From Limnanthes douglasii subsp. nivea (lineage: Eukaryota; Streptophyta; Magnoliopsida; Brassicales; Limnanthaceae): a stretch of 64,000 bases of DNA. The stretch covers positions 184,964,807 to 185,028,806 of the forward strand of contig JAUPFV010000004.1 in assembly GCA_036936605.1 (NCBI GenBank), read 5' to 3'. The notes below the pieces were generated by a model, which saw nothing but the letters and a program-made list of their open reading frames with translations, had not been told where the DNA came from and ran no database searches. The translations under genes were made by a program, and so were the position numbers. Below are positions 1 through 64,000 of this stretch, piece after piece (the stretch's first letter is position 1; each line of letters starts with the position of its first letter).

Positions 1-66
1 AATCTTCAAAGGGAGATTTAAGTCTTTATTTATACTATTTACAATTTCTTCTTTTATAATTAGTGC

Positions 67-436
67 TGATGAGTTTGGATAGTTCAGACACAGCTCACTG
101 CTTAATCCGGACAGGGGCACTTCGGACCATAACACTTCACTGGAAAATCCGAACAGGACAAATGTGAAACACATTTTGACTAAGCTATTTGGTGATCTAC
201 TTAAAAGACTAATGAGTCCTTAAACTTGACTCGGTTTCATAACTTGACCCAGTAAGCCCATGGGTCATTAAATTAAGAGTATAAATACCCCAACCACTCT
301 CATTAATGAGGGTGATCAATATTGAATACAAGCAGGTTGCTCAATTATCTCACTACTCCTTACATTAAACACTAAATACTTCAAACTTACCGAAACACTT
401 TACCAAACTACCCCTAGCCCAAAACAAACCAAACCA
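67..436 (+). repeat. 5' LTR of Tat-A
   Basis: The LTR starts TGATGAG and ends CCA just before the AATTGGCG primer-site block. The nested Tat-B LTR has the same ends. A TATA box (TATAAATA) lies at 280-287, inside a block (ATAAATACCCCAACCAC) that recurs in the Tat-E LTR at about 47970. Boundaries come from comparison with the Tat-B LTR pair; the partner 3' LTR is not present in the window. Confidence 0.8.
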
Positions 437-458
437 AATTGGCGAGCACAGTGGGAGC
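437..458 (+). other. Primer-binding site of Tat-A
   Basis: Directly after the LTR is AATTGGCGAGCACAGTGGGA. The same position in Tat-B reads AATTGGCGACCACAGTGGGA and in Tat-E AATTAGCGACCACGGTGGGA. A conserved TGGCGANCACAGTGGG block next to the LTR is what a tRNA 3'-end primer site looks like. I did not assign the tRNA. Confidence 0.7.
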
Positions 459-509
459 ATGAAGGTGCCTGAATCTTGTATTCAAAACCAGTAGAAAAAA
501 CCAGTTCGG

Positions 510-2045
510 ATGGATCTGAACGAGCAAGGGACTCCACATCTTGTGGTGGAAACGGTTGGGGAAAACAAAGAATACACCATTGAAGAGCGAGACAAGTTGA
601 GGGCAGACATAGAGGCGTTAAGGGCCATAAAACAAACAGAAAATGGTATAAGAGATAAATTAAGGGCGTCAGCTATTCATCATACTAATAGCCCTAGGGA
701 GAATGATCCTTCAATAAAGACTCATCTGAGTTCAAAGAAGACTCATGTCAGCTCTACGAAGACACATCGGTCCAAACTCGTTGAAAGTTCAGATTTGGAG
801 TCCTCCAGCAGCTCTTTGAATGAGGCTGAGCTTGAGGAGTCCTTGTCCTCAAATAGTGATGAAGGGAGATCCAGAAAAAAGATGAAGCTAATCAAGAAAT
901 ATTCAAGAAAGAGGGATAGGCATAGTAGGCTTAAAAGGCATCTGGGCAAAGGGTCATCTCACAAGCATGCTGATCAATTGTTGATTGATCCTTTTGCTTT
1001 TCAGACCGAACCAGGTATTTTTGCAACACCTAACGAAGACACAGTCTTTAGTCATAATAAGAACTGGAGACAGTCACATTTGTCTGCCAAAATACTGTCC
1101 GGAAACCTACCCAAAAGATTTGACAGCTCCATAATGGAGAAGTATGATGAAATTAAAGAACCGGACAACCATCTAGAAGAATTTAAGAACTTCATGATGA
1201 ATTTTGATGATGACCAACTTTTATGTAGAGTCTTCTCTCAAACGTTTCTGGGAAGTCTCTTAAGTGGTATAACAGCCTACCCCAAAGGTGTATTAGAAAC
1301 TTTGATACATTCTGGGTTGCCTTCCGAAGGGAATTTGTTGGGCGTAAAGAGGTGAAGGGCAATGAAGATACCATAATCCACTGTGCCCAAGAACCAAATG
1401 AGTCCTTAAAGGATTATATAAATAGATTCGTTAATTACTGGATTAGCAGATTGCTTCGAACAAGTGGCAATTTCTTCTCTAAGACAAGGGTTGAACCCTG
1501 GGAACTTGGCTGATTCAGTGACCATGAAGAAAGCCATGACTTGGGGTGGCCTGTTAAATCAGGTGAGAAAATAGATTAATGTGAAAGAAACCAAGAAACC
1601 TAGGGTGTACCGTCAAGTGAGGTCTACCACAACAGCTCAAAACCAGTTCGGATATAAGGCTAAGGAAACCGGACAAGGATCCAACCAGGCTAAACAAACT
1701 AAGTCCAACCAGAATCAGTCTCAGAGCCAGCAGTCAAGAGTTAAAAGAGGTTTTTGGGTTCAACCGGAGTGGTTTGCATAGTTAAGAGAGAATATGGCCA
1801 CAATATACGACAAGACCAAGGATGAAGTTCATTTCCGGAAACCGGCGGCATTGTAATCTCCCAGAGAAAGCCAAAATACGTGTTTTTGCCAATATCATAA
1901 TGGTATAGACCATAATACTCAAGACTGCATAGCATTGAAACAAGAAGTGCAGAATCTTATTGAAAGAGGCAAGCTTGGAGCTTATGTCAAAAGGAGTTAA
2001 AACGGGCCTGACAGTGCTCCCCAGACGAGCCCTACAAACAATGTA
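510..2045 (+). pseudogene. Tat-A gag, 5' part (broken)
   Basis: Gag is the structural protein that packages element RNA. The ATG at 510 opens a good reading frame to about 1355. It has an N-terminal charged region rich in serine and lysine, then the gag core (LPKRFDS, NHLEEFKNFMMNFDDD). The frame is lost near 1250, and fragments continue in other frames (IIHCAQEPNES near 1376, the basic glutamine-rich linker at 1581-1781, the zinc-knuckle-like CQYHNGIDHNTQDC near 1890). In-frame stops occur at 1779-1781 and near 1855 and 1998. The Tat-B insertion interrupts gag after 2050, and it resumes at 10999. Compared with Tat-B gag the order is collinear. Confidence 0.85.
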
Positions 2046-2050
2046 GGAAC
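2046..2050. repeat. Target-site duplication GGAAC, left copy (Tat-B insertion)
   Basis: GGAAC directly left of the Tat-B LTR is repeated exactly at 10994-10998, directly right of the other LTR. A 5-bp duplication is the expected integrase signature for LTR elements. Confidence 0.93.
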
Positions 2051-2458
2051 TGGTGGTGATAATTATCGCCTCAGGGTAGGCTTGTAATTTGTTTGGTGTT
2101 TAATAGTAGTATGTGAGTGTTTTATTTTTAGTGTAGAGAGTAGAGAGATAATTAAGATGGCTGGTAGCAGTTAATTCTCATTACCCACCCTTAATGCAGG
2201 TGGTTGGGTATTTATACCCTCATGTTTGGGCCCTTATGGGCTTTCGGGTCATGTTAAATGGACCCGGGTCGTGTTCAAAGACCCATGAGCTCTAAGTAGG
2301 AGAGCAAGTAGCTTAGTCAAGTAGTGTTTAGGTTTTTTAGTACTTTTGTCATAGTTCGAACAGTCCTATGGTCTGAGTGTTCGAAGTGATCTGTCCGGTC
2401 CGGAGGCCTTGGACCGATCTGTCCTTGTCCGGGGAGCATGCTGAATTCGGACTCATCA
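2051..2458 (-). repeat. 3' LTR of Tat-B
   Basis: In element orientation it begins TGATGAGTCC and ends ATTATCACCACCA. It matches 10586-10993 over its full 408 bp with about seven substitutions and no indels that I could see. A TATA box (TATAAATA on the minus strand) lies at 2209-2216. Confidence 0.95.
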
Positions 2459-2475
2459 GGAGCCCCTTTTTTAGG
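2459..2475 (-). other. Polypurine tract of Tat-B
   Basis: On the minus strand TAAAAAAGGGGCTCC abuts the start of the 3' LTR. This is the purine run expected to prime plus-strand DNA synthesis. Confidence 0.8.
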
Positions 2476-2624
2476 TGTTTGTGCAAATACTCTTGTCAAA
2501 GACCTGAAAAACAGTCTGACATCAGGGTAGTTTTAATCCGGACAGGTCTGTCAATTTGGGCTATGGGTTTATCTAGACTGATAAAGCTTCACGAATTCAA
2601 AACGATTTTTGCCAGAGTTCATGG

Positions 2625-2803
2625 GACACGTGTCGCTCTCTGATTGGTTGCTTCACCCGTTTTTTCACCTTGAATTTCGAACCCACCTTCTTCGAAAAGC
2701 AACATCTTAATTAAAGGTGATGACATCAGCGCCGTCTTTAATCATTACCAATCTTTTCGAATTCTCCTAGGAATCAACTTATTTTTCATATTTACTATAA
2801 ATA
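2625..2803 (+). promoter_or_regulatory. Antisense promoter of Tat-B with G-box and TATA box
   Basis: The palindrome GACACGTGTC (a CACGTG G-box containing the ABRE-like ACGTGTC) lies at 2625-2634. A TATA box TATAAATA lies at 2796-2803, about 100 bp before the antisense ATG at 2903. The block between them (TCTTTAATCATTACC, CTCCTAGG) is recognisable in Tat-A (minus strand, 17765-17860) and Tat-F (48804-48976). Conservation across diverged copies argues for a real RNA polymerase II promoter facing against the element. Activity is inferred. Confidence 0.65.
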
Positions 2804-2902
2804 CAAATTCACTTTCTACTGTTTTACCATCTCTTTCACATTCACTCTGCAAAATTTCCCAAAGCTCTCTCTCTCTAAAGCAAAAACTTTGTTCGATAGT
2901 TT

Positions 2903-4738
2903 ATGTTTACAGCGAGGAACGCTCTGGTCAAAGGCGGGTGGCTCAACCTTTCTGAGTTAGAGAAGGCTCAAAAAGTCGAAAGAGAAAGACGAATTGCGGC
3001 AGGGTTACCCACTTCTCCTGTCGATAGACCAATCACCTCTGCCACAGAGTCAGATCAAGGCTCTTCTTCTTCTATAGGCACTAAGCCTAGAAAACTATTT
3101 CAAACCAACTTTTCCCCCATTATCTCTGGTTCCTCAGTTCAGGAATCGGAGCCTACTGTCGAGCCAAGAGTAACAGCTACTAGCCTAAAAAAACCTTCAC
3201 CCTTCATAGCAATGGGGTCGGATACGGAGCACTCCCCTGAGAAGCTAGTCGATAGGAGGAAAGGCCGGTTAGTTAGAGGCCAAGGGTCTAAAAACACTCC
3301 CTCAAAGTCGGGGGCAAAAGACAGCAGCACCGGGTCAGAGGTGCCTATTAGAGCCTCCAGGGATAGGTTGTCCGGTCCGGAGGGCACCAGTCCAAGTCTC
3401 CAAAGAGAAGCACCCACTCCGGATACTCTACCGGAGGCCAGAAGCCAAAAGAATACAGAGGCCCAGAAGTCTGGAGACAAGGCTGAGTCAAGTTTGAACC
3501 CTCCCCCCACTACAGCTGCTGAAATCCCTTCAACAATTATGGAGGAAGTGATGGAGGACTCTGTTGAAGAGGCTCCATTTGAGTCTGAGCCCTCCGGCCA
3601 CTACAGCTGCTGAAATCCCTTCAACAATTAGGATGCTCCAACAGACCCGGAGGGGCCAACCTAGAGCCAAATTGATGCTGCTCTCTTGGAAGTGGTGGAG
3701 CAAAAGACTGAAAAACAAGAAGCGAACCTCCCAAAACCTCCAAGGGCTTCCAAGAGAAATCGTAAACAGGGAAGCGAAGGCACAGACCGGGAGGCCAAGA
3801 AGAAGAAAACTTCTAAGGGAGACGAGCTTTCTCTCCGGGCTCCGGAGCCTTCTTTTCAAGCTGATCCTGCTGACCCAACGCATACCGAGGAGATTCCGGG
3901 TGACTTTCATACCGATGAGGTTGAGGGGGGAGATATCAACATCGATGGAGTAGACTTTTAGCACCTCCAACACGGTCACTTTTAATGGTAAGACTTTTAG
4001 CGTTTCTAGTGAAAGGGATCCCATAGCCCACTCTTTGTTAAGCAACGTTCAGCCTGTACTTGTGTTGGAGAAACAAGTCGAAACCAGGCCGATATCATCA
4101 AAGATCTCAAGTCTGACAAAGAGAGGCTGTCCGATGACCTTCGCACTGCCACTTCCAATGCTGACATTTTAAAGGAGGAAACTGAGGAGTTGAAGAGAAA
4201 GCAAGAGGCAAGCACCACAAAAGTCTCCACTTTAGAGGACACCATTAGAGAGCTCTGGGAGAAGCTGTCCGGTCTGGAGAAAGACCTTACCACCTCAAAG
4301 GGAGAATCCAAAGCTAAGGATCAAATCATCACCAACCTGACCAATGACAAAATCGCTCTTGAGAATACAGTGTCTAAGGCTGCCGCGGAGAAAGCGACTT
4401 TGCTAAAGGAGCAGGAGGCCAAGATTCAAGCCAAGATCGATGCTTATGCCAATAATGTGATCGACACTCAGGAGGAGATGTATGCCAAGGTGAAGTCTGA
4501 TATGGTCCTACTCTTCCATGAGAAGTTTCCGAAGAAGAACCTGGGGGATTTATGGCTTCATGTTGAGCCTGAAGACCTCTTGTATCATACGATGGCTGAA
4601 GGCGACAAGTATGGCTACTCTAGTGATTCCTCAGATGACGAAGAACACACCAGGGAGAAACCTGGCGAAGAGAAGAGTGATTTCAAAGGGAAGGAAAAGA
4701 CAGATGAAGGTGAGCCATCTTCTAAGGCTCAGCCTTAA
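2903..4738 (+). pseudogene. Tat-B antisense gene (central domain deleted)
   Basis: The plus-strand gene runs against gag-pol. The ATG at 2903 opens a 236-residue frame (FTARNALVKGGWLNL, then a disordered Ser/Pro/Lys stretch with PSPFIAMGSDTE). Pieces continue at 3686-3961 and 4190-4738. The C-terminal piece is a long coiled coil ending in a conserved tail (MVLLFHEKFPKK, then acidic residues). Homologues in Tat-A and Tat-F have a globular domain and an intron in the middle. Here both are missing: the N-terminal part jumps to the basic linker at a 32-bp direct repeat (copies near 3512 and 3599). In-frame stops lie at 3611, 3629, 3662 and 3959, and the frame shifts near 3955 and 4085. Antisense ORFs are known in Tat elements; their function is unknown. 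Confidence 0.8.
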
Positions 4739-5084
4739 TTCATGATTCAGTTTTTACTTAGTTATCCAAACTAAAGTCCTTGGAAGGCCAAGGCATTCGT
4801 TTTTGTAATCGTGTCCGGCAACTGACCGGATAGGTGCCAAGGCACTTTAAGTTATTTTAATGAATATATTTGTTTCATGCAATTCTCATCTTCTTTTATA
4901 GTCTGTTCCAATTTTGTTGGTTAGACTTTAAATAGCCTTTAGTTATTTCATAGTGAGAGTGTTTAAGTTCTCCGGCTAGAGTTTAAATAGCCCTTAGTTA
5001 TTTCAATCCGGATAGTGTGACAAAGGACAAAACTTAAAACACTTGGAAATTTTTTAAGAAGGCATCAAATTTTATTCAAAAGCC

Positions 5085-5150
5085 CGAACACCTCATTAAA
5101 ACCTCCCCGTGCCACCAGGGAGGAAAGAGTATGCCCCCAAATATTTACAT
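5085..5150 (-). promoter_or_regulatory. Conserved hairpin block downstream of Tat-B integrase
   Basis: In element orientation the order is CATACTCTTTCC, a perfect 6-bp stem CCTCCC/GGGAGG with a 10-nt loop, then GGTTTTAATGAGG. It sits just past the integrase stop, where the pol and antisense genes converge. The same block occurs in Tat-A, Tat-D and Tat-F, and a related one in Gy-1 and Gy-2. A role in RNA 3'-end formation or packaging is possible but not shown. Confidence 0.65.
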
Positions 5151-5191
5151 GGATGTTTAAACAAGTAAATATTTTACAAATGCTACTCCAA

Positions 5192-5671
5192 CTACATCCG
5201 GAGATGCTTGATATTCCAAGGATGAGTCAAAACTCTTCCATCTTTGTCCTCCAACCAATATGTCCCAGGTTTAATTCTTTCAACAACCATATACGGACCT
5301 TCCCAAGTTGGGGCTAGCTTTCCGAACAGATTTTCTTTAGTGTGTAAGAAGACTTTCCTTAATACTTTGTCCCCTGGTTGGAAATATCTTCTTTTAATTT
5401 TGGAAGCAAACCTGCTTCTCATCAAGCCCTGATAGTGTGCAACTCTAAGGTGAGCTTTAACTCGTCTTTCTTCTATCAAATCAAGTTGACCTCTGATTGC
5501 CACCTCGTTAGCATGTTCGGAGAAGTTGTGAACACGAAATGACGGGAGAGTTGCTTCTATGGGAGCTACTGCATCCATCCTATAGACCAAAGCAAAGGGT
5601 GACTCTTGTGTTGCAGCCCCACGTGTTGTCCGGTAGGCCCACAAGACTTCTTGTAAATAATTAGGCCACAA
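5192..5671 (-). pseudogene. Tat-B integrase C-terminal part
   Basis: The minus-strand frame starts just after the deletion that removed the integrase catalytic core (WPNYLQEVLWAYRTT). It continues through the typical Tat integrase C-terminus (KVFLHTKENLFGKLAP, WEGPYMVVERIKPGTYWL) and ends HPWNIKHLRM. The DDE core that joins element DNA to the target is absent between this piece and the zinc-finger part encoded just upstream. About 160 residues are there expected from related integrases. Confidence 0.88.
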
Positions 5672-7382
5672 TTATAGTTTTGCGTCCTCCGGACGCCACA
5701 GGGAGAGGCCCTACTGAATCCAACCCCCATCGATCAAAAGGAATAGGCTCAGAAATTGACTCTAAAGGAATGGCTGGGACATGAATTTCATTATTGTACC
5801 TCTGGCATGGGTCACACCTTCTTACCAATTCCTTCGCATCTTTCATGATAGATGGCCAATAGTAACCGGACAGTAAAACTCTTCTTGTTAAAGCTCTGAA
5901 TCCACAATGGGCTGATCCCTCACCATCATGCAATTCGTAGAGGACTACTTGAGATTCCTCATCCCCCAAACATCGCAGGAGAGGTTTACTGTAAGATTTT
6001 TTATACAACACTTCTCTCAATATGATGAAACCACGAGCCTTGTGTTTTAATGTTCTGGCTAGTGACTTATCTAGAGGCACGATACCATCGGAGAGATATT
6101 GCAGGAGAGGAAACCTCCAGTCTTGAGGTTGTTTCACTTGCACTTCAAAAATTTCCTCTTCTTTACCCTTACTAAGTTGAATGGAGGGGCTTTCCATCAC
6201 ATGGATCCATGGATATGACTCCGTATATGCTATGGTTGCTAATGAGTCTGCCAGCTCATTTTCTGCCCGGGGAATGTGCTCATAAACAACACCTTTAAAC
6301 TTGAGTGCTTCATTCTTAAGGAGGAGTAAATATTTCACAAGTTGCTCCTTTTTAGCCTCAGATTGGCCTTGGGCATGGTGGACCAGAAGCTGGGAATCAC
6401 TTAGTAGCTTGACCCTCTTAGCCCCACAAATGTAGGCTAACTTTAAACCAGCTATAGCTGCTTCGTATTCAGACTCATTATTGGATGCCCTAAAAGCAAA
6501 ACAAATAGCCTGGTACATTTTGTCTCCATATGGAGAAGTTAAACACACCCCAGTACCACATCCCATAGTGCTAGATCCACCATCCGTTCGGACGACCCAT
6601 ACCTTTTTATCTTTTATATCAGTAGTTTGCTCTGAATCCCTGTCGGAGTGGAATTCAACCAAGAAGTCAGCCACATCTTGGGCCTTGACTGTTGTTCGAG
6701 GAGCAAAGTCTATGTCGAAGTCCCCTAACTCTACTGACCACTTAGTCATCCTGCTTGAAATGTCTGCCTTTTGGAGGACATTCTTTAGGGGAAAAGAAGT
6801 CCGGACGATGTTGGGATGAGCCTGGAAATAAGGCCTCATCTTCCTGGCAGCTATCACCAAGGCTAATGCTAATTTTTCGAGTTTCAAGTAACGCCTTTCT
6901 GCATCTATCAAACTTTTGTTGATGTAGTACACTGGATGGGGATGACCATCTACCTCCCTTACCAATACAACACTGATGGCACAACTTGATACTGCCAAAT
7001 ATACGAAGAGTGTCTCCCCATCAACTGGCTTAAACAAAGTTTTGGGGGAGGACAGGTGGTTTTTGATCTCATTGAAAGCCTCATCACACCGTGGGGTCCA
7101 ATCAAACCCCTTTGCACCCTTCAAGGTTTGAAAGAAAGGGGCACACCTGTCCGAAGACCTTGAGATGAATCTGTTTAAGGCAGTTAATCTCCCCGTTAAC
7201 CGCTGTACTTCTTTAATATTTCGAGGAGGCTCCATTTGGAATAGAGCATTGAGCTTGTCCGGATCGGGCTGTATTCCATGCTCACTTATAATATAGCCTA
7301 GAAACTTCCCGGACTGCACTCCGAACACACATTTTTCTGGGTTTAATTTCAAATTCACTTTTACCAAGTTGGCAAAAGTTTC
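5661..7382 (-). pseudogene. Tat-B RT C-terminus, RNase H, archaeal-type RNase H and integrase N-terminus
   Basis: A 568-residue minus-strand frame in domain order: end of RT (VNLKLNPEKCVFGV, GKFLGYIISEHGI), first RNase H (SCAISVVLVRE, RYLKLEKLALALV), and a second archaeal-type RNase H (VVRTDGGSSTMGCGTG, NNESEYEAAIAGLKLA, SDSQLLVHHAQGQ). The integrase HHCC zinc region follows (DGEGSAHCGFRAL, CDPCQRY) and the frame ends in GGRKTIIVA. The double RNase H is diagnostic for Tat elements. The frame stops at a deletion junction with the C-terminal integrase piece at 5671, so the catalytic core is lost. Confidence 0.92.
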
Positions 7383-8171
7383 TTAGAGATCGGACAAGTG
7401 CAACTGCTCATCCACACTCTTCACCATCATGTCATCAATGTACACTTCCATATTTCTTCCAATCTGATCAGCGAAAGCTTTGTTCACTAATCTCTGATAA
7501 GTAGCCCCATCATTTTTCAGCCCAAACGGCATTACCTTATAGCAATGAAGACCTCTGTCAGTGACAAATGTGGTATGCTCTTGATCCTTCGGATCAACTT
7601 GAATCTGATTGAATCCGGAGAAGGCGTCCATAAAGGACAGCAGCTTGTTACCAGAGGTGGAATCTACTAACTGATCAATCCGGGGGACCGGATACAAATC
7701 TTTTGGGCAAGCCCTATTGAGATCTGTGAAGTCGATGCACATGCGCCACTTGCCATTTTTCTTCTTTACCAGAACCGGATTGGCAGTCCACAAAGGATAC
7801 TGAGAATCCTTGATGTTTCCCATCTTTGTGAGCCTGTCAACCTCTTGCACAATGACATCAGCCTTTTCCTTAGAAAAAGCTCTTCTCTTTTGAACCACTG
7901 GTGCTACGTCTCTCCGGACAGATAGGTGATGTGATATCACTTCTGCTGGGACCCCAGTAACATCAGCATTGCACCAAGCAAAAACGTGCTGATGATTCTT
8001 CAAAAACTTTAACATTTCATTTTTCAGATCGTGTGGCATTTTGGAGCCTATCTTAACACTTCTTCCTTCTTCCAAACAGTGTGTCTCTACCTCTTCGACC
8101 GGTATCAATACTCCAGGGGTCTCTCTGGGGTCATCAATTTCACCCTCACCCCTAGAAAGCCCCACAAACTG
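7383..8171 (-). pseudogene. Tat-B reverse transcriptase
   Basis: RT copies element RNA into DNA. The minus-strand frame continues directly past the protease/RT stop at 8172-8174 and includes a linker (DDPRETPGVLIPVEEVE), the RT fingers and palm (WRMCIDFTDLNRACPKD, SFMDAFSGFNQIQVDP, VMPFGLKN) and the catalytic YIDD box. It ends at a TAA (7383-7385) where Tat-F has glutamine and Tat-C has glutamate. Tat-A has a TAA at this same codon. Apart from that stop the RT looks full length. Confidence 0.92.
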
Positions 8172-8174
8172 TTA
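8172..8174 (-). other. In-frame stop (TAA) at protease/RT junction of Tat-B
   Basis: The protease frame ends in TAA followed by CAG TTT. RT carries on in the same frame without a start codon. Tat-A (TAG at 11754), Tat-F (TAG at 55276-55274) and Tat-C (TAG at 44342-44340) have a stop at the same alignment position. Confidence 0.8.
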
Positions 8175-8720
8175 TTGCTCGTTGGTGCGAACTGCCCCCA
8201 GTGTTCGGGGAGTCAGAGCAGTAGCATAACATTCCCTTGCAATCTTTTGACTGCTCCGGACGACTCCAACCTGTCCCTGAACAGCATATTTCAAGCAATG
8301 GTGGACTGTTGAAGCCACTGCATGCATTCTAGAGAGCCAAGACCTCCCTAGAATAGCATTATAGCAAGTGGGACAATCCACTACAATAAAGAGTATTCTG
8401 ACCATTTTCTTGAAAGGGCCCTTGCCCAATAGAACTTCCTCTTCGAACTCTCCGATCACATCTGCTGAGCTGCCTGTAAAGCCCACAATTGATCTGTCCG
8501 AACTCTGAATTACAGCTGGATTTTTCATTCTTTTGTATGTGGCTAGGAAAAGGATATTGGCTGAGCTTCCAGTATCCACCAAAATTCGTCTTATGTCGTT
8601 GCCCCCAATAGATGCTCCTATGATAACAGCATCCTAATGAGGACCAGCAATATCTCTTAAATCATCTTCATCAAAAACAATGAAGGGGAATGAATTTTGT
8701 AACTGATAGGAAGTCATGCC
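8175..8720 (-). pseudogene. Tat-B aspartic protease
   Basis: This retropepsin-type protease would cut the polyprotein. The active site reads LVDTGSSANILF. Downstream are FTGSSADVIGEFEEEVLLG and YNAILGRSWL, the second half of the fold. Upstream, the spacer between gag and protease has in-frame stops: TAG at about 8637 (the Tat-A copy has lysine) and TAA at about 8721 (Tat-A has glutamate). The protease core itself (8172-8582) is open. Confidence 0.9.
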
Positions 8721-10513
8721 TCCTTATAGCTGGGAGGCTAAAGTATGAACGTGCCTCTTCCTCGAAGAAGCAGTAGGAGCTGTCATAGTGTCCCCTCCGA
8801 AAATTGTAAGTGACTCAAAAAACTTAATGAGTCCGGAGACCGACCGAGAACATTCCTCAATTGTACACACTCTCTTTCGAGTTGGATCAGGATCCAAGTA
8901 CTCAGATTCCACATCAAACCTCTCAATTATAACCATGGCTCCCTCCGGAGCAGCATTACTTGGACCAACCCGGTGAGTGTTGTCAGACCTGTTACCTCCT
9001 CTTCTTTTGACGTAAGCTCCCAGTTTTCCCCTCTCAATCAAGTTCTGAACTTCCTGTTTCAATGCTATGCAGTCATCAGTGGTATGACAAATATCATTGT
9101 GATATTGGCAAAAAGAGTTATTGTGATGTTCTCTGGGAGACTGCAATGTGGCTGGTCTCCGATAATGCACCTCGTCCTTTGTTTTATCAAAAATGGTGGC
9201 CAAACTTTCTTTTAATTCTGCGAACCACTCCGGTTGGACCCATGGTCCTCTCTTGTTTCTGGATTGCTGACTCTGAGCAGGAGCAGCTGGCTGAGACTGA
9301 GCTTTTGTCCTACCATGCCCCTGTCCGGTTTCTCTTGGTTTGTTCCCGGACTGATTCTGATTGGGATTTGGTGCCACCGGGGTAGACCTCACTTACCTGT
9401 GCACCCTGGTTTTCTTCGTTTCATCAACATTAATTTGTTTTCCAACCTGATTCAGCAACCCTCCCCATGTCATTGCCTTCTTTCTGGTCACTGAGTCAGC
9501 CAAGTTGATAGGGTTCAAACCCTGTCTTAGGGATGCTATTGCTACATGTTCGAAGCAATCAGCCAACCCATTCTTGGTGTTCACAAAACGGCTTATATAT
9601 TCTTTCAAGGACTCGTTTGGTTCCTGGGCGCAATGGATTATTGTGTCTCCATTTCCCTTTAGCTCTTTACTCCCTACAAACTGCCTTCGAAAGGCTACCC
9701 AAAAAGTATCGAAATCTTTGATACAACCCTGAGGCAGGCTGTTGTACCATTTTAGAGCACTCCCCGTAAATGATTGGGAGAATGCCTTACAAAGTAGTTT
9801 ATCATCGTCGTCAAAGTTCATCATGAAGTTTTTAAATTGTTCCAAATGGTTGTCCGGATCAGTACTGCCATCGTACTTCTCTATTTTGGTACTGTCAAAC
9901 CTCTTAGGGAGGTTTCCGGACAGAATTTTAGAAGACAATGGAGATTGCCTCCAATTTCTTCCACGACTGAACACAGTATCCTCATTGGGAGTTGCAAAGA
10001 TACCTGGTTTATCGTGAAAAGCGAAGGGATCCACTAGCATCCGGTCCACATGCCTCCGGCTATGAGATGATCCTTTACCAATATGCCTCTTCATCTTTCC
10101 ATGTCTATCCATTTTTCTTGAATATTTTTTGATCTGCTTTTGCTTCTTTCTAGTTCGACCCTCATCGCTGCTAGAGGATAAAGATTTTTCAACCCCTCAC
10201 TGTCCGAAGAACTATTAGAAGATTCTGAGCTTGAGTCAGAACTCTCCACTGGCTTAGGCCGGTGAGACTTTTTGGAGCTGGCATGAGTCTTTTTGGTGCT
10301 CACATGAGTCTTTGAAGACTCATGCTCTTTGGGGTTGTCGGTGTGATGAGCAATTGATGCTTTAGACTTTTCTTTCATGCCCATCTTAGCCTTTTCGGCC
10401 CTCAGAGCTTCTATTTCACCCTTTAGCCTATCACGCTCTTAGATAGTGTACTCATCGTTCTCTCCCACCACTTCGAGCAGAGCTGGTGGTACTTCTGGAT
10501 TGTCCGAATTCAT
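8721..10513 (-). pseudogene. Tat-B gag (three breaks)
   Basis: The likely start is the ATG at 10513-10511, shortly after the primer site. Domains: N-terminal acidic and basic serine-rich region; gag core (ILSGNLPKRFDS, NHLEQFKNFMMNF, GSALKWYNSLPQG, AFRRQFVGSKE); Gln/Pro-rich basic linker; zinc-knuckle-like CQYHNDICHTTDDC; and a spacer to protease. Breaks: TAA at 10439-10441 (glutamate codon in Tat-A), a frameshift near 10190, and TAA at 9393-9395 (glutamine codon in Tat-A). Confidence 0.9.
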
Positions 10514-10563
10514 TCGGACAGACCTTCTTAGCTGGTTTTGAATGCTTGATTCAGGCACCTTCT

Positions 10564-10582
10564 CCTCCCACTGTGGTCGCCA
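10564..10582 (-). other. Primer-binding site of Tat-B
   Basis: On the minus strand TGGCGACCACAGTGGGAGG begins 3 nt past the 5' LTR end. It is nearly identical to the Tat-A site at 440. The matching tRNA was not determined. Confidence 0.7.
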
Positions 10583-10585
10583 ATT

Positions 10586-10993
10586 TGGTGGTGATAATTA
10601 TCGCCTGAGGGTAGGCTTGTAATTTGTTTGGTGTTTAATAGTAGTATGTGAGTGTTTTATTTTTAGTGTAGAGAGTAGAGAGATAATTAAGCTGGCTGGT
10701 AGCAGTTAATTCTCATTACCCACACTTAATGCAGGTGGTTGGGTATTTATACCCTCATGTTTGGGCCCTTATGGGCTTTCGGGTCATGTTAAATGGACCC
10801 GGGTCGTGTTCAAAGACCCATGAGCTCTAAGTAGGAGAGCAAGTAGCTTAGTCAAGTAGTGTTTAGGTTTTTTAGTACTTTTGTCATAGTTCGAATAGTC
10901 ATATGGTCTGAGTGTTCGAAGTGATTTGTCCGGTCCGGAGGCCTTGGACCGATCTGTCCTTGTCCGGGGAGCATGCAGAATTCGGACTCATCA
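10586..10993 (-). repeat. 5' LTR of Tat-B
   Basis: Full-length partner of 2051-2458, with TG...CA ends in element orientation and the GGAAC duplication directly outside. Confidence 0.95.
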
Positions 10994-10998
10994 GGAAC
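10994..10998. repeat. Target-site duplication GGAAC, right copy
   Basis: Exact repeat of 2046-2050. Tat-A gag resumes immediately after it. Confidence 0.93.
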
Positions 10999-11756
10999 AT
11001 CTGCTCAAGAAGGGGCAATGGTGATTCTTGAAAGATTTGATGTTGATTCGGAATAAGGTGGGGGTCAGAATAGAGCAAACCAGGACGGTGTCCGGACTAA
11101 TCAGTTTATTTGAGTCACTCAACATCTTTGGAAGAGATATTGTGACATCACCTACTCCTTCGTCAAGGAAGAGGCATGTGCATAGTTTGGCCACTCAGTT
11201 GGAAGGGGTAATGTCTTCTCATCAGTGCCAAATCCCTTTTAAATTCATATTTTCTGATGAGGATGACTTGAGAAATATTGATGGGCCTCATAAGGATGCG
11301 GTGGTGATAGGAGCATCTACTGGGGGCAATGATATTTGCCGGATTTTAATAGACACAGGTAGTTCGGCAAACCTCATTTTCTTAAGCTCCTACAAGCAAA
11401 TAAGGAATCCGGCTATTATTCAACACTCAAACAAAACCATTGTAGGCTTCACAGGGAGTTCTGCAGACGTAATTGGGGAATTTGAGGAAGAAGTACTGTT
11501 GGGCAAGGGGCCCTTTAAAAAGATGGTGAGGGTGCTATTTGTTGTGGTAAATTGCCCCACATCCTACAATGCGATTTTTGGGAGATCTTGCCTTTACAGA
11601 ATGCATGTTGTGGCCTCAACAGTCCATCAGTGTTTAAAGTATGCAATTGAAGGACAAGTAGGTGTTGTCCGAAGTAGTCAGAAGATAGCCAAGGAATGCT
11701 ATGCAATTGCTCTTGCTCCTAGAAGTTTGGGAGCAGTTCGGATTAATGAAGATTAG
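10999..11756 (+). pseudogene. Tat-A gag C-terminus and aspartic protease
   Basis: Continuation of the interrupted Tat-A polyprotein. After the end of gag (MVILERFDVDSE, with a frame break near 11055) a 242-residue frame runs to 11756. It has a spacer (SGLISLFESLNIFGRD), the protease active site LIDTGSSANLIF, FTGSSADVIGEFEEEV and YNAIFGRSCL. Protease is open here, unlike most Tat-A domains. The frame ends in NED followed by TAG. Confidence 0.9.
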
Positions 11757-11762
11757 CAGTTA
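11754..11762 (+). other. Candidate leaky stop TAG-CAG-TTA between protease and RT (Tat-A)
   Basis: TAG at 11754-11756 is followed by CAG TTA, an exact fit to the UAG-CAR-YYA readthrough context known from tobamovirus replicase genes. The RT-side reading continues in the same frame (QLLEPSEGEGEINDPREAP) with no ATG until the MAQELKK codon at 11889, well inside the conserved linker. Readthrough is an inference. Confidence 0.55.
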
Positions 11763-12520
11763 CTGGAGCCTTCTGAGGGAGAAGGTGAGATTAATGACCC
11801 CAGAGAGGCTCCTAGTGTTATAATATCGATTGAAGAGATTGAAACCCAATCCCTTGTAGAGGGTAAAAATATCAAGATTGGTTCCAAAATGGCGCAAGAG
11901 TTGAAAAAGAATTTGTTGTCTTTTTTACTAAAGAATCAACATGTTTTTGCTTGGTGCATTGGTGATGTAACCGGAGTGCCCGCAAGCATTATCTCACACA
12001 AGTTATCGATCCGGAGTGATGTTGCACCTGTTGTACAAAAAATGAGAGCTTTTTATAGTCCAAGAGGTTGATCGGCTTACCAAGATGGGACGCATAAAAG
12101 AATCCCAGTACCCTTTATGGACTGCCAATCCGGTGTTGGTCAAGAAAAAGAATGGGAAATGGCGTATGTGTATTGATTTCACCGACCTCAACAGAGCTTG
12201 CCCAAAAGATCTTTATCCAATCCCCCGGATAGGTCAGTTGGTAGACTCAACGTCTGGAAACAAGTTGTTGTCATTCATGGATGCCTTCTCTGGGTACAAC
12301 TAGATACATGTGGATCCGAAGGATCAAGATCATACTACCTTTATCCTAGACAGAGGTCTCCATTGCCATAAGGTGATGCCTTTTGGGTTAAAGAATGTTG
12401 GGGCTACTTCAAAATATTTGCTAGTCAGATTGGTAGAAATATGGAGGTATACATAGATGACATGATGGTTACAAGCTTGGAGGACGATTTGCATATAATT
12501 GATCTTTAAGAAACATTTGC
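11757..12520 (+). pseudogene. Tat-A reverse transcriptase, N-terminal and palm part (broken)
   Basis: Collinear with Tat-B RT: linker (INDPREAP), SKMAQELKKNLLSFLL, WRMCIDFTDLNRACPKD, SFMDAFSGYN, VMPFGLKN, and the YIDD catalytic box encoded at 12450-12461. Breaks include a short deletion and frame change near 12055, a stop at 12301, a deletion near 12408 and a TAA at about 12508. That last stop is at the same codon as the Tat-B stop at 7383. Confidence 0.88.
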
Positions 12521-13790
12521 TAATTTGGCAGTTGTGAATCTGAAACTCAATCCAAAAAAAATGTGTCTTTGGGGTTCGATCTGGAAAGTTTTTGGGTTAT
12601 TGATAAGTGAAAAAGGAATAAAGCCCGATCCAGATCAGCTTAATGCCGTATTGGAAATGGATCTTCCTTGGAATATTAAAGAAGTCCAGAGGCTCACTGA
12701 AAGATTGGATGCCCTGAATCATTTTATTTCAAGGTCTTCGGACAAATGCGCTCCGTTTTTCCAAACCTTGAAGAAAATTAAAGATTTTAATTGGTCTCCA
12801 CAATGCAGCCAAGATTTTGTTGAAATAAAGAAACACATAACCTCACGAAAGACTTTTTTTAAACCTATTCAAGGAGAAACACTTTATGTATACTTGGTTG
12901 TGTCAGAATGTGCGATAAGTGCAGTATTGGTAAGAGAAATGGACAATTACCCTCGTCCGGTGTACTACATCATCAAAAGTTTAATAGATACTGTGAAGAG
13001 GTACTTAAAGCTTGAAAAGTTGGTACTAGCCTTAGTGATTGCGGCAAGAAAAATGAGGCCGTATTTTTAGTCTCATTCCATCATCGTCCGGGCATCTTTC
13101 CCGTTGAAGAGTGTTCTTCAAAAGGCAGACATATCAACCAGAATGACCAAGTGGTCAGTAGAGTTGGGTGATTACGACATTGATTTTGCCCCACGAACAG
13201 CTATTAAAGCTCAGTCAGTCGCTGATTTCCTGGTAGAATTCCATTCGGACAAGAACTCCCAACAAACTTTAGAGGAGAAAACAAAGAAAGAATGGGTAGT
13301 CCAAACTGATGGTGGTTTAAGCACAATGGGATGTGGAGCTGAAATTTGCCTAACCTCTTCATATGGTGATAAAATGTACCAGGCTATATGCTTTGGGTTC
13401 AAGGCTTCTAACAATGAGTCGGAATATGAAGCAGCTATAGTTGGTCTTAAATTGGCTTTCCTATATGGGGCTAAGAGAGTTCGGTTGATGAGTGACTCTC
13501 AGCTTCTTATCCATCACGCTCAAGGTCAGTCTGAGGCCAAAAAATAGCAACTTATCAAATATTTACTCATCCTGAAAGAAGTGGCAGCCAACTTCAAAAG
13601 TGTTTGTTATGAGCATATTCCTAGGTTAGAGAATACACTGGCAAATTCTTTGGCAACCATAGCATATTCTGAGTCCTACCCTTGGATTCACATACAAGAG
13701 TGTCCATCTATACAACCAAGTCAAAACAAAGAAGATGGCGAAAGCTTGAGCATACAGGTGATTCAACCTAAAGACTAGAGGTTTTCCCTT
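12521..13790 (+). pseudogene. Tat-A RT end, RNase H and archaeal-type RNase H
   Basis: Starts AVVNLKLNPKK (end of RT), then the first RNase H (ECAISAVLVRE, RYLKLEKLVLALV). After a TAG near 13068 come the tether (KADISTRMTKWSVELGDYDIDFAPRT) and the second RNase H (VVQTDGGLSTMGCGAE, NNESEYEAAIVGLKLA, SDSQLLIHHAQGQ). Stops interrupt at about 13547 and 13778. The domain order is the same as in Tat-B. Confidence 0.88.
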
Positions 13791-14280
13791 CTTCAATATA
13801 TTTCTGATAGGGTGTTGCCTCCGGATATGGCAAGAAAAATTAAACACAAGGCTCGTGGTTTTTTTATCATTTTGCTTTGGTGTATGGGATGGATGCAATT
13901 ACCCCCCATAAAAGCTACCCTACCATCATACATGGTTCATAACTATTCAGAACAAGCTAATGGGATAGCAATTAAGAATCAATTGGACTTGATAGAAGAA
14001 AAAAGGGGTTTAAAGCTCACTTAAGAACAGCTCATTACCAAGGTTTGATGAGGAGCATATTTGCTTCCAAGGTCAAGAGAAGAGATTTTCAACCAGGAGA
14101 TAAGGTGTTAACAAAAGTTTTCTTACACACCAAGGATAAGTAGTTCGGTAAGTTGGCTCCGAACTGGGAAGGCCCTTATGAGGTCTGTGAAAAGGTCAAA
14201 TCTGGGACATATAGAATTCAGGACAAAGGAAAGTTTTGAACCACCTGTGTAATATTGAACATCTCACATTATATGTAGAG
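13791..14280 (+). pseudogene. Tat-A integrase remnant lacking zinc finger and catalytic core
   Basis: The reading passes from the post-RNase H linker (KIKHKARGF) directly into the far C-terminal part of integrase ([48 protein letters not shown]). The zinc finger and DDE core are deleted at about 13865. The breakpoint differs from the Tat-B integrase deletion, so the two losses are independent. Further frameshifts and stops follow, and homology ends near 14280. Confidence 0.85.
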
Positions 14281-14324
14281 TAAAATATTTTGTGTAAATA
14301 TTTACTTGATAAATATCAATGTAA

Positions 14325-14395
14325 ATATTATGGGGCATACTCTTTCCTACCCTAGTGGCGCGGGGTGGTTTTAATGAGGTGTCCAGTATTTTATT
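14325..14395 (+). promoter_or_regulatory. Conserved hairpin block downstream of Tat-A integrase
   Basis: CATACTCTTTCC, then a 6-bp stem with one bulge (CC-T-ACCC pairing with GGGTGG) around a 10-nt loop, then GGTTTTAATGAGG. Against Tat-B the stem sequence changes but pairing is kept. Confidence 0.6.
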
Positions 14396-14820
14396 TAATA
14401 ATATATGATGCCTTCTTAAAATATTCGGAGTGGTTTTACTATAATTTAATTCAAGTATAAATCATTTGTTCAATACTCTGGGTCTTTAGTCGACCGGATA
14501 AACTCGGTGAAGTGATGACAATTAAATATATGTCATCAGAGATACTAAACACTCTCATTTTAATACTTTTGAAATACTAGGGCTACTTAAACATTAGCCA
14601 TGAACAATTTGAAGAGAAGAAAGTATTAAACAAAGGAAAGTCTGATAAATTAAACCTATTTGGACTTGAACCGAACGGAGCAACAAAACATGCATTGGCC
14701 ATTCCAGGACTTTGGGTTTTCAAATGACCTATTCGGACTTTAACCGAATAATAGTAAAAATTATGCATTGGCCATACAAGGACTTTAACTATTTGAAAAG
14801 ACAAAAAATAATATAAGACC

Positions 14821-17677
14821 TTAGGCCTTGTTCCCTTCAAACGCTCATTCACCACCATCACCTTTTTTAGGACTTTTGAGTTCTGCGCTTGAACTCTCAC
14901 CAGTTCTATCTTCGTCATAAGTAGTAGTTACAATTTCACTAGAGTAGTTGCCTTTATCACCATCTGCTAGAGTATGAAATGGGATCTCTTCGTAATCCAC
15001 ATACTTCCATAGAGGACCTAGTGTCCTCTTCGGAAATGTCTCATGGAACAGCAGCACCATGTCTGACTTGATCCCATTATCTCTCTTTTCTAAAGAGTCT
15101 ATTACCTTGTTGGAATTTTTATCAATACCCGCTTGGATAGGTTGCTCCTGCTGGCTCTTTAAATTTTCCTTCTCCTTAGTCATCTCTGAAACAGAGTTCC
15201 CCAGCTTAGCCTTCTCATCGGTTAAGGTTTGAATGACACCATCCTTGGTCTGCACTTCCTCTTTCAGCGTTGTGAAGTCTTTTTCTAAGTTAGAATACTT
15301 AGTATGGAGCTCAGTTCTGGCTACTTCCGATGAAGCTAACTTAGTTGTCGAATCCTCCTTGTCCTTCTTTAGTGCCTCCATCTCCTTCTTCAGTTCCTCT
15401 ATACTCTGCTGAGCGTTTAGGAGATTGTTTGACAGAGGTAAGGGAGTTGATAAGGGTGGTCTGACTTTTCACTTGCCTTTCCAAGTCGAGTATTGGTCGG
15501 ATATGACCGAGGAGGGAGTGGCTCAGAACATCTTGCTCTCCAGAGATGGAGAAAGACTTACTATTGAAGGTCACCATATTGGCAGAGCTGGAGGCACGGT
15601 AGGGACCTGCGAAATCATCCTTCTCAGAATCATTGAAGTACAAGTCAATGTCTTAAAGGGCACTAATGTCCACTTCTTCATTCCCTCCCTCGACAATATC
15701 TCCAGACTGCAGATCTGTTAGGATTTTCTCTTGCAAGGTAGGATCAACAAGGGCTGGTGGAGGTTGGATTTCCGAAGGACGAAGAATTATGTCTTCTCTC
15801 ATGGTGACCTTCTTCTTCTTAGTAGCTTTCTCATCACTGTTGGCCCTCTATTTTTTGTCCTTCTTAGGAGGCTTTGGTGGGTTCTGCGACTCTCCAGCCT
15901 CCCTCACTGTTTCAGCCTGTATTGCTTTGAGCATGGCTGCATCAATTCCCCCTTGGTTCCCCGAAGTAGTCCCTTCTGTGGTTGCTTGAACCAACTTTGT
16001 TGCAGCCCTCTTCTTCTTGTTCTTCATCTTGCTGGGAGCCTTTGTTCTGGAAGGTAAGAACAATTTGTCATCCTTGGATTCTATCCTTTTGAGAATCACG
16101 CCAGGAAGAGGAAGGATGGTTAGCTCTTCACATATGAGGTCTCTCCGGCCTGTGGTGTTCCATAGATGAGACCTCACGAAATTGGCTGATGTGAAGACGT
16201 TGTGGAAGGTATTCCCCCAGTGCTCTGCAGCCCATGCATTGAGTTTTGCACAGGTCTTTTGCCCCTCCTCCAAATATCTGGTGAACTCCTTCGGCAGCAC
16301 TGAAAAGGAATAACAAGCCAATCAGAATAGAAAACACTTATAATTTAAGAAGAAAAAACATGAAAGACAAAGAGAGGAAAGAAAACTACCAGTACTTTTC
16401 CACCTGCTAGTCAGCATGCTAGGGTTGGTGGTTGCCTTAATCTTCTTGTCATTTTCCCATGTTCCACCGACAAACAGAAATTGTGTCCTCCAGTTCTTTT
16501 CAGACTCCAGCAAGTCATCTACAACTTTAAAGTTTTTCCCCATGTTGTGATGGTAGAATGGAATCTGATGATTCTTGCAGAAGCTTGCCACAACAGCAAC
16601 CTGCTCCATCAAAAATGGGATTTTCGACAACCTTGATGCCATGACGCAAACAAGAAGAGAGTAGTAGGCATTGAGGCTTAGCTGGCTAGGGCAAAGTTTA
16701 ACCAAGCGGAAGTACCTGAGAATTTCTCGGTCCAATGGAAACCGGAGTCCCCAATTTAGCACTTCGGTGAAAATTACCACCGAATTAAGCTTGTAGTCCA
16801 TGAGAGTCTCCGGAGTAATAGGTATCCTTACCTTTATTAACTTTGGAATCCCCCATTTTGTCCGGATTCGGCCCAACTCAGCAGTATGGGTGTAGATATA
16901 ATTTATGTTTTGTAGGGCCAACGGGTACTTGACACTAACATGTTTGAAGCAAGGGCATACCTTGCCCTCTAGGCACTCCGGAAACGAGTCTGGATGAGTC
17001 ATACAAATTTTAACCTTACTTTTTCTCTTCTTATCAGAAACAGCATCCCCGTTTGACCTGATGCCTCGGTCTCAAAGGGGGCCTCCTCGATGCTGTCTTC
17101 CAAAATCTCTTTCATCACCGTGGAAGGTTTGGCAGCTGCCTTAAAAGGAAGGGGGTCAGTTTCTTGCATAGTAGGTTGTTCGAAGGGTTGAGCGCTTGTT
17201 CCCTTTAAAGGCCTAGTGTCTGGATGAGGTTGGGATCCGGAGGGTTTGGCCCTTGGAGCTGCTTTAGATACCTTTGATCCGGAGGTTTTTGACAGTGAAG
17301 GTGTGGATTGGGTTTTGGTTTGGCAGGTCGTCCGGCGAGGGGTTATCTTCTCTAGAGACTTCTCAGTGTCAGAACCCATAACAATAAAGGGAGAGGGCTT
17401 TCTGATACTTGAAACTGCTTTCTCCTTAGGCACAGAAGGTTGGGACTCTTGAACAGAAGAACCAGAAGGCAGATGTTAGAGGTTTGGTTTGAATGAAAGT
17501 TGTCTGGGCCTAGGGTTTTTGAAAGAGGAAGACCTTTGATCGGCGTCCTGGGTTGGTTGACTGGATTTCTCACTTGGAAAATCTGGGAGGCCTGCGGCGA
17601 TATACTTTCTTCGCTCTTTCTAATTTTGATAAATTTAATCAGCTGCCTTTAACTAGTGCGTTTCTGGCTGTGAACAT
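14821..17677 (-). pseudogene. Tat-A antisense gene: two exons, Transposase_28-like domain, coiled coil
   Basis: The minus-strand gene starts at the ATG 17677-17675 (FTARNALVKG, as in Tat-B). Regions in order: disordered basic N-terminus with PSPFIVMGSDTE; a globular domain (about 17000-16390: TKWGIPKLIKVRIPITPET, VLNWGLRFPLDREILRYF, LCPSQLSLNAYYSLLV); a 90-bp intron (16389-16300); a second conserved stretch (LPKEFTRYLEEGQKTCAKL, RSHLWNTTGRRDL); a basic linker; a coiled coil; and the tail DMVLLFHETFPKRTLGPLW. The globular part resembles what plant annotations call a putative gypsy-type transposon domain (Pfam Transposase_28, from memory). Breaks: TGA soon after the start, frameshifts near 17030 and 15850, and an early TGA at 14845. 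The ancestral stop is probably at 14821. Function unknown. Confidence 0.82.
16300..16389 (-). other. Intron in Tat-A antisense gene
   Basis: On the minus strand the exon ends AGTACTG, the intron runs GTAGTTTTC to CCTTTTCAG, and the next exon begins TGCTGCCGAAGGAG, giving S-T-V-L-P-K-E in frame. Tat-F has a GT-AG intron at exactly the same codon and phase (50334-50408). The intron interior carries stops and does not code. Confidence 0.75.
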
Positions 17678-17764
17678 AAAACCTCTCAAGAACGATTTGA
17701 TGGTAAAGATGGGAATCTTTCGAAAAAAGCTTTAAGTGTGGAAGATAAAGAAATAATGAAAGAG

Positions 17765-17860
17765 TATTTATATAACAGTAAAAAAGTAACAGTTACCTAG
17801 GAGAAGTTGAAGAGGGTTTTGTAATGATTAAAGACTGCGCAAACGTGTGAAGAATCAAAC
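17765..17860 (-). promoter_or_regulatory. Antisense promoter of Tat-A
   Basis: The TATA box TATATAAATA (minus strand, 17774-17765) is about 90 bp upstream of the antisense ATG. The upstream block GTCTTTAATCATTAC and CTCCTAGGTAACTG matches Tat-B and Tat-F. The G-box position is degraded to ACACGTTTG. Confidence 0.55.
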
Positions 17861-17867
17861 GTTAGAT

Positions 17868-18290
17868 TTTGTAAGTCTTAAAGTAAGGGAGGTCAGATTT
17901 TATAATAGTTTTGCGGCATATCAGATTTTACAAGATTTTAGGTAAAGGTTTTATGAGATTTTAAATAATGCATGTTAGATGTTATCAGATTTCATATAAA
18001 TGTTAGACTTTAGACATGTTATATTTTATATGGTTTGAAGTAATGTCGAATATATTTTATAAGATTTTAGGTAATGACTCTTAGATTTTATAAGATTTTA
18101 TCTAAGACATAAATGTTATATTTCACAAGATTACAAGTAAGATATCTTAGATTTTACAAGATTTTGTGAAGATATTGTTATATATTTTCTCTGTTAAAAT
18201 GCAAAAGATACTCCTCCGATATAATGTTATCCATAAACATAATAGATTTTATAAGATTTTAAGTAACACAAGTCAACTTTTAGAGGTGGG
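17868..18290. repeat. Degenerate AT-rich tandem repeat
   Basis: Variants of AGATTTTATAAGATTTTAGG recur at irregular spacing of roughly 45 bp from about 17870 to 18265. The repeat begins where Tat-A homology stops, so it either replaced or flanks the lost 3' end. No coding potential seen. Confidence 0.5.
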
Positions 18291-18857
18291 AACGTTTTTT
18301 TTAAGAATATCATTAATCGAACTTCCAAACCTAATAACTTCATATTTTTTTGGAGTTTAATTTTTTTTATTAATTTTGTTTGATTTTATTTGATATAGTT
18401 TTTTTTATCATACAAATTTAGTAAAAATATTTAGTTATTTATCTCTATGATAGGTAAAAGATGCGTACTTGATTTCTTCTGGTTCATATATTATGCAAAA
18501 GTTAAACTTTTGAAAAGAAGAAAGCATGATTTTTCTTTGAAATTTAATGAGCTTTCTGTCCATAAATGTAAGAGAATAAAATCTCACAATTTTTATCCAT
18601 AATTTTTAGAGACGAGCTCTCAATTTTCTTGTAGATTTCAATCAAATTCTTTTCTAAATTTTTTGAAAATAATTTACTATTTTAAATTTTGAAGAATAAT
18701 AAACTTTGAATAAGAAGGAAAGGGGAAAAAATAAAATTTATACATACAGATATTTTTGATATTTTTTTCTTTAAAATAGGATGAAAAGTATGAATAGGTA
18801 ACCAAAAGCAAACAAACTCTCTACTCATTAATTCACATATCATTTATTACTACTTTA
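18291..18857. other. AT-rich non-coding stretch
   Basis: Long A/T runs and no sustained reading frame or recognisable element. Confidence 0.5.
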
Positions 18858-19350
18858 AGACGGTTAAAAAACATGGTTAGTTACCAGAATTGAACACATA
18901 TATCAAAACAATCACAAAAAGTTCTTCTGTGCATTAAATCAGTTACTTCTATTGGCATCGTGTTTCATATATAGACACTAGCGTGTGAGATTAACGAGAG
19001 AGGCATATGTAACACAAATATACCCTTTTTTATTGCAATCTTTCGTAACTCTATATTTCAAATCTAAAATACTATTCGTCTTAATCATTCTATCATTTAC
19101 TTTTACTTTTAACTCTTATTACTATCAAAATTAAATATTTATCGATTATTATTCATTAAGATATGATGTACCTTCACTAAGTTAACATCTATCTTAACTT
19201 CTTTTTTTTTAATTTTAATACAAATTACTTCGACCCTGACAAAACTGGATTGGCTCATTTATATAAATATAGCCCAACCCGGTTAAAACCTATTTTCCAA
19301 CCTAATTTAGACTATAATTTAATACATCTTCCTCGTAATTCGTCTTCGTT
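18858..19350 (+). repeat. Left inverted arm of the outer element
   Basis: Pairs with 22205-22715. Mismatches and indels are frequent, so it is an old element. Confidence 0.55.
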
Positions 19351-19522
19351 TTCCATTTAAAATATCATCTTTAGTTGCAACCATTAGCTCGAAGTTAGCC
19401 CAGTAGTAAGTTTTACGGGACTTTTGTGGGAGGACATGTGTAAGCTACATGTATAGCTTTATAACTTTGTTCTCTAATATATTACGAGATTCGGAGATAG
19501 TTACTATTTTGCATGCTAATTA

Positions 19523-19894
19523 GGCTTAAATCAGGATATAGTCCCTCGACTATCACGTTTTCTTTCATTTAGTCCATCGACTAAAAAATCACCGATGAGG
19601 GTCCCTCGACTATCTCATTTTCTTTCATTTAGTCCTTCCACTTTAAAATCAGAGGGTCCCTGGACTTTGCAAAAATCTATAAATTTAGTCCATGATTTGA
19701 GGTTTTTTTTCTTAGACTCAAAGACTAAATTTATAGATTTTTCAAAGTCCAGGGACTCTCACCGGTGATTTTAAAGTCGAAGGACTAAATGAAAGAAAAT
19801 TGGATAGTCGAGGGACCCTCACCAGTGATTTTTTAGTCGAGGGACTAAATGACAGAAAACGTGATAGTCGAGAGACTAGACATCGATTTAAGCC
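19523..19894. mobile_element. Palindromic MITE, 372 bp, 9-bp target duplication
   Basis: Starts GGCTTAAATC and ends GATTTAAGCC. Almost the whole element folds into two arms of about 180 bp around a short loop near 19705. TGCTAATTA flanks it at 19514-19522 and 19895-19903, an exact 9-bp duplication typical of Mutator-like insertions. The arms contain repeated units such as AGTCCCTCGACTAT. No coding capacity. Confidence 0.9.
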
Positions 19895-20246
19895 TGCTAA
19901 TTATGGTTAGTTATATGATCAACGTTGCAGGATAGATATCAATGTGAGCATATTATATATCCGAAAACCTAAATAAAATTTGATCACAATAGAATATTCT
20001 TTTCTGATACTGCAAAATCTATAACGCCTATTAATTTAATTCCCAAGTAGATCTTCAACTTAAAACATGGACCCTCCTTCAATTTTACTTTGGTTGTGAA
20101 TTCGATTATATGAATATTTTTAATACAATTATCTACTCCTAAATGTAGTTGAGATTGCTTCTTATAGACAGAAAAATTAAAATCATAGCTACTTTATTAT
20201 TTTATTCACATATTGGTTTGTCTAAGTTCATTTTTGGTGTTATTGG

Positions 20247-21881
20247 GGTAAAATGTCACTGTTAGTCCTTCATATTTACCATTTGTTTCAATCTAGTCTT
20301 TTTTTTCATTTTTGTCTTCAACTCATCCCCTTTGTTCTAAAAATTTGCAAATATTTAGTCTCCGCGCATATGTGAAACCTGAAAAATTCACACGTGTCAT
20401 CTAGTTTTGTTGCAAGATTGGTCCCCCACAAGTTTGGCCATAAATGCCCATGCCCATGCCAAGTAAGCTGCCTAGTCAGATTTTCGAGTTATCATAAAAA
20501 GTTACCATTTACCATTAAAAGTTATCATTTACCCATTATTATTTTAATCGGACCGGATCGAATCCAATTAAAATTAACCCAACTTAAAACACAATCTAAT
20601 ATAACCCAGCCCAATACAATAGAACTCAACCCGAAAACCCAATCTACTCAAGGCCTCGAGCCGTTTAAATACACACACCCCTAATTTCATTCAACAGAGC
20701 TTTCACTTCTTCCTCATTCATTTTCCAATTATACATCCATCTTCCTTCTGTCCATAGATCTGATGATTCTAAAACCAAAAACTAACCGTCCACTTCATCT
20801 CCCTACGGATCGGTTGTTGATTCTTTGTCGCCTGAGTCCGGTATCAGTTTTGTTGATTTCACGGATCTTCAATGGGATTAGGAGACTGAGAATATCGCGG
20901 GTTTGAGAAATACCCTTATGTGGAAATCGATTGTGATGCGATTAGGAATTTGTCAGTTTTAGATAGCTTCTTTCTTCAAACTCTTTATGTTTTTAGGGAT
21001 TACTCTAGTTAATTTAGGATTTCTCCAAGTTTGGTAATTTTTTGTCCATGCCCAACCATGGAGTTTTTCTTGGTAAGATTTGAAAGTTTATTATATTTTT
21101 ACTATTAAGTTGTTATTTTCTTAATTTACTCTGGTTTGTGTATTTTATGGACATAAACACTTTCATGATTTTAGGCTTAAGTTATATATATTATTTTTCA
21201 AATATTATACAAAGAAATGACAAATAAGTACTAAAGTTTGCATGTATTATTAAGGAATTTTTTTGTTTTTATATTTTAGCTGCTACAATAAAAAAATAAA
21301 AAAAATCTAATTTTATTGGTTTTGCTTAAAATTATATAATACATGATGCGTCGGATCATAATAACATAGAAAAAAACAATAAGTGGGGTGATCACTGTTG
21401 GAGTTTAAATATATTTTTCAATTTTTATTTTAAAAGTATTAAATATATAATAAATAAGGTTACATCGACATAAACATATTTCAGAAATACCTAATTTTAG
21501 AGTAGATTGATTTTTCGGGTTGGGTTATATTGTAATGGGTTGGGTTATATTTGATTGGGTTTCGGGTTGGGTTAATTTTAATTTGGTTTGACCCAATCCG
21601 ATTAAAATAATTGTGGATAAATTGTAACTTTTTATGGTAGCTCGAAAATCTGACTAGGCAGTTTACTTTGCATGGGGAGAGGCATTTATGGCCAAAATTT
21701 TAGGGGACCAATCTTGCAACAAAACTAGATGACATATGTCAATTTCTCAGGCTTCACATGTACATGGGGCTAAATTTACAAATTTTTAAAACGAAAGGGA
21801 TGAGTGGAAGAAAAAAAATAAAGGGAATGGACTAGGTTGATACAAGTGGTAAACTTGGGGGGCTAACAGTGATTTTTAGCC
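20247..21881. mobile_element. MULE-like element with long terminal inverted repeats
   Basis: About 390 bp at each end are inverted copies (left 20247-20645, right about 21500-21881), for example CTAGTTTTGTTGCAAGATTG on the left and its complement on the right. The flanks TGTTATTGG (20238-20246) and TGTTATTAG (21882-21890) match at 8 of 9 bases, as expected for a Mutator-type duplication. The 0.85-kb interior carries no transposase. This is a non-autonomous element, possibly of Pack-MULE type. Confidence 0.85.
20646..21499 (+). other. MULE interior with gene-fragment-like sequence
   Basis: After a TTTAAATACACACACC promoter-like block (about 20665) comes a C/T-rich leader-like stretch. Short open readings follow: VDSLSPESGISFVDFTDL, a stop, then in a shifted frame FEKYPYVEIDCDAIRNLS. 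Base composition is less AT-rich than around it. This could be a captured host 5' exon; the source gene is not recognised. From about 21000 on it is plain AT-rich DNA. Confidence 0.35.
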
Positions 21882-22204
21882 TGTTATTAGGCTCATATAT
21901 TAGTAAATAACTTAATCCATACACTCTCAGTTTTTGAATAATTTTCATATGTATGATGATAGTTTGATTTAGTAAAAAAGAATAAAAACAATTCTCCCCT
22001 TTTTGTAGGATTTTTTCGTTTTTATTTGTCATTTTAAAAAACTTTATAACATGGAAAATTAACCACTGCATTTGGTATTCACATAGAAGATTAGAAGCTG
22101 TTTAGCTTCACCAAAGGAAGATGAGTTTTGAAATTATGGTTTTAATTGGGTTAGAAAACAGGTTTGGAGGTTTGGAGAAGAGGCGAAAGTGAGGTTTAAA
22201 ATCA

Positions 22205-22715
22205 AGAAAGAATATGAATATGTATAATTAGGAAGTTGACGAAGATGTGTTAAATTAAGATTTGAATTAGACTGGAAAACAAGTTTTAATCGAGTCGATG
22301 CGTTCTTATTCAAATGAGCTCGGCCGATTTTGTTAGGGTTAAATTAATTCGGATTAAAAGTAAATAAAAAAATATGGTAAATACTAACTTAGTTAAAATA
22401 AATGGTAAGTTAATAAAAAATAAATAATAAATATTTCAGACAGATAGTAACAAGAATTAAAGAAAAAGTAAATTTAAAATTTTTAAAAAGAAAGGTATTT
22501 TAGATATATTTAGTGACCAAAACTATAACTAAAATGTCTGTTTAGTAACACATGTCATATTCTGATTAATTGCATGCACCAATGACAGACGGATGAAACA
22601 CGAAGAGAACCCAAATAACCGATTTAACCTATAGATGAATCCTAATGGATATTTTGACGCATATAACATTTTTGTGACTGTGCATGATTTTTAACCACCT
22701 TAAGATCAAACTAAT
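22205..22715 (-). repeat. Right inverted arm of the outer element
   Basis: Inverted partner of 18858-19350. Between it and the inner MULE (21891-22204) is about 300 bp without a recognisable gene. Confidence 0.55.
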
Positions 22716-23454
22716 TTCGTCAAGTTAATATTATTTTAAGAAATGATTTTTTTTCTTTAACTAGGATATAATTGGTTTCTCAAATTGTCAATGGATAACT
22801 TTTTGTTGTCTTTCACTTTATTTTTAATTTCGTTTAATGATACCATAAAAATCATACGTTTCAAGTTAGGTAATGTTTTTTATTTTGCAAAATTGAGTGG
22901 TGATATTTTCTCTTTTTTTTTTCATTTTTTTTTTCTCAAAATTGAAAAATAAATACATCCAAACAAATAAAATCCAAACAATGGAATAATACATTTTATC
23001 TTAATAATCAATTTAAGTTTCGTTCTCAACCAGACTTGGTTTGCTTCCGCCATATCAACTTATTAACAATTAAAGCATTTGTTCTATTTTTATGAATTAC
23101 ATTTGAGTCTAAACGCGAATTGGGGAACAAATGAATCAAATGTAAATTGCGGAATACATGATAAAATCTAGTTCGGATCATGTAAAAAACATAAACGGTG
23201 AATTATAAGTTTAAAGAATTATGAATGGTGAAAATAGGTTAAATAGTTTGTTAAAAACAATGGTATTAGTTAGGATTTAAAAAATATAAAATTTTAAAAT
23301 TTTAAATAAAAAAATATAGAAAATAAAAATAAAGTTGTTGAGGATGATAAAATATTAAAGAGATTTAGTGGTAGATATTGTGATCCATACATATGAATAA
23401 CTTGTATATGGTAGATAAAAGATGATGATTGATTTGATTTAGAGCATTGCAAAG
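22716..23454. other. AT-rich non-coding stretch
   Basis: Poly-T and poly-A runs with no sustained reading frame or recognised repeat. Confidence 0.5.
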
Positions 23455-23579
23455 ATAGACGGTCCAAGAATTGAATCTTCTCTGTTCTTGAAATAAGTCT
23501 TCTCTTTCATCTTCTCTTTCGTCTTCTCAACATCCAACAAAAGTCCCTTGAATAATTTTATGTTCTTCAAACAAGCAGA

Positions 23580-24718
23580 CATGAAAAGGATATACCACAA
23601 AAATCCAAGAAATCATACGCCGATCTTTTCAAACCCTACAAAGACTATGTTTCTATGAACCCAAAATGGATAAAAAAAAAGGAACCATTTTTCGATTCAG
23701 TTCTCTGATGATCTCAAAAATCATCTGCTTAAACAATCAAAAAAAACTTTGATTGGGAAATTCAGTAATGACGTCCCCAAGAAATCGAAACTGGACAGTT
23801 TCTTAGACTCTATGAAATTCAAATGAGGATATAGTTATAAAGTTTGTGATTCCCACCGTATCTTCCTTGAGTTTAACTTGAAGCAAGATATATGCATTAT
23901 ATGGTCGAAGAATGTCTGGAGATTCGACGATTTTGTGATGAGAATCCTTAGATGGAATCCAGTTTTTAATACAAAATATGAAAACCTAAATGTGCTTGCC
24001 TATGTTCGTTTTGAAATACTGCAAGAATTCCTATATGATTCGAAAATTGTTAATGATCTTGCTGCAGGCAAAGGAACTACTTACAGAGTGATGGTTCTAG
24101 AGAAAAATAGAGCGCATGGAAATGCTTGTTACGCTCAAATAGAGATAGATATCTGAAAAAACTGAAGCACAAAATATGGATTGGTCTTGAGATGAATGAT
24201 GGATGTTGGATCTCCATCAATTACAAAAATGTTCCTTCATACTGTGATTACTGCTTTCACATAGGGCATAAACAATCTGAGTGCAAGAAACTTGCAAAGA
24301 TTGGTGAGGAAGACAATAAAGAAGATGCTGAGAACGCTGAAAATACTAGAAATATTGAGAACGATTCTAGGATGCAAGAAACAGTTGATAGCAATAATAA
24401 TTCAAGAATTACTCAAAATACTATCAAAATTTACAGAACGAAATCGAGTCGATTATAACACAAAATATCAAGATTCTGGAAAAGAGGAAAGCAACAACTA
24501 GTCTGTGCAAGACCAAAACATCCAACATCAGTCCTTTCATGATCAACTAAAGCAAAAGATCCAACAGATTAACATGACACAACCAGTTGAATCCAGGAAA
24601 GACTCATCTCCAAAAGACAGCACTGATCTCATAGAAGCTCTAAAAAAGTTGGAGAATGAATACACTCAGTCTAATCTTTATGAGACAACACCACAACACC
24701 AGCCCCTGAAAATATAGG
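23580..24718 (+). pseudogene. LINE ORF1: DUF4283-like RNA-binding protein with zinc knuckle
   Basis: ORF1 proteins bind LINE RNA. Readable parts, with frame changes, are SYADLFKPYKDY; a DUF4283-like domain (LNLKQDICIIWSKNVWRFDD, WNPVFNTKYENLNVLAYVRF, YRVMVLEKNRAHGNACYAQI); and the knuckle YCDYCFHIGHKQSECKK (CX2CX4HX4C) near 24240-24290. A charged Asp/Glu/Asn tail continues to about 24718. Stops and frameshifts occur near 23825, 24156 and 24455. Confidence 0.8.
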
Positions 24719-24873
24719 AAGTTGTTCTGTCTCTCCGGCCTCCTCCCCTGACCAAAGGTTCAATGAAATCATCAAGAGGAAATTAAAATCTGCAAAAAGA
24801 AGACGATCATCAAGTAAACTAGCAATCAAGTCCCTAAACTCAGGGGACAAATTTCAAAAATCCTATTCTCATA

Positions 24874-25215
24874 ATGATCAGAATGCTTAGTTGGAATGCA
24901 ATGGGTCTCAACAACAAGCCAACCATGACGAGACTAGCTTCTATGGTCAAGACTGAAAGTATTGGGATCTTTACAATTCAGGAACCTATGGCAAAGATTG
25001 AAAAAATTGAAAAGATTGCTAAGTCTCTTGGTTTAAAGGTTATATATCTAATATATCCAATAAGATTTGGACCTTTTGGATGGAGGATATCAGGTTAGAT
25101 ATCATTCATAATTTGGACCAGTGTTTACATATGGAGGTGGTTTATCCTGGTATTGCGGACAACTTTTATCTAACTTCTATCTATGCCAAATGTTAGTGTA
25201 TTCAAAGAGTTGATC
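24874..25215 (+). pseudogene. LINE ORF2 endonuclease, N-terminal part
   Basis: IRMLSWNAMGLNNKPTMTRL and the later IQEP are the opening of an APE-type endonuclease (SWN and the metal-binding QE). The frame shifts near 25055, then YPGIADNFYLTSIYAKC and RVDLW continue to the Gy-1 junction. The catalytic C-terminal half (GDFN to SDH) is not found on either side of the insertion. Confidence 0.82.
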
Positions 25216-26583
25216 TTTGGAGAACATCCTATAGAATCATGGGCATAAATGAAAGCCATTATGCGGAAGAGGTTTGTTCCTAGTCATTACCACCGTGAGC
25301 TGCATCTAAAGCTGAGGAGATTAACACAAGGAAGCCGATCTGTTGAAGAGTATTATCAAGAAATGGAGACCTTAATGTTGCGAGCTGATAATTCAGAAGA
25401 TAGAGAGGCAACAATGTCAAGGTTTCTTGGGGGTTTAAATAGAGAAATTTAAGACATATTGGAAACTCAGTATTATGTTGAACTAGAAGAGATGCTACAC
25501 AAAGCTTTTCTATTTGAACAACAAGTTAAAAGAAAGAACTCCTCAAGATCAAGTAACGGTTCAGGGGTAATAACAATTAAGCCAAGTTATTCAAAAGATG
25601 AGAAGACCAATTATCAGAAAGAAAGCTATGTAGAGGTGAACCAAACATCTGGAACACCATTGTCTATTGATAACAAGGGCAAACCTAAAGAATTTGCAAT
25701 CAAAACTCGTGATGTTAAGTGTTTCAAGTGCAAAGGGATGGGACATTATGCTAATGAGTGTTCTAATAAGAAGATTATGACAATTCTAGATAATGGAGAA
25801 ATAATTTCAGAGGAAGAAGAAATTGTGTCTGACTCTTCCGAAGAACACTTAGAGCGACCTGCTAAAGGAGATTTATTGGTAGCCAGAAGGTCTTTAAGCG
25901 TTCAAACAAAAGAAGAAGAACAAGAGCAAAGGGAGAATCTGTTTCACACTAGGTGTCTTGTTCAAGGGAAAGTTTGTAGCCTTATTATCGATGGAGGCAG
26001 TTGTACCAATGTGGCAAGTGAATCTATGGTAAAGAAGCTTGGTTTAAAAACGAAAAAGAATCCAGCACCTTACAAGCTTCAATGGCTTAATGACAATAGA
26101 GAAATGAAAGTTAGCCACCAAGTAGAAGTTCCCTTAGCCATTGGTAAGTACGAAGATGAAGTTTTATGTGATGTTCAACCAATGGAGGCTAGTCACATAC
26201 TGTTAGGAAGGCCATGGCAATCTGATCGAAAGGTTATCCATGATGGATTCACTAATCGCCATACATTTGAGTTTCAAGGAAGGAAAAACGCTCTAGTTCC
26301 CATAACTCCACGAGAAGTTTACCAAGATCAAAAGCATATGCAGAACAAGGAAAGTCGGGTAACTAAACATTCGAATTTCTATTTAAAATCTGGCGAGGTT
26401 AAGAAAGCATTATTCTCTAAGCAACCTATGTTACTTTTTGTGTTTAAGGAAACTCTTATGAGTTTAACTAACTTGACACCGGTGTTGCCGAGTGAGATGA
26501 CTTCTCTCTTACAGGAATTTGAAGATGTATTCCCTGAAGACAATCCGAAGGGGCTTCCACCAATTAGAGGCATCGAACACTAA
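25216..26583 (+). pseudogene. Gy-1 gag (C-terminal part) and protease
   Basis: Readable from MKAIMRKRFVPSHYHRELHL (end of the gag core) with a TAA at 25450 (CAA in Gy-2), then an open frame 25459-26583. This frame has a basic linker, zinc knuckle CFKCKGMGHYANEC, acidic spacer, and a protease-like domain with LIIDGGSCTNVAS and HILLGRPWQ. It ends at TAA 26581-26583, where related plant elements read straight on into RT. Gy-2 has the same TAA. Gag and protease roles are as in other Ty3/Gypsy elements. Confidence 0.85.
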
Positions 26584-26640
26584 ATAGATTTTGTACTTGG
26601 AGCCTCCCTTCCTAACAGACCTGCTTATAGAACTAATCCA

Positions 26641-27522
26641 GTGGAGACAAAAGAATTGCAAAGGCAAATCAGTGAACTGATGGAAAAAGGACATATCCGT
26701 GAAAGCACGAGTCCTTGTGCGGTACCAGTTCTACTTGTGCCCAAGAAAGATGGAAGCTGGAGAATGTGTGTTGATTGCAGAGCCATCAATCATTCTATGC
26801 ATTCTGCTTCTAAGTACTCTCCTTTTCAAATTGTTTATGGATTTAACCCAATATCTCCTTTGGATCTAATTCATTTGCCTTTGAGTGAAAGAATTATCAT
26901 AGATGGGAAAAAGAAAGGTGAACTTGTAAAACAGATCCATGATAATGCAAGGAAAAATATAGAAAATAAAACTGAACAATATGTCAAACAAGCAAACAAG
27001 GGAAGACGTGAGAAAGTTTTTGAGGTTGGAGATCAAGTATGGTTGCACTTAAGAATGGAAATATTTCTAGAAGAGAGGAAGTCAAAATTGATGCCTAGAA
27101 TTGATGGACCATTTGAAGTAACAAAAAAGATCAACAATAATGCGTATCAACTTGACCTACGAGGTAAGTATAAAGTGAGTCCTACCTTTAATGTTTCTGA
27201 TTTGGTTCCTTTTATCGCAGCTGAAATGGATTTGAGGTCAAATCCTTTTCAAGTGGGAGAGGATGATGTGATCCTAGATGACACAAGGAGCTTAGAACAT
27301 AGAAATGTGCAAGAACCAGATGAACAACTTGGAAAAGAAGATGAGCTTGAAGTTGAAGATATTCTTATTTTACCGGCTGGTCCAGCAACTCGATCAAGAG
27401 CAAAACAGTTTAACAAAGCTGTTGGAGGATTGCTTAATCAACTAGAGAATCCACGTGATCAAAACAGCAAGTATGGTGGAAAAGCTTGTCAAACCACTTT
27501 GGTCTTGATTCAAGCTAATTGA
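26641..27522 (+). pseudogene. Gy-1 chimeric pol: RT start fused in frame to integrase end
   Basis: The open frame has 293 residues. The first 50 or so are the start of RT ([38 protein letters not shown]). At about 26790 it jumps to the end of integrase ([43 protein letters not shown]) and ends [21 protein letters not shown] palm, RNase H and the integrase core are missing. Gy-2 continues normally at this point ([19 protein letters not shown]). The fusion is in frame by chance or after selection; I cannot tell. Confidence 0.85.
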
Positions 27523-27551
27523 TTTCAACAAATGAGAAAGTGTCTCGATTG

Positions 27552-27617
27552 TACTCTTTTTCCCTTGTTCAAGTTTTGTCCCAATGGGTTTTCTTGACAA
27601 GATTTTTAATGAGGCAA
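27552..27617 (+). promoter_or_regulatory. Conserved hairpin block of Gy-1
   Basis: CTCTTTTTCCCTTGTTCAAG, an inner CCCAATGGG, then CTTGACAAG and TTTTTAATGAGGCA. CTTGTTCAAG can pair with CTTGACAAG (about 9 bp with one bulge), enclosing the inner CCC/GGG pair. Same position relative to the pol stop as in the Tat elements. Confidence 0.6.
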
Positions 27618-27642
27618 TTGTTTCACTTCACCATTGCCCATA

Positions 27643-27969
27643 TGTTGAAATAAAAGCCCAAGGCCCATCTACACCAAAAGCCACGTCCTTGGAGGAGGGA
27701 AGGGTCTGATTTCCAGCTTATATCATTAATACTTTGTATTTTCAATATTAAAGCATTTTGTTTCCAAGAAAAGCCTTAATTATTTTAGAGGCATGCATTA
27801 TGTTTCCAAGAACAACCTTAATTGTGTTCAAGGCTAGTTCTTTCTCCTATAAAAACTATGTACTCAGAATTCTAATGGTTAGACTATCTTTGATTCTGAA
27901 AAAAAAAACTTCTTAAGTTTTACTCTTCTCTTGCTGGTGTGTAATATCCACAAGAAAACCTGTTCTTCA
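27643..27969 (+). repeat. LTR of Gy-1 (single)
   Basis: TGTTGAAATAAAAGCC to CCTGTTCTTCA, nearly identical to 61401-61723. Ends are inferred from TG...CA and from TTTGGTGCGTCAT, which follows as a possible primer site. A CTATAAAAACTATG box lies near 27845. No clear polypurine tract was seen before it. Confidence 0.6.
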
Positions 27970-28137
27970 TTTGGTGCGTCATATCCAAAGGAAGATCAGT
28001 TGGAATATCAAAGGCCTTTCCACAACCTTTGTGTGACCTATAGATCCACATCCTTTGATCCTTGAATCCTTTTGGGTTCCTGGTTGTAAAGTTATCCCTA
28101 TCCCATTTCAGAGTGCCGATTCTAGGAGGAGTTTATA
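27970..28137 (+). other. Gy leader placed downstream of the Gy-1 LTR
   Basis: Matches the Gy-2 leader (61724-61889) closely, including TTTGGTGCGTCAT and CGATTCTAGGAGGAGTTTAT, after which Gy-1 and Gy-2 diverge abruptly. In a normally inserted element the LTR would be followed by target DNA here. Confidence 0.75.
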
Positions 28138-29268
28138 AGCTAACGATGAGAGTTTCCTTAGTATTGTAGAACAGGATTAGAAGATGCCTATCTATGGGAA
28201 GCCTAGTCCTGTTTTCTTGTACAAGCTAAGAATATTAAAGCTATATCTTAAGGTTTGGAGTGCTAAGTTCTTTGGCAATGTCTTTGATAATGTCAAAGTA
28301 ACTGGAGACAATGTAAGAAAGATGAAGATTCTGCATTACAACAACATCAACCAAGAGTCTAAAGCCCACCTCTCCAAAGCTAATATAGTCTTCACATTCA
28401 GGCCCTTAGAAATGAAGAGATGTAAGCAGAAGGGCTTTAACGGTTGGTTAAAAGACGGTGATGGAAGCTCTAAGCTTCATTATTCTTATGTTTCCAAGAA
28501 GAGAAGAAAGAATGAAATTAAAAGTATAAAAGATGGTGATACTTGGATCCAGAATCAGAAAGACATTGGCAATTCTGCGTCTAACTACTTTAAGAACATC
28601 TTAGCTTCTCCTATCAGCAACGAGGACACCAATCTGCTTAAAGACAGCATCTATGAGTACATCCCTTTCCTGGTGACAGTGCCCCTAGCATTAATGGCTT
28701 TTATATTTTCTTCTTCAAAGTCTGTTCGAACACTATTAAGATAGATTTCTGCAATTCCCTGCATGCTTTCCTTAATGGAAATGATATTCCTACGGGTATA
28801 TTTGCCACAAGAATTTGTTTAATTCCCAAGAATAATAATCCTATTAAGTTGAGTAGTTACAGACCTATAGGGTTGTGTGCTATGTTAGACAGAATCTTGT
28901 ATAGCCTTATCAATAAGAGGCTATCTAATATCTTGCCCATAACTGTCTCTAATTTGGAGACTGCTTTTCTGAAAGGAAGGTTGATCCAAGACAACATCCT
29001 TATTGACAAGGAGTTACTGCATGACATCAACAGAAAGCCCAAAACAGACAACATCATGATACAACTCGACATGTCCAAGGCTTTCGATAGGATCTCGCAT
29101 GCTTTCCTTCTAAAAGTTCTTCTCCTATTTGGTTTCTCTACTGAGTTCATCTGCCTTATCAAAAGAATGATTAGTAATATTCATATTTATATGCTTATAA
29201 ATGGGGAAATGTTTGATTATTTCCACATGCTGAGGGGATTAAGGCAATGAGATCCACTCTCTCCTAGC
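28138..29268 (+). pseudogene. LINE ORF2: pre-RT region and reverse transcriptase N-terminus
   Basis: Resumes with DESFLSIVEQDW and LYKLRILKLYLKVWSAKFFG, the stretch between endonuclease and RT. RT motifs follow: SSYRPIGLCAMLDRILYSLI, ETAFLKGRLIQDNIL, IQLDMSKAFDRISHAFLL, and LRGLRQ-stop-DPLSP, where the usual glycine codon is TGA (29248-29250). Frame losses lie around 28745-28800. RT would copy LINE RNA at the target nick. Confidence 0.85.
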
Positions 29269-29273
29269 CTTTT
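29269..29273. repeat. Target-site duplication CTTTT, left copy (TRIM)
   Basis: CTTTT next to the TRIM left LTR; repeated exactly at 30469-30473. Confidence 0.85.
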
Positions 29274-29614
29274 TGATGTAGCCCACAAAGTCCAAACAAA
29301 AGCCTTTTTAATTTAATTTTATTTTATTCAAATATCTTATGTATTTAAATCAAATCTAATTATATTAAGATTTTATTTTATTTTATTTTATTTTAACATA
29401 TTTATTTTATTTCCATGTATTATAATTTAGGGTTTTGAGAAGCTATTATATAAAGCTTCATATGCCTTAAGTTATTTTAAGTTTTTGGAATAATATATTT
29501 TTTATCTCTGAAAATTTCAATCTTTGTCACCCTTAGATTAGGGTTTCATCATATTACCCTTGAATTAGGGTTTCATCTATCGTTGCTTCTTCTTCTATTT
29601 CCGTCGCGTCATCA
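29274..29614 (+). repeat. Left LTR of the TRIM
   Basis: 341 bp, matching 30124-30468 with a few substitutions and small indels in T-rich runs. Contains TATATAAAGC near 29449. Confidence 0.92.
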
Positions 29615-30123
29615 GTTTGGTATCAGAGCCTCAGTTCCTGCTACGGGGCAATCATGTTTCTGAATCTTGATTTCATCTGATTCAAGGTCTAAAGGAGAGA
29701 ACAACATACTGCCATGAAGATCTCAAAGATCGTTTGGTATGCGGGAGACACACTAGGCGTTTCAATGACGATCGTATTGACCGGTTGCTGAAGGAGTTTA
29801 AATTGGCTACCAATTGTCGAATCAGGGTAAAAATTACTTATCGAGATGCTGCCTCAGGCTATGAAGAGGTTTTCAAAAGCATTTTTTTTCATCAACTGGA
29901 CATGGGAATGTTGTCTTCAGGCTATGAAAAGGTTTCCGAAACTATTTTTTTCCTTCAACTGGATGACTTCAATGTGACTTCAAATAAGGAATATTCGAGA
30001 AGTATTATCTTATTCTGATAAGGTCAACATGTAACGATTGAATAAAATAAAATAAATAATTTAGGTTCTTGATGGTGATGGTGCTGTGAATTCGAGGACG
30101 AATTCTTGTCCACCACGAGAGGA
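29615..30123 (+). other. TRIM interior with a short frame containing an internal duplication
   Basis: Primer site at 29618-29630. A reading at 29734-30018 (94 residues) contains two related units (SGYEEVFKSIFFHQLD and SGYEKVSETIFFLQLD) from a tandem duplication of about 69 bp. No similarity to gag or pol was recognised; the frame may be chance. A sequence close to a polypurine tract ends the interior. Confidence 0.6.
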
Positions 30124-30468
30124 TGATGTAGCCCAGAAAGTCCAAACAAAAGCCTTTTTAATTTATTTTATTTTATTCAAATATCTTATGTATTTAAATC
30201 AAATCTAATTATATTAAGATTTGATTTTATTCTATTTTATCTTATTTTAATATATTTATTTAATTTCCTTGTATTATAATTTAGGGTTTTGAGAAGCTAT
30301 TATATAAAGCTTCATATGCCTTAAGTTATTTTAAGTTTTTGGAATAATATATATTTTATCTCTGAAAATTTCAATCTTTGTTACCCTTAGATTAGGGTTT
30401 CATCATGTTACCCTTGAATTATGGTTTCATCTATCGTTGCTTCTTCTTCTATTTCCACCGCGTCATCA
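30124..30468 (+). repeat. Right LTR of the TRIM
   Basis: Partner of 29274-29614, followed by CTTTT. Confidence 0.92.
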
Positions 30469-30473
30469 CTTTT
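30469..30473. repeat. Target-site duplication CTTTT, right copy (TRIM)
   Basis: Exact repeat of 29269-29273; the LINE reading resumes here. Confidence 0.85.
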
Positions 30474-32095
30474 TATTCTCGGTGAAGAAGTGCTTGTTAG
30501 AGGAATGTATATGCTTTTTAACAGAAACATTAAGATAAAATACGCTGCTAAATGATTATCTGGTTCCATGTATTGTGTTTGCTAATGACATTTTAGTTTT
30601 TACTAATAGTTTGCCATCTTCTATAGAGACTTTGAGCAGGTTTCTTGACAGTTATCAATAGACATCAGGATAGTCTATAAACAAGCAAAAGACTAAGATA
30701 GTTATATCTTCCAAAGCTCATCACATCATAATACAAAACTTGAAGGCTCAAACTGGTTATGAAGTGGATGTTCTACCTACCATCCATTAGGGAATAACTC
30801 TCTCAAACAATAATAAACGGAAGGAAAAGGTTAATGATAAAATTACTGAGTGGGATAACAAGTTCTTGTCATATGGAGGCATGTTATCCTTAAGAACTAA
30901 TGTTCTGATGCCTATTACCTATCACTGGATGCAAAGTTGCTTACTACCCAAGCACACCATAAAGAAGCTAGAAACAACCCTCAATAGATTTTTGTGGAGG
31001 TTTAAGTATAATGTTAAGTCTATTCACTGAGCCTCTTGGAACTCTATTTGCAAGCTTTTTGGAGAATGAGGGCTTAATATCATAAAGTTGGATGATATTC
31101 AGCAATCCTTCTCGCAAAAGCTGTGGTTTATTTTCAGGAATTTTTTTTTATCTTTGGTTTAACATAATACAAAATATTTACTATAAAAAAACTCACCCTT
31201 TAAAGGCAACTAACATTCACGGCTCTTTAGTTTACAAAAGGCTTATTGGTATGAGGGATCAAGTTGATGGCAATATTCACTAGACTTTAGGCAAGGGTGA
31301 AATGGATTTTTCGATGGACTCCTAGCATGATATGCCATCTATTGCAAGTGTTAGCAACACAAGTTGGTACATGGAAGCTAAAGTTCAAACTTTTTGGAAG
31401 AACGACTCTTGGGACTTCAATGCAATGCAAGGCAGACTGTCTAATGAAAGATTGAATATTATCAGCACTCTCAGAGTTACTCAAGACAAAGAAGATGTAT
31501 AGAATTGAAAGCTCTCAAACGACAAAAACTTCAACATGAAACTCACATGGAATAGTCTAAGGACAAAGCATGTTCAACCATCCATTTTCAAGAAGATATG
31601 TAGCTCTTTTATCCCCAGGAAGTTCTCTTTCTTAAGCTCGAAACTGCTTAATAATTACATCTCAATTGACTCCATTATAATGAAGAGACACTTGAGCATT
31701 GTTTCAAAGTGCTAGTTCTGCAATAATTGTGAGGACAAAAATCATCTTTTTATCAACTATAATTTTTCTTGGCAACTTTGGAACTAGTTTGGCTTCTTAT
31801 TTAGTGTTAAAATCAATCGTTATATGACTATCTCTCATATTCAAAGATGCTGGTTCTGGTTCTCCAGCAAAAAATTTCACATAACTCATCTTATACCACA
31901 GATTATCTGTTAGGTATTCTGGAAAGCACGAAACAATCTTAAATACAAAGAGAAGCAACATAATTGCAAGTCTTCTATTGATCTGATTATAAACATTATT
32001 AGAGGAATTGACGTTTCCAATAAGCTTAACTATAAGCATTGGTTCAAATCTAAAAATACCTGAAGTGGAATGCTCCAACTAGTGGCAGACTGAAA
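30474..32095 (+). pseudogene. LINE ORF2: RT C-terminus and zinc-binding region
   Basis: In several frames: GEEVLVRGMYMLFNRN (degenerate); KVNDKITEWDNKFLSYGGML and LRTNVLMPITYHWMQSCLLP (the conserved region after the RT palm); ASWNSICKLFGE; then the zf-RVT-like stretch (SIFKKICSSFIPRKFSFLSS, CNNCEDKNHLFINY). Stops and frameshifts are frequent. The FADD-type catalytic loop reads VFANDILVFTNS near 30577 after frame correction, with a changed residue. Confidence 0.75.
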
Positions 32096-32410
32096 ATGAA
32101 TGTGGATGGTGCTTGTGCTCGAAATGGGGAGTCTTCTGGTGGAATCCTGATCACAAATAGTAAATGTGACATTGTTCAAGCTTTTGGTATGCTGTTTGGT
32201 AAGCTCTCTCCGATTCTTGCTGAATCAAAAGGCCTGCTTAAAGGCTTGCTCATCTGTTATAAGAACAATTGGAACGAAGTCGACATTGAGTCTGACTCGC
32301 TTACCGTGATAAACCAGCTAGCTAATAAAACTGATTATTGGCCCAAGGATACCATTCAGAATGTGTGTAGACAGCTTATAAACTCGAAAATGTTGATTAG
32401 ACATATCTGA
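32096..32410 (+). pseudogene. LINE ORF2: RNase H domain
   Basis: Plant-type RVT_3 RNase H: KMNVDGACARNGESSGGILI, then ESKGLLKGLLICYKNNW and DIESDSLTVINQL. The D...E...D catalytic order is visible (DGA, AES, SDS). The frame is open for 104 residues and stops at a TGA at 32408-32410, before the end of the domain. Removes RNA from the RNA-DNA hybrid during LINE replication. Confidence 0.85.
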
Positions 32411-32890
32411 AGAGTCCAAAACCAAGTTGTAATTGGCTGGCGAAATGGACTCTTAAGTGCAAGACAAAGATTTCCTTTAATCATTATGATGCTCTCTCGA
32501 ATCTTCTGGCCATTGTATTGCTCGAAGCTCTTGGTCGGAGCTATATCAACCCGGAGTAATCTGTTCTCGAGATTCTGGTCTTTCTTTGTTCATCTTTGCA
32601 GGAACTTTACTCTGTTTCAAAACAGAGGTTGCTGAAGGATTTATTAATGGAAATCGGAAGGTCTTGAGGGTGTCGTAGCTGAAGGAGCAATGATCAGCTT
32701 GGAGATGTTGCTTTGGGATCAATATTTTGGTTTCGCAATATTGAAAGTTTTCGAAAATTTCCTACGTGACTGGAAGCTGAAGAAATAAAAGCGCCAAAAT
32801 AGTGATGTAATTTTGTAGCTCTGCTGAAATTAAACCCTAGTACTCAAACTATGTAATTGTTTCAATTCGCAATAAAGAAGTTTTTTTGAT
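32411..32890 (+). other. LINE 3' end and untranslated region
   Basis: The RNase H tail is followed by non-coding DNA, ending in CGCAATAAAGAAG (poly(A) signal AATAAA near 32871) and a short T/A-rich tail. No clean poly(A) tract remains. Confidence 0.55.
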
Positions 32891-33573
32891 TAAAAAGAAA
32901 GATAATTGATTTTTTTTAATTAGATAATAAATTATAGTTAAAAACATATTATTAATTAAAACACGATATGATAGTAATTTTTATTTTTCTAATGTATGAA
33001 TGGTAAAAGAATTTAAGAAGTGACTTTTGACTTAGGTAATGGTAATGGTAATGGTAATTGTGAGTTATATTATCTAATCCTAAACATTAAATATGTAATG
33101 AAATTAAATAGGAATGGTAATGATAAGTTAGATTATCCGATCTTAAACATGTAATGAAATTAAATACGGAGTATATAATATTGTGAGAGAAAATTGAATT
33201 GGGAAGTAAAGGCGTTAAAAGGCAATAAATAAATTTATTAGATCTGTAATAAATAAATAAATAAGAAACGGAACGGAATGGAATAAATAAAGCATTGGGA
33301 ATTGGGAATTGAGATGGAGGAGAGGAGAGAAGTGGAAAACCCCGCTTCAACAGACAGACCCTATTCCCACGCTTCTTCCGACTCATTTGCACCAAAAACA
33401 ATAGTAATGTTAATGGTAATCTTAAAAAATAAGAAGAAGACGACGACGAGGAGGATTAAGCTAACCTTAAACCTTCCCTTCTTTTGATTTTGAGAGAGAC
33501 AGAAAGAGTAAAATGTCAAAATCTAGCTATATGTATTTTGTTTAAATAAGAGAGTACAAAGTTGAAGTTGGAA
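32891..33573. other. Upstream region of the GT47 gene
   Basis: AT-rich, with a short GGTAAT tandem repeat near 33040-33060 and an ATAAATAAATAA run near 33250. No recognisable gene. The GT47 promoter must lie here, but I could not pick a confident TATA box. Confidence 0.5.
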
Positions 33574-35174
33574 ATGGGTAAGCGAGATTGTTCGTCTGCG
33601 TCTTCGCCACTATTGCTATTATTATTATTAGTATTATTATTTTTCGCGGCGGCGTCTTCCATATTCAATATTTCTTGGTTCTTCATGTTGCAAAATCCAG
33701 TAGATGATTACAACCTCTTGTTACCCACTACCAAAATATCAAGTCCAGAATTCTCTGTTGGGAATAGAGCAATACTCGAGGAACAAGAAGAAGCACGAGA
33801 ACAAGAAGAAGAAGCAGAAGAAAAGCAAAGTAGGAATGATAAATGTGAATGCAAAAGGAATGAAAGCGCACCTCTAAAGGTTTATATGTACAATATGGAC
33901 CCCGAGTTTCATTTTGGACTCTTAGATTGGAAACCACAAGCAAAATTTCAATGGCCCGATCTTCAGACTACAATTCCGAGGTTTCTTTCTTTTCATAGTC
34001 TGACTATGTATGTTTAAGAATTTCTATTTTATATTATTGAATTCATTCTGATCTAATCTTGCAGGTACCCTGGTGGTTTAAACATGCAACATAGCATAGA
34101 GTATTGGTTGACACTAGACCTCCTTGCTTCAGAACTCCCTAACCGACCATATGCTGGAGCAGCAATACGCGTGCGCAACTCTACCCAAGCCGATATTATA
34201 TTTGTTCCCTTCTTTTCCTCTTTATGCTATAACCGGTTTTCAAGGGTTAACCCTCATGAAAAGAAGAGTAGAAACAAAGATTTACAAGACAGGTTGGTCC
34301 GATTTCTGACAAATCAAAAGGAATGGAAGAGGTCAGGGGGGCGAGATCATTTGATTCTTGCTCACCATCCAAATAGCATGTTAAGCGCTAGAACTAAGCT
34401 GTTTCCTGCAATCTTCATACTTTCTGATTTTGGAAGGTATCCTCCAACCATAGCAAATGTCGACAAAGATGTGATCGCACCATACAAACATGTTATAACT
34501 TGTTATGTTAATGATACATCCGAGTTCCAAACCAGGCCCATTTTGCTCTACTTTCAGGGCGCCATTTATAGGAAAGATGTAAGGCATATGCATGCTATCT
34601 TTTTTACTTACCCATATATCTCATATTCCTCGTCTCCAATTGCTTTTTGCTTTTATTGCAGGGTGGTTTTGTCCGTCACGAATTATATTCTCTTCTCAAG
34701 AATGTAAAAGACGTGCATTTTTCATCCGGAAGCATAAAAAATGATGGAACTAAAAAAGCGAGCGTAGGGATGCACTCTTCAAAATTCTGTCTGAATATAG
34801 CAGGTGACACTCCCTCGTCAAATCGTTTATTCGATGCCATTGCTAGCCACTGCGTTCCCGTCATAATCAGCGACGAGATTGAGCTCCCTTATGAGGATGT
34901 CCTGGACTACTCCCAGTTTTGTATTTTTGTCCGTACATCTGATGCTCTCAAAAAAGGCTTCCTAGTAAACCTGGTCCGAAGCATTAACAAGGAGGAGTGG
35001 ACTCGGATGTGGCTGCGACTAAAACAAGTTGAGAGTTTCTATGAGTTTCAGTATCCTTCCAAGGAAGGTGATGCTGTACAAATGATATGGCAGGCCGTTT
35101 CACGCAAAGTTCCTGCCTTGAAGACCAAGATGCACAAGTCTCGCAGATTCACACCTTCCACGCCGTTTTCCTGA
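33574..35174 (+). CDS. GT47 / exostosin-family glycosyltransferase (three exons)
   Basis: Exons 33574-33980, 34065-34578 and 34662-35174; both introns are GT-AG (33981-34064, 34579-34661). The joined product is 477 residues. ATG 33574 (MGKRDCSS) is the first in frame and precedes a signal anchor (a long Leu/Ala run, about residues 9-35), as in type II Golgi membrane proteins. A luminal acidic stem (EEQEEAREQEEEAEEK) follows, then the exostosin domain: LKVYMYNMDPEFHFGLL, MQHSIEYWLTLDLL, ADIIFVPFFSSLCYNR, GGRDHLILAHHPN, LLYFQGAIYRKDGGFVRHEL, GMHSSKFCLNIAGDTPSSNR, HCVPVIISDEIELPYEDVLD. The family (ARAD-like plant GT47) transfers sugars to cell-wall polysaccharides; the substrate cannot be told. 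There is no frame damage. Candidate AATAAA signals lie near 35375. It is the only intact-looking gene here. Confidence 0.93.
33981..34064 (+). other. GT47 intron 1
   Basis: Donor GAG|GTTTCTTTC, acceptor TTGCAG|GTACCC. Splits an arginine codon, joining TTIPR to YPGG. 84 bp. Confidence 0.88.
34579..34661 (+). other. GT47 intron 2
   Basis: Donor AAAGAT|GTAAGG, acceptor ATTGCAG|GGTGG. Phase 0, joining YRKD to GGFVRH. 83 bp. Confidence 0.9.
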
Positions 35175-35863
35175 ATCTGCTTTTAGAATTAAGCATGCTT
35201 GTAACCTAGTTGTAATGTTCTTGTAAACACAAAGATAAACATACTCCATTTCTACTCTCCATCCTCCATCCCCCATCCTCCATTTTATCTATATACCTCA
35301 ATCATATCTTATCACTTAGTTTTAGATTACAACTACAACTATAAGGCTATAACTACATCTACAACTACAACTAGAATAAAACAATAAATTTTTAGCTCCC
35401 ATTGTTTTCCTTTGCACATACTCAAAAAAATTAAAATTTAAATAACAATGACATATGTTTCACATAGGTCCACTTTATTTGAAATCTAATATTTGGGTAA
35501 TACACCTAACACTAATGATCACATCCTAAAACTATATAGTAACTGGTATTGGAGTTTTTAAAATTCTAAATTGATATTCAAACTTAAGAACATAACTTTC
35601 CGTTGCAGAAAACAATTTGAGAAAAACAATCCATAACAGACCTGTAATAGAATACAGATTTTTGGAATCCATGATATATATATATATATATATATAAAGG
35701 AGTTATCAATCAATATTTTGCTAATTTTTGAAAAATTTAAATTACCAATAGATATTATGCCACAATATTTTTTTTCTATTAATAAGGTTAAAAAATAAAA
35801 GCTAATTCGTTTTTTTTAAAACAATAACAATCTTGTATTTTCACTCAATCTAGTTCTCCCGCT
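35175..35863. other. Non-coding region with an AT microsatellite
   Basis: Contains a simple AT repeat at about 35675-35695 and an ACTACAACT-type repeat near 35328-35375. No gene seen. Confidence 0.6.
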
Positions 35864-36543
35864 AGTCTTTCTTTTTGTACAATTGTGATGATTTTTTATT
35901 CAATTCCTACCACCCGTGAATTTAAGCAATATATTATAAAACGTTATAAAACTTTAAAATTTTATTCAAATATAACTCCGTTCCAATTAATGATTTGTTC
36001 ATCGGTTTTTCTTTTAAATAGTTGGAAGCATAGAATATTAGAATATGAGTTTTGTTAAACTTTATTTAGTTGTTGATGATAGTATTAGGTCGGTTTTAGG
36101 AGTTCAATGATATATTCCTAGTTGTTAGGATTTGGGTGTTAGAATTTGTCTGAACTAGAGTTTAAAGTATAGAATATGAATATTTTCCAAGTATAAGGTT
36201 TGAAAATAGGGAAATATACTTGATTATTTTTCAAGTTGAATTTTTCATTTCCCAATTATCTTGTGTTAGTATTTTTTATTTATGGTATTAGTATTTTGCA
36301 TTTGTATTGTGAATATATTTCGTATTTTCCAGTCATGTGGCGGTTGCATTTTATATCTCGCAGTTACGTAGTCCATGTATTAATCCGCATTTCACATTGT
36401 TGAATTATCAATAACATGTGTTTAATATTTCATAAATTCTACATAAAACATGGCCACTATTGTATTTTTTTTCAGATCATGCATATATACCTCAATCAAA
36501 ACCATGAAGTCAAAAAATTAAAAAAAAACATTTTTGGAAGCAA
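35864..36543 (+). repeat. Large direct duplication, copy 1
   Basis: Starts AGTCTTTCTTTTTGTACAAT; homologous along its length to 36661-37540. Shared landmarks are GTTCCAATTAATGATTTGTT, GGAAATATACTTG and CAGATCATGCATATA. Lacks about 210 bp present in copy 2. AT-rich, no coding frame, identity unknown. Confidence 0.8.
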
Positions 36544-36660
36544 TTAAAATAAACGTTTTGCATATTATCTTCAAGAGAATATTTGGCTTGAGGAATGATA
36601 AAAGTGCTACCAAGAAACATTAAGACTTGATTGTAACACTAATAAAGACATGTTACAAAC

Positions 36661-37540
36661 AGTCTTTTTTTACAATTGTGATAATTTTTTATTCGATTTC
36701 TACCACCAAAGAGTGATTTAAGCAATATATTCTAAAACGTTATAAAACCTTAAAATTTTATTCAAATATAACTCTGTTCCAATTAATGATTTATTCATCG
36801 GGTTTTCTTTAAAATAGTTGGAAGCATATAATATGAGTATTGTAAAACTTTATTTAGTTGTTGATGATAGTATTATGTCGGTTTTAGGAGTTCAATGATA
36901 TTTTCCTAATTCTTAGGATTTGGGTGTTAGAATTTGTTTGAACTAGAGTTTGAAAGTATGGAATATGAATATTTTCCAAGTAGAAGGTTTGAAAATAGGG
37001 AAATATACTTGTTTTATATTATTTTTCAAGTTGAATTTTGATTACTTGGCCAGTGTTTGAAAATAGATAAATATAAGTTTTGTTTTGTATTTTCGAATTT
37101 GGCTGTAAGCCTTGTTTCACAATTCAGTTTAAGCATGATTCGTATTTCACATCTCATGTTTGTCTTAATGTATGTATTTTTCATTTCACATTTCGTTGTT
37201 ACATTTTGAATGTATTTTGCATTTTGCAATTATGTGGTGTTAGTATTTTCCATTTCCTAATTATCTGGTGTTAGCATTTTTTATTTATGGTATTAGTATT
37301 TTGTATTTGTATTCTGAATATATTTCGTATTTTCCAGTCATGTTGCAGTTGCATTTTACATTTCACATAGTGCATGTATTAATCCGCGTTTCACATTATT
37401 CGATTATCAATAACATGTATTTAGTATTTCATAAATTCTATATCAAAACATGGCCACCATTGTATTTTTTCAGATCATGCATATACACCTCAATCAAAAC
37501 CATGAAGTCAAGAAATTTAAAAAACACTTTTGGAAGCAAG
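36661..37540 (+). repeat. Large direct duplication, copy 2
   Basis: Second copy of the unit, separated from copy 1 by 117 bp. It has an extra segment (about 37030-37250) made of degenerate TTTCACATTTCGTATT-like repeats. Unit length including the spacer is about 797 bp. Neither LTR hallmarks nor inverted ends were found. Confidence 0.8.
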
Positions 37541-40259
37541 ATGATCCAAGATTTCGTGTGCCATAAACATAAAAGGCTAACGACTCTAGTTCTTCATATG
37601 AAAAAAGGAACCGAATAGGTTCCAAGCTAACCCACATAAAAGAACAATTATTTCACATATACTTAGATATTTATAGTCTCTCGTAGAAGAGTCATGAAAG
37701 AATTCAAGGAAGCCTTATCTGAATAAGATTGACAAACTATCTTTTTTACAATGGAGAACAAACGTATGAGAATATTCGTGAAAAATTTAACAAACGATAA
37801 TCATTTATTTCGCATGTTTACATCTCCTCTCAAATATGTTTTGCATCTCAAAGTTAATATAAAGCATGCTCCACAGTTTTTAGTTTACCTAAATCATGTT
37901 TTCTATTTTGTTGTTTACTTAGAACATATTTTACATTTTGAAATAGTATTGATCACTATGTTTCGATTACTTTGTTGTCAAAGAAGAAGCATGAAGCACC
38001 ATCGCAACTACTGCACAACAATAATCTACCTAATAGAAAGTTTCAATCTTCAAAACGTTCAATTTGAAAAATATATTGAACATATAAGAAAGGAAGGTAA
38101 TAGTTTAAAAGAAGAGGGTGGCTAAATTTTTCAACCACAATTGCTTCCCTAGAACAATCAGTATTAAAAAATATAACATCAAAACCACAATGGAAGAAGA
38201 GTTTATAAAATATAACATCAAAAGCACAATTCCTACGAAACATCATTTGAATAAGTTATTTTTAGACTATAATGGAGTGAGTAATAAAGTAGAATTATAT
38301 TTGTAAACAATCCTCATAAGTTTCTCAAAAAATATCCATGAAAAGTGATACAAAATATCTAAACCATAATGGTATTTAACCAAAGAATGTATGTTTTTTG
38401 TTGTTACCTAATGTTTGGATCTAAGATATTAAGATATCTATTTAGCAACCAAATCATATGTTAATTTCTTCTTGCTTTTCTTCAGAAAAGTAGTCCCGCA
38501 ATTATGTTATCTGACATACTTCTTAATTATCATGAAGCCACTGGACATATTATTTGACGTATAAATGATTCATAGGCATCTCTTTTAGACTTTATTCGTA
38601 CAATGAGAACTTATTTTCATCTTATAATACGCATATCTTTAAATCAAAAACCATTCTCTACAGCATGACGAGATAAAAAACTCCTTAAAAACTTGTATAA
38701 CACCTCTAGAAATCAACCTAATAAATATTAGTTGTTTTATTTTATAATAAAAAAACAACCACAACTAGTTTCTACACTAAGTAAATTGTCATCCACAATT
38801 TCAAATAAACCTAAAGTGGTTTATTTAATTGTTTCTCGATCAATCACATTTTCAACTCTGTCAATATTAATAGTTGGAGAACTTAAATGATCAACAAATG
38901 ACAGTATATCCGCAAAATCTTTATTACTACTTAGAAAAAATATTAAGTTCACCACAATGTTGATTAAACTTAAAATTCGATTTAACTAATGCCTTCCATT
39001 TTGTTATATAAAATTTATCATTCGTTTAAAGTCGACAAACTAACCAAGAAGATGGATTATAATGTGATAATTTAGCTTGAGAATAACCCCTTTAAATTTA
39101 AACATTGAACACCTACCTTTCATATTTCATAAAATTATACTTAACAAGCACTTCTAATTATATTATGAATGTTATGTAACAACTATTTTTCAAAACATAA
39201 ATAGCATTCATTTTGCAATTTGCATATAACTTTATTTTGCAATTTGCATATAACTTTCATAATTTAGGTAACAACGATTTCGCAATTCATATTTTACTTT
39301 ATTTCATAATTTACATTTTACTATATTTTGGAGCTCACAAATTCATAACATATTACATTTTACAAGTTGTGAACACGTGTTTCATAATTTGTCTCTTTTT
39401 GCAATTTACAAGAGACTTGATAAAACTTTGCAAATATTTTATAAACCAGACCTATAACTCAATACTTTACTGAAAAATAATGCCTACAATTTATTTGACA
39501 TTTATCTTCTAAGAAAAATACATAATACATTCTTAAGTTGAAAAACATAATAACTTAAAAACTGGATAAATATTAGAATTGATTAAAGAAATAAAATCTT
39601 AATGTAAAATATCATAAATAAATTAGTGACGTAGTTGTGTTTAATCGTAATTTGAAGATCGAAATCCATGTGAGGTCTTAAAAATAATAATCACAGTTTT
39701 AGAGAGATAAGTAAAGTTGGGAAGACGAAAAAAAGGACAAAAATCTAATTTTACTTTTAATATTGAAGATTATTAAGAATATTATAAAAATGTTATGCAT
39801 TATATGGTAATTGTTATTGAGTAATAAAAAGAATTAAATTTAAAAAAATTAAGGAAATTAAGGAAATTGTTTAAAGATATTTTGGCATATTCCCCGACTT
39901 ACAACAAAGTAAAAAAAAGCATACATAAATCACAGCCATGCGGGATACCAATACGATATATGTGAAACCAGATATAATTAATATGATAGGAAAAACCAAC
40001 AGGGTGGAGGACACCATATATTATAGATGTGAGACTAACAACATGCTTGATGCACTAATAATGGTGTGATTTATGTTAGATTTTAATAACTTTTTACACG
40101 TATTTTTCCTATTGAATATAGTATTGTTTGGATGAAGATTGTGAATTTTTTTTTAAAACCATGTTGAAATCTCATTTATTGAATCGCTGAATCACATATA
40201 TTAGTGATCGTTATTTAGACATTGTTAGTGTTGTCACTGCTTTGTTTCCGTATTGCTAT
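37541..40259. other. AT-rich region without recognisable genes
   Basis: Short frames exist (for example 37751-38125), but their residue composition follows base composition. A 27-bp tandem duplication (TTTGCAATTTGCATATAACT) lies near 39215-39262, and ATAACATCAAAA repeats lie near 38172-38222. Nothing else identified. Confidence 0.5.
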
Positions 40260-40561
40260 TGGTGAGTTCAATTATTAAGAGCTGTCTTAGGAAAAAGTAA
40301 TACGCGAGTTTTAGTGAGTGAGAGAGAGAGATAGAGTTTTTAGAGAGAGAAATTCAAAGCACAATTGAGTTGGATCAAAAATTGTTCAACTCCTTTATTA
40401 GTTCAGCCCTGACCTTTATATAGAGGCGCTGGGACTTAGCTTTAAACTGAAAACGGTTACATAAAGGGATAAATCACCCTTACTCCTCAATTAATACATA
40501 ATCATAACTGTTCCATTAAACTTACATTATTTACACTCTAGTCGCTAAATTTCTGCTTTCA
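40260..40561 (-). repeat. 3' LTR of Tat-C
   Basis: Element orientation begins TGAAAGCAGAAATTTAGC. A TATA box (CTATATAAAGG on the minus strand) lies near 40417-40427. Its far end (TGGTGAGTTCAATTATTAAG on the plus strand) parallels the Tat-B LTR end. The left boundary is a best guess. Confidence 0.6.
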
Positions 40562-40582
40562 TATTAGTAATCCCCCTAGTTC
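40562..40582 (-). other. Polypurine tract of Tat-C
   Basis: On the minus strand AACTAGGGGGATTACTAATA leads into the LTR start TGAAAGC. Confidence 0.6.
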
Positions 40583-41172
40583 TCATATTAATAATTGAGT
40601 GAGAACTAAATTTCTTCGAATCCTGCCAGAAGCCATATCGGAAACTCGAAGTCAAAAAATCAATAACATATTTTCTTCATCCTCGAATCTTTTCAAGCGC
40701 AAATTTAGAATATAATCATCGGATTTTTCCAAACGTGCCCACAAATCAGAACTCTTAAAATTCAAAAATATAATCATCGGATTTTGCCAAACGTACCCAC
40801 ACATCAGAACTCTCAAAGAAACAACTAGTCTTCGAAATCATTTCGAAGTGAATCTTTATAAAATATAATCGTTTAGATCCATCATGAATAACTAGCTACT
40901 AGACTTATAGCTAGCTAGCTAGTCTAACAGATGTCGAACTCATAACCCTATCACCGTTTTGTATTCGGCCCAATTATCACAAAGTTTTTTCCACTTCTAC
41001 ACATCTTCTCATCCTCCTATGAATTCGTTAGTAACTTCATTCTCTTAATTCACAATCAAAATTTCTTGAGATAGAAACAGCACACCCTTGGCTACCTTCA
41101 ACGTGTTCTTCAACTTTCCTAGCTATTTTCGCCTAGAAAACCCATACTTTCCGGTCAATCTTCATCTAGTTT

Positions 41173-41364
41173 ATGAGAAAAAATCCGAAATCCAAAAGAT
41201 ATAAGGCTAGAATACCCAAAAAACTCAAATCTTCGAAGTCTGACGATAATCTAGTCTTCGGATCATACTATTATTTTTGCATTACTGAAAGAGCGGAGGA
41301 GTACAAAGCTGCCGGATTAATCAACAACGATCTCGTTGGAACAACCACCAAAACCACTTACTAA
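41173..41364 (+). pseudogene. Tat-C antisense gene, N-terminal fragment
   Basis: A basic 63-residue frame (RYKARIPKKLKSSKSDDN, then ITERAEEYKAAGL). Its position between the 3' LTR and integrase, and the ERAEEYKAAGL stretch, recall the Tat-B antisense start (VERERRIAAGL). Similarity is weak. It overlaps the deletion junction with the integrase remnant. Confidence 0.4.
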
Positions 41365-42130
41365 GGTAATTTTGATCCAACTAAAGTTCATATATTTTCG
41401 CCTTCTCTTGCTACCGAAGATTACGTTTAAATGAGATCGAACTCTTTTATCCTTAATCAAATCTAAATTCTCCCTTTTAGCTTCATAATTGGATCTCTCA
41501 GAATATTGAGTTATTCTAAAAGATGATATCGTAGATTTTACGGGGCTAACTACATTCATTCCATATGCTAGGGTAAAAGGAGTTACTTTTGTGGCCTCCC
41601 TAGGAGTTGTTTGAGAAGCCCAAAGCACCTCTTGTATATAATTTGGTCATTTCTCTGCTTCCCGTGTCAAATATTTCTTCAAACCATCTAAAATAGTTTT
41701 GTTCATCACTGCGACTTGTCCATTGGCTTGAGGATTAAAAGGCGTCGAAAATATTGTTTAATTCCTTTTGATGCACAAAATGAAGTCATTTATTTATTAT
41801 TAAACTGAGGGCCATTATCTGTTGTAATTCTCTGAGGGACTCTGAAGCGACAAAAAATACTATTCACAATAAATTTGATCACATCTGTTGCCTTTGTTCT
41901 AGATTGTGGTTCTGCCTCAGCCCATTTTGTAAAGTAATATATTGCTACAATTATCATTTGGCGTCCCCCTATTGCCATCGGCAATGGCCCAACCAATCAA
42001 TCTCTCATCTATCAAATATTAAGGCCTAAGTTATAGACATAAGTGGAACTGTCGTCGTGTGTATATAATTAGCAAATCTTTGACAAGTATCACAAATTCG
42101 AACCAAAATTTTAGCATCGTTCATGATTGT
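41317..42130 (-). pseudogene. Tat-C integrase (truncated)
   Basis: Core pieces: VGPLPMAIGGRQMIIVAIYY with FTKWAEAEP (the first catalytic Asp position reads Tyr), TTDNGPQFNNK (second Asp kept), then PHPQANGQ-like text near 41720 and LWASQTTPREATKVTPFTLA. It breaks after VIFGSKRRRKY at the junction with antisense DNA. Confidence 0.82.
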
Positions 42131-43310
42131 AGGCTAATAAAATCCTTCAAGCAAAACTCGTCGAGATAAAGCTTTAAACCCGCAATGAGCTAACCCTTCT
42201 CCATCATGCAACTCTGATAACACCTCCTGTGATTCCTGCTTGTCTAGACATCGTAGTAATGGCTTGCTTAATGCCTTCTTATATAAAATTCTATTTAAAA
42301 CTATGTATCTGAAAGATTTATCTCTCAACTTTTTAGCCAACTTCGTATCATCTGGCAATGTTCCTTGAGTAAAAAAATTAAGAATATATGTTCGCTAATC
42401 TCCTCAGACTGCATCACATGTGACAAAGAGCTCCTCAATACATTCACACTGATTTGATTGAGTCAAAATCGAGGGATTTTCTTGTAGCAAAATCCAAGGA
42501 TATTCCTCTTTGTAAGCAATATTTGCTAAAGAATCAGCCATCATGTTACTTTCTCGACTAATATATTCAATAACAACATGATCGAATAGTAACATTAAAT
42601 TCCGTAGTTCCCGAAGATATAAAATTAAACGGTCCTTTCTCACCTCGGAAAATCCAGATACTTGATTCGCTAACAATTGAGAATCCGTTTCCAAGCGCAC
42701 TGAAGTTGCTCCACATATTTTTTTCAATCTCAAACCTGCCAAGGTAACTTCGTATTCAGCTTCAGTATTCAAAGTGTGAAAACCAAATTTGATAGATAGA
42801 ATCATCATTTCTCCAGTTGGAGCTATTAACTGAACCCCAACACTGCATCCTAAAATACTAGACCCTCCATCTATTTGAACAATCCACCTCGAATTTACTA
42901 GTGCGATATCTTTACTTTCTTCAATATCCGATATGTTCGAATGAAATTCAATAAAAAATCCTGCCAACGCTTGGGCTTTAATCGCAGTTCGAGGTGAGAG
43001 CAAAATATCATAATGTCTTAGCTCAACTGACCACTTGGTCATCCTCTCCGAAATATCAGGTCGTTGCAAGACATTCTTTAAAGCGAATGAAGTTTGGACT
43101 TTGATAGTTTGTGCTCGGAAATACGGGCGCATTTTTCTAGCAGCAATCATTAATTCTAGTGCTAATTTCTCCAGTTTCAAATACCTATTTTCTACTGCCA
43201 CCAGAATTTTTCTAATGTAGTACACTGGCTTCGGAATACCTGAATCTTCACTTATCAACACTGCACTTAGTGCAAAATCCGATACCGCAATGTACAAAAA
43301 GATCTTTTCT
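42131..43310 (-). pseudogene. Tat-C RNase H, archaeal-type RNase H and integrase zinc region
   Basis: First RNase H (MYIAVSDFALSAVLISE, RYLKLEKLALELM), tether (DISERMTKWSVELRHYDIL), second RNase H (WIVQIDGGSSILGCSVG, NTEAEYEVTLAGLRLK, ETDSQLLANQVSGF, ESNMMADSLANIAY), then after a stop the integrase zinc-finger start (DGEGLAHCGFKALSRRVL). The second RNase H frame is intact for about 290 residues. Confidence 0.87.
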
Positions 43311-44339
43311 CAACTTCAAAGTTTTGATAAAATCTCGGGTGATAATAACAAGTTTTTATGCTTGTAAATGCTGCCTCACACTCCGATGTTCATTCAAATC
43401 TTTTGGTCATCGTAAAACTTGAAAGAAAGGAAAGCATTTGTGAGATAATCTGGAAATAAATCGGTTAGGTGAAAACAGATCAAGGCGAATTCAATGCTAT
43501 TAGAGCTTTCAATTGTTCTGGGTAAACTTCTATTCTTGTTTCACTGATAACATAACCCAAGAACTTCCCTGATCGAACTCTGAAGGTGCACTTTTCAGGA
43601 TTTAGCTTTAACCTGATTACCGTTAAATTCAAAAATGTTTCCTCTAAATCCTCAAGATGCACATCATCCATCAAAAAGTTTACCACCATATCGTTTATAT
43701 ACACCTATATATTTCTTCTGATTTTTGATAAATGACTCCAGTGTTTTTCAATCCAAAGGGCATAACCTTATAGCAATGTAACCCTCTATCAATTATGAAG
43801 GTCGTACACTCTTGGTCCCTTGGATCCATATGAATCTCATTGTGTCCTGCAAAAGCATTCATGAATGTTAGTATTTTATTTCCCGAGGTGGAATCAATCA
43901 GTTGATATTCAAGGAACATGAAATGGATCTTTAGGACAGGCTCGATTCCATCCACAAAGGATATTGTGACTCCCTTATGTGTCCGACCTTGGATAACCGA
44001 TCCACCTCTAGAAAAATTTGCTTCTGTCTTTTCCGAAGAGAAGGCCCTTCTTTTCTGAATCACTGGTTTTACCTTTGGATCAATAGCCAAACTGTGACGA
44101 ATCACCTCGATTGGTACTCTTGTCACATCCTCTGTTTTCCAAGCGAACACGTCCAAGTTAAACGATAAAAATTCTAGCAGTTGTTGACGTAAGAGTGGGG
44201 TCAGTAAGGTTCCGATTTGAAGCACTCTTCCTTCCAAAAAACTATACTCCTCTATTTCTTCACCTACTATTAAAGACTCTGGGGTTTCCCTCGGATCGTC
44301 AACTCTTTCTTTAAAATCTGAGGTCAACCCCTCTGACTG
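43311..44339 (-). pseudogene. Tat-C reverse transcriptase
   Basis: Linker VDDPRETPESLIVGEEIEEY, RT start (LSFNLDVFAWKTEDVTRVP), a shortened fingers region, STSGNKILTFMNAFAGHNEI, VMPFGLKNTG, and then the catalytic box, which reads YINDM instead of YIDDM. That change of a metal-binding aspartate would kill activity. RT C-terminus NPEKCTFRVRSGKFLGYV follows. Confidence 0.85.
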
Positions 44340-44342
44340 CTA
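44340..44342 (-). other. TAG stop at protease/RT junction of Tat-C, TAG-CAG-TCA
   Basis: Minus strand TAG at 44342-44340, followed by CAG TCA, fitting CAR-YYA. RT reads on in the same frame (QSEGLTSDFKERVDDPRE). The stop aligns with the stops of Tat-A, -B and -F although this family is diverged. Confidence 0.55.
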
Positions 44343-44880
44343 TTCATGCATCAAATCTCCACTGCTGGATGCCCGGATCCGAAGCGCAATGGCATAACAC
44401 TCTATGGCTACTTTCTGGTCGCTTCGAACGACATCGATTCGATCCCTACCACATACTTGAACCCATACATTCTAGAAAGCCAAGACCTTCCAAAAATAGC
44501 GTTATAGCTCGTGGGGTAGTCCACCACCATAAAAAGCACCTGGACTTTCTTCTTGAATGGTCATTTTCCCAAACTCACTTCCCCCTCGAATTCCCCAATC
44601 ACTTGAGTTGTCACGCCTGTAAACCCTATGATTGTATGTTCCAATTGAGAAATTCGAGGCGGATTTTGCATTCTGTCATAAGTTATTTTAAAGAGGACAT
44701 TTGCAGAACTTCTCGTGTCTATAAGCACATGCCTAATTTCAATAGCAGCCACCTCTACAGCAATAACTATCGCGTCTTCACGCGGCCCTGCCGTTCCATG
44801 CAGATCATCCTTATGGAATATAATGAAAGGAATGGCCTTTTTTCCATACAAGTGAGTAGACATTTTCCCTTCAATTTAAC
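44343..44880 (-). pseudogene. Tat-C aspartic protease
   Basis: IPFIIFHKDDLHGTAGPRED, the active-site region VLIDTRSSANVLF (DTR where DTG is usual), GFTGVTTQVIGEFEGEVSLG, then in a shifted frame YNAIFGRSWLSRMYGF and CYAIALRIRASSSG. The Gly-to-Arg change and the frameshift near 44560 inactivate it. Confidence 0.83.
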
Positions 44881-45345
44881 TTGTCAAATTGACAACATGC
44901 CTCTTCCTCGAACTATCAATGTTGCTAACAATTGAATCACCTCCAAAAATGGCTAATGATTCAAAACAGTTAAACAAAATTTTCACACGCCCCTTCTTTA
45001 CTGGCTCTTCATCAAGATTAACATGTTCGGATCCTTATCCAAATATTCTGAAGAAGCATCGAATTCTTCAGCCTTCGAATCTAAAATCATTAAATTCTCA
45101 ACTGGCGCAGTTGGATTAGCCTTCGAAGTTGAGGCTATGTTTTTCGACCTGCTCCCTTGCGACTTTACATAAGTCAAGAGCTTCCTATTTTCAATAAAGA
45201 TTTGAACTTCTTTTTTCAACGTGATGCAATCATTAGTATGATGTCTGATGTACTCATGATACCTGCAATATTTGTTATTCCGCTTCTCCCTTGGTTTATT
45301 TATTGGAGTTGGCTTCCTAAAATTTACGAAAACTTCACCTATTAA
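44881..45345 (-). pseudogene. Tat-C gag C-terminus
   Basis: Zinc-knuckle-like CRYHEYIRHHTNDC, then ITLKKEVQIFIENRKLLTYV, spacer, and ASSEYLDKDPN with the pre-protease region. Upstream gag is missing. Confidence 0.75.
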
Positions 45346-45399
45346 GATAGCAAAAAAGTATTCTGAAGAAGCTGTCTTAGAAGCGCCTTCTGTCGAAAC

Positions 45400-46425
45400 T
45401 TAAGAAACTACAGTAAAAGATCATCAAGTGGAAACTTCACTGAAAGATCATCAAATATAAGCTGCATTGAGATGACTACTTCTTTCCTAATGAACTCATT
45501 AGTGCATAGGAGCTTCAAGACCTCTACAAAGATATGGATCCGAGAGTCCAACAGATGCAAGAACAACTTCAACAAATTGGCCGTTAGGTTACTGCTCATG
45601 TTCTAACTGAAAGGCCAAATCCAAATCTTCCTCTAGCTACCTCATCCATTGCTTTTATGTCTTTCAATAATCAAAGGTTCATCCCTATCCAAGAGCCATT
45701 TGAAGAAGTTTTACTTCCACTGCAAGCTTTTTCTAATCTTGAAATAGCAACAACACCATTGTGCACATCAATAAATTATTCTCGAAACCATTTGGAATCC
45801 ATGGCTAATGATATGGTCTGGTATAAAAATAAATATGTTGCTACTGAGAAATATATGACATAAATATTTGACAAACAAATCGATGACCAATGTCATGCGT
45901 TCCAAGCTAACATGTCGGAATTTATTAAAGGAGTCATACACCTCAAAGGTCATCTATGCTATATGCATGATCAAAAAACAAAAGAGCTCAAAACTTCTCA
46001 CCAAGCTTAGATAGATGAACTTAAAACTAAACATGCAAGGTAGATATCCGATGAGCAGAAAAAATACTCCACTCTTCATGAATCTTTAAATAAGAGTAAC
46101 GAAGAAAAGAAGAAGCTAACAAATGATATAGTTGCTCTCAAGCCGACACCCAAAGAAGAAAAAGAAGTTGTAGAAACTTAAGAGTCAGTGTGGAGTGGAC
46201 ACACTAGCTGCAATAAAAAATGTTGAGGAGCAACAAACAATTACTTTGCTCCGCGAATTACACGCATCATTCCCAAAGGAAAATATGTCAAGCTTTTGGG
46301 AATTAATCCTCATGGATAAACGTACTAGCGAAGCCTTTGATTCTTTCGAAGAGACGGAGTCATCCGAAGAAAATGCCGCTGAACAAGGAGATTCATCTGA
46401 ACAGAACTCTAAAGAAGATAATTAG
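45400..46425 (+). pseudogene. Tat-D antisense gene, coiled-coil C-terminus
   Basis: Lysine-, glutamate- and glutamine-rich readings with several stops. The last frame 46195-46425 (ITLLRELHASFPKENMSSFW, acidic SSEENAAEQGDSSEQNSKED) parallels the Tat-B tail (MVLLFHEKFPKKNLGDLW plus acidic end). Confidence 0.65.
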
Positions 46426-46707
46426 TTGTTGTTTCTTTCTTTTTCCAAGTTATAAAGTCATCTGATGTTGTGTGGTGACTTATTTTGTGTGGTATTCAAA
46501 ACATCTTTTGTAAGATTAGATTATAACTTCAATGAACAAATACCCTTCCTGTCTCTACATTCGTTTTCCTTATCATGAATACTTTTAATCTTATTAACAA
46601 GTCATTATCACCGTGAATACCAACATATTTCATAGATTAATTTGTAATTTTTCAAATAAAAACAGTGTGTGTTTAAAAAATGTTAACATTTTGAATATAT
46701 TTAGTGC

Positions 46708-46853
46708 ATTTAAAGAACGTTGCACTTCGAATATCATTTGTGTGTTTAAAGAGCGTAGCACCCCAAATATATGTAGTGCGTTTAGAGAACATGACACCTC
46801 AAATATATGAAGTGCGTTTAGAGAACATAGCACCTCAAATATGGTTGTTTTGG
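46708..46853 (+). repeat. Four imperfect 36-bp tandem units
   Basis: Units begin GTGCATTTAAAGAACG, GTGTGTTTAAAGAGCG, GTGCGTTTAGAGAACA and GTGCGTTTAGAGAACA, and each carries CACYYCRAATAT. It lies between the antisense gene end and the hairpin block. Tat-B has a different repeat (TTTAAATAGCCYTTAGTTAT) at the same place. Confidence 0.75.
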
Positions 46854-47014
46854 TGTTTATAATAAGCGGATAACACCTCGAATCAAGACAGTTACGCTTG
46901 GTCAACAACTTCAAATATGATCAATCTTTTACCACTTACCAAGATAATTTAAATATTTGAATTTAAAACAACCATAGGCCAAAAAAGAATTATAATATTA
47001 TCTTCGAATATGTA

Positions 47015-47075
47015 CATGACACCTCATTAAAACCTCCCTGGGCCAATATGGTAGGAAAGAGTGTGTCGATTATTC
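47015..47075 (-). promoter_or_regulatory. Conserved hairpin block of Tat-D
   Basis: Element orientation: CACTCTTTCC, CCTACC and GGGAGG arms with one mismatch, then GGTTTTAATGAGG. Degraded compared with Tat-B. Confidence 0.5.
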
Positions 47076-47098
47076 AAAAAATTCTTAAAAAGATAAAA

Positions 47099-47900
47099 TC
47101 ATTCCCAATATAGTGTTAAATGTTTTATATTCCAAGGATGTTGAAGTATCCTTCCTTGCTCATCACAAAAATGATATGTACCTGCCTTTACTTTCTCCAT
47201 TACTATATAAGGGCCATGATGCTCATCACAAAAACGATATGTACATGCTTTTACTTTCTCCATTACTATATAAGTACCCTTCCAATTTATGGCCATCTGT
47301 CCAAGTAGTTTTTCCTTTGTATGGAGGAATACTTTCCTTAAAACTTTGTCACCTACTTTAAAATTTCTCCTTCTCACCTTTGAATTATATTGACTCTTCA
47401 TCAAAGTCTGATAATGAGTCGTATTGAAATGAGCTCTAACTTTTTTATCTTCGATCAAGTCTAGTTTTGTTCTTTCTCCATGACTAACAACATTTATACC
47501 ATACACCAAGGCATAAGGTGCTTCTTAACTGGTCTTGAGGAGCTGTACGATAAGCCCAGAATACCTCTTGCGAATAGTTAGGCCACTTCCTGGAAGCACC
47601 TGTTCAATTTTTCTTCAAACCCTCCAAAATAGATATATTAGTCAATTCTACTTGACCATTTGGTTGGGGATGAAAATATGTATAAAAATACTGTGTTATT
47701 TCCCTCAAAGCGCAAAAAAAAAGTCAATTCTACCCTATCTGTGGTGATTTTCCGAGGTACTCCAAAGCTGATGGGTTCAGATATTTTTGGAAGGACACCA
47801 CTTCCTAAACCGAAGGGGTAGTTCAGACATATATTGCACCAACCATATTATAAAAAATCCGACTATGTCAATTATGACTCCGCTGTGTGCTAACCCATTC
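47099..47900 (-). pseudogene. Tat-D integrase C-terminus with an internal duplication
   Basis: C-terminal frame: DLIEDKKVRAHFNTTHYQTL, KVGDKVLRKVFLHTKEKLLG, ending LQHPWNIKHLTLYWE. The YIVMEKVKAGTYHFCDE segment is present twice in tandem (about 66 bp, 47150-47275). Upstream, core pieces are visible to about 47770. After a gap, a short match to the zinc-finger start reaches about 47900. Confidence 0.75.
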
Positions 47901-47904
47901 AGGG

Positions 47905-48274
47905 TCTGGGTTTTAAAGATTGACCCAAATCCAAAGTCCGACCCAAACGGCTCATGGATCATAAAACAAGTATAAATACCCCAACCACTTTCATTTAAGA
48001 GGGTAAAAAAACTTAACTGCTAGTACACACCTCTTTTATATCTCTAGTAATCACTCAAACATTAAATTTCTAAAACGATAAAACTCGTTCCTAATATACA
48101 TTTTGATCAGAAACAACCCACACTAAATTAGCGACCACGGTGGGAGACGACGGTGTCTAAATTTCAGATTCAAAACCATTGAACAAAGTAGTTCGGATGG
48201 ATCCTAATGTACAAGACCTTTTAACCTCCAGAAGTTGAAGGGGTGAAAGAAAATCATGAGCACACTACTTTTAA
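47905..48274 (+). mobile_element. Tat-E: plus-strand 5' LTR end, primer site and gag start, cut by Tat-F
   Basis: Partial LTR (about 47905-48125) with GTATAAATACCCCAACCAC, shared with Tat-A. Primer site at 48126-48147 (AATTAGCGACCACGGTGGGA). Gag start ATG 48197 (MDPNVQDL, with a stop soon after). Tat-F begins at 48275, at about gag codon 27. The rest of Tat-E was not found. Confidence 0.75.
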
Positions 48275-48621
48275 TGGGGTTTATTCCTGTCTGAGGGTAA
48301 TTTTGTAAAGTGTTTTGGATGATTTGTGGAATTTAATATTTTGAGTAGTGAGTAGTGAGATAATTAAGCTGTGTACTAGTGATATATTCTGATTACCCTC
48401 ATTAATGAAAGTGATTGGGGTATTTATACTTAATTACTGACCTATGGGCTTATTGCGTCGGATCATGAAGTCCGGTCAAGTTTAAGAACCCATTAGTAAT
48501 CTGGTTTGAAGTGACCAGCAACTAGCTTAGTCAGCATTCAGAGTTTTATAATAGTGGTCATGGTCCGAATTACCCATCGGATTAAGTCAAGACGAAGTAG
48601 CTCAAATATCTGAACTCATCA
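48275..48621 (-). repeat. 3' LTR of Tat-F
   Basis: Element orientation begins TGATGAGTTC, as in other Tat LTRs, and ends at a block parallel to the Tat-B LTR end. Plus-strand GGTATTTATACTTAATTAC contains the reversed TATA region. Confidence 0.82.
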
Positions 48622-48640
48622 ATAGCCCATTTAGGTCTTG
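48622..48640 (-). other. Polypurine tract of Tat-F
   Basis: Minus strand AAATGGGCTAT abuts TGATGAG. Shorter and less pure than in Tat-B. Confidence 0.55.
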
Positions 48641-48803
48641 TAAATGATCTTTGGAAGAGCTAACTCTCAAAAATCAATACCAACATACTTCGATCTGTTG
48701 TTTTGTTTGAATTGTAGATTTTTTCCTTCAAGGTGACTTTGTTCGAATTTAGGTGGAACTGATTTCTCAATTCAGAATTCCAAGAGTCTTTCTTCAATCG
48801 TGA

Positions 48804-48976
48804 GACACGTGTCAGGCTTTGGTTCGAACTCTCAGCCGTTTTCCTCCTAGATTCTTGTACCCACTAGGCTAGAAAGTTACCGAGGCTTTAGCTCTCACAC
48901 CTTGCAGCTTTTAATCATTGCCTAAATCGATTTACCTTCTCATAGGTAACTGTCATTTTCCACTGCTATACATAAA
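48804..48976 (+). promoter_or_regulatory. Antisense promoter of Tat-F with G-box
   Basis: GACACGTGTC at 48804-48813, identical to the Tat-B palindrome at 2625. CTTTTAATCATTGCC and CTCATAGGTAACTGTCATTT follow. A TATA-like TATACATAAA lies at 48967-48976, about 95 bp before the ATG at 49067. Confidence 0.6.
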
Positions 48977-49066
48977 CCTTCTTACTGTTTTGTTGTCTTC
49001 AAAAATCACAAACATTCCTAGTGAGAGAAAGCTTACTTCATCTTCAAATTTGTGCTTGAATCATAT

Positions 49067-51867
49067 ATGTTCATAGTCAGAAATGCTTTAGTAAAAGGAG
49101 GTTGGTTAAACTTATTTTAGTTAGAGAAAGCACAAAAAGTTGCAAGAGACGAACGCATTGCTGCTGGCCTTCATGTTTCACTTGGTGAAGGAAATCATCA
49201 ACCACAATTTAATACAGACCAGGGTTCATCATCTTAAGAAACTTCCAAGGTTAGGAAATTTCCATTCGTAGCAAATCTTTCACCTCTTCCATGATGGTCC
49301 TCTGTCTAGGAGTCCTAAAATTCTTTACCTAAGGAGAAAGTTGTATCTAGTATAAGAAACCCCTCGCCTTTCATCGCAATGGGGTTAGATGCAGAGAACT
49401 CTCCAAATAAATTAACCTCACACCGAGTCAAGTGTCAATCCAATTCAAAATCCACCCCTACATCTTCATAGCCCTCCAATTCGGAAGCAATAAAACCTGT
49501 GCTAAAGTCTAAACTATATGGGCAACAACCCCTAGCAGAAACCAGACTATCTGAACTGCCATCTGTACAACCATCCGAACAGTTATTTGTACAGCCATCC
49601 GAACAGCCTTCTATAGTAATGGAAGCAAATATGAAGGACAATCTAGATGAAGCCCTTTTTGAGGTGTCCGGCCAAACAGAAGATACAACTGCAGATCGGA
49701 AGGGAAAGAACAAGGTGGTGTATAACTCATCCGGATGCGCTTCTGGAGAGTCTGGAAGGTTGAGTGGGGTCATGCTTTAAGAAGGTCAGCATGAAGTATT
49801 TGTTGTCCCTTCAAAACATAGCTTACGTATACACCCACACTGCTGGTCTGGGTCAGATTCGCACTAAGTGGGGAATACCATAGTGTATGGAAGTAAGAAC
49901 TCTGATCACCCCAGAAAACCATATGGACTGCAAGCTCAATGAAATGGTGGTTTATACAAAAGTGTTAAATTGGGGGCTTCGGTTTCTTTTGGATACGGAG
50001 TTAGTCAGATACTTCCATCTGATCAAGTTATGTCCCAGTCAACTAAGCCCCAATACTTGGTATACTCTACTGGCCAGTATCATGGCATACAAGCTGTCTA
50101 AGATTCCAATACCAATGGAACGGTTTGCTATTGTGACAAGCTTGTGTAAAAATCATCACATCCTCTTCTACCACTACAACATGGGGAATGATTACAATAT
50201 AATGATCAATCTTCTGGAGTCTGAAAAACCGTGGAGGACGTAGTTCTTGTTCATTAGTGGGGCTTGGGAGAAGGGCAAGAAGATCAAACTGATTCAAACC
50301 TAAGCCAGCTGACCAGTTGCTGGAAGAGCATTGGTGAGTTTCTCTTATTTCTTCTTTTATCTTTTAAGCGTTAAGTTTTTAATCTAAACTGACGCATACT
50401 TCTTTTCAGTGCTTCCGATGGAGTTCTCGGACTACGTAGAGGCAGGCCAGGATACTTGTGCCAAGTTGAACGTTTGGGCCTTAGAGAAGTGGGGTAATGC
50501 TTTTCACAAGTGTTTCATATCGGGGAACTATGTGAGGTCTCATCTGTGGAGCACCACAGGGAGAAGAGACCTCTATTGGGAATAGCTAACCACCCTTCCC
50601 CTTCAGATGTCATTCTAAGTAGGACAGAGGCCAAAGATTCCAAACTTTACCTGCCTTCCAGGGCCATAGTCATTTGAACAAGATGAAAAACAAGAAAAAG
50701 AAGAAGGCCACAACAGACCCACCTCAAACAACTATTGAAGGGACCACTTCGGAGAACCAATGAAGTATTAACACTGCTTTCCAGGAAGCACTAGAAGTCC
50801 CTGAGGGAGGCTGGTGGGTCAGATAACCCACCAAAGATTCCAACAAAAGATAAGAAGCATAAAGCCAACACCGATGAGAAAGTTTCCAAAGGAGAAAGTT
50901 ACTCTGGGAGCAGAAATAATCCTTCGTCCTCATGAAGTCCTTCATCTAGCTCCTACCGATCCTACGTTGCAGGAATAAATTCCAACCAATCTTCATTCCG
51001 AACAGGTCATTGGTGATGGTAACGAAGAGGCAGATCTTGCCGCCTTTCAAAACATCAATTTTTATTCCAATGACTTAGAAAAATATGACTTTGCGGGGCC
51101 TTACCATCCTACTAGCTCTTCCAATGTTGTGACTTATAATGACGATACTTACGCAATATCTAGTGAACAAGATACTTTGAGCCATGCCCTCTTGGGTTAT
51201 GTTCGACCAGTGCTCGATCTGGAGAGGCAGGTAAGGGATCAAACTGTTACCACTAACACCCTGACTACAGTGAAGCAAAACTTTTCAATCAGTCTTCTCA
51301 GCGCTCAGCAGAGCATAGAATTATTGAAAAAATAAAAAGAGGATTTAGCTGCTAAACTGCTTTAGTCGGAATCGGCCAACAAAGAGCTTCAAACCAAATA
51401 CTTCCACATGGAGACTTCTTTTTCAAATCATATCACAACTTTGAAGGAGCAATTGCAAACTAAGGACAGTACTATCCAGACTTCGTCCGATGACAAAGCT
51501 AACCTGGAGAATACTGTCCAGGAGAAGATCAAAGAGAAAGATGTCGTGGAGCGCCAATAAGCTCAAGCCATATTTGTAGGGATAGAGAAGTATGCTAATG
51601 GAATAGTGGATTCTCTGAGAATAAGGATGATGGAATCAAGTCCGATATTTCCATGAGACCTTTCCTAAGAGGACCCTTAGTCCTCTCCGGAAATATGTGG
51701 ACTATGAAGATCTCTCTTTTCATACGATGGCTGACGGGGACAAGCATAACTACTCCAGTAGAATAGACTCTGATGATGATGAAGAAGTGGGTGAGAGTTC
51801 AAGTGTTGAACTGAAAAGTCCCAAAAAAGATGGTGGTGAAGAAAAATCTGAAGGGAACAAGCCCTAA
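49067..51867 (+). pseudogene. Tat-F antisense gene: two exons
   Basis: ATG 49067 (FIVRNALVKGGWLNL, a stop, LEKAQKVARDERIAAGL). Disordered N-terminus to about 49760, then the globular Transposase_28-like domain (HTAGLGQIRTKWGIP, VLNWGLRFLLDTELVRYF, LCPSQLSPNTWYTLLAS). Intron 50334-50408, then LPMEFSDYVEAGQDTCAKLN and RSHLWSTTGRRDL, basic linker, coiled coil (TLSHALLGYVRPVLDLERQV) and tail (TFPKRTLSPLRKYVDYEDLS, acidic end, stop at 51867). Frameshifts and stops occur near 49120, 49780, 50580 and 51330. Same architecture as Tat-A. Confidence 0.82.
50334..50408 (+). other. Intron in Tat-F antisense gene
   Basis: The exon ends AGCATTG, the intron runs GTGAGTTTC to CTTTTCAG, and the next exon begins TGCTTCCGATGGAG (S-I-V-L-P-M-E). 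Same position and phase as the Tat-A intron; 75 bp against 90 bp, with diverged interior. Confidence 0.78.
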
Positions 51868-52224
51868 GGTTATATTATGCACTTTCTATTTTGAAAGACT
51901 AAAGTCCTTGGATGGCCAGGGCATTTTTTGTGTATCAGAGATCGGTTATAGTCCGATCAGATTCTAATTATCATATTCCCTTTTATTTAAATTTTATTTG
52001 ACTCTTTTAAGGCCAATGTTTGAATAACCTTTCATATTTCAGATGTGTTGAACAACAGTATTCAACATCTTCGATCACATGTGTTTAATAAATGTGATCA
52101 AGTGCTTAATATATCCGATCAACTCAGCAATACTTGAGATCCGGGGTATTGAATAAGTGTTTGATATCCAAATTGAAACAAAAATGTACCATACTTTTGA
52201 AGAACGCATCATATATTATTGAAA

Positions 52225-52300
52225 AACCCGGACACCTCATTAAAACCTCACCGCGCCACCAGGGTAGGAAAGAGTATGCCCCCTAATATTTACATTTGAT
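52225..52300 (-). promoter_or_regulatory. Conserved hairpin block of Tat-F
   Basis: Element orientation: GGCATACTCTTTCC, arms CCTACC and GGTGAGG (6 pairs, bulged G), then GGTTTTAATGAGG. Directly downstream of integrase. Confidence 0.58.
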
Positions 52301-52329
52301 ATTTAAAAGTAAATATTTACAAAAATGTT

Positions 52330-53344
52330 TCATTCTAAATATAACCTTAGATGTTCAACATTACATGGGTGCTTTAAAGCTCTCTCTTCTTTGTCTTAAA
52401 GCCTGTTATGTTCCTGGTTTAACTTTTTCACAGATCACATAAGGGCTTTCCCAGTTCGGAGCCAGCTTACCTAACTTCTTTTCCTTGGTGTGTAAAAATA
52501 CTTTTCTTAAAACTTTGTCTCATGCTCAAAAATCTCTTCTTTTAACTCTAGAAGCAAATATGCTCCTAATCAATCCTTGGTAATGTGTTATTCTCAAATG
52601 TGCTTTAACTCTTTTTTCTTCTATCAAGTCCAACTGATTCCTAACTACTACATCATTAGCCTGTTCGGAATAATTTTGGAATCTGTGAGATGGTAATGTA
52701 GCTTCTATGGGAGTAATTACATTCATCCCATATACCAAAGATAAAGGAGACTCATGTGTGGCAGCCCGATGAGTAGTTCGATAGGCCCACAATAGTTCTT
52801 GTAAATAACATGGGCACTTTCCTTCAGCTCTCTCCAAAAGTCTTCTTTAATCTGGACAAGATAGTTCTATTTACAACCTCAACTTAGTCATTTGCTTGAG
52901 GGTGTAAAGGATAAGAAAAACAATGTTGAATCCCTCTAGAGGTACAGAAGGCTTCCATGTCTTTATTATCAAACTCTAGCCCATTGTCTATAGGAATATT
53001 CCGGGGACCCCAAATTTACAACATATGTTGGATAAGATAACTTTAATAACTGCCTTCAAAGTGGTTCTGGTCAAAGGAGCTGCCTCTATCCACTTAGAAA
53101 AATAGTTAATAGCGATTATAATTGTTCTACGTCCACCGGACGCCATCGGAAGAGGCCCAACTGAATCCATACCCCATCTGGCAAAGGGTAGTGGTTCAAA
53201 TATGGACTCCATAGGAACTGCTGGTACATGACTTTCATTCCCATATTTTTGACAAGGATCACACTTTGTCACCATCTCTTTAGCATCTGCCATTATGGTT
53301 GGCCAGTAGTATCATGCTAATAGGACCCTTCTGGTTAAGGCCCT
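52330..53344 (-). pseudogene. Tat-F integrase
   Basis: Zinc region CDPCQKYGNESHVPAVPMES, core MDSVGPLPMASGGRRTIIIA with INYFSKWIEAAPL (the first Asp is read as Asn). Frames are lost around 52840-52985. C-terminal part LQELLWAYRTTHRAATHESP and LDLIEEKRVKAHLRITHYQG continues, broken, to about 52330. Joins element DNA to the target in active relatives; inactive here. Confidence 0.83.
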
Positions 53345-54480
53345 CTAGCCACAATGTGTAGAACCTTCCCCATCATGTAATTCAGAGAATACAACTTGGG
53401 AGTCTTCAAATCCTAAAAAACGTAAGAGAGGTCTACTGAAGGATTTTTTATAAAGAACCTCTCTTAGTATCAAGAAACCACGAGCCTTGTACTTGATCTT
53501 TCTTGCCACAGCTTTATCCGGAGGAAATATCCCATCAGAGATGTATTGGAGAAGAGCATATCTCCAATCTTTAGGTTGAATAACAAATATATTCATATTT
53601 TCTTCAATCTCGTTTTCTCGATTTGTCTGTACGGACGGACATTCTTGCACAAGAATCCATGGGTAGGATTCAGAATAGGTTATAGTTGCCAAAGAGTGTG
53701 CCATAGTGTTTTCTGATCTAGGAATGTGCTCATTGTAAATATTTTTATAGTTCGTGGCAACTTCTTTCAACATAAGCAAGTATTTAATCAACTGTTATTT
53801 CTTTACTTCAAATTTCACTGAGCATGGTGAATGAGAATCACTCATTAACTGAACTCTCTTATCCCCACATAAGAGAGCCAGCTGAAGACCAACTATGGCT
53901 ACTTCATATTCAGACTCATTGTTAGAAGCTCTGAACCCAAAACATATGGCCTGATACATCTTGTCACCATATGGAGAAGTTAGACGAATCCCAGCTCCAC
54001 AGCCCATAGTACTTGATCCACCGTCAGTTCGAACTACCCATTCTTTTTTAGATCTATTCTCTAATTTATGTCCGGAGGATCTATCAGCATGAAACTCTAC
54101 CAAGAAGTCAACTTCTAACTGGGCTTTAATTATTGTTCGAGGGGAAAAGTCAATATCATAATCACCTAGCTCCACTAACCACTTGGTCATTCTGCTTGAT
54201 ACATCGGCTTTCTGAAAAACACTTTTTAAGGGAAAAGATGTTCAAACAACAATGGAATGAGCCTGGAAGTATGGTCTAATTTTTCTCGCTGCAATTATCA
54301 AGGCTAGTGCCAATTTTTCGAATTTCAAATATCTTCTTTCAACATCCAACATGCTCATACTGATATAATACACCAGACGAGGGTAATTGTCCACTTCTCT
54401 AACTAGCATGACACTTATTGCATATTTTGATACAACTAGATACACATAGAGCTTTTCCCTGGTGAGGATAAATTCTTCTT
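53345..54480 (-). pseudogene. Tat-F RNase H, archaeal-type RNase H and zinc-finger start
   Basis: Pieces in order: VSKYAISVMLVREVDNYPRL; MTKWLVELGDYDIDFSPRTI; second RNase H VVRTDGGSSTMGCGAGIRL, NNESEYEVAIVGLQLALL, LMSDSH (frame lost); KYLLMLKEVATNYKN; HIPRSENTMAHSLATI; LHDGEGSTHCG. Stops near 53794 and 53344 split it. Confidence 0.85.
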
Positions 54481-55273
54481 TATTTCAATAAAATCCTGGT
54501 CACAGTGTGGAGACCAATTGAAGTCTTTAGCATTTCTCAGTACTTGGAAGAATGGAGCGCACTTGGCTGATGATCTTGAGATAAACCTATTCAACGCATC
54601 CAATCGTCCTGTCAGCCTTTGAACTTCTTTAATATTCGATGAGGATCCATTGCTAGTAAAGCATTAAGTTGATTCAGATCATGTTGAATTCTCTTTTCAC
54701 TTATAATGTAGCCTAAGAATTTTTCAGATCGGACCTCAAATACACACTTCTCATGCTTCAATTTTAAATTCACAACTTCTAAATTGGAAGATGTCTCTTG
54801 AAGGTCAGATATATGTGAATCTTCCTCCAAGATTTTAACCATCATATCATCTATGTAAACTTCCATGCGTCTGGCAATCTGATTAGCAAAAGTTTTATTC
54901 ACCAACCTTTGATAAGTGGCCCCATCTTGGTTAAACAGTCAACTTCTTGGACAATCACATCTGTTTTTTCCTTAGAAAAGAACTTCATCTTCTGTACAAC
55001 TGGTGCAATATCACTCTGTATTTACAATTTATGAGCGATAATATCTGCTGGTGCCCCAGTAACATCATTGTTGCACCATGAAAATATATGTTGATTATTC
55101 ATTAAAAAGGATAATAACTGGTGCTTCAATTCTGGTGCCAGCTTGGAACCAATCTTAACAGTCTTGCCCTCTACAAGGGAGTGATTTTCAACTTCCTCAA
55201 TCGGTATTATAACACTGGGAGCCTCCCTAGGATCATAAATTTCATTTTCCTTAGTAGAAGGCTCCAATAGCAG
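54481..55273 (-). pseudogene. Tat-F reverse transcriptase with palm deletion
   Basis: Begins in frame after the TAG (LLLEPSTKENEIYDPREAP), LAPELKHQLLSFLMNNQHIF. At about 54925 the fingers/palm region jumps from VIVQEVDCLTKMG to ATYQRLVNKTFANQI, removing roughly 110-130 residues including the first catalytic aspartate. Both edges carry a GATGGGG-like stretch, suggesting a microhomology deletion. The YIDD box remains (MEVYIDDMMVK). Confidence 0.86.
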
Positions 55274-55276
55274 CTA
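55274..55276 (-). other. TAG stop at protease/RT junction of Tat-F
   Basis: TAG followed by CTG CTA TTG GAG. The flanking text (NKD before, LLLEPS after) aligns residue by residue with Tat-A (NED before, QLLEPS after). The CAR triplet is changed to CTG here. Confidence 0.55.
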
Positions 55277-55790
55277 ATCTTTGTTAATTCTAACTGTCCC
55301 TATAGTTTTAGGGGTAGGGGATGTGCATAGCATTCCCTGGCTATCTTCTGACTGCTCTAGACAACACTTACTAGTCCCTGGACAACATACTTCAAACATT
55401 GGTGGACCGTAGAGGCCACAACATGCATTCTGGAGATCCAAGAACTGTCGAATATCGCATTGTACGATGTTGGGCAATCCATCACCACAAATAGCACGCT
55501 TACCATCATTTTAAAAGGTCTCGTGCCCAACAATACTTCCTCTTAGAACTCTCCGATCACATCTGTAGAACTTCATGTGAAGCCTACAATCGTTATGTTT
55601 GAACGTTGTATAATCAAAGAGTTTCTCATTTTCTTGTAGAAGCTTAAAAACAAGATGTTTGCCGAACTGCCCTTATTGAAGCTCCTATTACCACCGCATC
55701 TTTGTGAGGCCCTACAATGTCCCTCAAGTCATCCTCATCAAAAACTATAAATGGGGATGGGGATTGACACTGGTAGGTGGACATTCCACC
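55277..55790 (-). pseudogene. Tat-F aspartic protease (broken)
   Basis: Recognisable in several frames: VFDEDDLRDIVGPHKDAVVI, a disrupted active-site region near 55670, FTxSSTDVIGEF, YNAIFDSSW and the end TPKTIGTVRINKD. The DTG motif itself is lost to a deletion near 55665. Confidence 0.7.
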
Positions 55791-57530
55791 ATCCAACTAG
55801 GTGGCTAAATTTTGGTCACTCCTCTTCCTTGAAGAAGTAGAAGGCGCAATCACTGTATCTCCTCCGAAAATAGTTAGTGACTCAAAAAAGCTTATCAGTC
55901 CGGAAACTGTTTTGGTGTTGTCTGTTATCACCCCCACCTGATTTTGATTCGAATCTGGATCGAGATACTCAGAGTCTACATCAAATCTTTCAACAATCAC
56001 CATTTCACCCTCTTGTGTAAATATCGCAGGATTTTTCGAAGGACCGTCTGGGGAGCATTGGTTTGCACTTTATCCAGTCTGCTTCCACCTCATTTTCTAA
56101 GGTAGGCCCCCAACTTTCCCATTTCAATGAGGTTCTGGACCTCTTGCTTCAAGACTATACAATCGTGAGTATCATAGTCTATGTCATTGTGGTATTGGCA
56201 GAAGCAAGTGCTCCGGTTTTCTCTGGGAAACTGTAACGCTGTCAGCTTCTAAAATGTACCTCATTTTTAGTCTTGTCATAAATAGTAGCCACACTCTCCC
56301 CCAACTCAGCAAACCACTCAAGTTGAACCCAAGGCCCCCTCTTACTTCTGGTTTGTTAGCTCTGAGTTTGGTTGGACTGATTCTGCCTTGACTGGTTGGA
56401 CTCATGTCCAGTCTCTTTTGCCATATAACCGGATTGGTTAGTAGCTGGTGGAGTTGTTGTTGTAGTATTAGATCTCACTTGACAGTGCACTCTAGTTTTC
56501 TTGGTCTACTCTACATTGATTTACTTTCCCACTTCATTTAACAAACCACCCTAGGTCATAGCCTTCTTCCGAGTTATCGTATCTGCTAGATTCCTTGGAT
56601 TTAAACCATGCCTAAATGAAGCAATTACAACTTGTTCAAAACAATTTGCTAGCCCATTCTTTGAATTCACAAATCGATTAATGTATTCCTTCAGGGACTC
56701 GTTTGGTTCTTGAGCACAATGGATAATGGTGTCCTCATTACCATTAAGTTTTTTACTTCCAACAAATTTCCTCTAGAGGCAACCCATAACGTATCAAAAT
56801 TTCTTATACACCTCTAAGGGAGACTGTTGTACCACTTAAGGGCAATCCCTGTGAAAGTTTGGGAGAAGGCGCTACACAATAGCTTGTCATCATCGTCAAA
56901 ATTCATCATAAAGTTCTTGAACTGTTTCAGATGGTTGTCCGGATCTCAACTCCCATCATATTTCTCCATCTTGGATCTATCAAACCTTTTAGGAAGATTT
57001 CCGGAGAGTATTTTTGAGGACAAAGACGATTGCCTCCAATTTTTGCTGCGACTGAAAACGGTATCTTCATTAGGGGTTGCAAAAATACCCGGTTCGGACT
57101 GAATGGCAGGATCAATCAGCAACTGATCAATATGCTAGTGAGCTGACCCCTTACCCTTACCATAGTGCTTCTTAAGCTTCTCATGTCTATCCTTCTTTCT
57201 TGATTTTTTAGTCAGCCTCATATTCTTTTTAGATCTTCCTTCATCACTACTTGAAGATAATGATTCTTTAAGTTCTGCCTCATTTGACGAGCTGCTGGAG
57301 GACTCAGATGCAGACCTCTCAACTGGCTTAGATCGGTGTGTCTTTTTTATGCTGAGATCAGTTTTCAAAGATTGCTATTTGTCTCGAGAATTGCCAATGT
57401 GGTGTAGTACTGACGCTCCAGATTTCTCCTTAACTCATTTTTCTGCTTGTTTTATCTCTCTCAACAACTCTATTTCAGCCCTCAGCTGGTCTCGCTCCTC
57501 GATGGTATATTCCTTGTTTTCCCTTGCACC
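55791..57530 (-). pseudogene. Tat-F gag (5' end missing)
   Basis: Minus-strand pieces: ENKEYTIEERDQLRAEIEL (57520 region), KTHRSKPVERSASESSSSS and SSSSDEGRSKKNMRLTKKSR, IFATPNEDTVFSR, LSGNLPKRFD, then core, Gln-rich linker, zinc-knuckle-like region near 56170, and MVIVERFDVDSEYLDPDS with SGLISFFESLTIFGGDT before protease. Many stops and frameshifts. The start codon and first 14 or so residues are replaced by Tat-G sequence. Confidence 0.82.
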
Positions 57531-58110
57531 TTCCACCTTTGGTTACTTCTTCCACTTTAATTTGGTACTCGAGCCATAAGTGCTCCAAAGTTAAGGCTCT
57601 CCTTTTTGTTGTCTCATTTTTTAAATCACCTAGTAATAATCTTTGTCGAAATGCAGCCATAGCAACCAACTGTTCACAATTATCCAGTCATGATTTTGTT
57701 AACACAAAAGACTTCGTATAATCCTTCAATTTCTCTTCCACAAATTGTTTACATTGTATTATTGTATCTAAATTTGCACACATTTATTTTCTTCCCACAA
57801 ACTATCGTCGGAAAGTTGTATAAAAATCCCTAAAGTTGGTAATAGATCCCCTCGAAATCCTATTATACCACTTCAATGATGTACCCTTGAATATCTGGAA
57901 AAAATGCTATGCATACCAGCCTATCATCATCTTTGAAGTTCATCATGTACTTCTTGAATTGTTAGATATGATCATCGAGATTCTGCATCCAATCAAATTT
58001 TTTAGCCTTAGAGATATCAAAACGCTTTGGAAGAGTAATGGACTTGGTCTCAGTTGTTAAAGGATAATATATACAGTCTACTCCTTGTACGTACTGATCA
58101 TCTCCTCATG
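57531..58110 (-). pseudogene. Tat-G: isolated gag fragment fused to Tat-F
   Basis: Minus-strand gag core of another Tat-type element: TKSITLPKRFDISKAKKFDW, QFKKYMMNFKDDDRLVCIAF, LVAMAAFRQRLLLGDLKN and RRALTLEHLWLEYQIKVEEV. It aligns with the Tat-B gag core (LPKRFDSTKIEKYDG, FKNFMMNFDDDDKLLCKAF) but is clearly diverged. The join to Tat-F lies between about 57525 and 57540. Confidence 0.7.
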
Positions 58111-59067
58111 TTCCCATAACATTATACAAATTCGATCAACCACTACTATGTATTGGTCAGATGTATTCCCTTCACACCATTCAGTTTCCCTCAAACAATG
58201 GGACACATTATTTCTTTTTTGTTTATATTCTTTGCGTGATTTTCAATATACCGCTTCGTGGTACACAAAAAATTACCTCAATACATTTATTACCATAAAA
58301 TAAGAAAAATCCACAACTAAAAACATTCAAATAAATAGCATTGACTTCATAATAATTAATAAATGTAGCAAAACCCTTGACCCAGGTATATTGTTTGTTG
58401 AAGAAGTTGTTGAAACGTCTAGCTTATTTGAGATAATTCATTATTTTTACCCGAAACAGGTGAGTGATACTTCAAAAGGAATTACAAAAGCTGATTGCAA
58501 AATTCTTCTTCCGAAGTACACCTTAACTTAAGTATTTTCTTTATATTTTTCTGATTTAAGGACATCTGATAATGAACTTTGATGTACAGATGAGGCTTGG
58601 GTTTTAATACTATTTTTATATGTAGACACAATCATCCTTAGCTATCCATAATAAAGACAAATGTATGATAGTCCACACTTCAAATTAGGCCCTCAAGTAC
58701 ACTCGTAATGTAGTTACTACGTACATTGGTGTTCCTGCGTATAATATTCGTGTAATTACTATAGGAGTCGGATGCGGCTTTGATGGAAATTTTATTGGAG
58801 CTATTGGTGTGAGTATTGTGTTTTTTCATCTTCATTCTTTAAGGAACCATTTTTATTATCGTTGGTTTTACATTATCGTTGATATGACATTAAGTATGAT
58901 ATTTCAAGTTTCAACAACTTATGCATTAGCTGCCCATATATTACGGTGACCAGTAAGCAGATATATGAATCGCAAGACTGATACGACAATGGCAGGAGGA
59001 AAGAACCCGATGAAAATTACTTACATTGTTGGATTTAGATCTACTAGAAAAATTACAGCTTTACAAC
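58111..59067. other. Unassigned stretch
   Basis: Partly less AT-rich, with short readable pieces (for example TYIGVPAYNIRVITIGVGCG near 58712-58772) and stops in between. It could be an old host gene fragment. A loose likeness to lectin-type beta strands was noted but is too weak to name. No intact frame. Confidence 0.35.
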
Positions 59068-60390
59068 CAGGGGCAGATCCAGGATTAGAATTTAGGGTGT
59101 GTCAAAATTATCATTGAACTAAAAAAAGTCCGAGTAATATATAGTCAGAATACATTAATATACAATTACAACTAAATATGAAAATCAATTTCTAGTCTAA
59201 ACGTAATCGCATTCTTCTCTTACTCATGCCTTCAAAGCGCTTGATAATATCTTGATCATCGATTGTAGTAAACATTTTTTTCTCCACAAATGTCACTAAG
59301 CTATCATTAAGCCATGGATTGGACATTCAATTTCTCAACTCATTCTTCACATATTTCATACTAGCAAATACTCGCTCAACACTTGCGGTGACCACCTGTA
59401 ATGACAAAGCTAGCTTTAAAAGCTTGTACACAAATCCAAATGTTTTGTGCTTTTTTGTACGCACAAGAGTCCTACATAGATCCGAGATACGCTTCAAATT
59501 GGAAAAATTATCGTTCATCTTCACACACTCAATATAAGTCTCAAGTTGGCTAGACAACTCTTTATCACTAACATCCACAAAGTCATTTGGGTATGATCTT
59601 GCCAACCTCACAAGTTAGTTAGTTTCAAAACCTTGAAATGAAGAACAGGGATTCAAACATGCCACACAATTCAACAACACAACATTTTTGGGTGTAAATC
59701 GATCATTCAACTCTTGCATTACACAATCTATGACATGTAAAAAACAATCCTTTTGAAATGATTGTGATTTGTCAAAAACGTAGCAAGTGTTTTGGATTTA
59801 TTACCTTGCACATACCTTGACTCCATGTCGGGCACATCAACTTCAAGATTAGCACAAGAACCCACAACGTTTTCATAAAATTGTTCCAATCCACTATCTC
59901 TCATTTGTTGAAGCCTTTTCTTACATACTTGAACAAGTTGCATAGCGGTCACAATATCTTGATCCCCTTTTTGTAATGCTTGAGACAAATCATTTGTCAA
60001 CGACAAAACCTCAACCATTAAGTGCAACGTAAAAACAAAACCAAAAGTTTGCATAACAAATAACAAACTTCTTGGTTCACCCTTTGAATATCTATCACTT
60101 TTCAAATCTTCAAGCACTTAAATAATTGGATTAAACAAATCAACCAACCTACTAAGAGTCCGAAAGTGCGATCCCCATCATGTATCACCCGCTCTTGCAA
60201 TAGATAACTCTTGGCATTTAGGGTTTAGTTGTGGCAAAATAAGAAAATAAATAAACAATTTAGGGTGGTCCAAAGTTTGAACTCTTAATCTCAAGGTTAA
60301 AAATTGAACAGTCTTACCACCACACTAAACTTATTATTAGAATTTAGGGTGGTCCATGGCATACATGGCCACCCCTTAGATCCGCCCCTG
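59068..60390 (-). mobile_element. Short hAT DNA transposon relic
   Basis: Ends CAGGGGCAGATCCAGG on the left and the complement of CAGGGGCGGATCTAAGG on the right, the CAGGGGCGGA-type hAT termini. Length 1323 bp. It contains only the C-terminal part of a transposase on the minus strand. The 8-bp flanks TTTACAAC and TTAATTAC agree at 5 of 8 positions only, so the target duplication is uncertain. Confidence 0.85.
59300..60240 (-). pseudogene. hAT transposase, C-terminal part (TTF/ZMYM type)
   Basis: Frame 60117-59728 (LFVMQTFGFVFTLHLMVEVL, LSQALQKGDQDIVTAMQLV, MRDSGLEQFYENVV), then after stops 59611-59327 with LARSYPNDFVDV, FSNLKRISDLCRTLVRTKKH and the hAT dimerisation block LLKLALSLQVVTASVERVFA with MKYVKNELRN. 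The N-terminal zinc finger and most of the catalytic domain are absent. Related genes are annotated as TTF-type zinc finger proteins with a hAT dimerisation domain. Confidence 0.85.
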
Positions 60391-60689
60391 TTAATTACAA
60401 CTCGAGATACTAATTGATGTAGGAATGACACCCAATATTAGTCCTATATTACTATTTAACATCATTGGCATACTTTATAAGTAAAACTAGGGAGCTTTAT
60501 CTTATTATTATTATTCCACGTGTGATATTAATGGTAAAGCCCTACCAAACAAATCGGCACGATATAGTAATTTAAAATTATTGTATCAATAACACGACAT
60601 TTACTTTATAAATAAATAAAGTTTGTTTATTTACTTTCAATCATATTCACATTTACTGATACACATAGGGGTAATACTATTATCTCTAT
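60391..60689. other. AT-rich spacer
   Basis: No gene or repeat recognised. Confidence 0.5.
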
Positions 60690-60941
60690 CATTTACCTTA
60701 GCTCAGTGGGTGGGCTTTCGGCAAACTTCGTAGTCGGTATGGGATCGAACCCTATCATATGCGAATACTCCAATAATTTTTCTCCCTCCAAGGGGTGAGT
60801 AAGGCATGCTTGTGACCAAAAGGTCATGAATTTGAGTCCCTCTATATATGGTTTGCAGGCTATTGCATCAGACTGAGGGTTTACCCTGTGCGCACTCATT
60901 GTACTCTGAGTAGCGGTTGCGGCTTCTCTCCGAAAAAAAAA
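60690..60941 (+). mobile_element. tRNA-type SINE
   Basis: A-box TTAGCTCAGTGGG at 60698-60710 and B-box GATCGAACC near 60752 fit RNA polymerase III consensus sites. A non-tRNA body follows, ending in nine A's (60933-60941). A second B-box-like TTTGAGTCC lies near 60832, preceded by AAAAGGTCATG. Flanking duplications were not identified, and the left end is approximate. Confidence 0.75.
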
Positions 60942-61022
60942 GTTATTTCCTTCATGCTTTGGTAAACAATTGATTGTGTAATTTTCTCCATTAAAAATAC
61001 ACATTTTCCCTTATTGTATATG

Positions 61023-61280
61023 ATGTGATCCTAGATGACACAAGGAGCTTAGAACATGGAAATGTGCAAGAACCAAATGAACAACTTGAAAAAAGAAGAT
61101 GAGCTTGAAGTTGAAGATATTCTTATTTTACCGGCTGGTCCAACAACTCGATCAAGAGCAAAACAATTTAACAAAGCTGTTGGAGGATTGCTTAATCAAC
61201 TAGAGAATCCACGTGATCAAAACAGCAAGTATGGTGGAAAAGCTTGTCAAACCACTTTGGTCTTGATTCAAGCTAATTGA
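61023..61280 (+). pseudogene. Gy-2 upstream unit: C-terminal end of pol
   Basis: Matches the Gy-1 pol end ([40 protein letters not shown]) to the stop at 61278-61280, with an extra A causing a frameshift near 61090. Everything upstream of the last 80 or so residues is missing. Confidence 0.83.
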
Positions 61281-61309
61281 TTTCAACAAAAGAGAAAGTG
61301 TCTCGATTG

Positions 61310-61375
61310 TACTCTTTTTCCCTTGTTCAAGTTTTGTCCCAATGGGTTTTCTTGACAAGGTTTTTAATGAGGCAA
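61310..61375 (+). promoter_or_regulatory. Conserved hairpin block of Gy-2
   Basis: Same block as Gy-1: CTCTTTTTCCCTTGTTCAAG, CCCAATGGG, CTTGACAAGG, TTTTTAATGAGGCA. Confidence 0.6.
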
Positions 61376-61400
61376 GTGTTTCACTTCACCATTGTCCATT

Positions 61401-61723
61401 TGTTGAAATAAAAGCCCAAGGCCCATCTACACCAAAAGCCACGTCCTTGGAGGAGGGAAGGGTCTGATTTCCAGCTTATATAATTAATACTTTGTATTTT
61501 CAATATTAAGGCATTTTGTTTCCAAGAAAAGCCTTAATTGTTTTAGAGGCATGCATTATGTTTCCAAGAACAGCCTTAATTGTGTTCAAGGCTAGTTCTT
61601 TCTCCTATAAAAACTATGTACTCAGAATTTTAATGGTTAGACTATCTTTGATTCTGAAAAAACTTCTAAAGTTTTACTCTTCTCTTGTTGGTGTGTAATA
61701 TCCACAAGAAAACCTGTTCTTCA
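61401..61723 (+). repeat. LTR shared by the two Gy-2 units
   Basis: TGTTGAAATAAAAGCC to CCTGTTCTTCA; a few differences from 27643-27969. CCTATAAAAACTATG near 61604 is a likely TATA region. Followed by TTTGGTGCGTCAT. Confidence 0.6.
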
Positions 61724-61934
61724 TTTGGTGCGTCATATCCAAAGGAAGATCAATTGGAATATCAAAGGACTTTCCACAACCTTTGTGTGACCTATCGATC
61801 CACATCCTTTGATCCTTGAATCCTTTTGGGTTCCTGGTTGCAAAGTTATCCCTATCCCATTTCAGAGTGCCGATTCTAGGAGGAGTTTATCATTTGGACT
61901 ACCTGAACAATTCAGAAATGAAGCCGCTGAACAC

Positions 61935-62410
61935 ATGAGCAATTCGTCTCGAAACAGCCATAGAAGGCACCATAGACGTACAAGAGAGGGAAACGAACGT
62001 ATGCGTGACAATCTTGGAGGTCTCAAGATTAAGATTCCACCATTCCATGGAAAAAACGATCCAGATGCCTATTTGGAATGGGAAAAGAAGATTGAACTCG
62101 TTTTCAACGTTCAACACTACACTGAGACCAATCGAGTAAGAATTGCTGCTACTGAATTTTATGATTATGCTCTTAGTTGGTGGGATCAACTAGTTACCTC
62201 AAGAAGGCGTAATGGGGAACATCCTATAAAATCATGGGCAGAAATGAAAGCCATTATACGGAAGAGGTTTGTTCCTAGACATTACCACCGTGAGCTGCAT
62301 CTAAAGCTGAGGAGATTAACACAAGGAAGCCTATCAAGAAATGGAGACCTTAATGTTGCGAGCTGATATTTCAGAAGATAGAGAGGCAACAATGTCAAGG
62401 TTTCTTGGTA
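61935..62410 (+). pseudogene. Gy-2 gag, N-terminal and core part
   Basis: First good ATG at 61935 (MSNSSRNSHRRHHRRTREGN). Gag core: LGGLKIKIPPFHGKNDPDAY, LEWEKKIELVFNVQHYTETN, YALSWWDQLVTSRRRNGEHP, MKAIIRKRFVPRHYHRELHL. A 17-bp deletion near 62328, relative to Gy-1, shifts the frame; the next frame starts at 62341 (METLMLRADISEDREATMSR). Confidence 0.85.
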
Positions 62411-63563
62411 ATTTAATTAGAGAAATTCAAGACAGATTGGAAACTCAGTATTATGGTGAACTAGAAGAGATGCTACACAAAGCTTTGCTATTTGAACAAC
62501 AAGTTAAAAGAAAGAACTCCTCAAGATCAAGTTACGGTTCAGGGGCAGTAACAATTAAGCCAAGTTATTCAAAAGATGAGAAGACCAATTATCAAAAAGG
62601 AAGCTATGTAGAGGTGAACCAAAAATCTAGAAAACCATTGTCTATTGATAACAAGGGCAAACCTAAAGAGGTTGCAATCAGAATTCGTGATGTTAAGTGT
62701 TTCAAGTGCAAAGGGATGGGACATTATGCTAATGAGTGTTCTAATAAGAAGATTATGACAATTCTAGATAATGGAGAAATAATTTCAGAGGAAGAAGAAA
62801 TTGTCTCAGATTCTTCCGAAGAACACTTAGAGCGACCTGCTAAAGGAGATTTATTGGTAGCCAGAAGGTCTTTAAGCGTTCAAACAAAAGAAGAAGAACA
62901 AGAGCAAAGGGAGAATCTGTTTCACACCAGGTGTCTTGTTCAAGGGAGATTTTGTAGCCTTATTATCGATGGAGGCAGTTGTACCAATGTGGCAAGTGAA
63001 TCTATGGTAAAGAAGCTTGGATTAAAAACGAAAAAGCATCCAGCACCTTACAAGCTTCAATAGCTTAACGACAATGGGGAAATGAAAGTTAGCCACCAAG
63101 TAGAAGTTCCCTTAGCCATTGGTAAGTATGAAGATGAAGTTTTATGTGATATTCTACCAATGGAGGCTAGTCACATACTGTTAGGAATGCCATGGCAATC
63201 TTATCGAAAGGTTATCCATGATGGATTCACTAATCGCCATACATTTGAGTTTCAAGGAAGGAAAACCACTCTAGTTCCCATATGACTCCACGAGAAGTTT
63301 ACCAAGATCAAAAGCATATGCAGAACAAGGAAAGTCGGGTAACTAAACATTCGAATTTCTATGCAAAATCTGGCGAGGTTAAAAAAGCATTATTCTCTAA
63401 GCAACCTATGTTACTTTTTGTGTTTGAGGAAACTCTTATGAGTTTAACTAACTTGACACCGGTGTTGCCGAGTGAGATGACTTCTCTCTAGCAGGAATTT
63501 GAAGATGTATTCCCTGAAGACAATCCAAAGGGGCTTCCACCAATTAGAGGCATCGAACACTAA
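62341..63563 (+). pseudogene. Gy-2 gag C-terminus and protease
   Basis: Gag end (LEEMLHKALLFEQQVKRK), zinc knuckle CFKCKGMGHYANEC, acidic spacer, protease-like LIIDGGSCTNVAS and HILLGMPWQ. Breaks not in Gy-1: TAG at 63061, an extra base near 63283, TAG at 63488. Break shared with Gy-1: TAA at 63561-63563. Confidence 0.86.
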
Positions 63564-64000
63564 ATAGATTTTGTACCTGGAGCCTCCCTTCCTAACAGAC
63601 CTGCTTATAGAACTAATCCAGTGGAGACAAAAGAATTGCAAAGACAAATCAGTGAACTGATGGAAAAAGGACATATCCGTGAAAGCATGAGTCCTTGTGC
63701 GGTACCAGTTCTACTTGTGCCCAAGAAAGATGGAAGTTGGAGAATGTGTGTTGATTGCAGAGCCATCAACAACATAACAGTAAAGTATCGACATACTATA
63801 CCTAGATTAGATGATATGTTAGATGAATTGCATGGTTCTAGCATTTTTTCTAAGATTGATCTTAAAAGTGGTTATCACCAAATTAGGATGAAAGAAGGGG
63901 ATGAGTGGAAAACTGCATTTAAAACTAAGCATGATTCTTAAAAGTGGTTAGTAATGCCATTTGGGCTGACTAATGCACCTAGTACATTCATGCGGTTAAT
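63564..64000 (+). pseudogene. Gy-2 reverse transcriptase, N-terminal part (runs off window)
   Basis: [97 protein letters not shown] stop near 63939 (KHDS, then TAA) precedes KWLVMPFGLTNAPSTFMRL at the window edge. Confidence 0.88.

Follow-up and report, generated by a model that had tools for sequence, protein, structure and literature searches.

Suppression of a stop codon between two frames of a plant LTR-retrotransposon has a precedent in SIRE1, reportedly described by Havecker and Voytas in 2003, and recoding of gag and pol is said to have been surveyed by Gao in 2003. The SIRE1 stop is a UAG in a CARYYA context, and in gammaretroviruses the stop comes after gag, not protease. SIRE1 is a soybean Ty1/copia element (Sirevirus) in which, as stated in passages of PMC2829016 and PMC2194720, a suppressed stop separates the pol frame from the Env-like frame. 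The type I readthrough signal consists of a UAG followed by CAR-YYA, and UAA and UGA can be stimulated too; passages of the same source describe type II signals as typically having a stem-loop some 8 nt 3' of the stop codon and mention, as the authors' unpublished data, a compact stem-loop at the benyvirus coat-protein type I site (PMC3542737). The residue reported to be inserted at UAG in the TMV context is tyrosine (PMC2754532). In recently active Retand elements, according to passages of a recent survey, gag and pol occupy one ORF in 37 of 63 clusters and two ORFs in 26, the one-ORF share being 29% for monocots (termed "Liliaceae" there) and 83% for eudicots (Vicient 2025, PMC11963269).

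Here we describe an in-frame stop at the protease/reverse transcriptase (Pro/RT) junction of four related Tat copies, A, B, C, and F, in a 64,000-nt stretch of Limnanthes douglasii subsp. nivea DNA, the whole of which is referred to below as the window. Judged from the sequence, a plant Tat LTR-retrotransposon lineage very probably uses the junction for programmed readthrough of the stop codon. A sequence-only reading had placed the nonamers TAG CAG TTA at 11754 (+) in copy A and, on the minus strand, TAG CAG TCA at 44342 in C, TAG CTG CTA at 55276 in F, and TAA CAG TTT at 8174 in B, and all four were recovered exactly. In copy A, the last part of the Gag-Pro frame (11025 to 11756, +; 243 aa open, Pfam RVP) is terminated by the junction UAG (11754 to 11756, +), which lies between protease and RT and is common to all four copies; CAG TTA (11757 to 11762, +) follows, and the linker and the start of RT (11757 to 12053, +) continue in the frame of the stop and are frame-shifted further on. 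The equivalent stops are a UAA in B (8172 to 8174, −) and UAGs in C (44340 to 44342, −) and F (55274 to 55276, −). That RT stands in the stop's own frame directly 3' of the junction held for each copy, and so did the equal position of the stop: 17 residues separate the CY of the protease motif from it in A, B, and C, the copy F protease being frame-shifted and therefore outside this count. The DPRE linker begins 13 codons after the stop in A, B, and F and 14 codons after it in C, which has one extra codon after the stop; an unconstrained MAFFT alignment displaced the junction of C by one codon. A tblastn search of the window with protease and RT pieces (E ≤ 1e-3) found no fifth Tat Pro/RT junction, and the stop is present at four of the four junctions.

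Copy B (window positions 2046 to 10998) is nested in copy A in the opposite orientation. It is a young insertion: its 5' LTR (10586 to 10993, −) differs from its 3' LTR (2051 to 2458, −) by 7 mismatches over 408 nt (98.3% identity), and a 5-bp target duplication, GGAAC, is found at 2046 to 2050 and 10994 to 10998. The domain order of B is gag, protease, RT, RNase H, a second RNase H-like domain, and the integrase zinc finger. Its protease part (8175 to 8633, −) gave Pfam matches under the curated cutoff, and Pfam also placed the linker and RT (RVT_1) at 7383 to 8171 (−) and RNase H, the second RNase H-like domain (RVT_3), and the integrase zinc-binding domain at 5664 to 7382 (−); in the product of the last region, RNase H spans 124 to 222, RVT_3 293 to 383, and Integrase_H2C2 476 to 531. 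Angiosperm Tat (Ogre/Retand) elements are marked, according to passages of Neumann 2019 (PMC6317226), by an additional RNase H of archaeal type that follows the first RNase H and precedes integrase, and B carries this mark if RVT_3 is taken as such. The RT search returned 7721 matches, with 120 listed at 50 to 61% identity in a comparison that contained no reference Tat RT; the organisms named among these listed matches are plants, except for one MAG label. An Ogre-type intron-like gap (average, 274 bp) between Pro and RT is absent from the copies, the frame resuming right after the stop. We file the lineage as Tat and, on account of its short LTR and lack of an intron, as Retand-like, a label that stops short of Retand membership itself. 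Between pol and the 3' LTR, copy B contains antisense ORFs at 2900 to 3613 and 4013 to 4738 (+), as Retand elements do. An antisense TRP28 ORF in this position is listed for 97% of Retand clusters in one source (Vicient 2025, PMC11963269) and TRP28 for 23% of Retand elements in another (Neumann 2019, PMC6317226), which makes it, from the passages concerned, common and not strictly defining; no TRP28 match was found in the four antisense ORFs scanned, that at 2900 to 3613 (+) of B included, in copies that are decayed. Elsewhere in the window, another gypsy element is present in two copies (25218 to 28136 and 61020 to 63769; 95 to 97%) with gag, protease, and RT; this pair was judged by eye not to be Tat and is probably a chromovirus. 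Direct repeats that are 88 to 93% identical lie at 35870 to 37539 with a spacing of about 0.8 to 1.0 kb.

All four copies contain further stops or frameshifts. Along 951 codons of the B frame, from protease to integrase, the in-frame stops number 6 in A, 4 in B, 10 in C, and 8 in F, with the junction counted. The junction alone is stopped in all four copies, and no codon is stopped in three. In a decay model run for 200,000 trials over these codons, with stops weighted by codon proneness, any codon was stopped in all four copies by chance in 0.0185% of trials (P = 0.000185). The other stops had been described as mostly private, which is right for 16 of the 24, while the remaining 8 fall in four codons that are each common to two copies. 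The model expects on average 0.79 codons stopped in at least two copies, and the four seen besides the junction exceed this number, indicating mutation-prone stop sites beyond those modeled; stop cells are also enriched at CAA, CAG, CGA, and TGG codons (12/344 versus 9/1667 and 3/1561). This enrichment and the four two-copy codons are what could be expected if the junction stop had arisen by recurrent decay at a mutation-prone codon, for example if a methylated CAG had mutated to TAG in every one of the dead copies, but the sharing by four of four copies retains its low probability even with proneness weighting, and we consider such an origin highly improbable. One of the two-copy stops is a TAA common to A (12507 to 12509, +) and B (7383 to 7385, −) just past the RT catalytic region; the corresponding codon is CAA in F and GAG in C. 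Because A and F are closest in the RT tree and B lies outside them, this TAA is probably a homoplasy or was lost in F.

We next consider selection on the frame, using Nei-Gojobori counts of codons without a gap or stop. Past the stop, dN/dS is 0.07 between A and B (690 codons; dS, 2.2) and 0.10 between A and F (569 codons; dS, 1.6). The other four pairs have pS values of 0.80 to 0.83, at which dS is saturated and not computable, and pN values of 0.18 to 0.34, and pN is far below pS in all six copy pairs. Constraint is weaker over the 22-codon linker that follows the stop than over RT, with dN/dS values, in the four pairs for which they could be computed, of 0.47 for A-B, 0.18 for A-F, 0.31 for B-F, and 0.64 for C-F. 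Purifying selection has acted on both sides of the stop. Since it is strong at near-saturated synonymous divergence, the lineages behind A, B, C, and F would long have produced working RT, RNase H, and integrase. As the stop is common to all four and the frame 3' of it is selected, the most economical view is that stop-bearing lineages probably made their RT by translation across the stop. A defective subfamily, in which the stop is an inherited nonsense mutation and RT and integrase are supplied in trans, could account for the further lesions in all four copies and for the second TAA that A and B share in RT. It is difficult to reconcile with dN/dS values of 0.07 to 0.10 past the stop between old lineages whose synonymous sites are near saturation, or with the occurrence of the same ORF end in other families described below, and we regard it as decidedly unlikely.

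The protease ORFs of other Tat families also tend to end here. One of the seven protease-search matches, P0121, led to 229 relatives, of which the 120 listed were analyzed as proteins only. The ARxCY position was reached by 87 of these 120 (P0199 among them, in a shifted frame), and the last residue after ARxCY was at +22 in 57, +19 in 6, +17 in 3, +18 in 2 (P0121 being one of the two), +21 in 1, and elsewhere in 18. When the 87 proteins were grouped at 70% identity, the commonest end was within +17 to +22 in 8 of 11 groups (+22 in five; +21, +19, and +17 once each); of the other three groups, two, those of P0234 and P0239, are one ORF reading on. The independence of these ends is limited, 35 of the 57 at +22 belonging to a single 70% group; the +19 and +17 groups and distant +22 members (57 to 65% identical to P0121) are more independent. 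Named hosts include alder, Alnus glutinosa (P0198 and P0232, both +22), and hazel, Corylus avellana (P0231), in which the junction is different.

In four relatives (P0129, P0139, P0214, and P0226), the stop is lost and the frame is continuous, with K, L, E, and Y at the stop position. Codons for each of these residues are one base from TAG or TAA, and Q is found in none, a further argument against recurrent decay of a CAG codon. The lost stop is followed by Q-S in three cases and L-S in one and then by the linker as it stands at the start of RT proteins such as P0009 and P0015; copy C (TAG CAG TCA) has the same Q-S version as the three stop-lost relatives. A blind scan of other frames for a stop plus linker yielded mostly noise and was replaced by an analysis of the C-terminal tails of 15 proteins, 7 of which cover the junction in another frame (P0156, P0160, P0173, P0195, P0199, P0206, and P0213). 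These seven tails imply a TAG in six and a TAA in one, and in all seven the next six bases are compatible with CARYYA and the sixth base is A. A full CARYYA match occurs in one-sixth to one-half of the possible readings per tail, with other hexanucleotides allowed too, and the tails are support and not an unbiased count, since positions were chosen for compatibility with a stop and linker. Queries of IMG/VR with the RT, the protease, and an alignment of RTs returned no relatives; the phage collection gave no match, the plasmid collection gave three distant matches only, and the genome contig collection gave one plant-like contig (L001) and six distant elements in MAG contigs. L001 (1 to 4661), filed under Streptomyces clavifer and probably a plant-like contaminant, has one ORF across Pro and RT with, by eye, a G-patch-like stretch between them.

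Intact relatives with a sense codon at the junction had been named in advance as evidence against readthrough. Such relatives exist across families: among the 120 listed of 7721 RT matches, the Pro end runs into RT without a break in the frame in at least 46, as counted by a pattern that missed some (e.g., P0060). Six of the 120 begin at the linker just past the stop, and 68 are unclassified. Because at least 46 of the listed relatives are one ORF, readthrough would not be needed by Tat elements in general, and the stop appears to be a property of some Tat families, not all. The RT tree, in which 49 of 128 rows were kept, unites A, B, C, and F at 96/95, with A and F closest (99/80 from rows that are 33 to 42% filled) and B outside. 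When stop-bearing and one-ORF rows are compared, parsimony needs two changes, and well-supported branches force one. The tree, whose backbone is open, accommodates both a single old origin of the stop with losses and two gains.

The context of the stop had been described as matching the tobamovirus UAG-CAR-YYA signal exactly in two of the four copies, and this is the case: A and C (CAG TCA; 44334 to 44339, −) score 6/6, and B (CAG TTT; 8166 to 8171, −) and F (CTG CTA; 55268 to 55273, −) score 5/6. At 24 other in-frame stops, a score of 6/6 is seen in none and 5/6 in 2; at 608 other stop triplets in any frame, the corresponding numbers are 1 and 12. Both in-frame stops scoring 5/6 are one homologous codon, at 13545 in A (TAG) and 53797 in F (TAA), which is followed by an ordinary Q-L pair, and near matches can thus arise from coding sequence. 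The type II signal, UGA followed by CGG or CUA, is not what the copies carry; they have UAG or UAA followed by CAG or CTG. Against readthrough, B and F are one base off CARYYA and B has a UAA.

In addition to the hexanucleotide, a hairpin is predicted in each copy. Its core in copy A occupies nt 9 to 56 past the stop (11765 to 11812, +; −20.4 kcal/mol), and the hairpins of B (8116 to 8163, −; −23.6 kcal/mol), C (44281 to 44331, −; −20.8 kcal/mol), and F (55218 to 55265, −; −19.9 kcal/mol) start 8 nt past it. Folds of the 120 nt past the stop have nucleotide 9 as the first base of the stem in B, C, and F; the stem of A reaches back to nt 5 in longer folds and leaves a spacer of 4 nt. The z-scores of the 120-nt folds were −2.35 for A, −1.53 for B, −3.36 for C, and −1.58 for F. 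In a sliding consensus fold from protease to integrase, the place of the hairpin ranked second of 824 windows, with three overlapping hairpin windows tied and one upstream window ahead. The named structure pairs 91.1% of 56 cells, compared with 37.5 to 60.7% when partners were slid by 1 to 3 columns, and both sides have changed in 4 of 14 hairpin pairs. The paired percentage was matched by 10 of 500 shuffles and the covariation score by 10 of 500; neither double-changed pairs (equaled or exceeded in 80 of 500 shuffles) nor further pair types (455 of 500) were enriched. Against 3,000 samples in which amino acids were kept and synonymous codons were varied (nt 9 to 56; 9 to 59 in C), the hairpin energy gave a P of 0.023 for A and about 0.001 for B, C, and F, in a test that is a little loose because 8% of 48 background stretches of B reach a P of ≤0.05. 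All of these hairpin statistics come from four related copies, with borders picked after folding. Taken as predictions, they suggest a hairpin just 3' of the stop that goes beyond coding constraint. The predicted stem begins at nt 9 in B, C, and F, which agrees with a type II stem-loop around 8 nt 3' of the stop, and at nt 5 in A. The site thus looks like a type I (tobamovirus-like) hexanucleotide combined with a predicted stem-loop positioned as in type II.

The Pro/RT border could also be crossed by splicing. In Ogre elements, the Gag-Pro and RT-RH-INT ORFs are 274 bp apart on average and the intron between them is spliced from a subset of transcripts, as given in passages of PMC6317226; an analogous loss of a small in-frame intron containing the stop from some transcripts would join Pro to RT here. 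In A, B, and C, the AG that immediately follows the stop is indeed in frame with an upstream GT (93 or 96 nt). However, across the aligned columns spanning 360 nt 5' and 420 nt 3' of the stop, the four copies have no in-frame GT-AG pair of at least 60 nt in common, and the four pairs found in three copies have weak-looking donors. There is no additional noncoding stretch, the linker being immediate and in frame; stop-lost copies of other families read straight on; and splicing leaves the CAR-YYA and the hairpin unexplained. We hold it to be very unlikely. Termination followed by reinitiation, or internal entry at a separate RT ORF, might be proposed from the in-frame ATG 45 codons past the stop in A and B. 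In F, the first ATG is at codon 58, and C has no in-frame ATG over the 140 codons examined; moreover, the linker ahead of any ATG is kept in frame, and this route to RT seems extremely improbable.

Programmed readthrough is favored by the sharing of the stop, the selection 3' of it, the recurrent ORF end in other families, DNA there that is compatible with stop-CAR-YYA, and the predicted hairpin, and by these comparisons the suggestion that it operates at this junction is well supported. Translation would mostly end at the UAG, or at the UAA of B, with release of Gag-Pro. The remaining ribosomes, a minority, would decode the stop, helped by CAR-YYA and the stem-loop starting about 8 nt on, and would proceed in frame through the linker, RT, RNase H, and integrase to yield a minor Gag-Pro-Pol product. 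What we infer is the ribosomal readthrough itself, the role of the hexanucleotide and hairpin in it, and the ratio of Gag-Pro to Pol; readthrough would probably set the amount of replication enzyme. It is conceivable, though doubtful, that angiosperm Tat elements ancestrally controlled Pol with a composite cassette of type I CAR-YYA and a stem-loop about 8 nt downstream. Many families would have retained this cassette, one-ORF families would have dropped it, and Ogre would have substituted an intron; the signal would be either convergent with or common to that of plant RNA viruses.

Were the readthrough reading true, plant transposons of a large class would also carry a viral recoding signal, and would do so at the border for which Ogre relies on splicing. 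The likeness to Ogre lies in control of expression at the Pro/RT border; Ogre has a partly spliced intron, whereas none is common to the four copies here. The type I sites of tobamoviruses, benyviruses, and pomoviruses, described in passages of PMC3542737, have a UAG (also UAA) followed by CAR-YYA, which the junction matches in full in A and C and at 5 of 6 bases in B and F; those sites serve a replicase or coat protein, whereas this one lies between Gag-Pro and RT of a retrotransposon. The gammaretrovirus gag/pol UAG resembles it as an in-frame stop with an 8-nt spacer and a 3' RNA structure but, in the passages concerned, belongs to a type III context with a pseudoknot (PMC3542737, PMC2194720). 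Closer to Tat, candidate readthrough genes among rice gypsy elements are named in passages that cite the RIRE2 paper (PMC2754532), and RIRE2 is assigned to Retand in Neumann 2019 (PMC6317226); it is thus a readthrough candidate from the same Tat group, and the RIRE2 paper (1999) may already describe a stop at the Pro/RT border. For the 26 of 63 two-ORF Retand clusters, the passages of Vicient 2025 (PMC11963269) name no stop context or recoding mechanism, and in the literature searched, mostly outside subscription journals, no mechanism for making RT and integrase in two-ORF Retand elements was stated, apart from the readthrough candidacy of RIRE2, and no CAR-YYA site or hairpin was found described at a Tat Pro/RT border. 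Elements with this stop should not be annotated as broken on account of it. The nearest precedent is SIRE1, with RIRE2 a candidate precedent as well. SIRE1 is likewise a plant LTR-retrotransposon with an in-frame stop between two frames and stop-codon suppression, but it is a copia element with the stop before an Env-like ORF, whereas the present site lies at the Pro/RT border of a Ty3/gypsy Tat element with a predicted hairpin just 3' of it. Stop suppression in LTR-retrotransposons is thus known, and what the four copies appear to add is its Tat Pro/RT context and the hairpin.
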